Source: Opitutia bacterium (GTDB lineage: Bacteria > Verrucomicrobiota > Verrucomicrobiia > Opitutales > Opitutaceae). Taken from it: DNA of 34,137 nucleotides. Within the stretch, counting starts at the first letter, position 1, and each line of letters begins with the position of its first letter. The translations under genes and the position numbers were made by a program. The DNA lies in the NCBI GenBank assembly GCA_003142955.1, contig PLOH01000106.1:34004-68140 (forward strand), in the 5' to 3' direction. Under the pieces are notes generated by a model. That model had not been told where the DNA came from, did not search any database, and saw nothing but the letters and a program-made list of their open reading frames with translations. Below, in pieces: positions 1-34,137 of the stretch.

Positions 1-180
1 TCGCGTTTGAAGAGAGGCGGAATCTGGGACATGGACGGAAAAGCGGAAAAGCGGGAAGTCGGGAAACGAGGGCGGTAGGAAGGCGGGCGAAGAATCGGGA
101 GGCGAATGCGGGTTGGGAAAGGCGGGACGGGAGCGGACGGGGCGTTTCCCGCTTTTCCGGTTTCACCCTTCCCGATTTTC
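1..180. other. Non-coding purine-rich edge region with a distant inverted repeat
   Basis: No credible gene is seen. The plus strand is rich in short G/A runs. A perfect 14-base inverted repeat joins 44-57 (CGGAAAAGCGGGAA) and 146-159, with a loop of about 88 bases. It follows the stop codon of the minus-strand ABC ATPase gene, so it would lie at the 3' end of that transcript or between it and a permease gene outside the window. Whether it forms a structure in RNA is unknown. Confidence 0.4.
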
Positions 181-903
181 CTAGGTGTCGGTTTGGGTCA
201 GGTCGCGGAAGATCTCCTCGAGCTGGGCCCCGGCATGGCGGGCGTGCAATTCCTCGGGCGTGGCATCGACCACCACCTTGCCGCGCGTGATGATGATGAT
301 CCGGGTGCAGATGGCCTCGACTTCCTCCAGGATGTGCGTGGAGAGGATAATCGCCTTCTCGGCAGCCATCTGCTTGATGAGATTCCGAACCTCGTGTTTC
401 TGGTTCGGATCAAGCCCATCCGTCGGCTCGTCGAGCACGAGCACCGGCGGGTCGTGCAGGAGAGCCTGCGCGAAACCGACGCGCTGTTTGAAACCCTTGG
501 ACAGCGTTTCGATCGTCTGCCGGCGCACCTGGGTCAAATGGCAGAGATCGACCACCCGCTCGATGCGCGGACGGCTCTGCGCGATCGTCCGAAAGCCGCG
601 CACCTCCGCGATGAAACCGAGAAACTCCTCGACGGTCATCTCCGGATAGGCGGGCGCGTTCTCCGGGAGGTAGCCCACCATCCGCTTCACCGCCACGGGA
701 TCGACGGTGACATCATGGCCGCCGACGATCGCCGTGCCGGCGGTGGGCCGCAGAAAACCCATGATCACCTTCATCGTCGTGGATTTCCCGGCGCCGTTGG
801 GACCGAGAAAACCGAGAATGTCACCCCGATTGACTTTGAAGGATACGCCATCAACGGCACGGAGCGCGCCGTAGTTTTTGACCAAACCCTGGACTTCGAT
901 CAT
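181..903 (-). CDS. ABC-2 type transporter ATP-binding protein (GldA/NatA-like)
   Basis: A 240-residue cytoplasmic ATPase that should power an ABC-2 exporter. Walker A GPNGAGKST is at about residues 34-42, the Q-loop region follows at about 75-82, the signature is LSKGFKQR at about 134-141, Walker B LVLDEPTDGLDP is at about 155-166 and the switch histidine is in STHILEE near residue 190. The signature has K in place of the usual second G of LSGGQ, as in GldA-type ATPases linked to ABC-2 permeases. Length is normal for a free-standing ATPase. The partner permease is probably encoded just beyond position 1, downstream on the same strand. The substrate cannot be told. Start is the ATG whose first base is 903; no strong Shine-Dalgarno sequence is visible. 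Confidence 0.93.
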   Translation of the reverse strand: MIEVQGLVKNYGALRAVDGVSFKVNRGDILGFLGPNGAGKSTTMKVIMGFLRPTAGTAIVGGHDVTVDPVAVKRMVGYLPENAPAYPEMTVEEFLGFIAEVRGFRTIAQSRPRIERVVDLCHLTQVRRQTIETLSKGFKQRVGFAQALLHDPPVLVLDEPTDGLDPNQKHEVRNLIKQMAAEKAIILSTHILEEVEAICTRIIIITRGKVVVDATPEELHARHAGAQLEEIFRDLTQTDT

Positions 904-1050
904 GAAGAATGAAGGAGGAAGCTATGCAATGCCGCGCGATGCGGGTGTGAATGATCTGCGATTGCCCGCCGTTGCGCCGGACATCTGGGAGACGTTCGTT
1001 TTGGTGACACGGTTACAGCTTTCAAGAGAAAAAGCAGAATGTTTTTGGCA

Positions 1051-1177
1051 GCTGTCCGAAAAGTCGGTTGCCCAACGATTCTGCGAGGCCTTCGTAGGGG
1101 CGCGATCTTGTCGCGCCCTCGGAAATGGGCGCAGCAAGCCTGCGCCCCTACAATTCATTCCAGAGTTTTCGGACAGC
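1051..1177. repeat. MITE/REP-like element, family 2, copy 1
   Basis: The ends are a perfect 12-base inverted repeat: GCTGTCCGAAAA at 1051-1062 and its complement at 1166-1177. Inside are two hairpins in opposite orientation. One begins with GTAG at 1094 and pairs GGGCGCGA with TCGCGCCC (1094-1119). The other is read on the minus strand from 1151 to 1127 and also begins GTAG. This is the arrangement of a paired REP (BIME-like) unit. A diverged copy with matching ends is at 26798-26912. No open reading frame, so any movement would need an enzyme supplied in trans. Confidence 0.75.
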
Positions 1178-1258
1178 CTTTAGGACGTCGGGGGCGGATC
1201 CAGATCGATGCAGCTGCGCATCGCCCCGCGAGTAACCTAGGCCGACCCTGAACGGTGT

Positions 1259-1287
1259 GTAGGGCCGCCGACAAGCGACGACCCTAC
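1259..1287. repeat. GTAG-type REP-like hairpin
   Basis: A 29-base imperfect palindrome with GTAG at both ends when read from either strand. The stem is about 11 bases with two mismatches around a central GACAAGCG region. It lies 22 bases beyond the rlmN stop codon, so it could act at the 3' end of that transcript. There is no following T-run, so an intrinsic terminator is not well supported. Confidence 0.55.
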
Positions 1288-1308
1288 ATCCAACCACATG
1301 ATTCCCGT

Positions 1309-2427
1309 CTAGGCGGCCGGGCCGGCGGTGCGGTCCTGCTCCGTCTTCAGGCGTAGCTGGCCGCACGCGGCATCGATATCGTGGCCTTTCTCTCGGCGGA
1401 GGGTCACGGACACCCCGCGGTCCTGCAAAACCGCCAGGAATTCCTGCTGGTGGGCGAGGCTGGGGCGTTTCCACGGCAGCCCGTCGACGGTGTTGTAAGG
1501 GATGAGATTGACGTGGGCGTGGAGACCGCTGGCGATGTCGCGCAGCCTCGCCGCCTGATCCGGTGTGTCATTGACGCCTTCGATGAGGATGAATTCGAGC
1601 GTCACCATGCGGCCGTGCTTCTCGGAGAACGTCTGGACGGCGGGCAGGAGTTCCTCCAGCGGCCAGCGTTTGTTGATCGGCATGATTCGCTCCCGCACGG
1701 CGTTTGTGGCGCCGTGAAGGCTGATCGCGAGACGGAAGCCGACCGGCTCGGCGGCGAGCTGGAGGATCCTCGGCACCAGGCCGCTGGTGGAAAGAGTGAT
1801 GCGGCGGGCACCAAAACCGAGCCCCCATTCGGCATTGAGGATGGTGATCGCACGCAAGAGGTTATCGTAATTGTGCAACGGCTCGCCCATGCCCATGACC
1901 ACGATGTTGTCGAACGAGGCGAGTTCGGCGCGCGCCCGCGAAGTGTGGGCGTCCTCGCGCCGGCAAACCTGGATCAACTGGTGGACAATCTCACCCGCCG
2001 ACAAGTCGCGCTTCAGGCCGTCGAGCCCGGAGGCGCAGAAAACGCAGCCCATCGCGCACCCGACCTGTGTTGAAATGCAGATCGTCTTGCGCGATTGGTC
2101 GAGCCCCACGCCCTCCTGCGGTGCACGGATAATGACCGTCTCGATCAGCGAATGGTCGCGCAGTTCAAGCAGCAGCTTGTCCGTCACGTCCTCCGACTGG
2201 CGGTCGAGCACGAGGGCGGTGGGCTCGAGTTCAAAGGCGTCTGCCAGCCAGGCGCGCAGCGGCCGGGACAAATTCGTCATCTGATCCCACCTAGTCGCGC
2301 GCTTTTTATAGAGCCAGTCGAGAATCTGGCGCGCCCGGTACGCCGGTTCACCCGCCTCGGCGAGACGGGTGCCGAGCGAATCAAGGGTTTCGCCGTGGAG
2401 CGACGGCTTGGCGGGTGTGAATTTCAT
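1309..2427 (-). CDS. rlmN: 23S rRNA (adenine2503-C2)/tRNA A37 methyltransferase RlmN
   Basis: A radical-SAM methyltransferase that methylates C2 of A2503 in 23S rRNA and, in the known family, A37 of some tRNAs. The radical-SAM cluster motif CAMGCVFC places cysteines at residues 124, 128 and 131. The mechanistic cysteine pair is visible as C117 in TICIST and C355 in DIDAACGQL. Other family hallmarks are VVMGMGEPLHNYDN (176-189), STSGLVP and ISLHGATN (235-242). At 372 residues the gene is full length. The start at MKFTPAKPS fits the short N-terminal helix domain of the family. It is divergent from the LptF/G-type gene, with a hairpin-bearing 193-base spacer between them. Confidence 0.97.
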   Translation of the reverse strand: MKFTPAKPSLHGETLDSLGTRLAEAGEPAYRARQILDWLYKKRATRWDQMTNLSRPLRAWLADAFELEPTALVLDRQSEDVTDKLLLELRDHSLIETVIIRAPQEGVGLDQSRKTICISTQVGCAMGCVFCASGLDGLKRDLSAGEIVHQLIQVCRREDAHTSRARAELASFDNIVVMGMGEPLHNYDNLLRAITILNAEWGLGFGARRITLSTSGLVPRILQLAAEPVGFRLAISLHGATNAVRERIMPINKRWPLEELLPAVQTFSEKHGRMVTLEFILIEGVNDTPDQAARLRDIASGLHAHVNLIPYNTVDGLPWKRPSLAHQQEFLAVLQDRGVSVTLRREKGHDIDAACGQLRLKTEQDRTAGPAA

Positions 2428-2503
2428 CCCGCCACGAAAAACACCAAGACGGCGCGGATGTCAAAGGGGGCCGGGGCAAAAAGGAACCCAACGTGCCGGT
2501 AAC

Positions 2504-2539
2504 ATTGTAGGGCGGGGTCAGGCGACCCCGCCCCACAAT
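2504..2539. repeat. GTAG/GTGG REP-like hairpin in the rlmN-lptF divergent spacer
   Basis: A 36-base near-perfect palindrome: GTAGGGCGGGGTC is followed by a three-base loop and the complementary arm, flanked by ATT/AAT. GTAG starts the plus strand and GTGG starts the minus strand, the tetranucleotides typical of REP units. It sits between divergent genes, so it cannot be a terminator for either. A second small hairpin (ATCCATC/GATGGAT) follows at 2547-2568. Confidence 0.65.
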
Positions 2540-2620
2540 CTCTAGAATCCATCCACCGTCTGATGGATCGTGAATTTCCTTCGTGCGCTGGGGCCTGTTC
2601 TTGTTAATCAATAACGGCGG

Positions 2621-3760
2621 ATGAATCTTCTCCAGCGGCACATCTTCAAGAGCGTCCTTTTCTCCTGTGCGGCGGCGGTGGGAATGTTCGCGTTTATCCT
2701 GACGGTGGGCAATGTGGTGCGGGATCTTCTCGGGTATCTGGTGGCCGGCCAGCTGGCTCCCGGATTGTTTTTCCAGCTGCTCCTGTTGATCCCGCCCTTT
2801 GTCCTGTCGTACGCGCTCCCGTTCGGCGTGCTGACCGGCGTATTGCTGGTCCTCGGCCGGATGTCGGCCGAACACGAGATCACGGCGATTCGCGCCGCGG
2901 GCCTGAGTTTGCGCTGGGTGGCGCGGCCGATTCTGGTGCTGGCGGCGCTCGGCGTGTTCGCGGACGTGGTGATCAACTTCCAATTTATGCCGTGGGCCCG
3001 GGTGGTGTACCACGTCGAGTTGAACAACGCGGTGCGCCAGGATCCGCTCAGCTTCATCGTACCCCGGACCTTCATCCGCGATTTCCCGGGCAAGGTGCTT
3101 TATGTCGGCGAGAAAAACGGCCCGGGCGTCAAGGATTTCTGGTTGTGGGAACTCGACGCGCAGGGGCGGGTGAAGAATTCGATCCGGGCCGCCTCGGGCA
3201 CCTTTGATTTCGACGAGCGAACCGGCGACCTCATCCTGAATCTCAACCATATCCAGGTGGAGGCGCGCGATGCGAAGAATCCAGAGGATTTCACGCTGCC
3301 GCGGCCGTCTTTGAGTTCCGAGCGCACCAGCGTTCGGCTGCCGCTGGGCGGGCTGTTCGGCCAGAGCGTCTTTCATCCCAAGCTCCAATGGTATGCCCTC
3401 CCGAAACTGCGGGCAGAGTGGCAACGCCTGGCGCAACCCGTGGCACCGGCGGAACAGGCGCAGCGGGAATTGGACCGGATGAAGCTGCGGATCGTGGTGC
3501 AGGACAAGCTCACGACGGCATTCGCCGTGTTCTCGTTCGCCCTCATTGCCGTTCCGCTCGGGATCAAGGCCTCGCGAAAGGAGACCTCCGCCAACCTCGG
3601 TCTGGCGCTGGCCCTGGCGATGGGCTATTATTTTCTTACGGTGGCGATCGGCTGGCTCGACCGGCGCCCGGAATTGCGTCCGGATTTGCTGCTCTGGCTG
3701 CCGAATCTGCTTTTCGTCGGCGTGGGCCTGTGGATGTTCTGGCGGGTGGACAAGCGCTAG
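2621..3760 (+). CDS. LptF/LptG family permease of the LPS export ABC complex
   Basis: A 379-residue inner-membrane protein of the YjgP/YjgQ family. LptF and LptG form the membrane core of LptB2FG, which extracts lipopolysaccharide from the inner membrane and feeds it to LptC/LptA. Hydrophobic helices lie at about 10-40, 50-80 and 95-120. A periplasmic beta-rich domain follows at about 125-285, then three C-terminal helices at about 290-375. The stretch EHEITAIRAAGLS in the cytoplasmic loop is a clear family mark and contacts the ATPase in known structures. I cannot decide between LptF and LptG, and only one of the pair is in the window. Its TAG stop overlaps the stop of the convergent arnD gene. 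Its nearness to the Ara4N cluster fits a shared role in LPS. Confidence 0.9.
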   Translation: MNLLQRHIFKSVLFSCAAAVGMFAFILTVGNVVRDLLGYLVAGQLAPGLFFQLLLLIPPFVLSYALPFGVLTGVLLVLGRMSAEHEITAIRAAGLSLRWVARPILVLAALGVFADVVINFQFMPWARVVYHVELNNAVRQDPLSFIVPRTFIRDFPGKVLYVGEKNGPGVKDFWLWELDAQGRVKNSIRAASGTFDFDERTGDLILNLNHIQVEARDAKNPEDFTLPRPSLSSERTSVRLPLGGLFGQSVFHPKLQWYALPKLRAEWQRLAQPVAPAEQAQRELDRMKLRIVVQDKLTTAFAVFSFALIAVPLGIKASRKETSANLGLALALAMGYYFLTVAIGWLDRRPELRPDLLLWLPNLLFVGVGLWMFWRVDKR

Positions 3761-4662
3761 CGCGCCTGCGTGGCGACCACGCCGGACCGTCCGTCGATGG
3801 GCGCCAACACCTGGTCGCGCACCGGAATGGACGCGTGGTTTGCCAGTAGTTCCTGGGCCAGCTTGTCCAGCCGGATGAACTGGACGCCGCGCTCGGCGCA
3901 GGCGCGCACCAGGGCACGAAAGAGGTCGCGCTTGCCCATGCCTTCGATCTCGGCGTGAACCGTGAGCACATTCGGCTGGTCGGCGCGGAGCAGACCAAGA
4001 TAATGCGCGACGATGCGTTCGTCGGGGAATTCGGGCCGGCCCAGCAGTTCGTCAAAGGTGGGGAGAGTGCTGGGGATTTCGAGCGTGTTGAACGCGCGGC
4101 CGTCGAGGCGCGGAAAGAAAGGCGCCCCGTTGCGGGTGTCGCTCGCATAGAGGAGGCCGGCCTCGTCGTAGACCGCGCGACTGCGGGCATTGCTTTGCCA
4201 GCCGGGTGCCCCGGCGGTGTGCGCTTCGCCGGCGAAGATGCGCCGGAATTCCGCGCGGGCCGCGGTAAACTCGGCCCGCACCTCGTCAAGGCTCAAGCGG
4301 TGGACGTAATCCTGCCAGCGATAATGGTTGTGGCAATGGATGCCGACCTCGAGCCCGGCATCCCGCACCGCGCGCATCGCGGCGGTATTGCGCCGGCCGA
4401 TGTGCGGCGCCGGCAGGAGGGTGCCGTTGAGCAATGTCCGGACGCCGTACATCTGGACGACACTCGTCCTGCTGACCTTCTTGAAAAACCCCGGGCGGAA
4501 GATTCGGGTGATGGCCCGGCCGGTCTGGTCGGGGCCGAGCGAAAACAGAAAACAAGCCGGAACGCCGAATTCGCGGCAGTCGGCCGCCAGATTGGGGACG
4601 CCGACCCGCGTGCCGCGGTCGGTGTCGACGTCAATCTTGAGGGCGAGGCGGAGGGAAGACAT
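3757..4662 (-). CDS. arnD: 4-deoxy-4-formamido-L-arabinose-phosphoundecaprenol deformylase ArnD
   Basis: A NodB-type polysaccharide deacetylase, 301 residues, that removes the formyl group from undecaprenyl-phosphate-L-Ara4FN to give undecaprenyl-phosphate-L-Ara4N on the cytoplasmic membrane. Family features are IDVDTDRGTR (10-19, metal-binding aspartates), FSLGPDQTGR (40-49), GIHCHNHYRWQDY (107-119, metal histidines) and a late VHAEIEG. The order and wording of these motifs follow E. coli ArnD closely from memory. It is the last gene of the minus-strand arn cluster, 104 bases after the decarboxylase gene, with a REP pair in that gap. Its stop overlaps that of the convergent LptF/G-type gene. 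Confidence 0.92.
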   Translation of the reverse strand: MSSLRLALKIDVDTDRGTRVGVPNLAADCREFGVPACFLFSLGPDQTGRAITRIFRPGFFKKVSRTSVVQMYGVRTLLNGTLLPAPHIGRRNTAAMRAVRDAGLEVGIHCHNHYRWQDYVHRLSLDEVRAEFTAARAEFRRIFAGEAHTAGAPGWQSNARSRAVYDEAGLLYASDTRNGAPFFPRLDGRAFNTLEIPSTLPTFDELLGRPEFPDERIVAHYLGLLRADQPNVLTVHAEIEGMGKRDLFRALVRACAERGVQFIRLDKLAQELLANHASIPVRDQVLAPIDGRSGVVATQAR

Positions 4663-4672
4663 GCTTTGAAGG

Positions 4673-4751
4673 TGTAGGAGCCTGTTTACAGGCGATCATT
4701 TGTCATCGGCATGGCTTCTTGGGTCCAATCGCCTGCAAGCAGGCTCCTACA
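4673..4751. repeat. Paired REP-like unit (BIME-like) between arnA decarboxylase half and arnD
   Basis: Two inverted units face each other: 4673-4696 begins TGTAGGAGCCTG and 4728-4751 is the complement of the same unit. Each unit is itself a palindrome (GCCTGTTTACAGGC and GCCTGCAAGCAGGC), and each begins with GTAG when read outward. The 31-base centre is not conserved with the other copies. The unit resembles Pseudomonas-type REP sequences. The pair lies within the arn cluster and may shape mRNA stability between the two genes. Confidence 0.8.
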
Positions 4752-4766
4752 TGGCGAGAGAACGCC

Positions 4767-5804
4767 TCACTCGAGCTGATAATCCTTGTGCGCGAGGTGG
4801 TAGTCGAGGGTCAGGCGGATGGCCGTCGGAAGGTCGACCTTGGGCTTCCAGCCGAGGTGTTTCTTCGCGTTCGCGATCGAGGGAACGCGGTTTTGGATGT
4901 CTTGATAATACTTGCCGAAATACGTGCCTGAGGGCACGACCACGACCTTGGCCTGCTCGGCGTGTTCGCGGTACTCGGGATATTCCGCGAAAGCGGCGAT
5001 GATGAGTTTCGCGAGCTGGGCGACACTCACGTTGTTCTTCGGATTCCCGATATTGAAGATGCGGCGCGAGGCACAGCCGTCCTGGTTTTCGATGATGCGC
5101 AGCAGCGCGTCCACGCCGTCGTCGATGAACGTGAACGACCGGCCCTGCCGGCCGCCATCGACGAGCTGGATCGGTTTCTTGAAGATGACATTCGAAATGA
5201 ACTGGGTGAATAACCGCGAGCTGCCTTCCTTGGGCTCAAAGACGTTATCGAGTTTCGGGCCGATCCAGTTGAACGGCCGGAAAAGGGTGTAATCGACGCC
5301 ATCGCGCACCCCGTAGGCATAGATGACCCGGTCGAGGAGTTGCTTGGAACTGGCGTAGATCCAGCGCTGCTTGTCGATCGGTCCGTAGACTAGCGTGCTC
5401 GTCTCCTCGTTGAGCTCGGCGTCGGGGCACATGCCGTAGACCTCGGAGGTCGAGGGAAAGATGATGCGCTTCTTGTATTTCACACATTTGCGGATCGTCT
5501 CCAAATTGGCTTCGAAATCGAGTTCGAACACCCGGAGCGGATCCTTGACGTACTGCGCGGGATTCGCGATCGCGACGAGCGGCAGCACGGCATCGCACTT
5601 CTTGACGTGATATTCAATCCACTCGCGCGAGATCGTGACATCGCCTTCGACGAACTTGAAGCGCGGGTTGCCGAGGCAGTTGCCCAACTTGTGGTCGCCC
5701 ACGTCCATCCCGTAAACCTCCCAGTCCTTCTGCTTGAGGATCGCATGGGTGAGCGAGCTTCCGATGAAACCGTTGGCGCCGAGAATCAGTACTTTGAGGG
5801 GCAT
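4767..5804 (-). CDS. arnA: UDP-glucuronate decarboxylase (C-terminal half of ArnA as a separate gene)
   Basis: A 345-residue short-chain dehydrogenase/epimerase-type enzyme that oxidises and decarboxylates UDP-glucuronate to UDP-4-keto-pentose, an early step of L-Ara4N synthesis. The NAD motif GANGFIG is at residues 9-15. IIFPSTSEVYGM carries the S/T-E pair of the ArnA decarboxylase site, WIYASSKQLLDR carries the Y-x3-K pair, and a late YQDIQNRVPS holds the family arginine. The stretch EWIEYHVKKCDAVLPLVAIA is almost that of E. coli ArnA. A longer frame reaches 5927, but its first 41 residues do not look like the family, so I choose the internal ATG at 5804. In E. coli this domain is fused behind the formyltransferase; here the two are separate genes with the RAYT gene between them. 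Confidence 0.93.
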   Translation of the reverse strand: MPLKVLILGANGFIGSSLTHAILKQKDWEVYGMDVGDHKLGNCLGNPRFKFVEGDVTISREWIEYHVKKCDAVLPLVAIANPAQYVKDPLRVFELDFEANLETIRKCVKYKKRIIFPSTSEVYGMCPDAELNEETSTLVYGPIDKQRWIYASSKQLLDRVIYAYGVRDGVDYTLFRPFNWIGPKLDNVFEPKEGSSRLFTQFISNVIFKKPIQLVDGGRQGRSFTFIDDGVDALLRIIENQDGCASRRIFNIGNPKNNVSVAQLAKLIIAAFAEYPEYREHAEQAKVVVVPSGTYFGKYYQDIQNRVPSIANAKKHLGWKPKVDLPTAIRLTLDYHLAHKDYQLE

Positions 5805-5911
5805 GGGTGGGTTGTTCCAGGATGGAGGATTAACCATGAAACCCAGGAAAAGACACGAAAAGAATGCAATGCCTGATGCTGCATCGAAACCTCCCGGGGT
5901 TCGATCCCCAG

Positions 5912-5930
5912 GGGTCAAACTTTGCACTTT
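5912..5930 (+). repeat. Left inverted repeat flanking the RAYT gene
   Basis: The 19 bases GGGTCAAACTTTGCACTTT are the near-perfect complement of 6929-6947 at the other end of the RAYT gene, differing at one position. They lie 39 bases before the RAYT start. The pair probably marks the ends, or the recognition sites, of the RAYT unit. Direct repeats of a duplicated target site were not evident by eye. Confidence 0.75.
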
Positions 5931-5969
5931 GTACTCGCGCGGGGGATGTGAAGCGTCTAGCGGTGGATC

Positions 5970-6944
5970 ATGGCCCGGAAGCTGAGATTAGAGTACGCGG
6001 GAGCGATCTACCACGTAATCAGCCGTGGAAATTACCGGGAGGATGTGTTCAGAACCGTCGGAACCAAGGAGGCCTTCCTGAAGTGCCTGGATGAAGCGTG
6101 CGGGAAGGCGAACTGGGTGGTGCACGCCTGGTGTGTGATGTCGAACCACTATCACCTTTGCCTGGAGACCCCGGATCCGAATTTGGTGGCGGGAATGCGG
6201 TGGCTGCAGGGCACGTTTTCGGTGCGGTTCAATCGACTCCGCCGCGAGCGAGGGCATGTCTTTCAGGGCAGGTACAAGGCCATTCTGGTGGATCCGGACG
6301 CGGTTGGGGCGGTCTGCCACTACATTCATCTTAATCCGGTGCGGGCTGGCCTGGTGAGACCGGAGGCCTTGGGGCGATGGCCGTGGAGCAGCATGGCGAC
6401 AATGGCCAATCGACGTCGTCGACCGAAGTGGTACTCCCCAGACGCGGCGCTGAGTCATGCCGGGGGCCTGAGCGACACTGCCCAAGGATGGAAACGATAC
6501 CTGGAGTATCTCGCGTGGCTTCAAGAGGACGAAGCGGGGAAAAGGCGCATGGAGTTCGAACGGCTCTCGAAGGACTGGGCGGTGGGAACCATGGCATTCA
6601 AGAAAGACCTATTGGAGCAGCATGACGAATGGGTCGCGGTCCGCCAGCGGGGCGATGCAGGTCCGCGCGAACTTGCGCAGAAGCTATGGGGGGAACGTCT
6701 CGCGAGCTACCTTGAGGCGGTCGAAAAATCGGCCGAGGACATAGCCACGGAGGCGAAGGGCGCTCCGTGGAAGGTGGCCGTTGCGGCGGCCATGAAGGTC
6801 ACGACGACTGCATCGAATCCATGGTTGGCTCAACGATTGAAGATGGGCAGCCCGTACCGTCTCAGCCGCCTCGCGAGCGCCTGCCAACGAAATCCGGGCG
6901 ATTACCAGCCTTTCGTGAACTGGATTGCAAAATGCAAAGTTTGA
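5970..6944 (+). CDS. REP-associated tyrosine transposase (RAYT, IS200-like Y1 family)
   Basis: A 324-residue protein of the Y1/HUH superfamily, which nicks single-stranded DNA hairpins at GTAG-type sites. Motifs are YHVISRGNYR (about 14-23), the metal-binding HUH segment SNHYHLCLE (about 53-61) and GHVFQGRYKAILVD (about 93-106) with the likely catalytic tyrosine, then HLNPVRAGLV. The C-terminal half is longer than in short RAYTs. It is intact, on the strand opposite to the arn genes, and lies between the two halves of arnA. The stop codon TGA falls inside the right-hand repeat, so gene end and repeat are one unit. Host RAYTs are usually single-copy and linked to REP repeats, which are plentiful here, though the repeats flanking this gene are of a different type. 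Confidence 0.92.
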   Translation: MARKLRLEYAGAIYHVISRGNYREDVFRTVGTKEAFLKCLDEACGKANWVVHAWCVMSNHYHLCLETPDPNLVAGMRWLQGTFSVRFNRLRRERGHVFQGRYKAILVDPDAVGAVCHYIHLNPVRAGLVRPEALGRWPWSSMATMANRRRRPKWYSPDAALSHAGGLSDTAQGWKRYLEYLAWLQEDEAGKRRMEFERLSKDWAVGTMAFKKDLLEQHDEWVAVRQRGDAGPRELAQKLWGERLASYLEAVEKSAEDIATEAKGAPWKVAVAAAMKVTTTASNPWLAQRLKMGSPYRLSRLASACQRNPGDYQPFVNWIAKCKV

Positions 6945-6994
6945 CCCTGTTCGCCAAAGTTTGACCCTGTTCGCTAAAGACCCTGTTCGCTAAA
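6929..6994 (+). repeat. Right inverted repeat and tandem 20-mers at the end of the RAYT gene
   Basis: 6929-6947 is the inverted partner of 5912-5930. From 6935 there are two perfect tandem copies of CAAAGTTTGACCCTGTTCGC (6935-6954 and 6955-6974), then a 16-base copy lacking TTTG and with T for C (6975-6990), then the start of another (TAAAG, 6991-6995). The RAYT stop codon lies in the first copy. Such stepwise decay suggests slippage or repeated end-processing at this terminus. Confidence 0.8.
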
Positions 6995-7058
6995 GCGCGA
7001 TCCTGCGTTCGATCGCGGAGTTTAGCCGCTCCGCCGAGTAAAGCACAGAAGTGCCGCG

Positions 7059-7967
7059 CTACGGGAGCATTCCGCCGACGCAGAGCGTGGGCGCGGGCGC
7101 TTGGCGCCATTCAACGCGGGTGAGTTCCATGGCGCCGTCGCCAGTGGCCACGACCAAAGGATCGAGGCAGAGGAGTTCGCCAGGCTGGCCGCGGCGGCCC
7201 TGGGTGGCGATCGATTTGGGTTCGGCCCACCACACCATCAGCCGGGCGGAGCCAACGTCGACAAACGCGCCGGGGTAGGGGTCCGTGACCGCGCGGATGA
7301 GATTGAAGATCTGCCGGCTGGTTTGGGACCACGCGATGCGTCCGTCCTCGGGCTTGCGTCCACCGAAATACGTTGCCTGTGATTCGTCCTGCGGGGTTTC
7401 CTTGGCGCTGCCGGAAAGAAGCGCGTCGATTTGCCGCTCAATCACGCGGCGTCCGCAGGGCAGCACTTTGCGGAACGCCACTTCCGCCGAATCGCGCGGA
7501 CCGATGTCGACGCCTTCCTGGTCGACGATGGCTCCCGCGTCCGGCGCCTTGACCATGCGATGGAGCGTCATCCCGATGCGAGTTTCGCCGTGCAGCACGG
7601 CCCAGTTGATCGGCGCGCGGCCGCGATATTTCGGCAGGAGGGAACCGTGGAGGTTGAACGCGCCGAGCCGCGGCAGGGCGAGGATCTTCGAGCTGATCAT
7701 GTTCCGGTAATACACCGACAGGATCAACTCGGGCTGCAGCGCGACAATCCGCTCGATCCAGTCAGGCGTGTTGACCGTATCCGGCGTGTGCACCGGGATG
7801 CCGGCGGCCCGGGCGGTCACTGCCGGCGTTTGGAACCAGATCTTCTCGTGCGGATTGTCCTCGTGCGTGATCAGCGCAACCACGTTGTCGCCGCGGGCGC
7901 GCAGGAGTTCAAGGCAGGCATGGCCCACCTCACTGTAGCCGAAAAAAAGGATGCGGGGCTTAGTCAC
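7059..7967 (-). CDS. arnA: UDP-L-Ara4N formyltransferase (N-terminal half of ArnA as a separate gene)
   Basis: A formyltransferase of the ArnA/Fmt family that uses 10-formyl-tetrahydrofolate to N-formylate UDP-L-Ara4N before transfer to undecaprenyl phosphate. The catalytic stretch is NLHGSLLPKYRGRAPINW, with the asparagine and histidine, followed by LHRMVKAPDAGAIVDQ, which has the active-site aspartate. A C-terminal Fmt-like domain follows, with AVTDPYPGAF. The longest frame begins at an ATG at 8006, 32 bases inside arnC. The GTG at 7967, just after the arnC stop, better matches the start of ArnA, which begins almost directly with the first beta strand. I report the GTG and regard the choice as uncertain. 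E. coli ArnA fuses this domain to the decarboxylase. Confidence 0.92.
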   Translation of the reverse strand: MTKPRILFFGYSEVGHACLELLRARGDNVVALITHEDNPHEKIWFQTPAVTARAAGIPVHTPDTVNTPDWIERIVALQPELILSVYYRNMISSKILALPRLGAFNLHGSLLPKYRGRAPINWAVLHGETRIGMTLHRMVKAPDAGAIVDQEGVDIGPRDSAEVAFRKVLPCGRRVIERQIDALLSGSAKETPQDESQATYFGGRKPEDGRIAWSQTSRQIFNLIRAVTDPYPGAFVDVGSARLMVWWAEPKSIATQGRRGQPGELLCLDPLVVATGDGAMELTRVEWRQAPAPTLCVGGMLP

Positions 7968-7974
7968 GGGGGCA

Positions 7975-8928
7975 TCACTCTTTCGTCTCCAGGATCTCCC
8001 GGACAAAATAGCGCTGGCGGGCGCGGACGACCTGGTAGGTGCGGCCGACGTATTCGCCGATGAGGCCGATGCCGACCATGGCCACGCTGATTAGAAAGAA
8101 CAAGACGGCAAACAGGGTGAACACGCCGAAGGTTTCGCGGTCCAGGTTGAACACAAAGCGACGCCACAGCAGGACTCCCACGAGCGCCATGCTGCCCGCC
8201 GCACAGCCCATCGCGAACAGGGTGAACGCCTGCAGCGGCGCCAGCGAGAAGCCGGTGATGAGGTCGAAATTGAGCCGGACAAGCTGGTAGAAGGAATAGT
8301 TGGATACGCCGGCATGCCGCTCCTCATGCTTGACGCCCACCTCCGCCGGATGGCTGGAGAAGCTGTATGCCAGCGCCGGGATGAAGGTGTTGATCGCGCC
8401 GCTGCGCACGATCGCCTCGATCACGGGCCGGCGGTAGGCGCGCAACATGCAGCCCTGGTCGGTCATCTCGATGTTCGTCGTCTTGCGGCGCACGAAATTG
8501 ATGAGTTTCGAGGCCCACCTGCGGAAGACCGAGTCTTGCCGGTTCAGCCGGTAGCCGCCGACGTAGTCGTGGCCCGACTCAATCTTCTCCAACAGCTTCG
8601 GAATCTCTTCCGGAGGATTCTGCAGATCGGCGTCCAGCGTCACAATCACTTCGCCCCGCACCCGCTCGAACGCCGCCATGACGGCCATGTGCTGGCCATA
8701 GTTCGCATTAAAATCGATGACCCGCGTGACCTCCGGCCGCGCCGTGTATTGAGTGCGGAGTAGCTCGAAGGAGCGGTCGCCGCTGCCGTCATTGGTGAAG
8801 ATGATCTCGTAACGCCGGCTGAGTGCGTCGAGCACGGGATAGAGGCGGCCGAAGAGCAGGGGCAAGTTCGCCTCCTCGTTGTAGACGGGAATGACGACGG
8901 AAAGGAAGATTGGAGAAGGAGAAGACAC
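7975..8928 (-). CDS. arnC: Undecaprenyl-phosphate 4-deoxy-4-formamido-L-arabinose transferase ArnC
   Basis: A GT2-family membrane glycosyltransferase of 317 residues that moves L-Ara4FN from UDP to undecaprenyl phosphate. Motifs are VVIPVYNEEANLP at about 11-23, NDGSGD near 46-51, NANYGQHMAV, the metal-binding LDADLQNPPEEIP and the acceptor-side QGCMLRAYRR. Two transmembrane helices follow at about 235-255 and 270-295, then GEYVGRTYQVVRARQRYFV, all as in ArnC. It lies between arnB (142-base gap) and the formyltransferase gene (short gap or overlap, depending on the start). The related enzyme polyisoprenyl-phosphate hexose synthase is the alternative, but the neighbours settle the call. Confidence 0.93.
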   Translation of the reverse strand: MSSPSPIFLSVVIPVYNEEANLPLLFGRLYPVLDALSRRYEIIFTNDGSGDRSFELLRTQYTARPEVTRVIDFNANYGQHMAVMAAFERVRGEVIVTLDADLQNPPEEIPKLLEKIESGHDYVGGYRLNRQDSVFRRWASKLINFVRRKTTNIEMTDQGCMLRAYRRPVIEAIVRSGAINTFIPALAYSFSSHPAEVGVKHEERHAGVSNYSFYQLVRLNFDLITGFSLAPLQAFTLFAMGCAAGSMALVGVLLWRRFVFNLDRETFGVFTLFAVLFFLISVAMVGIGLIGEYVGRTYQVVRARQRYFVREILETKE

Positions 8929-8975
8929 GGGATGATACCAAGCAAAACTAGCAGGATCGCGGATGGATTTGAATG

Positions 8976-9040
8976 TGGAAATCAGGAAAGTCGGAACGAC
9001 CCCTTCACGTTTGGATTATGCCCGGAGTTCCTGATTTCCA
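8976..9040. repeat. Inverted repeat in the arnB-arnC gap
   Basis: A perfect 13-base inverted repeat, TGGAAATCAGGAA at 8976-8988 and its complement at 9028-9040, with a 39-base loop. It occupies most of the 142-base gap between the arnB stop and the arnC start. It is not of the GTAG type and I see no second copy in the window. It could be an attenuating or stabilising structure in the arn mRNA. Confidence 0.6.
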
Positions 9041-9070
9041 TATAGGGATTTCGAAGAAAGGGCTTCGGCG

Positions 9071-10240
9071 TCAGCGCGTTGTCCGCTTCTGATGGGCTTC
9101 CAGAATGCCGACCAAGCCCGTAACCACTCGCGTGACATCCGCCGACGTCATCGCGGGAAAAAGCGGGAGCGTCAGGATATTGCGGCCGGCGTATTCGGCG
9201 TGCGGATAATCGCCGGCTTTCCAGCCCAGCCGCCGGTAGAGCGCAAACAGATGGATCGCGGGGTAATGCACGCCGGTGCCAATACCAGCGGCATGCAGCA
9301 ATGCCATGACCTCGGCCCGCTTGATGGACAGCCGCTCCCCGGGCAGCACGACCTGGAACATGTGCCAGTTGCTCTGGGTGAAGTCCGCGATCGGCAGCCG
9401 CAGCCCGAGCGCAGTCGCAGAAGAAGCGGCAAACGCCGCAAAGTAATCCCGGGCCAGTTCGCGGCGCCGGGCGGTGAATTCGGCGAGGTGCGGAAGCTGC
9501 CCAAGGCCGACCCGGGCGGCGACGTCGGTGAGGTTGAACTTGCCGCCGACGACCTCGACTTCCATGCCATCGTAGCCCGATCGGACCACCCCCTGCAGGC
9601 GATACTGCTCGGCCAGCTTCGCTTCGCGCTCGTCGTTCAGCACGAGGCAGCCGCCTTCCGTGGTGGTGATGTTCTTGTTGGCGTGAAAGCTGAAGGAGAC
9701 CAGATCGCCGACGGCTCCGATGCGCTGGCCGCGCCATTCGCTGCCGAACGACTGCGCTGCGTCCTCCACCACCCGGAGTTGATGTTTCTTTGCCAGGGCG
9801 TAGAGCCGATCGCGGTCGACCGGCAGACCGGACAGATCGACCGGGATGATCGCACGCGTCGCCGGTGTGATCGCCGCCTCGACGCGGTCCAAGTCGATAT
9901 TCCGGGTGACGGGGTCAATGTCGACGAAGACGGGGCGGGCGCCGACTTCGAGGACCACATTGCTCGTCGCGACCCACGTCAGCGGCGTAGTGATCACCTC
10001 GTGTCCCGGTCCGACACCAGCAATGCGCAGCGCAATCTCCAGCGTGGCCGTGCCCGAATTGAGCGCCCGCACCGGGCGGCCGCCGACGTACTCGGACAAT
10101 CGGGCCTCGAAGGCCTTGACGTGCGGCCCGGAGGTAATCCAACCCGAGCGCAAAACCTCGGCCACGCCGGCGATGGTCTCGTCGTCGATCGTGGGACGGG
10201 TGAACGGCAGAAAATCCTTTGGCGCGGCAGGAGCGGTCAT
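9071..10240 (-). CDS. arnB: UDP-4-amino-4-deoxy-L-arabinose aminotransferase ArnB
   Basis: A PLP enzyme of the DegT/DnrJ/EryC1/StrS family, 389 residues, that transfers an amino group from glutamate to UDP-4-keto-pentose. The internal-aldimine lysine is K189 in SFSFHANKNITTTEGG, almost the Salmonella ArnB position (K188). VVEDAAQSFGS at about 157-167 carries the cofactor aspartate. NSGTATLEIAL near 61-71 binds the phosphate, and GVHYPAIHLF is late in the protein. Another sugar aminotransferase of the same family is possible on sequence alone, but the run of arn genes makes ArnB very likely. It overlaps the end of arnT by four bases (ATGA), so the two are translationally coupled. Confidence 0.93.
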   Translation of the reverse strand: MTAPAAPKDFLPFTRPTIDDETIAGVAEVLRSGWITSGPHVKAFEARLSEYVGGRPVRALNSGTATLEIALRIAGVGPGHEVITTPLTWVATSNVVLEVGARPVFVDIDPVTRNIDLDRVEAAITPATRAIIPVDLSGLPVDRDRLYALAKKHQLRVVEDAAQSFGSEWRGQRIGAVGDLVSFSFHANKNITTTEGGCLVLNDEREAKLAEQYRLQGVVRSGYDGMEVEVVGGKFNLTDVAARVGLGQLPHLAEFTARRRELARDYFAAFAASSATALGLRLPIADFTQSNWHMFQVVLPGERLSIKRAEVMALLHAAGIGTGVHYPAIHLFALYRRLGWKAGDYPHAEYAGRNILTLPLFPAMTSADVTRVVTGLVGILEAHQKRTTR

Positions 10241-11952
10241 GGCTCGTTGCTGAAGAGATAATGGTCCTCGCTCTGCGCGAGCAAATGATAAGTGAACGTT
10301 GGGTCGGCGAAGAGATGCCGGGTATCGGGCTTGCGGGCGACCGCAAAGACCCGCCCAGGTTGCCGCCAGAGCTGGCGAAACGCGGCCTCATCGAGGAAAC
10401 GCCCGCTGGCGCGGGCCGCAGCGTCCTCCTCCGGCTCGAGTTCGCCTTTAAAGCCGACGACGTCCACGAGGCGGCGGGAGTAAAACGGGAAATCGTGAAA
10501 AAATTCATGGTAATGCAGCACGCGATCCGCCGGTCCGGCATGCGCCTGCACGAAGAGCGCAAGATCCTTCGTGCCCGGCCGCTGAATCCTGGCCGCCGCA
10601 AACGTGAGGACGCTGCCGAACAGGATGATCGTCGCCGCCATCGTCGCGAGCGCCGCGAACGCGCGGCCGGTCCGGGCGAGCGCAGGCGCGAGGACGCCGC
10701 CGCACAACAGGACCGCGGCCAGGATGAAGGCGGTCGGCCGGAATGCCTGTGCCTGGTCCGCCGTCAGACCGCGGATTACCGCCGGCCGGAGCACGACGGT
10801 GACCAGGGCAACGGCGAGCAATCCCGCTGCGAAACCGAAAACACGGAGTCCACCGCGCAGCCGTGGCCAGCCTTCGGGCAGGCTGGTGGCCAGCCACCGG
10901 CCGATCAGGACGGCGAGGGCCGGAAACACCGGCAGGATGTAAGGCGGAAGCTTGGAGTGCGAAGCCGAGAAGAACAGGAAGATGAAACCCGCCCAGATGA
11001 CAAAAAACCATGTATCAGCATTCTTACTACGGTCGGTCCAGCCGCCGCGGAGGGCGCTCCGCCCGGCCGCCCAAAGGAACCCGCTCCAGGGAAACAGGCC
11101 GAGCAGAACGATCGGAATGAAATACCACCAGGGTCCCGCCCGGCTGGCCGCCGGCGTCAGGAAGCGCTCCACATGCTCGTAGACCACATAACGGTGGAAC
11201 CAAGTGGGATTGTGCGCGGCGACAAGGAGATGCCAGGGTGCCGCGATCGCGAGAAACAGCAGCGCGCCGGTCGGCAGATAGAAGGGCCGCAGGCGCTTCC
11301 ACTGGCTGCAGAGGAGCAGCCAAAGGAACATCACGGCCCCGGTCACAAGAAAGCCCATCAAGCCTTTCGCCAGCGTGGCCAGAGCGGCGCTCGCATACAG
11401 TCCGTAAAACCACCAGCGCCGCGGCGCGGCCCAACTGCTCGTGCCGGGCGTGGGCGGCGGTGCGCGCACGCCCAGGATGAAACAGAAGAGAACCGCACTC
11501 ATCAGCACCGAGACGGCCATGTCCAGGATCAGAAAGCGCGCGAGGACGTAATAGAGCAGGGACGTCCCCAGGATGAGCGCGGCCGCCAGGGCGGCGGAGC
11601 GACCGTAGATCAGCCGGGCCGCCGCGTAGGTGAACAGAGCGCCGCCGAGGGCAAAAAGCAGGGGGGCAGCGCGCACCGCCCATTCGCTTGGGCCGAAGAG
11701 CTGGAGGCCTGCCGCCACCGTCCAGTAGACCAGCGGCGGCTTCTCAAAGTAGTTCACGCCATCGAGACGGGGCGTTACCCAGTCGCCACTCGCCACCATT
11801 TCGCGGGCGATCTCAGCGTTCCTGCCTTCATCGGGATTTGCCAGCGGATAGCGGCCAAGCCGAAATCCATAGACGGTTCCTAGCGCCAACACGAGAAGCA
11901 GGACGTCGCGCAGCCAGGAAGAGGTGGGGACAGACTCGCTCATTTGAGACAC
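10237..11952 (-). CDS. arnT: ArnT-like undecaprenyl phosphate-alpha-L-Ara4N transferase (GT83/PMT fold)
   Basis: A 571-residue polytopic inner-membrane glycosyltransferase that moves L-Ara4N from undecaprenyl phosphate to lipid A phosphates on the periplasmic side, lowering negative charge and binding of polymyxin-like peptides. The first periplasmic loop has PLANPDEGRNAEIAREM (36-52) with the family acidic pair (D41, E42) and NYFEKPPLVYW (67-77). About a dozen hydrophobic helices follow, then a soluble periplasmic C-terminal domain from about residue 450. It is the first gene of the cluster, preceded by the repeat element at 11976-12126, so the promoter probably lies in or near that repeat. 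ArnT-like enzymes can use other sugars; the neighbours point to Ara4N. Confidence 0.9.
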   Translation of the reverse strand: MSQMSESVPTSSWLRDVLLLVLALGTVYGFRLGRYPLANPDEGRNAEIAREMVASGDWVTPRLDGVNYFEKPPLVYWTVAAGLQLFGPSEWAVRAAPLLFALGGALFTYAAARLIYGRSAALAAALILGTSLLYYVLARFLILDMAVSVLMSAVLFCFILGVRAPPPTPGTSSWAAPRRWWFYGLYASAALATLAKGLMGFLVTGAVMFLWLLLCSQWKRLRPFYLPTGALLFLAIAAPWHLLVAAHNPTWFHRYVVYEHVERFLTPAASRAGPWWYFIPIVLLGLFPWSGFLWAAGRSALRGGWTDRSKNADTWFFVIWAGFIFLFFSASHSKLPPYILPVFPALAVLIGRWLATSLPEGWPRLRGGLRVFGFAAGLLAVALVTVVLRPAVIRGLTADQAQAFRPTAFILAAVLLCGGVLAPALARTGRAFAALATMAATIILFGSVLTFAAARIQRPGTKDLALFVQAHAGPADRVLHYHEFFHDFPFYSRRLVDVVGFKGELEPEEDAAARASGRFLDEAAFRQLWRQPGRVFAVARKPDTRHLFADPTFTYHLLAQSEDHYLFSNEP

Positions 11953-11975
11953 GGGCTAAGCTATATAATTCTTAC

Positions 11976-12126
11976 CTTAGCCGTCTCTATTCAATAAATC
12001 CTGCGCTCATTCGTGAACAATGATGGCATCAGGGGATCGGTGAAGGAAGCCTGCTTGCAGGCGATTCGAACATCGGAATCGCGAGCAAGCTCGCTTCCTA
12101 CATTCTCGGCATAGGTACGGCTCAAG
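11976..12126. repeat. MITE/BIME-like element, family 1, copy 1
   Basis: A 151-base element between arnT and the GH5 gene, matched along its length by 26651-26796. The ends are an imperfect inverted repeat: CTTAGCCGT at 11976 and ACGGCTCAAG at 12117-12126. The core is a REP pair, 12042-12067 (palindrome GCCTGCTTGCAGGC) and 12076-12101 (palindrome GCGAGCAAGCTCGC). Here the two arms have different palindromes, whereas copy 2 has the same one twice. The right end supplies the last bases, including the stop, of the GH5 gene. Confidence 0.8.
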
Positions 12127-13219
12127 GGAGGACATTACTCTGCAAGGCTCGCTTCACCCAGACGCCGAACTCGGGTGTGGGGGCATAGCTCCAACCGGAA
12201 ATCAGACAAGGCGCGGCGGTGGGATGGAAATCCCAGGCCGTCCAGTTCCAGCGATGATCCTCCAGCACCCCGATCATCTCACGATTCCACATCTCATCGG
12301 TGCAGTTCCACTCCTTGGGGAAAGGCCAACTGGATGACAGCGAGCCGAATTCCGTCACGATGATCGGGAATTTCCGGGCGAAGGCCTCCATGCGGGCGGT
12401 CCATTGGGCGATCGTTTCGCGTCCGATGCCGGAGTATTCGTGCGGATACGGGTGGACGGCGTAGACCACTCCATTGCCCGTGGGATCAAGCAGTGCGCGA
12501 CCGTCGGCAATGCCGCCGACCTCGTAGGCCCAGTTGATGCCGCCGGCGACGATGACGTTCTTCGCGCCGGTGGAGCGGATTGCGGCGACCAGCGCCGGCA
12601 GGCCGACCGATGCGTAGGTCAAAGTGGCAGACGGCTTCTCGGTCGTCTCAGTCAGCGGGCCACCCTTGAACCACTGGTCCCAATTGATGTTCGAGGGCTC
12701 GTTGTACAGATCGAAGAGCACGGCCGGGTGGTCCCGGTAAGCCGCGGCGAAATCCTTCCAGAACAAGACGCTGTTTCGATCGGGGAGGTCGTGTTGACCG
12801 ATGTTCCGGCCCCACTCGCCAGCGTCGGACCAATGCAGATCGAGGATGATATAGGTATCGTGAGCCGCGCAAAAATCGACCGCCTGCCGGACGAGCGCGC
12901 GATAGCTCGCGCCTCCATCCTGCTGGTCGGGCGCTTTGCCGAACCACCGGTCCTGCGAGAGCGGAAGGCGGATGAGATTGGCCCGCCACTCGCTGACCGC
13001 CACCTCGATCGTCTTGAGGATATGACCATCACCATCCACGGACCACTCCAGACCGGCGCAGTTGACGCCGCGCAGCCGGACGGGGTGCTCGCTGCTGTCG
13101 AGCAGTTGATTGCCGACGACTTTGAGCGGCAGGGGCGCCGACCATGCGCCAGCCGCCGCCATGCAGGCCGCGGCCGCGAGGAAAAGGCACCGCTGCCAAA
13201 TGGAGTTTCGCTTGATCAT
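12122..13219 (-). CDS. Secreted glycoside hydrolase family 5 (cellulase-like)
   Basis: A 365-residue protein with a signal peptide (basic MIKRN, hydrophobic core to about residue 26, likely cut after AWSA). The GH5 TIM barrel shows RLRGVNCAGLEW (48-59), ANLIRLPLS (80-88), LDLHWSDAG (127-135), the acid/base glutamate E174 in LFDLYNEPSN, the histidine and tyrosine of YAVHPYPHEYSG (253-264) and the nucleophile E290 in VTEFGS. It should hydrolyse a beta-linked glucan or related hemicellulose in the periplasm or outside the cell. GH5 covers several substrates (cellulose, mannan, xyloglucan) and I cannot choose among them. No carbohydrate-binding module is attached. It is a single gene with repeats on both sides. 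Confidence 0.92.
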   Translation of the reverse strand: MIKRNSIWQRCLFLAAAACMAAAGAWSAPLPLKVVGNQLLDSSEHPVRLRGVNCAGLEWSVDGDGHILKTIEVAVSEWRANLIRLPLSQDRWFGKAPDQQDGGASYRALVRQAVDFCAAHDTYIILDLHWSDAGEWGRNIGQHDLPDRNSVLFWKDFAAAYRDHPAVLFDLYNEPSNINWDQWFKGGPLTETTEKPSATLTYASVGLPALVAAIRSTGAKNVIVAGGINWAYEVGGIADGRALLDPTGNGVVYAVHPYPHEYSGIGRETIAQWTARMEAFARKFPIIVTEFGSLSSSWPFPKEWNCTDEMWNREMIGVLEDHRWNWTAWDFHPTAAPCLISGWSYAPTPEFGVWVKRALQSNVLP

Positions 13220-13531
13220 AATCGATTCTCGTGACCCGGAACTTGCCTCCTGGAAAACGCAGTTGACACCACGGATTTCACGGATGGCACGGATTACCTA
13301 TCTGTCTGAATCCTTGGGACATTACCCTCGGGTGAATGTGCCTTGGATCATATTCTCCCGGCAACTCTACGTATCTGTGCAATCTGTGTAATCCGTGGTT
13401 GAATTGGCTGCTGAGATCGAGGTTGAAAACGCGACTCCCGTCGCATGCGTTTCTCGAAAGCGCGACGAGGGCGGCGAGTCTCGAGAAGAAAGCAGGCATC
13501 ACCGGAGCATGGTCAGTGTGAGATTCAAAGA
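13220..13531. other. Repeat-bearing spacer upstream of the GH5 gene and downstream of the DUF2752 gene
   Basis: About 310 bases without a credible gene. It holds the large inverted repeat at 13266-13400 and a GC-rich hairpin at 13431-13480 (GCGACTC...GCGAGTC with inner CGTCGC/GCGACG pairing). The latter lies 50-100 bases past the DUF2752 stop and may end that transcript. The promoter of the GH5 gene must also be here, but I cannot name its boxes with confidence. Confidence 0.6.
13266..13400. repeat. CCACGGATT-type inverted repeat
   Basis: The left arm at about 13266-13297 reads ACACCACGGATTTCACGGAT and continues GGCACGGATTAC. The right arm at 13371-13400 is its complement with a few changes (ATCTGTGTAATCCGTGGTT). 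Each arm is built of a short GGATT/CACGGAT motif repeated three times at about ten-base steps. Arms of this kind are familiar between genes of several bacterial groups, but I cannot tie them to a named element. The 75-base centre shows nothing I recognise. Confidence 0.65.
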
Positions 13532-13957
13532 TCAAAACCTCGGGAGGTTTCGCAGGATCCCGAACAAGATGATACCCCCAAGTCCCAACCAGATCACCGC
13601 CGGGCGTGGCGCGGTCCACTGGATACCGCGCCCGCGGATGAGTCCCAGTCCGAGGTGGCAGACGAGCAAAGCATAGAACGGCACCAGCAGCACGGCCAGG
13701 GGATTCAGATTCCAGGCCGCGGCGGAATGCCCATGCAGCAATTGATGCGTGGCGCGCAATCCGCCGCAGCCGGGACATTGCAGGCCCGTGGTCGCACGCA
13801 ACAGGCAGGGGTAGATCTCGTGGCGCGCCGGATCGATCAGATACAGCGCACTGGCGCCCGCCAGCGCGACACCGGCCAGGACCAAACTCCACCCGGCCGG
13901 GCGCGGAGCGGCACCCAGTCGTGGTGGCGTCGCGGTCGCGGCGGTGTTCAAAGGCAA
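13532..13957 (-). CDS. DUF2752 family small membrane protein
   Basis: A membrane protein of about 141 residues with the DUF2752 hallmark PCLLRATTGLQCPGCGGLRA, in which two close cysteines (CPGCG) are the key feature. ATHQLLHGHSAAAWNLNPLA follows, then hydrophobic helices to the C-terminus. The frame is open far upstream in the GYF gene, but that part is clearly a shadow. No ATG is placed suitably. The best start is a TTG at 13957, directly behind the TGA (13965-13963) of the GYF gene, with another TTG at 13951. The family's function is not known to me. Its pairing with GYF/DUF4190-like membrane proteins is common. Confidence 0.8.
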   Translation of the reverse strand: MPLNTAATATPPRLGAAPRPAGWSLVLAGVALAGASALYLIDPARHEIYPCLLRATTGLQCPGCGGLRATHQLLHGHSAAAWNLNPLAVLLVPFYALLVCHLGLGLIRGRGIQWTAPRPAVIWLGLGGIILFGILRNLPRF

Positions 13958-13962
13958 TGTGA

Positions 13963-14643
13963 TCAGTGGAACTGCGATTTGACTTCCGGTTTGCTCAGAA
14001 CCACCAGCGCCCAGATGCCAAAGGGAATGCCCAGCAGGCAGCAGGGCGAGAAGCAGGGGATCATCGCGATGATGGCCGCGGCCATGGCCAGACCATGGCC
14101 GGTCAGCTTCTGCATCCGCAGTGCGCCCAGAAGGATGAAGACGCTGACGGCGATGCCGATGGCGTTGCTGACGACGGCAATGGGGCCGTGGGTGAACAAC
14201 CGGATCATGTGGACGACATCCGGATCCAATCCAGGCAGGTCCGGCGTGCCGCCCATGCCGGAAAGAATCTGGACCAACCCGAGCAGACTGGCTGCGATCC
14301 CCAGTCCGCCCGTTACCATGAGGGCAATGGCCGGTCCGGCGACCAACTGCTGAGCCTTGGTCTGGGCGAGGGGGTCCTGGCCACTTGGAACGGCGCCTCC
14401 AATCGACGCCACCGACGGAACAGCGGTGGCCGGCGGCGGGAGCGGGGTGCCACCCACCACTGGTGGTGCCACTCCCAACACGTCGGCAAACTCGGCGAAT
14501 TGGCCAAGCGGCTTCCAGCTCACATCGTCGATCAGCTTGGCCATGGTCTCGCGATTGGCGCGGCCCTCCGCGATCCATTTTCTTATCTGATCATTCGCAA
14601 CCGGACCATATTCTTTGCCGTCCGCTCCGAGGATTTTGAACAT
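13963..14643 (-). CDS. GYF_2-domain membrane protein
   Basis: A 226-residue protein. The first 60 residues form a GYF_2 domain (KILGADGKEYGPVANDQIRKW, then WKPLGQFAEF), thought to bind peptides. A proline- and alanine-rich linker follows to about residue 95. Then come hydrophobic helices at about 100-130, 150-175 and 180-215, the last containing the cysteine-bearing stretch PCFSPCCLLGIPFGIWAL typical of DUF4190-like proteins. It is translationally close to the DUF2752 gene that follows. Function is unknown; an inner-membrane location is likely. Confidence 0.85.
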   Translation of the reverse strand: MFKILGADGKEYGPVANDQIRKWIAEGRANRETMAKLIDDVSWKPLGQFAEFADVLGVAPPVVGGTPLPPPATAVPSVASIGGAVPSGQDPLAQTKAQQLVAGPAIALMVTGGLGIAASLLGLVQILSGMGGTPDLPGLDPDVVHMIRLFTHGPIAVVSNAIGIAVSVFILLGALRMQKLTGHGLAMAAAIIAMIPCFSPCCLLGIPFGIWALVVLSKPEVKSQFH

Positions 14644-14855
14644 GTAAGCCGTCTAGCCGGTGCCGGGCGTTTCGGCAAGGCGTAACCAGCGGTCATTCAA
14701 CGGTCGGACAGCGGCGGGTTCTTTTTGGGCTCACAGCAGGATGTTTGCCCGTCATTGACAGAACCATCTCGTCGGACCCATTCGGACAGAACCGAGCTAT
14801 GCGGGTAGAACCACAAGGAGAGCCGGTTGCCTTTCCCGCCAAGCAGTTCGATCTG
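14644..14855. other. Intergenic region after the polysaccharide operon
   Basis: About 210 bases between the stop of the SAM methyltransferase gene and the start of the GYF gene, both on the minus strand. I see no strong hairpin with a T-run, no repeat matching others in the window, and no credible gene. The promoter of the GYF/DUF2752 pair should be here. Confidence 0.5.
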
Positions 14856-15824
14856 CTAAAACCTCGACCAGGCATTCTCGATGATCAAACCGAACGAGGT
14901 CGATACGTATCCACCCAGAGACAACCTGAGGTGAATCTGATGTTTGAAAGGGGGTTGGTCTACGACTTGATCGGCCGGCAGATTCCCCAGAGTGAAATCC
15001 GACTCGACGCTGTAGCCCAATTCTTGCAGATGGCTTAAGATCCGCTCCAAATCTTTGCGGCGGTAGATCACATCCGGGCCGGCACAGACCGTGCCGGCAT
15101 TCGACGAGACGTTGAATTCGGTTGTGTGCACCGCCACGCCCCCTGGTTTGAGGTACTTGAGCGACTTATAGATGAACTCCTCCCCCAATTCCAGGGTGCC
15201 GAGATGTTCCAGCGCGCACGCCGACCAGATAAAGTCATAGCCCCATTGATCGTCAGGCAAGCTCCGCATATCCAGGAAACGGAAAGACACGCGTTCGTGG
15301 AACAAGTCGGACGGACAGATTCCACGCTGGTTCAAGGCATCCAGAGAGTCCGCGTGCTGGGCGGTTCCCACCCAGCCTGCAGAGACGGCTTCGGACGTTG
15401 CCAGATCGGTGGCGACGATTTCGCACCCCAGGCTGGCAAACAAAGCAGTCAGGGGTTCCTGGCCGACCGCGAACCCAATTCCTCGTCGACCTGGTGCCAG
15501 CATTCCCCGCTCTTGCAGCGCCTGGGCTATGTAGCAATATTCCCAGACCTTGCGATGCATGTGCATCGGCTGCTCTCCAATCCGCGCGCACCACGTTTGG
15601 AACGTTTCAGACTGCAGTTGCGCCTGAGTACACGGACACGAGCGAAGCACGCCATCCCGGCCCCCGGGGCGAGGCGGATTTTGTCGCAGCAGTTTGTCGA
15701 GGTTGGCCATTGGGTCTGAAAAAGGGATTGGGCGGACGGATGGTTGAGCCGATCTTTCGACCCGAGAAACAAGCCTAGTGAGCGCAGCTTGGTCGATCGA
15801 ATTGCGCCCACCGGGGCTTGACAT
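14856..15824 (-). CDS. Class I SAM-dependent methyltransferase of the polysaccharide cluster
   Basis: A methyltransferase-fold protein of up to 322 residues from the ATG at 15824. The open frame continues to 15917 but would then overlap the epimerase gene by 64 bases. A later ATG at 15710 would give 284 residues, beginning MANLDKLLRQ. Visible features are WEYCYIAQALQERGML, a motif I-like strand GRRGIGFAVGQEPLTALFASLG, motif II EIVATDLA, then WGYDFIWSACALEHLGTLE and LKPGGVAVHTTEFNV, the usual post-I and motif III regions. The G-rich loop is GFAVGQEP rather than GxGxG. It may methylate a sugar or the nascent glycan. It is the last gene of the operon, 29 bases after the epimerase gene. Confidence 0.8.
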   Translation of the reverse strand: MSSPGGRNSIDQAALTRLVSRVERSAQPSVRPIPFSDPMANLDKLLRQNPPRPGGRDGVLRSCPCTQAQLQSETFQTWCARIGEQPMHMHRKVWEYCYIAQALQERGMLAPGRRGIGFAVGQEPLTALFASLGCEIVATDLATSEAVSAGWVGTAQHADSLDALNQRGICPSDLFHERVSFRFLDMRSLPDDQWGYDFIWSACALEHLGTLELGEEFIYKSLKYLKPGGVAVHTTEFNVSSNAGTVCAGPDVIYRRKDLERILSHLQELGYSVESDFTLGNLPADQVVDQPPFKHQIHLRLSLGGYVSTSFGLIIENAWSRF

Positions 15825-15853
15825 CTCAGGCGATAGTGGCAGCTGGGCAGTGG

Positions 15854-16843
15854 TCAGCCAGCGCAGACGACCATGGACTTTCCTCCGCGGGTTGCGAGCA
15901 CTTGACGTTCGATCCAAGGATACGTGCGGCTGAGGCCTTCGCGCAGGGAAAGCCGCGACTTCCAGCCAATGGATTCCATCCGGGCCGCGCGGAAATTGCG
16001 GGCCTTGACGCCGACCGGGCCAGACACGTGCTTAAGCCGAACCTTCTTGCCGGCGATCTCGGCGATCAGATAGGCGAGTTCATCGACGGAGACATACTCC
16101 TGGCGGCCGATATTCACGCCGTTCTCCAGGTTGGAGTGTATCAAGGCAATGATGCCCTCGATCATGTCGTCAATATAGGTATAGGCACGCATCGCGGTGC
16201 CATCGCCCCAGACCTCGATGCTGCCGCCATCCGCGGCTTCGGCGATCTTGCGACAGAGCGCGGCCGGAGCCTTTTCCCGACCCCCGCGCCAAGTCCCTTC
16301 GGGCCCATAGCAGTTTTGAAACCGGGCCAGGCGCACCGCCATGCCATAGCGCCGGCCAAATGCCATGGCCATGCGCTCGGCATACAGTTTCTCCCAGCCA
16401 TATTCGTTGTCGGGCAGGGCCGGATAAGCCTGCTCCTCGCTCAACTCAGCCTCGTCCTTGTGCATGTCCCGGTAGACACAGGCCGAGGAGGAGAAGAAAT
16501 ACCGTTTGACTCCGGCCTGGGCGCTGCACCGTGTCATGTGGGCGTTGATCAGGCCGCTATTGAACATGATTTCGCACTCGGCTGAGTGGATAAAGCCCAT
16601 GCCGCCCATGTCCGCCGCGAGCTGGTAGACTTCATCGAAGGTGCCGCCCCCGGGCGCGGCGAGGGCCGCCCGACAGGCCTGCTCGTGGCGCAGGTCAAGC
16701 ACCTGGAAGTCGTCGGCCGCAGTCGGTGAGAATTCCGGAGGTTTCTGATCGGCCCCGCGCACCCAATAGCCTTCGCGCTTGAGCCTCCTGACTAAGTGGC
16801 TGGCGATAAAACCACCAGCTCCGCAGACCAATATCTTTTTCAT
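15854..16843 (-). CDS. GDP-mannose 3,5-epimerase-like NAD-dependent sugar epimerase
   Basis: An extended SDR enzyme of 329 residues. CGAGGFIASHLVRRLKREGY (7-26) binds NAD. The stretch YQLAADMGGMGFIHS is the mark of GDP-mannose 3,5-epimerases (plant GME has NLAADMGGMGFIQS). SSSACVY holds the active-site serine and cysteine, YGWEKLYAE the Y-x3-K pair, and GTWRGGREKAPAALCRK, which lines the sugar site, follows plant GME almost word for word. Plant GME converts GDP-D-mannose to GDP-L-galactose or GDP-L-gulose. In this setting it more likely supplies an unusual GDP-hexose for the cell-surface glycan. It follows the giant glycosyltransferase gene by about 50 bases on the same strand. Confidence 0.88.
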   Translation of the reverse strand: MKKILVCGAGGFIASHLVRRLKREGYWVRGADQKPPEFSPTAADDFQVLDLRHEQACRAALAAPGGGTFDEVYQLAADMGGMGFIHSAECEIMFNSGLINAHMTRCSAQAGVKRYFFSSSACVYRDMHKDEAELSEEQAYPALPDNEYGWEKLYAERMAMAFGRRYGMAVRLARFQNCYGPEGTWRGGREKAPAALCRKIAEAADGGSIEVWGDGTAMRAYTYIDDMIEGIIALIHSNLENGVNIGRQEYVSVDELAYLIAEIAGKKVRLKHVSGPVGVKARNFRAARMESIGWKSRLSLREGLSRTYPWIERQVLATRGGKSMVVCAG

Positions 16844-16893
16844 TGCAAGCAGTTCAAATTCACGCCCCGAGGCGCAAAGCCGGACGATTCATT

Positions 16894-19800
16894 TTAGTTT
16901 TCCGCCCGGATCAAATCGCAATCGGTTCGGCTCGGCAGGCCGGTCCCCGCCCGGAGATAGATCTCATCGATGACCTCGGGACGATAGTGGCGGTCGACGA
17001 AGCGTTGACCGCTCTCCCCCATGGTCTGGCGCGTGGCCGGGTCGTCCAACATCTTGATCGCCGCCCGAAATTCCGCTTCGTCCCGGTATGCCAGCCCGCC
17101 TCCTGACCGGCGGCACTGACCCGCCAGAACCGCGGAGTTTCCGTTGACCAGGACGGCTTTGCGGACCGCCCAGGCTTCGAGCAGAACGAGCGAAAGGCTC
17201 TCGAATAGCGAGGGCATGACCAGGAACTCGCAGGCCGCCAGCGCGTCCCACTTCTCCTGTTCCGATACGAACCCGGGGGCGATGATGTCGGCGTGGTCAG
17301 GAATCTCCATCGCCGCTTTTCCAAGCAGCACCAACTTTCGTGGGGTGGATTCCGATTGGCGGAGGCGAATAAAATATTCCCACAGCTGATCGCAGCCTTT
17401 GGATTGATCAATCCGGCCGAGATAGAGGAGAAAAGGCTCCTCCACCTGGAAACGGTGGCGAAACCGATCGCCATTGAGATCCACTGGGGCCGTCACGGGA
17501 ATTCCGGCCACCGGACCGTCGATGGGCAGCGTGGGGAAGCGCTGTTGGGTAAAGGTCTTCTCCTCAATGGTGTTGAAGATAAAGGCCCGCGGCTGGGCAA
17601 ACCAACGGTCCCACATCGGGAAATAGATTGGCCATTCGTCGTGAACCGTCGGCACCAGCACCGCCCGGTCGGCGACGAGGGGCAGACCGAAATAGCTGGT
17701 GCAATAAAGATAGGTGAAGAAAAAGAACCGCTCATAGTTCAGCTGGTTGGCGGCCAGGTAATCGAACAAGGCCGGGCACCACGGGCCTTGTTGCTTCATC
17801 CAAGCCTCTCCATCAGCGATGGAGGTCGAGGCAATGCTCGGGCGCAAGCGGACTGACAACTGGTTGAACGATTGCGAATCGCGCGGTTGCTCGACGGGGA
17901 ACCGGCGAATCACCACATCATCCACCGCCTCCGTTCCCGGAGGGAAGTCATTCGCCCAGGTCACGTAGTCCAGGGCGCAAGTGGTGAGAATCTCGACCTG
18001 CCAGTGGGCGGCCATCCGAGTCGCGATCTGGAGGCAGAGCGACTCCGAGCCGCCGTTGACCTCGCGCCCGGCGCGCTGCACAACAAACGCCACCCGGGGC
18101 TTGCTCCGCGCCTCCCGAGAAGACGGCCCAGGCAGGCTGGAGTCGGTTGCCAGAGATGCGCCGACTTGAGCGCTGCCCGCTCTCCGCGCCTCCAGACTCC
18201 GGAGGATCATGGCTTCGACCTGATCGACGCTGACAGACTGGATGCAACGGCAGAGGGGAGGGGGGTTGGCGGCGCGGTCCTGGTCCAGGCTGGAGCAAGG
18301 ATCCGGACAAAATTCTCCGCTGCAGCTCCAGCTGATGGAACTGACCGGGGCGAATTCCCGCTGGGCGGGGGGCCGCATAAAGTGGACGACCGGAATGCCG
18401 ACCGCAGCCCCGATGTGGATCTGGGCACTATCACTGGCCACGAGGCAGCCCACCCGTGACAGGTAGGCTGCCAGCTCGACGAGATCGAGGCGCCCGCACA
18501 GGTCATTTACCGCCACTTCGGGCTCCCAGCCGGCGATCAACTTCCGGTCGGCGGCGGAGCCAACCACCGCCACGACGTAACCACGCCGGCGAAGCCGGCG
18601 GGCCAGTTCGCGAAATTTAACCGGCGCCCAGCGGTCGATCGCCAGCCGTGCGCCGGGGGCCAAGACGATCGTATTCCGGCGCGGCCGGCCGACCGTTTCC
18701 GCCCGGGCCGAGTCCTCCGCGGAAAAATAGACCACCGGACCACTCCAGGCATCAGCCCCGATGCTGCGGAGCAGCGCTTGGTGCTTATGGCAAACATGCT
18801 GTTCCGGCGGCCAGGCCACGGCGTGGGTGATCAGGTGGTCATGATCGGAATCATGCTGGTGGGAGAGGAGGTACCGGTGGGGAAGGACGCTGGCCAGCTG
18901 CAAGCTGGCGTCATAATTGTTCGAATACAGATGGACCACGAGGTCGAAGGGGCAGTCGAGCAGTTCGCGCAGGTTCCGGGAATTTCGGGCGGCCCGATCC
19001 CGGCTGAAACACGGATCGGAAACCTCGCCTCGGTCCCAGGGAGGGTCGTACGGAACCACCCGGTCCACATACGGATTGCGCCGCAGGATGTCCGCGGACC
19101 CCGGGGACACCACCGCGGTAATCCGAGCCTCGGGAAAACGCTGTTTTAGGCTGTGGAAGGTCGGGCTGGCCAGCAGTAGGTCGCCCATCGGGTCGAGCTT
19201 GACGACGGCGATCGCGCGCACGTCAGTGAGGGCTGGCGCGGCTGCCGCCGGGCCGGACGGGATGCCGATGCGGCGGCGCTGGACTCGCCGGACGAGCCGT
19301 AGCAGTTGTGCTTTCACCAGAACCGGCAAAAAGGCTTCCCGCCTCCGGCGTTGGGTAAAGAGCACCATCGCGCGCCGCCAGGGATTATGCACCAGTTGGT
19401 AGGCGATCCGGGCGAGTTCCTCCGGATCCGCCTTGGATCGAAAAAGCACTCCTGCTCCGTCAAGGGTCTCCGGGACGGCCCCGGCGGCGAAGGCGAAGAC
19501 CGGAACATCGAACCACATGGCCTCGATCAGCGGAACGCAAAATCCCTCGTGTTCACTCATGCTCCAAAACAAACGGGCGGAGCGATAATAGGAGGCGAGA
19601 CGGGCGTCATCGATCATCCCGGTGAACTCAACCGCTCCGGACAGGCCAAGCTTCTCAACCAGTCTCCGGAGGCAGGCATGGTAGGGTTCGTCCGCCATCA
19701 GCGGCGTGCCGACCAGATGCAGCACCGCGGTTGGATCCAGTTTTCGAAAATGAAAGAAGGTGAAGATAAGGTCCTCGTGTCGCTTGTTCGGAGCCAGGCG

Positions 19801-21612
19801 CCCGACAAAAAGGAGGTGGGTTCTCCCATCCTGCAATTCGCGCATCAAGCCGGGGTCCGGAACCTGATTCAACCTGGCCGGGTCGACCGCGATCGGCAGC
19901 ACATCGGGATCGCGAAAGCCGGCTTCGGCCAGCTCGGCCGCATTGAACCCGGAATCTCCAACCGAATCCGGGAAATGGCTGGCGAGTCCCGGCAGTTGGT
20001 CCCGGCCTTCCGCGCAAATCCGGACGTGGTGGGGCAGATAGTGCTCAAAGAAACGGTGGGGCGTGATGTTGTGGTAGATCAGCGCCTTTGGCCCGGGGTG
20101 CGCGCAGGCGTCGTCCGTGATTACGCTGCCGATGGCGTGGTGATAAAGCAGGGTGGCGGTGGCAGAGATCTTGCCGGGAGCCCAGGGCAGAACCTCGGTC
20201 CGCACCCTCGGGTCAATGCCGTTGGCGTAGACTTCAGAATCATAACCGGCTTGTCGGAGCACCCGTTTGATCCACAGTATTTCGTTGGAAATGGCGTCGC
20301 CATAGGACATGCAGGGCACCACCTGATGGACGGAGCCCAGCTCGGTGTCGGACGGAGATTCCATCGGGTCGACCAACTCGCGAATCGCGGCCTCATAGCG
20401 GGAGATAGCCGTCTCCCAGTCGCCGTATTCCTGGGCGTATACCCGACCGGCGGCGCCCAGTGCGGCCATCTCTTCCGCTGCCGCGCGATCGACGCGGACA
20501 AACGCATCCATCCAGGCCCCTTCGCTCCCGGCCAGCCATCCTCCGCCACTGTCCAGCACCGCCGCGGCGGTAGCCAAACAGTCCGCATGAGCTACGATCG
20601 GGCGGGCGTAATGCCAGGCTTCCATCAACACCCTGGAGTAGCTCTCGTTGACGCTGGGATTGAACAAGGCAACGCAGCCCGCCAACAGCCGGTGTTTGTC
20701 GGCTTCGGAGACGGCTCCGAGGTCCTGGATGCCGGTGCGGTCGGCGGGGAGCACCATCTCTCCGGCTCCGGCCAGCCCCAGTTTGAGGCCAGAATTCGGA
20801 TTCCCGGCGCGGAAGGTGGAATAAGCCCGGGCGATCAGGTCGGTGTTCTTACCGGCGTCCTGCCTGGCCAGGCATAACACGAAGCGCCCCAATACTCCAA
20901 GATCGACTGTCTGGTCGCCGGCGACCACAGCGGGAATCTCCACGCCGGCTCCGGCCACGCTGCTCCGGGAACATCCGCCGAAGCCGAAGATATGCGTGGC
21001 AAGTCGGGCCTCCCCCTCTGAGAGGAAAAGGACGCGTCGCGCCTGCGCAAAGGCCGCCGCCACCAACGGAAGGTAAGCATAGGACTCGTGATGCAGGCAT
21101 GGAATCAGGATCGATCGCTTGGCGACAAGCGGCAGTCCGCGCAGAGTGGTAAAATAGAGATAGGGCAGAAACAGAAATGCGGTGTAGTCCTCCCCCCGGC
21201 CTCGGAGATGGTCGAGCAAGGCGGGACAACTTACGAGCCGGTCGACAAAGAGGCTTTCTTGCTCGGCACTCAGCGGAGGCGGACCGGGCGACACGCCGTT
21301 CTTCACCAGCGCAGCAAAGGTTGCGCAGATCTTGTGGAACTCCTCCCGCTCACAAGGCAGCACCGGGAAGCGCCGGACGGCAAACCCCTCCGGTTCCTCG
21401 GTCAGTCCGGCCGGCAGATGGTTTTCGGACCAATGATGCTGAAACGATCGGCAGCACGTGGTGATTACTTCGATGCGGTGGCCGCGCTTGGCGAGACGGG
21501 TCGCGAGTTCCCAGGCGTGACGTTCGGCCCCGCCGGGAAGCTCACGACCGAACCACGGAATGACAATGCCAATGGGCTTTTCGACGAGAGGCATGCGCAA
21601 AGCGTCAGGCAT
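16894..21612 (-). CDS. 1572-residue four-module glycosyltransferase (GT4-GT4-GT9-GT4)
   Basis: One continuous frame with four GT-B glycosyltransferase modules. Module 1 (about 12-415): IPWFGRELPGGAERHAWELA and the GT4 pair E323/E331 in NESYSRVLMEAW. Module 2 (about 428-770): LLFVGRLAPNKRHEDLI and E689/E697 in HEGFCVPLIEAM. Module 3 (about 798-1140) is GT9, heptosyltransferase-like: VVKLDPMGDLLLASP (803-817) and ASDSAQIHIGAAVGIPVVH (1059-1077), with a cysteine-rich insert CSGEFCPDPC...CRC (1097-1123). Module 4 (about 1172-1555): a VNGGSESLCLQIA start and E1471/E1479 in FESLSLVLLEAW. Modules 1 and 4 resemble each other through their length, so they look like a duplication. It lacks a signal peptide and transmembrane helices, so it should act at the inner face of the membrane and build several linkages of one repeat unit. 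Its ATG overlaps the end of the preceding methyltransferase gene by eight bases; the ATG at 21594 is an alternative. Confidence 0.93.
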   Translation of the reverse strand: MPDALRMPLVEKPIGIVIPWFGRELPGGAERHAWELATRLAKRGHRIEVITTCCRSFQHHWSENHLPAGLTEEPEGFAVRRFPVLPCEREEFHKICATFAALVKNGVSPGPPPLSAEQESLFVDRLVSCPALLDHLRGRGEDYTAFLFLPYLYFTTLRGLPLVAKRSILIPCLHHESYAYLPLVAAAFAQARRVLFLSEGEARLATHIFGFGGCSRSSVAGAGVEIPAVVAGDQTVDLGVLGRFVLCLARQDAGKNTDLIARAYSTFRAGNPNSGLKLGLAGAGEMVLPADRTGIQDLGAVSEADKHRLLAGCVALFNPSVNESYSRVLMEAWHYARPIVAHADCLATAAAVLDSGGGWLAGSEGAWMDAFVRVDRAAAEEMAALGAAGRVYAQEYGDWETAISRYEAAIRELVDPMESPSDTELGSVHQVVPCMSYGDAISNEILWIKRVLRQAGYDSEVYANGIDPRVRTEVLPWAPGKISATATLLYHHAIGSVITDDACAHPGPKALIYHNITPHRFFEHYLPHHVRICAEGRDQLPGLASHFPDSVGDSGFNAAELAEAGFRDPDVLPIAVDPARLNQVPDPGLMRELQDGRTHLLFVGRLAPNKRHEDLIFTFFHFRKLDPTAVLHLVGTPLMADEPYHACLRRLVEKLGLSGAVEFTGMIDDARLASYYRSARLFWSMSEHEGFCVPLIEAMWFDVPVFAFAAGAVPETLDGAGVLFRSKADPEELARIAYQLVHNPWRRAMVLFTQRRRREAFLPVLVKAQLLRLVRRVQRRRIGIPSGPAAAAPALTDVRAIAVVKLDPMGDLLLASPTFHSLKQRFPEARITAVVSPGSADILRRNPYVDRVVPYDPPWDRGEVSDPCFSRDRAARNSRNLRELLDCPFDLVVHLYSNNYDASLQLASVLPHRYLLSHQHDSDHDHLITHAVAWPPEQHVCHKHQALLRSIGADAWSGPVVYFSAEDSARAETVGRPRRNTIVLAPGARLAIDRWAPVKFRELARRLRRRGYVVAVVGSAADRKLIAGWEPEVAVNDLCGRLDLVELAAYLSRVGCLVASDSAQIHIGAAVGIPVVHFMRPPAQREFAPVSSISWSCSGEFCPDPCSSLDQDRAANPPPLCRCIQSVSVDQVEAMILRSLEARRAGSAQVGASLATDSSLPGPSSREARSKPRVAFVVQRAGREVNGGSESLCLQIATRMAAHWQVEILTTCALDYVTWANDFPPGTEAVDDVVIRRFPVEQPRDSQSFNQLSVRLRPSIASTSIADGEAWMKQQGPWCPALFDYLAANQLNYERFFFFTYLYCTSYFGLPLVADRAVLVPTVHDEWPIYFPMWDRWFAQPRAFIFNTIEEKTFTQQRFPTLPIDGPVAGIPVTAPVDLNGDRFRHRFQVEEPFLLYLGRIDQSKGCDQLWEYFIRLRQSESTPRKLVLLGKAAMEIPDHADIIAPGFVSEQEKWDALAACEFLVMPSLFESLSLVLLEAWAVRKAVLVNGNSAVLAGQCRRSGGGLAYRDEAEFRAAIKMLDDPATRQTMGESGQRFVDRHYRPEVIDEIYLRAGTGLPSRTDCDLIRAEN

Positions 21613-23299
21613 TGTGCGCGACTACGGCATAATCCTGCGGGCCGTAGAAAAAGCCATTGAACCGATCGGCGAGCGCAGAGGGATCGGCCACCCGATGCTC
21701 CGAGCTATATGGATGCAGCAGCAACGTCTTGGCGTCTTTGAAGCCGGCATGTTCGACCGAAAAGGACAACAGCAGGGGAGGAACGGGGGAACGGTGGGTC
21801 GGATCCAGGTGAAAACTCTGGCTCGCCACGAGCAGATTGCCGCAGTTGGGCGTCTCCATCATGAGCAGGCCGCCGGGTTCCAGCACGCGGCGGGCCTCGC
21901 CCAGGATCGCGAGCAGGACGAGAAACGGCAGATGCTCCACCAGGTGCAGCGCCGTAACCGCGGCGAGCGACCGGTCCGGCTGCCGACGGAGGAAGTCCAG
22001 GGCATCCGCCTGCTCCACCGGCAAGCCGCGCTGGCGGCAGAGAGCGATCATCTGGGCGCCATGGTCCACGCCCATCGCCCCGGTCGCGCCGGCATCGAGC
22101 AACAACTGGAGCCATTCGCCGCGACCGCAACCCAGGTCGATCAGGCGGGCGCCCGGTCGCTGGCCGCGGAGTACGCCGAGCATTTCGAGATAGGGCAGGT
22201 AGATCTTCTGGCGCGAAGCGATTTCCTCTTGCGAACCGCGATAGCGGTCCTCGAACGCCAGGTAAAATCGCTCGAACGCGGGTTTGGCCGCGGCGTCGGC
22301 CTCGTCTCCAACGGAAGACCACGCAGAGGTGCGGTCCGCGAGCGCTCGCTGCAAAGCGGGGATGACCGCCTCGACCGCGAGAATGCGGGAGGCGAACGAC
22401 CCCAACCCCGGGCTGCTGGGCGCGGCGGCAACCCGCTCGGACTCCATCGCCTGGAGTCGTTGGTCAAGCAGGTGCAGCGCCGAGGCGAATTCCGCTGCTG
22501 GCAAGGCGGAACCGGCCTCCGCCACCTGGGCGGCCAACAACGCCACTTGGGCGCGAAAGGAGCCCAGGGTCTCTTCGTAGTCCCGCTGCTGGCGCATCGC
22601 CCGCGACTGCAGATCGGCGAGGGCGCTCTTGGCGCTGCCGATCTGGGCGTGGTTTTCCGTTTCGGCCTGCGCCAGTCGGGCCACCAGCGCCGCAAGTTCT
22701 CCCGCGAGAGCCTGCTGGTGGCGCAGCGCCTGCGCCTGCAGATCCGCGAGGGCGTCGTTCGTGGTGGCGTGATGGGTGACGTTCTCCTGCTCCTGCTTCT
22801 CCTGCTGGGCGCGGAGTGCCGCCAGCTCGGCCTGGATTACGTCCGAGGTTCGTGCCTGGAGCTGCTCAATTCTCGTCAGGTGCTCAGCTGCTCTGGCTTG
22901 TACCCGCCCGAGCGCAGCGAGGTCGCCGCGGTTTTCATTGGCCAGTTGATCGAACCGCAGTACGCGACGGAGCAGGTCGTCATAGCGTTCGGCTGACGCC
23001 TGGTCGTGTTCGCTAACCGTGGCCTCGGAGGCGCGCAGAGCGTTGCGGAGACTTACGGTGAGCAACTCAAGACGCGCGGCTTGACGGCGCGTTGCCTCGA
23101 GGGTTTCCCGGTCACGTGCTGCCTCCTTCCCCAGGGCGGACAGGGCGGACAGCAAGGTCTTCTCATATCTGGCCTTTCGGGGAAAGACATCGCCGAGCAG
23201 ACGCTCGAACCATGAGCGTTTGCGCCTGAGTTCATTGGCTCTGCGCTCGAGGGCCGCGAACGAGCTGTCTTCCGGCGGAGTCTGGGAATGGGTGGGCAT
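21605..23299 (-). CDS. Coiled-coil SAM methyltransferase, WbdD-like O-chain terminator candidate
   Basis: A 564-residue protein. The first 340 residues are almost all heptad-rich helix (dense A/L/E/Q/R), with a related stretch twice: ALADLQAQALRHQQ (183-196) and ALADLQSRAMRQQR (226-239). A class I methyltransferase follows: FERFYLAFEDRYRGSQEEI (342-360), LIDLGCGRGEW (386-396), then VTALHLVEHLP and VLEPGGLLMMETPN. The FEDRYRGS-to-IYLPYL segment ahead of the SAM site is, to my knowledge, typical of methyltransferases in ABC-exported O-antigen clusters. In E. coli O8/O9a, WbdD caps chain ends and its coiled coil sets chain length. Here the coiled coil is N-terminal and no kinase domain is seen, so function by analogy is only an inference. 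It follows the 180-residue protein gene by 21 bases. Confidence 0.85.
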   Translation of the reverse strand: MPTHSQTPPEDSSFAALERRANELRRKRSWFERLLGDVFPRKARYEKTLLSALSALGKEAARDRETLEATRRQAARLELLTVSLRNALRASEATVSEHDQASAERYDDLLRRVLRFDQLANENRGDLAALGRVQARAAEHLTRIEQLQARTSDVIQAELAALRAQQEKQEQENVTHHATTNDALADLQAQALRHQQALAGELAALVARLAQAETENHAQIGSAKSALADLQSRAMRQQRDYEETLGSFRAQVALLAAQVAEAGSALPAAEFASALHLLDQRLQAMESERVAAAPSSPGLGSFASRILAVEAVIPALQRALADRTSAWSSVGDEADAAAKPAFERFYLAFEDRYRGSQEEIASRQKIYLPYLEMLGVLRGQRPGARLIDLGCGRGEWLQLLLDAGATGAMGVDHGAQMIALCRQRGLPVEQADALDFLRRQPDRSLAAVTALHLVEHLPFLVLLAILGEARRVLEPGGLLMMETPNCGNLLVASQSFHLDPTHRSPVPPLLLSFSVEHAGFKDAKTLLLHPYSSEHRVADPSALADRFNGFFYGPQDYAVVAHNA

Positions 23300-23320
23300 C
23301 GAGGCAGGTGCGGGACAGAA

Positions 23321-23863
23321 CTAGAGCAGGTACCCGGTCAACGTTCCCAGTCCAATCGCCAATTTCCTCTGGTCGGCGCTGAGGCCCGCTTGATAGGGGC
23401 TGATGGCATTCGGAAACCGGAGGACCAGGCGGAGGGTGCCTCCCGGCGCTTGCGCGGGCGGGACTAGCACAGCGGTTTCGCCGGGCTCTGCGACGGAAAC
23501 CAATCCAATCAAACGATGTTCGTCGGCAATCTTGATGATCTGTTCAGGGACGCCAGGCGGACAAAAAGGGACCAGCGACAAACGCAGCAGCATCTCTCGG
23601 CGGGGCGGTGGCGCCTCAATTTCGATGGTCGCTTGTAGGCCCTCGGACCACGTGAAATCAACCTCGGGAAAACTCCAGCCGGAGACCAGCAGGTGGCTCC
23701 ATGGATCGCCTTTGCGGAAGTGCACCGGGTGTCCCCAGCGCCAACCCGGAACCCCGGCTGGCGCGGCAGGCTCGGGTGGCTCTGCCGGGGCAAGAGCCAC
23801 CTCGATGACCTCGCGGCGGATCTGTGCCATCAATTCATCTGCAGCAGCGATTGGGGGAGGCAT
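23321..23863 (-). CDS. Stand-alone copy of the Wzt C-terminal beta domain
   Basis: A 180-residue soluble protein. An N-terminal helix, ADELMAQIRREV (8-19), resembles the leader of many polysaccharide-cluster enzymes. After a proline/alanine linker, the main domain (about 55-178) aligns by eye with residues 438-556 of the Wzt-like ATPase in the same operon: SGWSFPEVDFTW with GGWCVPERGHCW, PFCPPGVPEQ with PFLPPGSAAQ, and RFPNAISPYQAGLSADQRKLA with RLPGAASPVSVGISNDARVLA. No catalytic residues are evident. A glycan-binding or structural beta-sandwich is the best guess. I know of no named function. Confidence 0.8.
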   Translation of the reverse strand: MPPPIAAADELMAQIRREVIEVALAPAEPPEPAAPAGVPGWRWGHPVHFRKGDPWSHLLVSGWSFPEVDFTWSEGLQATIEIEAPPPRREMLLRLSLVPFCPPGVPEQIIKIADEHRLIGLVSVAEPGETAVLVPPAQAPGGTLRLVLRFPNAISPYQAGLSADQRKLAIGLGTLTGYLL

Positions 23864-23920
23864 GATTCTGAAGGAATAGTCACATGACCAGCGTCAGTGG
23901 ACGGCTGCCAGTGTCCACCT

Positions 23921-24877
23921 TCAAGCGGAAACCCGCAGGGTGAGCTTTTTCGAGAAACAGCCCGGCAGTTCATCGAACCAGAACCTTCCTTCCTGAACCA
24001 GCGACAGGTGCAACGTGTATCGGCCCGGCAGCAGCGGGGCGTCCAGGAGCATCGTCTGGGTGATGGCACCTGCCGGGGGGATTGGGCTGTCCAGGCGCGT
24101 GCGCCGGCCATCGTGGGTGATCGCCGTGAGGTCGTCGTCGCTGTTCACATGGTAGCTTAGCACGACAGGGTAGGGCGGACTGGAGGCAATCCACCGATCG
24201 GAGAGGTTCGTGATCCGGACGGGCAATTCTACCATGGCGCCGGGCTTCGCCTGCAGGGTATCGTCGCGATGGTTGTCACCCTGCGGTTCGATCGCGGCTT
24301 TTGCCTGCTCCGACGGCAACGGCGCCATCCAGGAACTATTCCGGGTCTGCCGCCATTCTGCCGCGTTCGCCTGCACCGGGAGGAACAGAATCCCGGTGAA
24401 TTCGGGCAGCCACGGATTATGCACGTCGAAGCCGCAGACGGCCTCGCGGGAGAAAAAACAAGGCAGCGGGTCCGGAGGGCCGCCCCAACATTGGAGATTG
24501 ATGGTGAAACGTCCCGGAGCGAAATTGACAGGAAAGACCAGGCGAACTTCGGTGGAAACTCCCGGGGACAGTTTCAGGTCAAGACCGAGGTGTTTGGTGC
24601 TGGTGGCGAACACGACCTGCCCGAGGCGGTCGGCGAGCCCGATCCACACGGAGCAGGCGGTGCATTCGACCTCGCTGAAGAGCAAGACCGTCAGGACGAC
24701 GGATTCACCGGAGGCGAAGCGCCCCTCCCGGCCGTCTCGCGCCGCCAAGCGAGTGCCGATAAGCTGCACGCCGGTGGCCAAACTGGGCGAAGAACCGAGC
24801 GGCGCCGCCGGTTCGGTCTCGGCCGAATTCGCAGCCGGGATGTTGCCCTTGGGGGGAGAGGATTCTGGCGGTATCAT
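23921..24877 (-). CDS. Two-domain beta-sandwich protein, Wzt C-terminal-like plus associated domain
   Basis: A 318-residue protein with no signal peptide. Domain 1 (about 35-155) looks like the Wzt C-terminal O-antigen-binding fold: GVQLIGTRLAARDGREG, FASGESVVLTVLLF, LADRLGQVVFATSTKHLGLD, then a strand pair ending FAPGRFTINLQCWG. Domain 2 (about 210-318) is a separate beta domain: KPGAMVELPVRITNLSDRW, PVVLSYHVNSDD, LLPGRYTLHLSLVQEGRFWF. Domains like it are often attached to glycosyltransferases of surface-glycan clusters. Its ATG follows the Wzt stop by two bases, so it should be co-translated with Wzt. A role in recognising the finished chain for export is plausible but inferred. Confidence 0.82.
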   Translation of the reverse strand: MIPPESSPPKGNIPAANSAETEPAAPLGSSPSLATGVQLIGTRLAARDGREGRFASGESVVLTVLLFSEVECTACSVWIGLADRLGQVVFATSTKHLGLDLKLSPGVSTEVRLVFPVNFAPGRFTINLQCWGGPPDPLPCFFSREAVCGFDVHNPWLPEFTGILFLPVQANAAEWRQTRNSSWMAPLPSEQAKAAIEPQGDNHRDDTLQAKPGAMVELPVRITNLSDRWIASSPPYPVVLSYHVNSDDDLTAITHDGRRTRLDSPIPPAGAITQTMLLDAPLLPGRYTLHLSLVQEGRFWFDELPGCFSKKLTLRVSA

Positions 24878-24879
24878 GG

Positions 24880-26577
24880 TCAGCGCGATCCGCCCAACGG
24901 ATGAAACGCGATCCGCCGGAACGCCAGCGCGAGGACTCGCGCATCATTGCTAATGCCGACTGACACGGGGCTGGCGGCTCCCGGCAGACGCCACCACAGA
25001 ATCGATTCGCCCGTCCCAGACCGGAGCGCCACCGGGATCTCGGCCTCGGCCAACATAGGTCGTGCAATTGCCCATTCGGCCAGCACGGATTTGCCGCAAC
25101 CGACCTGCACCTGCTGCGCGGCACTTCCGGGCGGAAGGAATGGGAACACGTCAGCGATCAACCGGGCGCCGCTCCCGGCAGGGAGGCGAACCGCCAGGCG
25201 CGATTCCCGGCCTTGGGTCCAACAATGGCCTCGTTCCGGAACGCACCAGCCGCCAACCTGAAAACGCTGGGCATTGCCGGTATCAGAGAAGTCAATCGGT
25301 TGGTTCCACTGGCAGTCGCGCGTGAGCAGCCTGACTTGATCGGATACCTCGACCGTGGTGCCCAGTGCGGCAACGCCGGTAAAGGCGAATGGCCAGTGCG
25401 GCACGACGGTGAACGCCAGCAAGTTGTCACACCAGTCATAGTTCCCCTCGCGGTGATCCGTACCTGCGTGGATCGCCAGGGTGATGGAGTAGTTGCCGGG
25501 GCCCAGATTAGCCGGAAGGGAAAAGGCCACTTCCATGGATTCGCCCGCCGCGTAAGTCCGCGTGGCGAGGCCCAGGTTGAGCGTGTTGGTCCCAAAGACA
25601 TCATTGCCGAGACGGTCGCGGATCAGAAAACCCACGGTCGGGGCGGCGACGTTCTGCCTGAACTCGACGGCGCACGCGATCCGAACGGTGGCCCCACACA
25701 GCACGGCGCGAACCGACCGGCCGGCGGCGTCGAGGAGATCGAAGCGCTCGAGCGTGGCCCGGCCGTTGCCTGACCTCGTTTGACGTTGGCCACCGGTCGT
25801 TTCTGTAACGCGAATCTCGTGCTCCCGCTCCTTGGCGGCGATCAGGGCGTTGTAGTAATCCAGTACGTCGGAAGGGACTCCTTCACGAACGACCATGCCG
25901 CGATCAAGCAGAATGGCGTAATCGCAAAAAGTCTTCACCGCATTGGGATCATGGGAGACAAAAAACAGGCTACGGCCTTCCTCTCGAAACTGTCGCAACA
26001 GGCGGGCGCATTTGTGGGCGAAGTAGGCGTCCCCGACGGACAGTACCTCATCGATGATCATCAGGTCGGGTCGCACCTGGGTCAGCAAGGCGAAGGCCAG
26101 CCGCACCCGCATGCCGCTGGAATACGTGCGCATCGGCTGGCGGAGAAAGGCGCCGATCTCAGCGAATTCTTCGATCTCACCGAGATGACCGTCAATGAGA
26201 CTCCGGGGCAAACCGAGAATCGAGGCGCTTAGATAGAGATTCTCCAGGCCGGTGAAATCATCATTGAAGCCCGCCCCCAGATCCAGCAACGCCAACACCC
26301 GTCCGGAAACCATTACCGTGCCCTCGCTCGGGGTGAGCGTGCCCGCGATCATTTGCAGCAACGTCGATTTGCCCGCGCCATTGAGGCCGATGATGCCGAT
26401 GCTGACGCCCTTGGCGATCGACAGGTTAACCCCCCTCACGGCCCAGAAATCGCCGTATTGTTTCCCGACGTTGGTCGCCTGAACAGCGAGGCCACAGCCG
26501 CCGGCATTCGGCTGGGCGGATTCTCTTGTCGTGGTCGGGTGGGCGCGAGGCGTGGCCCTGAACAGATCGAGCAGCAT
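24880..26577 (-). CDS. Wzt-like O-antigen ABC exporter ATPase with two C-terminal domains
   Basis: A 565-residue protein in three parts. The ABC ATPase (about 30-255) has Walker A GLNGAGKST (64-72), signature YSSGMRVRLAFA (152-163), Walker B LMIIDEVLSVGD (172-183) and switch FVSHD (206-210), all of the Wzt/TagH subgroup. The Wzt C-terminal domain (about 270-395), a beta-sandwich that binds the end of the O-chain in E. coli O9a, has VGFLIRDRLGNDVFGTNT and GPGNYSITLAIH. A further domain (about 435-560) is shared with the 180-residue protein of this operon. Typical Wzt is about 400-430 residues, so the last domain is extra. It is the first gene of the operon. No Wzm permease gene lies beside it or elsewhere in the window. 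Confidence 0.92.
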   Translation of the reverse strand: MLLDLFRATPRAHPTTTRESAQPNAGGCGLAVQATNVGKQYGDFWAVRGVNLSIAKGVSIGIIGLNGAGKSTLLQMIAGTLTPSEGTVMVSGRVLALLDLGAGFNDDFTGLENLYLSASILGLPRSLIDGHLGEIEEFAEIGAFLRQPMRTYSSGMRVRLAFALLTQVRPDLMIIDEVLSVGDAYFAHKCARLLRQFREEGRSLFFVSHDPNAVKTFCDYAILLDRGMVVREGVPSDVLDYYNALIAAKEREHEIRVTETTGGQRQTRSGNGRATLERFDLLDAAGRSVRAVLCGATVRIACAVEFRQNVAAPTVGFLIRDRLGNDVFGTNTLNLGLATRTYAAGESMEVAFSLPANLGPGNYSITLAIHAGTDHREGNYDWCDNLLAFTVVPHWPFAFTGVAALGTTVEVSDQVRLLTRDCQWNQPIDFSDTGNAQRFQVGGWCVPERGHCWTQGRESRLAVRLPAGSGARLIADVFPFLPPGSAAQQVQVGCGKSVLAEWAIARPMLAEAEIPVALRSGTGESILWWRLPGAASPVSVGISNDARVLALAFRRIAFHPLGGSR

Positions 26578-26650
26578 CAGGTCGGCAATGCCAGATTGGA
26601 CCGGCGAGTCAAACGCAGCCGTCGCATTTCCGGTGAGCCGGCCGTGGTGT

Positions 26651-26796
26651 CTTAGTCGTATCTATTCAAAAAATCCTGCCATCACTCGTAAACATCACGC
26701 CATCAGGTGATCGATGTAGGAGCCTGCTTGCAGGCGATTCTACCCTCGGAATCGCCTGCAAGCAGGCTCCTACATTTTGCATCGTTACGGCTTAGA
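26651..26796. repeat. MITE/BIME-like element, family 1, copy 2
   Basis: A second copy of the element at 11976-12126. Shared blocks include CTTAG at the left end, TCTATTCAA followed by AAATCCTG, then CATCAGG and GATCG, the REP pair, and TACGGCT at the right end. The REP arms, 26716-26740 and 26749-26773, are perfect complements of each other, each with the palindrome GCCTGCTTGCAGGC and an outward GTAG. The end repeats (CTTAGTCGTA and TACGGCTTAG) are imperfect. Confidence 0.8.
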
Positions 26797-26797
26797 A

Positions 26798-26912
26798 GCG
26801 GTCCGCAAATTCCGTTGCGCTTTCCGCTGGAGGGCGCTGCGCTGTCAGCGACCCTCAGGAAATTGGCGGCGACAGCGCGCCGCCCTCCAAATCCTGGCAG
26901 TTCTCGGACAGC
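26798..26912. repeat. MITE/REP-like element, family 2, copy 2
   Basis: A diverged copy of 1051-1177. The left end GCGGTCCGCAAATTCCGTTGC matches that copy's GCTGTCCGAAAAGTCGGTTGC at most positions, and the right end TTCTCGGACAGCCT matches its TTTTCGGACAGCCT. Both copies are followed by a TAGGA stretch. The inner hairpin arms are different (GGAGGGCGCTGCGCTGTC against the complementary right arm near 26867-26889). It begins one or two bases after family 1 copy 2 ends. Confidence 0.72.
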
Positions 26913-26927
26913 CTCTAGGAATTCCGT

Positions 26928-27767
26928 TCAATGCTTTGGCGTCGCAGGCACAGCTGATGCCGGAGCAGCCGGGACAATCGGCGCTGGCGGCGCGGGCTTC
27001 ACCTCGATCAACTCGACGTCAAAGATCAGCGCTGATCCGGGAGGAATGTTCGGGGTGCCGCCATCACCATAGGCAAGATGTGACGGGATGTAGAGACGGA
27101 CCTCGCCACCCTGATTGATCTTCTGCAGGCCCTCGGTCCATCCAGGGATCACGCGGTTCAGCCGGCTTTCCATCGGCCGGCCAGGCCGCAAAGCACGGTC
27201 AAAAACCGTGTCGTTGAGCAGCTTGCCGGTGTAGTAGACCTTCACTGTATCGGTCGCCGTCGGGTAAGCTCCCTGACCTGGCTTGAGGATTTCGTACCGC
27301 AGGCCGCTTGGCAGTTCGACCACACTTTGGTTTTCCTTGAGCTTTTCAAAGAACGCCTTCGCCGCAGCGAGATTCTCGTCGCGACGCTTGATGCGAAATG
27401 CCGCCTGCTTTTTCTGCATGAATACATTCATCTGGAACCCGATCTTCTGCGGATCGTAGGGAGGTTGCGTCCCGGCCTCGGACTCCATCAGGCCCTTCGC
27501 CAATAGATTAACCTGTTCTCCGCTAAACCCGAGTTCGCCCAGGTTCATGCGCTTGCCGACGAACCAGCCCATGTATTCGATGATCTGCTCATCGGAGAAC
27601 CTCGGTGCAGCCACCGCGGGAGTCGGAGCGGACACGGTAGTTCGCGGGGCGGAAGCCACCGGCGCGTTTGGCTGGCCAAGAGTTCTGGGCTGGACCTCCT
27701 GAGCGGAGATCGTAACAAACAAACCGAGGCAGAGCAGGCCGGCTGGGATCAAATGGGAGTATTTCAT
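26928..27767 (-). CDS. Secreted FKBP-type peptidyl-prolyl cis-trans isomerase
   Basis: A 279-residue exported protein. From the ATG at 27767 there is a signal peptide (MKYSHLIPAGLLCLGLFVTISAQ). A proline/alanine-rich linker follows, then an N-terminal helical dimerisation domain of the FkpA/Mip kind (about 60-150: IIEYMGWFVGKRMNLGELGF, then EAGTQPPYDPQKIGFQMNVF). The FKBP domain (about 160-250) has VKVYYTGKLLNDTVFDRALR, VIPGWTEGLQKINQGGEVRL, IPSHLAYGDGG and IPPGSALIFDVELIEV, with the family's aromatic and aspartate residues in place. A PAPPAPIVPAAP tail ends the protein. It should assist folding in the periplasm or at the outer membrane. A longer frame to 27860 adds 31 residues ahead of the signal peptide and is rejected. 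Confidence 0.93.
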   Translation of the reverse strand: MKYSHLIPAGLLCLGLFVTISAQEVQPRTLGQPNAPVASAPRTTVSAPTPAVAAPRFSDEQIIEYMGWFVGKRMNLGELGFSGEQVNLLAKGLMESEAGTQPPYDPQKIGFQMNVFMQKKQAAFRIKRRDENLAAAKAFFEKLKENQSVVELPSGLRYEILKPGQGAYPTATDTVKVYYTGKLLNDTVFDRALRPGRPMESRLNRVIPGWTEGLQKINQGGEVRLYIPSHLAYGDGGTPNIPPGSALIFDVELIEVKPAPPAPIVPAAPASAVPATPKH

Positions 27768-27849
27768 GGAGGGTGTCGAAATTGGCTGTTTCCGGCCGGC
27801 GAAGGTGGCACAGCGGGTGGAGTCTTGTCCACCGCGATTTGCCGCGCCT

Positions 27850-27943
27850 TTAGCCCGCATATTTCACAGTCTTCGCCATCGCGACGATCATTCGTCTGCT
27901 AACGGTTCCAATGGTGGCGATCGTCAAGGGATATGCGGGCTAA
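27850..27943. repeat. 13-base inverted repeat around the start of the DUF4214 fragment
   Basis: TTAGCCCGCATAT at 27850-27862 is perfectly complementary to 27931-27943, with a 68-base loop that has further partial pairing (GACGATC with GATCGTC). The first possible ATG of the DUF4214 frame (27933) lies inside the right arm, so that codon is more likely part of the repeat than a real start. Confidence 0.65.
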
Positions 27944-27947
27944 TGCA

Positions 27948-28355
27948 ATGCGGTTGAAAAATGGCCGCCTGGACAACACAGGGTACGTCCAGCAGCTCTA
28001 CCGTAAGGTACTGGGTCGCGAAGCCGACCCAGCCGGGGGCAGCCTGAACGACACACAGTACGTGACCTTGCTCTACGAAAATGTGCTGGGGCGCGAGCCG
28101 GATCCGACGAGGCTGGCGACTTGGACCGGGCAGCTCGGCTCGGGCGCGACGCGCGGGCAGGTGTTGATCGGGTTCTCTGAGTCGCAGGAAGGCATTGCGC
28201 TGTTCGCGCCGACCGTGCGCACCTTCCTGCATTACTTCACCTTCCTGAACGCAACGTCCGCCCAGGCGGATCACGATTTCTGGAAGAACTACCTGGCCAC
28301 GCTCACCGACCAGCTTCGCAGAACTTTCCTCGACGATCTGGGCGCAGACGGCTGA
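27948..28355 (+). pseudogene. DUF4214-domain protein fragment
   Basis: About 135 residues from the ATG at 27948 (27933 is the other choice). It holds a broken and a complete DUF4214 unit. The first reads TGYVQQLYRKVLGREADPAG and stops short. The second, TQYVTLLYENVLGREPDPTR, continues through WTGQLGSGATRGQVLIGFSES. A tail of TFLHYFTFLNATSAQADHDF type follows. DUF4214 units normally occur in series inside large secreted or S-layer-like proteins. Here there is no signal peptide, secretion signal or partner, and the frame begins beside an inverted repeat. I read it as a remnant of a larger gene, with a small live protein as the less likely option. Confidence 0.65.
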
Positions 28356-28391
28356 GGATTCGAAGGATCGTCGGGGACGGCTTGACGAAAT

Positions 28392-29321
28392 TCACTTTGG
28401 CTGCGTGAGCGGGGCGCTGCCGTTGGCGGCATTGGATGCTGGAGGAGCAGGGAGTGACGCCGGGGAATCCGTCCGCTGAGACGTGGCCCGGGGTTCCGGC
28501 GGGCGGGCGGGCGGCGCGGCAAACGCGCCGGCCGCTTCCTTGGCGTGGGCGGCCTTGTTCAATTCGATTTGCTTGAGCAGTTCCATGCTGCGCTTCCGCG
28601 CCACGAGGGCTTTTTGGTTCCCCAGGCGGCGCTCAAGCCGGGCGCAATACTTCACCGCAACCTGGTCTCCCGAAATGGCGCTGAGGTTAAACCATGCCAA
28701 TGCTTCGATCTCGTTCTTTCGCACGCCCTCGCCGCCAGCATACATCACCCCAACGTTAAACTGGGCGACGACATCTCCATGTTCGGCCGCCTGGCGATAC
28801 CATTTCACCGCCTCCGCCAGGTTTTTCTCCACGCCCGTGCCACTGCAATAAATGTCACCGAGGTCGTACAGGGCTGTGGCGTTTCCTTGCTCGGCCGCCT
28901 TGCGCAACCACCTCACGGCTTCCTTCGGATCCTGGGCGATGCCCTGGCCGAGGGAATAGCTGACGCCGAGGTTGCATTGGGCGTCGGTATCGCCTTGTTC
29001 GGCCGCCTGGCGATACCATTTGACGGCTTCCGCCGGGTCTTTGACCACGCCTTCCCCGTTGGCAAACATCACGCCAAGATAGGCCTGGGCGGCGGCGTTT
29101 CCTTGCGCGGCGGACTTACGGACCCATTTGACTGCTTCATCACTGCTTTTGGTTAAGCCGGCGCCGCTGGCATACAACAGGCCAAGTTCGTATTGTGCCT
29201 TGGGGTCGCCTGCTTCGGCCGTCATCCGCAGGGCGTCGATCCCTGATTCAGTCGGCGCGGCAGCGACGATGCCCAAGACGCACGCAAAGAAAATCACCAC
29301 AGAACCCGGGAGTAACTGCAT
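28392..29321 (-). CDS. Exported Sel1-repeat (SLR/TPR-like) protein
   Basis: A 309-residue protein. From the ATG at 29321 there is a signal peptide (MQLLPGSVVIFFACVLGIVAAA), then five 36-residue Sel1 units, for example AQAYLGVMFANGEGVVKDPA with AVKWYRQAAEQGD, over about residues 40-225. A short helical region with many K/E residues follows, then a proline/alanine/serine-rich tail. Sel1 arrays bind proteins and often serve as adaptors of envelope systems. The start lies 19 bases after the protease stop, so the two genes are probably one operon. Neighbouring repeat units remain very alike at the DNA level. The start at 29405 would overlap the protease gene and is rejected. Confidence 0.9.
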   Translation of the reverse strand: MQLLPGSVVIFFACVLGIVAAAPTESGIDALRMTAEAGDPKAQYELGLLYASGAGLTKSSDEAVKWVRKSAAQGNAAAQAYLGVMFANGEGVVKDPAEAVKWYRQAAEQGDTDAQCNLGVSYSLGQGIAQDPKEAVRWLRKAAEQGNATALYDLGDIYCSGTGVEKNLAEAVKWYRQAAEHGDVVAQFNVGVMYAGGEGVRKNEIEALAWFNLSAISGDQVAVKYCARLERRLGNQKALVARKRSMELLKQIELNKAAHAKEAAGAFAAPPARPPEPRATSQRTDSPASLPAPPASNAANGSAPLTQPK

Positions 29322-29340
29322 GGATCCGGCTGAGGAGCTA

Positions 29341-31005
29341 TTAGGGCGTCGGCTTGTGGTTCCAGACCGCCAGGAGATCGGGCGATCCCTGGCTGCGAAT
29401 GCCATTATCGGTCAGAATGTCATCCGTGGCGGCGATGGTCGCCGCCCGTGGCAGAATGAGGGTCTCCGTGTAATGGCCGGCAAACTCGATCTTGACGAAC
29501 TCGTCCTTCGAATCCCGCAGGGTTTCGACCAGGTGCCGAAGGTTTTTGATCGCGACGCCGTTGACGGCCGAGACGATCCGACCGGCCGGATTGCCATAGC
29601 CCTTCACCAGTTTGTGGGGCAGGAATGGTGCTGGGACGACCACCAGCTCCTCTCCATCAAACGAAGGCTTTTCACTGCGCCGGGTGATGATCGGACTGCC
29701 CACGAGACTAAGGGCGCCGGCCGCCCGGCCGCCCGATGAGCCGTTGATGAACTGACCGACAAGTTCTTCCGTTGCCGTGGAGAAAGCGATTGGCCCGAAG
29801 ATGAAATAGACCGGGTAATTGCCCACCAGGGACGGGATCAGACGGGGCCATTTGGCTGACACCGGCAGTTCGATCTTCTTTGTTTTGCCCTCGCGCACGA
29901 CGGTGAGTGGAACCCTCCCGTCGCGGGCAAGTGTCTGGACAAGATACTTGTAATGCAGCCGCAGGTTTTCGCCGGCCCGAATTTCGCCCTGATCATCCAC
30001 CGGGGTGTCACCGATTTTGGTGACGACATCCCAGCGCTTGAGCGGGTAGCTCGGCGCCCCATTGTAAGGCTCATTCACCACCACGCCTTCGGTCGATTTG
30101 TCGAGCTTGAGGAAGGCCCGGAGCGCGGGATTCTCCAGCGTCTGATAGGAATCAAAACTGGCCGGTTTGCCGTCGTAATGACCGTCGGCCACGTCCTTGA
30201 GGAACAGCTCGATCTCCTCACAGGGCACGATGTACCCGATGTTCTCCGCGCCACCGCCGAGCCGGCTGAAGGCGAGCCCGATCATCTTGTCGCCGGCCAC
30301 CGCGGGGCCGCCGCTGTTGCCGGGGTTGATGGCGGCGTCGATCTGAATCCGCAGCCCGCTGGTGGAATAGTAGTAATTCGTAAAGTCGATCCGGGAGACG
30401 ATTCCCTTGGTGATCGAAAGGTTGGTGCCGCCGGTCGGGAATCCGTACACCATCACGGGATCCTTCACCTGGGGCAGGATGGTGGCGCGCGGCAGCGGGG
30501 CATGGGAGTCAAAGAACGATTCGTCATCGAGCTTGAGCACCGCCAGATCAATGCCGGGGGCGAACGACTCGACGGACGCCGAAAGTTTGTCGCCGGCCTC
30601 GTTGGCCTGAATCTGGATCTGGGTGGCGTATAGGATGACATGGGCGTTCGTGAGAATGCGTTTGCCGTCGATGACCACGCCGCTGCCCGAAATCTCCTGC
30701 GGCGACTGCTTGGTCCATGGCTTGAACACGTCGGGATAGCGCACGGTCGCGAAGACCTTCACCACGGCGTTCTCCACCGCCCGGGACTGGGGGGCACTGG
30801 GTGCCGCCGGACTGGTGGGCGTGGCCGGGGCGGTAGCCGCCGGCGGAGTGGTGACCGCGGGAGCGGTAGTAACCGCCGCCGGGGTGGCGGCCGAATTGTC
30901 CACCGGTTTTTCCGGGGCTCCGAATGAGAGGCGAGGGAAGCCGAGCAAGGTGGTGGCGAGGGCCAGGACGGCAAGGCGGCGGTCGATGCGCAGGGATAGG
31001 TGCAT
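29341..31005 (-). CDS. Exported Deg/HtrA-like trypsin-family serine protease with PDZ-like region
   Basis: A 554-residue protein. A signal peptide covers about 1-29, followed by a proline/alanine/threonine-rich stretch (about 35-75). The protease domain (about 76-270) has the triad H122 in LTNAHVIL, D153 in GIDLAVLKL and S231 in NPGNSGGPAV. PDZ-like segments follow (for example GVVVNEPYNGAPSYPLKRWD and VTKIGDTPVDDQGEI), with a second one near the C-terminus (GNPAGRIVSAVNGVAIKNL). The layout resembles plant Deg9-type and bacterial Deg proteases that act in envelope quality control. The longer frame to 31284 has 93 extra residues that resemble nothing, so I chose the ATG at 31005 in front of the signal peptide. 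It precedes the Sel1 gene by 19 bases. Confidence 0.92.
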   Translation of the reverse strand: MHLSLRIDRRLAVLALATTLLGFPRLSFGAPEKPVDNSAATPAAVTTAPAVTTPPAATAPATPTSPAAPSAPQSRAVENAVVKVFATVRYPDVFKPWTKQSPQEISGSGVVIDGKRILTNAHVILYATQIQIQANEAGDKLSASVESFAPGIDLAVLKLDDESFFDSHAPLPRATILPQVKDPVMVYGFPTGGTNLSITKGIVSRIDFTNYYYSTSGLRIQIDAAINPGNSGGPAVAGDKMIGLAFSRLGGGAENIGYIVPCEEIELFLKDVADGHYDGKPASFDSYQTLENPALRAFLKLDKSTEGVVVNEPYNGAPSYPLKRWDVVTKIGDTPVDDQGEIRAGENLRLHYKYLVQTLARDGRVPLTVVREGKTKKIELPVSAKWPRLIPSLVGNYPVYFIFGPIAFSTATEELVGQFINGSSGGRAAGALSLVGSPIITRRSEKPSFDGEELVVVPAPFLPHKLVKGYGNPAGRIVSAVNGVAIKNLRHLVETLRDSKDEFVKIEFAGHYTETLILPRAATIAATDDILTDNGIRSQGSPDLLAVWNHKPTP

Positions 31006-31321
31006 GGTGGAGTTTTCGGAGACGTTGACGAGGCGAGCCGCGCGGTGCAACCCCTGCCTGGGGCCAGGTGGAAGCGGAGTCACGGTCTTTTGTTTTTGAA
31101 CGAGTCTCGTCTGACATGGGCGGGACGCCCATGGGATCGCGCGACGGCTCCTCAAACCAAAACACCATGGAAGCGGAGCGCCGTCGAAGAATCCCCGCGC
31201 GCAGGGTGACCAATCCAGCCGGGAGAAGAACGGGCGCGGCCCGCCGGTAGCGGTGAGCGCGGCTCGGGACTTGACTCGCCGCAACTCCGCCGCATGAGTT
31301 TGACTAAACAGTTAATCAATC
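31006..31321. other. Divergent promoter region between the protease gene and the TetR operon
   Basis: About 316 bases with no credible gene. It must hold promoters for both directions. A small hairpin, CATGGGC/GCCCATG, is at 31115-31133. A TTGACT at 31271-31276 followed 17 bases later by ATGAGT is a weak promoter candidate for the TetR operon, directly ahead of the operator at 31300-31319. Confidence 0.5.
31300..31319. promoter_or_regulatory. Candidate TetR operator
   Basis: TTGACTAAACAGTTAATCAA is an imperfect palindrome: the half-sites TTGAxTAA and TTAxTCAA mirror each other around ACAG. It ends two bases before the GTG start of the TetR gene, where autoregulatory operators of this family usually lie. 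Bound repressor would block the promoter or early transcription of the whole four-gene operon. Confidence 0.65.
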
Positions 31322-31984
31322 GTGCTCGCCCTGCCCAAACGAAGCAAACGTGCCGGAGCGCCGGAACCGCGCGGCGACACGCGCGCGGCGATCCTCGCTG
31401 CGGCGGAGTCCGTCTTTGCCGCCGCCGGACTCGCCGGAGCCCGCATCGACGCCATCGCCGCCGCCGCCGGCGTCAACAAGGCGCTGCTTTACTATTACTT
31501 CGAGAGCAAGGAACGGCTTTACATTACCGTGCTGGAGGAACAGTTCCGTGAGTTCAACCGGCAGGCGGTGGAGATTCTGACCGCGGCGGGCCCGGCCCGG
31601 GCCATCCTGCTGCGGTATGTGGGCCTGCATTTCGACACGATCAGTCGTCGGGGCCTTTGCGCGCCGTTGCACCAGCAGCTCCTGATGGCGGGCGGCAGGG
31701 CGGCCGCCGCGCTGGTGCGCAAATATGCGATTCCGCGCAGCGCGGCGCTGGGAGGGTTGCTGGAGCGGGGCATGCGCGACGGGGAATTCCGCCGGGCCGA
31801 TGTCCGGCATACCGCGGTATCGATCGTTGCCTTGATCGTGTTTTACTTCTCGGTCTCGCCGATGGTCCGGATGCTCGGCCACGCGGACGCCTATTCCGCG
31901 GCGGATCTGGCGCGGCGCAAGGCGCAGGTGCTGGATTTTGTCCGTCATGGCCTGTTCGCAAACCCGGAGGAGATGATCGCATGA
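31322..31984 (+). CDS. TetR/AcrR family transcriptional regulator (CecR-like context)
   Basis: A 220-residue repressor. The N-terminal helix-turn-helix (about 20-65) reads RAAILAAAESVFAAAGLAGA, then IAAAAGVNKALLYYYFESKE, which is the classic TetR recognition helix. The C-terminal ligand and dimer domain resembles the CecR-type group by context. The start is a GTG at 31322, the first in-frame start available. The ATG at 31294 is in another frame. Its stop overlaps the ATG of the HlyD gene (ATGA), so the pair is translationally coupled. It should sense a small molecule exported by the neighbouring transporter and repress its own operon. Confidence 0.9.
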   Translation: MLALPKRSKRAGAPEPRGDTRAAILAAAESVFAAAGLAGARIDAIAAAAGVNKALLYYYFESKERLYITVLEEQFREFNRQAVEILTAAGPARAILLRYVGLHFDTISRRGLCAPLHQQLLMAGGRAAAALVRKYAIPRSAALGGLLERGMRDGEFRRADVRHTAVSIVALIVFYFSVSPMVRMLGHADAYSAADLARRKAQVLDFVRHGLFANPEEMIA

Positions 31985-33030
31985 AACGCAGACTTCGCTG
32001 GCTGATTCCGCTCGTGGTGCTGGCCGTGGTGGCCGTCTATTTCCTCGCCGAATGGCGGCCGCGCCGCCTGGCGCTCACCGGCATTGTGACGACGGATGAG
32101 GTGATCGTCAGTTCCGAGATCCAGGGGCGGCTGCAGAAGCTGACGGTCGGCCAGGGCGACACCGTGACAGCGGACCAGATCCTCGGCGTGATCCGCCCCG
32201 AGGAGTGGAAGGCGGACCTCGCCTTTTTCGACAACAGTGCCCGGCAGTCCGCCGCCCAGGTGACGCAAGCGGAGGCGGACCTGCGTTACGAGGAGGCGCA
32301 GACCGACAGCCAGATCAAGCAGGCGGACGCCAACCTGGCGGCGGCCCTGGCCCAGGTGGTCCAGGGCGAGGCCGACCTGGAGAACGCCCAGCTGACCTTC
32401 GCCCGCGAAATCGAGTTGAACAAGAAGGGGGTTGATTCTTCCCAGGCCTTTGATCTGGCGCGGACCGAGGCGGACAGCGCAAAAGCCCATGTGGAGTCGC
32501 TCCGCAAACAGGCGGAAGCGGCCCGGGCGGCGGTGGCGCTGGCGCGCTCCAGCGCAGAACAGGTCGCGGTCCGGCAGGCGGGGGTGGAGGCTGGCCGCCA
32601 TCAACACGCGGCGGCCGAGGCCCAGGCGCAGAAAGCCCGGGTGCAGCTGGGCTACACCGAGATTCACGCGCCGGTCGCCGGAACGGTGGACGTGCGGGCG
32701 GCGCTGCCAGGCGAGGTCGTGAATCCGGGGCAGGCGATCCTCACGCTGATCGATCCGGATAACCTTTGGGTCCGTGTCGACGTCGAGGAGAGCTACATTG
32801 ACCGCATCCGCCTGGGGGAGACGCTCACCGTGCGGCTGCCGTCCGGCGCGGAACGCGAAGGCACGGTGTTTTTCCGCGGCATTGACGCCAGTTATGCGAC
32901 CCAGCGCGACGTCAGCCGGACCAAGCGCGATATCAAGACCTTTGAAGTTCGCCTGCGGTGCGCCAATCGCGACCGGGCCCTCGCCGTCGGGATGACCGCG
33001 TATGTCACCGTGCCGCTGGCCAACCCGTGA
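31981..33030 (+). CDS. HlyD-type membrane fusion protein (YbhG-like)
   Basis: A 349-residue periplasmic adaptor with one N-terminal helix (LRWLIPLVVLAVVAVYFLAE, about 5-24). A lipoyl-like half follows (GIVTTDEVIVSSEIQGRLQK and VGQGDTVTADQILGVI), then a long alpha-hairpin (about 80-225, rich in A/Q/E/K), the second lipoyl half (YTEIHAPVAGTVDVRAALPG) and the beta-barrel (VRVDVEESYIDRIRLGETLT). It bridges the ABC exporter to an outer-membrane channel such as TolC; no such channel gene is in the window. An open frame extends further upstream, but the ATG at 31981 overlapping the TetR stop is clearly the start. Confidence 0.93.
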   Translation: MKRRLRWLIPLVVLAVVAVYFLAEWRPRRLALTGIVTTDEVIVSSEIQGRLQKLTVGQGDTVTADQILGVIRPEEWKADLAFFDNSARQSAAQVTQAEADLRYEEAQTDSQIKQADANLAAALAQVVQGEADLENAQLTFAREIELNKKGVDSSQAFDLARTEADSAKAHVESLRKQAEAARAAVALARSSAEQVAVRQAGVEAGRHQHAAAEAQAQKARVQLGYTEIHAPVAGTVDVRAALPGEVVNPGQAILTLIDPDNLWVRVDVEESYIDRIRLGETLTVRLPSGAEREGTVFFRGIDASYATQRDVSRTKRDIKTFEVRLRCANRDRALAVGMTAYVTVPLANP

Positions 33031-33037
33031 CCGGTCC

Positions 33038-34027
33038 ATGGCTGACGTCGAAGTAGACAAGCTGACCAAGTGCTTCGGTGATTTCTGCGCCGTGAATGCG
33101 CTGAGCTTCACGGTGAATCACGGCGAGGTGTTCGGTCTGCTCGGGCCCAACGGGGCGGGCAAGTCGACCCTGATCCGCATGCTGACGACGCTGGTCGTGC
33201 CGACTTCCGGGACGGCCCGGGTCGGCGGGCACGACATTGTCCGGTCGCCCAACGAGGTCCGCCAGGTGATCGGCGTGATCCCGCAGGCGATGACCTCCGA
33301 CCTGGACCTGAGCGCGGAGGAGAACATGAGCATTTTCGCCAAGCTGTACGGCATCCCGCGGGAGAAGCGCCGGCAGACGATCAACGAGTTGATCGAGGCG
33401 GTCGACCTGGGACAGTGGCGGGACAAGCCCGTGAAGATGTTCTCGGGCGGCATGCGGCGGCGGCTGGAGATTGCCCGCGGGCTGGTGCATGAGCCGAAGA
33501 TCTTTTTCCTCGACGAACCGACGACGGGCCTGGACCCGGTTTCGCGGGTCGCCGTCTGGGAGATGCTGTCACGACTGAAGCGGGAGCGTGACCTGACGAT
33601 TCTCGTCACGACGCACTACATGGACGAGGCGGACAAGCTGTGCGACCGGATCGCCATCGTGGACCACGGCCGGCTCGTCGCACTCGATTCCCCGTTGAAG
33701 CTCAAGGCCTCGATCCCCGGGCGGAATGTGATCGAGGTCAGCTTCTCCTCCGTCCCCGCCGGCTGGCGGGAGACGCTGCAGGCGCTGCCCGAGGTCGCGG
33801 ACGTGAAGGCGGACGAGCACGTCTTCCGCATCTCCTCAAACAACGGGCCCCGCAGCACTGTGGAGATCATGGAGGCGGCCCGCCGCGCCGGCATCACGCT
33901 GACTTCGCTCTCGGTGCAGAGCACGACGCTGGACGACGTCTTTGTGCGCTACACCGGCCACCAGTTGCGCGACGCGCTCCAGAGTTCGCCGGTCTATGCT
34001 CCGGCGCATCTGATCGAGCGAAAATAG
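33038..34027 (+). CDS. ABC-2 exporter ATP-binding protein (YbhF-like)
   Basis: A 329-residue ATPase with Walker A GPNGAGKST near 36-44, signature MFSGGMRRRLEIARG, Walker B IFFLDEPTTGLDP and switch VTTHYMDEAD. A C-terminal DrrA-like extension of about 100 residues follows (from about 225), ending in a SLSVQSTTLDDVFVRYTG motif typical of drug-exporting ABC-2 ATPases. E. coli YbhF has two fused ATPase domains; this protein has one. The ATG at 33038, seven bases after the HlyD stop, is preferred over one at 33002 inside that gene. Confidence 0.93.
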   Translation: MADVEVDKLTKCFGDFCAVNALSFTVNHGEVFGLLGPNGAGKSTLIRMLTTLVVPTSGTARVGGHDIVRSPNEVRQVIGVIPQAMTSDLDLSAEENMSIFAKLYGIPREKRRQTINELIEAVDLGQWRDKPVKMFSGGMRRRLEIARGLVHEPKIFFLDEPTTGLDPVSRVAVWEMLSRLKRERDLTILVTTHYMDEADKLCDRIAIVDHGRLVALDSPLKLKASIPGRNVIEVSFSSVPAGWRETLQALPEVADVKADEHVFRISSNNGPRSTVEIMEAARRAGITLTSLSVQSTTLDDVFVRYTGHQLRDALQSSPVYAPAHLIERK

Positions 34028-34042
34028 GAAGCCGCGACCGCC

Positions 34043-34137
34043 ATGCACCGGATCTGGGCCATCATCGAGCGCGATCTCCGCCGATTCCGTCGCAGCCCGA
34101 CGTTGATCATTGTCTCGATGGTCATGCCGCTCGTGCA
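34043..34137 (+). CDS. ABC-2 type permease, N-terminal fragment at the window edge
   Basis: Only 31 residues are present, cut by the window end. MHRIWAIIERDLRRFRRSPT is followed by LIIVSMVMPLV, the cytoplasmic amphipathic start and first membrane helix typical of ABC-2 permeases of the YbhS/YbhR type. AGGAAG lies about ten bases before the ATG. It is the fourth gene of the TetR operon and the evident partner of the preceding ATPase. Confidence 0.85.
   Translation, partial: MHRIWAIIERDLRRFRRSPTLIIVSMVMPLV

Follow-up and report, generated by a model that had tools for sequence, protein, structure and literature searches.

We found that the window, the whole 34,137-nucleotide stretch of DNA analyzed here, encodes a genuine 1572-residue glycosyltransferase in which four modules are joined in the order GT4-GT4-GT9-GT4. 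The window comes from a 4.29-Mb MAG and lies at the end of a contig of 68 kb. The protein is longer than any described example that we found, but its parts are known, as is the kind of gene cluster in which it lies. We consider it probable that this protein is a fused multi-site polymerase for an ABC-transporter-dependent polysaccharide, with the methyltransferase encoded upstream as its chain terminator, and that it originated from a GT4-GT4 core to which a GT9 module and a fourth module were added. The glycosyltransferase gene and its parts are as follows:

16894..21612, minus strand: four-module glycosyltransferase GT4-GT4-GT9-GT4, 1572 aa (open reading frame, Pfam, uniform third-position GC)
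20368..21585, minus strand: module 1, GT4, residues ~10–415, E-x7-E at 323 (Pfam, AlphaFold model, orthologues 42–55% identical)
19258..20337, minus strand: module 2, GT4 of a different subfamily, residues ~426–785, E-x7-E at 689 (Pfam, AlphaFold model)
18163..19224, minus strand: module 3, GT9/heptosyltransferase-like, residues ~797–1150 (PF01075, PDB 3tov and 1psw, alignment)
18235..18321, minus strand: Cys-containing C-terminal stretch of the GT9 module (alignment)
18085..18162, minus strand: linker between modules 3 and 4, without a homologue (low pLDDT)
16948..18084, minus strand: module 4, GT4, residues ~1177–1555, E-x7-E at 1471 (Pfam, AlphaFold model, orthologues)

A reading of the sequence alone (the sequence-only reading) had described four modules in one frame and left the strand unstated. 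The open reading frame runs unbroken from ATG to stop and spans exactly 16894–21612 on the minus strand. Pfam finds three Glycos_transf_1 stretches (PF00534, 151.5 bits against a cut-off of 26.4) and one Glyco_transf_9 domain (PF01075, residues 882–1094, 63.9 bits against a cut-off of 22), which gives the module order. Third-position GC lies between 0.69 and 0.79 along the entire open reading frame, and the frame is constant. Furthermore, within the window's family, a GT4-GT4-GT9 protein is encoded in three other genomes, two of which (G302 and G480) are single-contig assemblies. Therefore, a frameshift or assembly error, which had been named as a way in which the four-module claim could fall, is ruled out for modules 1–3; the join between modules 3 and 4 is known from one MAG only.

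All three GT4 modules retain the E-x7-E pair, as claimed earlier, at residues 323 (ESYSRVLME), 689 (EGFCVPLIE), and 1471 (ESLSLVLLE). The donor-site Arg/Lys is also kept in each of them (LARQDAGK, VGRLAPNK, and LGRIDQSK), so donor-site residues are not lost from any GT4 module. The AlphaFold models of modules 1 and 2 are well-folded GT-B structures with a mean pLDDT of 86 and match GT4 structures in the PDB. Module 4 is also a well-folded GT-B structure (pLDDT about 88), and its model matches 6kih with a Z score of 32.2 and an rmsd of 3.0 over 349 residues. For module 3, a model made without an alignment is good in the N-terminal half only and poor in the C-terminal half, and the PDB matches of a model spanning modules 3 and 4 are mostly due to module 4. 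Modules 1 and 4 do have the unusual stretches in common (LYFTT... and LYCTS...) that had suggested an internal duplication. However, the duplication is rejected: the two modules are about 30% identical to one another and 42–57% identical to their own orthologues, and in a tree their groups are two separate cross-phylum clades with support of 97/94.

Module 3 matches PDB 3tov and 1psw by sequence and keeps both motifs that the sequence-only reading had listed, DPMGD and SDSAQ. In our alignment, D811 of DPMGD takes the position of the catalytic Asp13, and D1061-S-A-Q-I-H1066 (SDSAQIH) corresponds to the GT9 signature D(T/S)(G/A)xxH (PMC3559599). The cysteine-rich insert noted earlier as unusual is a normal GT9 C-terminal feature; the alignment shows the stretch in relatives' GT9 proteins, and we rejected a novel insert for this reason. 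One important position does differ. Asp993 stands where heptosyltransferase I has Lys192, two residues before a conserved Trp; this residue is Lys in both 3tov and 1psw, and Lys or Arg in all nine aligned GT9 relatives. The K192A substitution in heptosyltransferase I lowers activity 926-fold (PMC5713226). Given Asp993, the GT9 module of the window's genome may be weak or otherwise altered. The module scores far under the equivalog cut-offs for HepI (62 against 185.3 bits), HepII (54.7 against 134.6 bits), and HepIII (69.6 against 170.2 bits), and we assign it by sequence to the GT9 family, an assignment that carries no claim of ADP-heptose transfer.

These residues bear on a three-site enzyme, a reading compatible with the polymerase that we favor and one that we regard as possible if somewhat unlikely. 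In it, the window GT9 module would have lost or changed its activity and would act as a structural spacer, with the GT4 modules alone doing the work. Asp993, set against nine of nine Lys/Arg and the cost of K192A, is what speaks for such an enzyme. However, D811 and D1061-S-A-x-x-H1066 are intact, and the window deviates in only 3 of 42 well-conserved GT9 columns. At the Lys192 position, Arg, Asn, or Thr is found in some characterized heptosyltransferases (PMC3559599). Module 3 is full length, and it shares 44% identity with the GT9 module of G480, in which the Lys192 position is Lys. We think it doubtful that all four modules are active, such that one polypeptide processively builds a four-linkage, heptose-containing repeat. 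If this were true, the protein would be a polymerase with more modules than the described two- and three-module ones, and GT9 heptosyl transfer would serve chain polymerization instead of LPS core synthesis. The protein offers a test case in which a GT9 module has moved from LPS-core-type chemistry to an apparent chain polymerase.

The genes around the glycosyltransferase gene are as follows:

21605..23299, minus strand: helix-rich protein with a C-terminal methyltransferase, candidate chain terminator (Pfam, homologues upstream in most loci)
23321..23863, minus strand: 180-aa protein without a family, with weak similarity to Wzt-like proteins in their C-terminal part
23921..24877, minus strand: Wzt_C-type carbohydrate-binding domain protein without ATPase (Pfam)
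24880..26577, minus strand: Wzt, ABC ATPase with C-terminal Wzt_C domain (Pfam, Wzt_C 121.9 bits)
15854..16843, minus strand: GDP-mannose 3,5-epimerase-like enzyme, directly downstream of the glycosyltransferase gene (PDB 2c59, E 2.4e-80)

The 8-base overlap between the methyltransferase gene and the glycosyltransferase gene suggests that they share a transcript. The methyltransferase protein has a long region low in Pro and Gly with a weak EzrA-like match, and a crude heptad test of its helical region was not significant. The window Wzt is 53% identical over 548 aa to the Wzt of G421. Genes for 3,5-epimerase-like enzymes that are 67–69% identical to that of the window occur in two related clusters (L020 and L023), and the window enzyme could possibly supply GDP-L-galactose.

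Next, one scan of genome contigs gave 17 loci, which come from Verrucomicrobiota, Thermodesulfobacteriota, Myxococcota, Pseudomonadota, and one Anaerolineae MAG. Where complete, these loci (related clusters among L008–L023) encode a ~780-aa GT4-GT4 protein that is orthologous to modules 1 and 2, at ~45–52% identity; this core occurs in the first four of the groups just named. Most loci that reach far enough have a homologue of the same methyltransferase gene directly upstream, and many have Wzt nearby. Unlike the window protein, the ~780-aa proteins have no GT9 module, and their module 4 counterpart is a separate gene or absent. Such a separate GT4 gene lies downstream in L009, L011, L013, L020, and L022, mostly overlapping or adjacent. 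In plasmids, tblastn found no match at E 1e-40.

Among described systems, the WbdA polymerases carry two or three glycosyltransferase modules, with one module for each linkage, and are accompanied by a methyltransferase terminator with a coiled coil (PMC11231755). The WbdA/WbdD systems of E. coli O9a and K. pneumoniae O3/O5 resemble the window in combining a multi-module glycosyltransferase, a methyltransferase terminator, and a Wzt with a C-terminal carbohydrate-binding domain (PMC11231755). However, the WbdA modules are all mannosyltransferases, whereas the window protein has four modules from two CAZy families. In addition, the methyltransferase of the window is C-terminal in its protein, no kinase domain was found, and no wzm lies beside the window wzt (24880–26577); contigs C30 and C39 of the same genome carry wzm/wzt pairs. 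The K. pneumoniae O12 protein WbbB is likewise one polypeptide with several glycosyltransferase modules of different families, three in its case, and it both polymerizes and terminates (PMC11231755). WbbB is composed of GT99, GT102, and GT103 including the terminator, while the window protein is composed of GT4 and GT9 with its terminator candidate in a separate protein. Module 3 shares its family, the catalytic Asp, and the D(S/T)(A/G)xxH signature with GT9 heptosyltransferases (WaaF, 1psw; 3tov), and differs from them in lying inside a GT4 chain as well as in the Asp993 and cut-off results above.

From the module architecture, conservation, and gene order that we observed, and from their likeness to the WbdA/WbdD model, we infer polymerization, capping, and Wzt recognition, together with the donors and the set of active modules. 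The 1572-aa protein would extend a lipid-linked glycan in the cytoplasm, with one repeat sugar added per active module. The upstream methyltransferase protein would then cap the finished chain, and Wzt would recognize the cap for export. Candidate donors for a GT4 module are GDP-sugars, including GDP-L-galactose from the neighboring 3,5-epimerase, and the candidate donor for the GT9 module is ADP-heptose. By the same analogy, ordered assembly of a repeat unit by a single polypeptide, as had been put forward earlier, is plausible. The proposal is weakened by the absence of an adjacent wzm, the non-significant heptad test of the methyltransferase helices, Asp993, and the one-MAG join. If active, a four-module protein could serve one-pot glycan synthesis.

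The same gene might also encode a fused builder of a non-repeating oligosaccharide (adaptor- or core-like), with each module acting once and in order, heptose as a linker sugar, and either polymerization by another enzyme or none afterward. This is unlikely in our judgment, even though most GT9 enzymes whose activity is known serve LPS core synthesis, a set of four different modules fits a fixed sequence, and the wider GT4-GT4 family lacks the GT9 module. A Wzt with a carbohydrate-binding domain together with an upstream terminator-like methyltransferase is the organization of polymerizing systems (PMC11231755), and the operon showed no other candidate for a polymerase.

The origin of the putative polymerase was followed in a survey of 252 genomes of the window's family. 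Proteins of the GT4-GT4-GT9 kind occur in four of them, namely the window's genome, G302, G421, and G480, the last three with open frames of 1312, 1158, and 1142 codons, respectively. The sequence-only reading did not recognize a GT9 module inside a GT4 chain from described systems, and we also found no described GT4/GT9 fusion in the open-access literature. The arrangement is nevertheless common to four genera of this one family. Modules 1–2 of the four proteins fall on the same side of a branch supported 93/96, and their GT9 modules have 36–59% mutual identity, compared with about 20–26% to the other GT9 sequences compared. The simplest reading is that the GT9 module was gained once in the lineage of the window's family. 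G302, G421, and G480 have the first three modules in the same order as the window and no module 4; the four-module order was found in the window only.

Module 4 of the window groups with a stand-alone gene of a Polaromonas MAG (57% identity, support 99/95), in a group distinct from that of module 1. Therefore, module 4 appears to have been joined on from another gene and not to be an internal duplicate. Overall, these comparisons strongly suggest two steps: a GT9 module was added to the widespread GT4-GT4 core in a single lineage within the window's family, and a separate GT4 gene, often found downstream, was later joined on as module 4. This would be stepwise growth of a glycan-building enzyme by fusion within one family, from two to three to four modules, in which the intermediate forms still exist. 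Such joining of modules is common here: G756 has a 1183-codon frame in which modules 1 and 2 are joined to another module-2-like unit, and further cases in G570, G429, and G620 are given below. The fusion gene of G302 is followed by GmhB-, HldD-, and HldE-like genes, of which only HldD scores above its curated cut-off, and these genes point to ADP-heptose for the family. On other contigs, the window's own genome has HldD, which scores above the cut-off, and an HldE-like gene.

We consider it very improbable that module 4 is really a separate gene whose stop codon was removed by a sequence error in the MAG: its homologues are separate genes wherever found (save a different fusion in G620), the join is seen once, and a GTG codon lies close to the usual start of these homologues, but a linker of ~25–30 residues connects the modules in frame with an unaltered coding signal across it, and in L020 and L023 the next downstream gene is part of a cluster of this kind as well.

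Several other fused frames were observed. In the window's family, G570 (L088) and G429 (L089) have ~1141-codon frames led by a module-2-like GT4. Both look like three fused glycosyltransferases, with the second and third parts judged by eye; the G570 frame is beside Wzt and methyltransferase homologues, and the G429 frame is beside an ABC ATPase. The G620 fusion (L100, a Chthoniobacterales MAG) is a 944-aa frame with a C-terminal module-4-like GT4 behind an unrelated N-terminal domain. A GT9 in L010, from a Methylococcaceae MAG, matches module 3 over 42 residues only and is not close to it, so it was not counted as evidence for the GT4-GT4-GT9 fusion. There, 4410–6251 encodes a GT9 fused to the C-terminal half only of a module-4-like GT4, which looks degenerate, with Gly in place of the second Glu of E-x7-E.

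Elsewhere in the window, 3757–11952 (minus strand) contains genes like those for lipid A aminoarabinose addition (ArnD-like, ArnC-like GT2, ArnB-like, and ArnT-like). ArnA is present as two separate genes, with an IS200-like transposase (5970–6944, plus strand) between its halves. Two overlapping open reading frames, 13278–13892 and 13532–14578 (both minus strand), share DNA that each reads in a different frame. The longer one (13532–14578) is supported by DUF2752, yet the shorter one extends the reading past its end; the pair possibly reflects a frameshift or a shadow frame.

Follow-up and report, generated by a model that had tools for sequence, protein, structure and literature searches.

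Why would an operon that encodes the ATPase of a Wzm/Wzt-type polysaccharide exporter carry the extra C-terminal domain of that ATPase a second time, as a small separate protein? This question was raised by a locus of an Opitutia bacterium, an uncultured member of the Opitutaceae, within a stretch of 34,137 nucleotides (the window). The three reading frames that the first-pass annotation had placed there were all confirmed at their coordinates on the minus strand, in the order Wzt-P318-P180, and are followed by genes for CC_MT and a large glycosyltransferase (Table 1). The closest PDB relative of the window Wzt was the A. aeolicus Wzt (8dku_A, E 3.4e-86). Wzm is absent from C116, the contig of the window, and the Wzm-like proteins on contigs C30 and C39 adjoin other ATPases (the assembly is 94% complete). 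On visual inspection, neither P180 nor P318 showed a signal peptide.

Table 1. Genes and domains of the operon in the window
Feature	Position	Strand	Basis or remark
Wzt-like ATPase gene, 565 aa	24880-26577	-	ABC_tran 48-178, Wzt_C 266-403 (Pfam)
Wzt_C (putatively cap-reading) domain of Wzt, residues 266-403	25369-25782	-	Pfam E 2.6e-35; methyl-cap pocket residues kept
Extra C-terminal domain D of Wzt, residues ~423-565, predicted CBM-like jelly roll	24883-25311	-	AF2 model
P318 (318 aa): Wzt_C without ATPase + C-terminal Ig-like domain	23921-24877	-	Pfam (Wzt_C)
Wzt_C-like domain of P318, residues 39-163	24389-24763	-	Pfam E 4.7e-13
C-terminal domain of P318, residues ~200-318	23924-24280	-	sequence only
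P180 (180 aa): stand-alone D domain preceded by a short helix	23321-23863	-	AF2, homology
N-terminal helix of P180, residues 5-23	23795-23851	-	AF2 model, alignment
D domain of P180, residues 42-180	23324-23740	-	CBM35 structural match
CC_MT: coiled-coil-like N-terminal part (~340 aa) + class I methyltransferase (~341-564)	21605-23299	-	
Large glycosyltransferase, 1572 aa, several GT4 + one GT9 domain	16894-21612	-	Pfam; after CC_MT

By aligning the two proteins with BLASTP, we found that residues 42-172 of P180 match residues 423-553 of Wzt (E 4e-13, 27% identity, 2 gaps), and that all three residue patterns previously noticed in both proteins (GW..PE....W, PF.PPG...Q and P.A.SP..G.S.D.R.LA) lie within this alignment. 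A six-frame search of the whole genome with P180 returned P180 itself and the Wzt tail alone, the latter with E 1.8e-11, while the Smith-Waterman score of the pair was 143, against a mean of 35.1 (s.d. 5.4) and a maximum of 71 in 1000 shuffles. Profile-profile comparison, which the first-pass annotation had proposed along with structure prediction, was run with hhalign on 5 P180-type proteins and 9 Wzt tails having no sequences in common, and gave a probability of 99.9 and E 9.7e-31 over 144 columns. The last ~140 residues of Wzt are homologous to residues ~42-172 of P180, and the extra domain of Wzt does exist also as a separate small protein of the same operon, as had been claimed. The conserved residues of this domain D (G62, W72, P156, D164, R166 and L168) may be structural. 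In addition, an alignment with P180-type proteins of other loci indicates that the helix motif of P180, ADELMAQIRREV, recurs in locus G271 as VDDLMARIRAEV, and more loosely in G335.

Unrelated folds were not seen in the AF2 models either (pLDDT of 89.1 for P180 and 88.3 for Wzt residues 256-565), since both domains are predicted to be jelly rolls nearest the carbohydrate-binding modules (CBMs) CBM35/29/6. The D-domain model of P180 matched CBM35 2w3j with Z 10.5 (rmsd 2.6, 112 residues), and Wzt-D (model residues 168-309) matched CBM35/CBM29/CBM22 chains with Z about 10-11. The top structural matches of P180 were mostly CBMs; 2w47, 2wys, 4qaw, 5by3, 1w8z and 8j3x were found in both match lists, and so were non-lectin jelly rolls (Cry toxin, meprin, reelin). 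The predicted models have the beta-sandwich fold (jelly-roll or Ig) of a CBM in the CAZy sense. Profile comparison places D as a distant relative of Pfam DUF7024 (PF22895), which was matched by 8 of 25 D domains and of which a member matched the D profile with a probability of 98. The curated cut-off of DUF7024 was not reached by P180 or the window Wzt, and their own genome had no match at E <= 1e-6; the Pfam description gives the family no function and a literature search on the term returned no paper. Against PDB sequences, the D profile found nothing significant (best E 0.058). When named genomes were scanned, P180 as the sole query found no relatives, and a profile of four close Wzt tails found three loci, Cephaloticoccus among them, each with a Wzt-tail domain. 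D-type domains are also present on glycosyltransferases and on further proteins of glycan clusters.

The middle gene, P318, was likewise described correctly, having a Wzt_C-like domain and a second, different domain but no ATPase. The former also matched the CBD of A. aeolicus Wzt (6o14_A, E 1.5e-9). All the cap pocket contacts that we compared are lost in it, therefore P318 is not a second cap reader of the Wzt_C kind. The C-terminal domain was considered as another D and rejected (hhalign probability 0.8), and it resembled Wzt_C weakly (probability 70% over 32 columns); judged from its sequence, it is Ig-like and distinct from D. It recurs at the ends of other proteins in such operons (E 5.6e-13 in G453 and 8.1e-6 in G429). 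Among the matches in 251 other genomes of the family there was no protein of the P318 type (Wzt_C without ATPase plus Ig-like end), its N-terminal part matching Wzt-like frames and its C-terminal part the ends of other proteins. With Wzt_C and D in Wzt, the Wzt_C-like and Ig-like domains in P318 and D in P180, five beta domains are spread over three proteins, so that the earlier estimate of at least four was right.

According to PMC9445017, the cap pocket of A. aeolicus Wzt consists of Asn313, His350, His355 and Trp362 and contacts the 3-O-methyl group itself. The window Wzt_C keeps these N/H/H/W residues and its model superimposed on 8dky_A with Z 18.6 and rmsd 1.6 over 131 residues. In CC_MT, Pfam detected Methyltransf_23 at 380-487 (E 1.6e-12), and the 340 N-terminal residues are, by composition only, long, charged and low in Pro/Gly (5.9% Pro+Gly); this protein is probably a chain terminator. 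Out of 52 Wzts, 13 had the full cap pocket; the fetched stretches held a same-strand CC_MT in 11 of the 13 and in 1 of the remaining 39. For the 40 Wzts that had not been picked for D or P180, CC_MT was nearby in 3/3 with the pocket and in 0/37 without it. In those three, the coil lies on the opposite side of the methyltransferase from that of the window, which is the order of WbdD. The second Wzt of the same genome, on C30, could be aligned at the pocket in two ways and lacked the full residue set in both, and in G453 P180 and CC_MT are present while the pocket of Wzt is lost. Because the Wzt_C pocket is kept and, in 40 further Wzts, was found only beside CC_MT, CC_MT probably writes a methyl cap that Wzt_C reads.

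P180 was directly 5' of CC_MT in 5/5 loci found (the window, G271, G335, G481 and G453), with an ATGA overlap in three of them, a 10-base overlap in G481 and 22 bases between the genes in the window. This count leaves out small D frames in G472 and G036, where the fetched 20 and 16 kb held no CC_MT, as well as G522, at a contig edge. P180-type proteins, each with its own N-terminal extension, take the same position before CC_MT in five genera of the family, and homologues of the large glycosyltransferase come after CC_MT in G271, G335 and G481. Both G481 and G453 have P180 although their Wzts carry no D, and D-bearing Wzts occurred without P180 (G156, G243, G469, G466, G013). In G271, P180 is about 22 kb from Wzt, yet it overlaps CC_MT. 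Tree tests rejected window P180 and Wzt-D as sisters (AU p 0.022) and gave an AU p of 0.20 for the P180s as one clade. A tie of P180 to longer coils would fit the first ten loci, where CC_MT measured 445-703 aa with P180 and 261-389 aa without it (one of the latter being cut off), but is weakened by three CC_MT frames of 436, 468 and 778 aa without P180.

We propose, with a probability of about 0.45, that the operon serves a capped, ABC-exported polysaccharide, which CC_MT caps and Wzt_C recognises by its cap, D being a second module and P180 a glycan-binding subunit of the terminator in trans. The polysaccharide would be made in the cytoplasm, capped and then exported through the ABC transporter. 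CC_MT would add a methyl group at the chain end and halt growth, Wzt_C of the ATPase would read this methylated end, as its conserved contact residues suggest, and D on the Wzt tail would be a second CBM-fold module that grips another part of the same chain. P180 would be the D module as a separate soluble protein which, with its N-terminal helix, most likely docks on CC_MT and would allow the terminator to hold the chain itself. P318, a Wzt_C fold without ATPase or cap pocket, would probably be a further accessory binder. The earlier idea that the modules bind different parts of the chain is very likely right; the most likely reader of the capped end, however, is Wzt_C, whose pocket is intact, and not D. 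That a distant relative of the exporter domain is encoded right before the probable capping enzyme suggests that exporter and capping enzyme handle one polysaccharide with related modules.

A domain common to two proteins of one operon could also mean that P180 is a recent duplicate of the Wzt tail, or a piece split off from it, and has no function in its own right. We discarded this highly improbable explanation because P180 occurs beside Wzts without D, is not paired with the window's own Wzt-D by the tree and lies directly upstream of CC_MT in all five loci (overlapping the CC_MT start codon in four), and the N-terminal extensions in five genera argue against it as well. Alternatively, P180 might be an exporter subunit, either pairing through its own D domain with Wzt-D or holding the chain on behalf of Wzt. 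The shared domain and operon, with the orders Wzt-P180 in G335 and Wzt-P318-P180 in the window, favour such a role, but the Wzts without D, the 22 kb in G271 and the rejected sister relationship make it rather unlikely. The annotation had suggested a possible soluble complex with the ATPase, but the ATPase as main partner of P180 found no support: by position and overlapping start codons, P180 is coupled to CC_MT.

D might instead be a structural or protein-docking jelly roll and no glycan binder, leaving P180 as a mere scaffold for the methyltransferase. Non-lectin jelly rolls among the matches at Z 9-11, and invariant residues that could belong to the core, would agree with this, but we think it unlikely, since the top matches are mostly CBMs and D-type domains sit on glycosyltransferases and other glycan-cluster proteins. 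It seems quite improbable that the methyl group goes from CC_MT to internal sugars or a different acceptor instead of forming a cap, the link between pocket and CC_MT being an inherited operon type. While CC_MT has no sequence relation to WbdD at E <= 0.01 and the Fisher test of this link ignores relatedness, the link is seen whichever side of the methyltransferase the coil lies on, and the pocket described in PMC9445017 touches the methyl group itself.

Starting from P180 as a subunit of the terminator, a tentative and in our eyes doubtful extension is that terminator and exporter carry related glycan-binding modules, in trans as P180 and fused as Wzt-D, and that the finished chain would be passed on via the same internal glycan feature, with the cap checked separately by Wzt_C and P318 acting as a third, non-cap reader. 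If true, this hand-over would amount to a two-signal quality check for export. What the operon offers is an exporter with two kinds of module, one of which also exists as an independent protein linked to a probable capping enzyme; if our proposal is true, both the terminator's hold on the chain and the onward passage of the chain become testable. One literature search on Wzm/Wzt in Verrucomicrobi* found nothing related.

Compared with the CBM35/CBM29/CBM6/CBM36 families, the modules described here are predicted to be alike in fold (Z about 9-11), but identity is mostly 5-12% and they are presumably cytoplasmic. The ATPase and Wzt_C match the A. aeolicus Wzm/Wzt O-antigen exporter (8dku, 8dky, 6o14) over the full length, with the key cap contacts conserved. 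However, the solved A. aeolicus Wzt lacks a second C-terminal module as well as separate copies, whereas here there are the D tail, P180 and P318; in the solved capped-glycan exporter, the chain reader is a single Wzt_C with its ATPase, against two kinds of module here. A census of capped systems is reported to have been made by Mann and others (Glycobiology 2019), whose paper is cited in PMC11231755. By analogy with the WbdD-type terminators of E. coli O9a/O8 and their coiled-coil ruler, a methyltransferase with a putative coiled coil likewise lies near a probably cap-reading Wzt. A phmmer search of PDB sequences with CC_MT gave no WbdD entry at E <= 0.01 (the best match was 3dli) and, unlike in WbdD, no kinase was found in CC_MT by Pfam and the putative coil of the window CC_MT is on the N-terminal side. 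The terminator ORF6 of K. pneumoniae O7 has a predicted Ig-like CBM and, as stated in PMC11231755, no binding module had been identified in other terminators. O7 ORF6 is a terminator with its own binding module, as we propose here, but that module is fused and Ig-like (PMC11231755), whereas the one in the window would be a separate CBM35-like jelly roll, kin to the second domain of the exporter.

The three open reading frames named by the first-pass annotation were found where it had placed them, all on the minus strand (source assembly of 158 contigs, 94.31% complete; the window is C116:34004-68140). By BLASTP, we found that residues 42-172 of the small protein P180 align with residues 423-553 of the ABC ATPase Wzt (27% identity, E 4e-13), that is with D, the extra domain at the Wzt C-terminus. 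Searched against the six-frame genome, P180 hit nothing but its own frame and the Wzt tail (E 1.8e-11). The Smith-Waterman score of the pair was 143, whereas 1000 shuffles of P180 averaged 35.1 (s.d. 5.4) and peaked at 71. The claim that the Wzt tail recurs as a separate protein, made at first from shared motifs, was borne out well beyond these by profile-profile alignment of five P180-type proteins with nine Wzt tails, the two sets having no sequence in common (E 9.7e-31, 144 columns). In the D tree, the P180 of the window did not pair with its own Wzt tail, and forcing them together was 17 log-likelihood units worse (AU p 0.022); neither a single P180 clade (p 0.20) nor a single Wzt-D clade (p 0.55) was rejected.

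Positions and strands of the features discussed
Feature	Position	Strand	Description
Wzt	24880-26577	-	565-aa ABC ATPase; Wzt_C domain (residues 266-403), then D
P318	23921-24877	-	318-aa protein
P180	23321-23863	-	180-aa separate D protein
CC_MT	21605-23299	-	long, coiled-coil-like N-terminal part, then methyltransferase domain; probable chain terminator
Glycosyltransferase	16894-21612		1572 aa; one chain holding several GT4 domains plus a heptosyltransferase-like GT9 domain
Sugar genes	7059-10240		clustered formyltransferase, GT2 and DegT-type aminotransferase
Transposase-domain protein	5970-6944	opposite to sugar genes	Y1-type (IS200-like), within the sugar gene cluster
Sel1-repeat protein and protease	28392-31284		Sel1-repeat protein adjoining a trypsin/PDZ protease
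Second ABC glycan exporter, same genome	L049:1-5893 (G000:C30)		Wzm, Wzt, methyltransferase and 758-aa protein
Lipoprotein-like proteins, G147	L020:1197-1905; L040:1197-1908		small, carrying D
C. primus frame	L046:8439-11321		membrane-protein-like, ending in three WFPREGTADNWWRWT-type domain repeats, marginally D-like

The AlphaFold2 model of P180 (50 aligned sequences, mean pLDDT 89.1) consists of a helix (residues 5-23), a low-confidence linker and a beta jelly roll. Foldseek placed a porphyran-binding module first (E 1.6e-4), along with BcsB of cellulose synthase. On re-alignment, the leading chains, at Z 9-10.5, came from CBM35, CBM6, CBM29, CBM36 and CBM22, and a few jelly rolls that are not lectins ranked with them. 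In a separate model of Wzt 256-565 (pLDDT 88.3, two domains), the second domain matched the same CBM families; therefore, both copies of D have the same predicted fold. No profile relation was detected between D and the preceding Wzt_C domain (hhalign probability 0.6), and D, as modelled, is a second module type beside Wzt_C. Also, the Pfam model DUF7024, on which we found no literature, was matched by 8 of 25 D domains, P180 not being among those reaching a match, and a DUF7024 member aligned to the D profile with a probability of 98; judged by sequence, D is a distant relative of this family.

At class level, D was found in 15 of 286 genomes (three-sequence profile, E <= 1e-4) and at family level in 34 of 252 (six-sequence profile, E <= 1e-6), with no hit at the latter threshold in five further congeneric genomes. 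The parent frames were Wzt tails, glycosyltransferase-like proteins, small lipoprotein-like proteins and ends of membrane-protein-like frames. Since small lipoprotein-like proteins in G147 carry D, this suggests that D is employed on both sides of the membrane.

In Aquifex aeolicus Wzt, according to PMC9445017, Asn313 and His350 hold the methylated end sugar, Leu300, Thr346, Ala348 and Trp362 form a pocket for it, and His355 touches the next sugar. The first domain of our Wzt model superposes on the carbohydrate-binding domain of that protein with bound 3-O-methyl-mannose (8dky; Z 18.6, rmsd 1.6, 131 residues), and all seven contact residues are kept. We compared 52 Wzts, 12 from known loci and 40 top-ranking hits of a Wzt_C search across 252 genomes, scoring the pocket as kept when Asn313, His350, His355 and Trp362 were all present, which was the case in 13. 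A same-strand CC_MT, its putative coiled coil being judged by composition and heptad contrast, was seen for 11 of these 13 and for 1 of the 39 others, that of G453. G271 (CC_MT roughly 20 kb off in the same cluster) and G429 (contig end) account for the two pocket-bearing exceptions. The 12 known loci had been picked via D, via P180 or from the genome of the window itself, and the fair test is therefore the other 40 Wzts, where CC_MT accompanied 3/3 with the pocket versus 0/37 without, counts that ignore relatedness. At these three loci CC_MT begins with its methyltransferase and ends with the coil-like stretch, an order also found in WbdD. This co-occurrence supports CC_MT as the cap writer: judging from these sequences, CC_MT probably adds the methyl cap, with Wzt_C as its probable reader.

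P318 begins, as had been proposed for this middle protein, with a Wzt_C domain without an ATPase (Pfam E 4.7e-13; A. aeolicus domain E 1.5e-9). Opposite A. aeolicus residues 300, 313, 346, 348, 350, 355 and 362 it has Gly, Ser, Asn, Gln, Trp, Asp and Ser, meaning that the pocket is absent. Its second domain recurs in G453, where it closes a protein with two methyltransferases that occupies the place of P318 directly before P180, and in G429, in a cut-off gene directly before Wzt.

P180-type proteins occur at five loci (window, G271, G335, G481, G453), and in all five the gene directly after is CC_MT. The likely CC_MT start and the P180 stop share an ATGA overlap in G271, G335 and G453, overlap by 10 bases in G481 and are 22 bases apart in the window. 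An N-terminal motif of P180, ADELMAQIRREV, is near-identical in G271 (VDDLMARIRAEV) and looser in the others. In four of the loci CC_MT is followed by large glycosyltransferases of several domains, the G453 contig stopping there; homologues of the 1572-aa protein in this place are about 1142-1269 aa long. The Wzt of these loci carries D in the window, G335 and G271 and lacks it in G481 and G453. Conversely, G156, G243, G469, G466 and G013 have Wzt-D and no P180, and there CC_MT still adjoins Wzt (the contig end limits the neighbourhood of G429, also Wzt-D). Among the functions that we infer for CC_MT, Wzt_C, D and P180, the free copy P180 would go with the probable cap writer CC_MT, not with the exporter.

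The window Wzt needs a Wzm partner, yet no ABC2 permease (Wzm) was found adjacent or anywhere on the 68-kb contig. In the second exporter locus, the 758-aa protein has a weak APH-kinase match and, with the methyltransferase, is possibly a split WbdD-like terminator. The formyltransferase, GT2 and DegT-type genes point to an N-formylated amino sugar.

A literature search on Wzm/Wzt in Verrucomicrobia brought up one paper, which was unrelated. The closest precedent is the Klebsiella pneumoniae O7 terminator, which has its own predicted CBM, fused; according to its authors, no other terminator was known to have one (PMC11231755). Here, in contrast, the P180 module would act in trans. A terminator module supplied on a separate protein, and related to the second module of the exporter, would be new.
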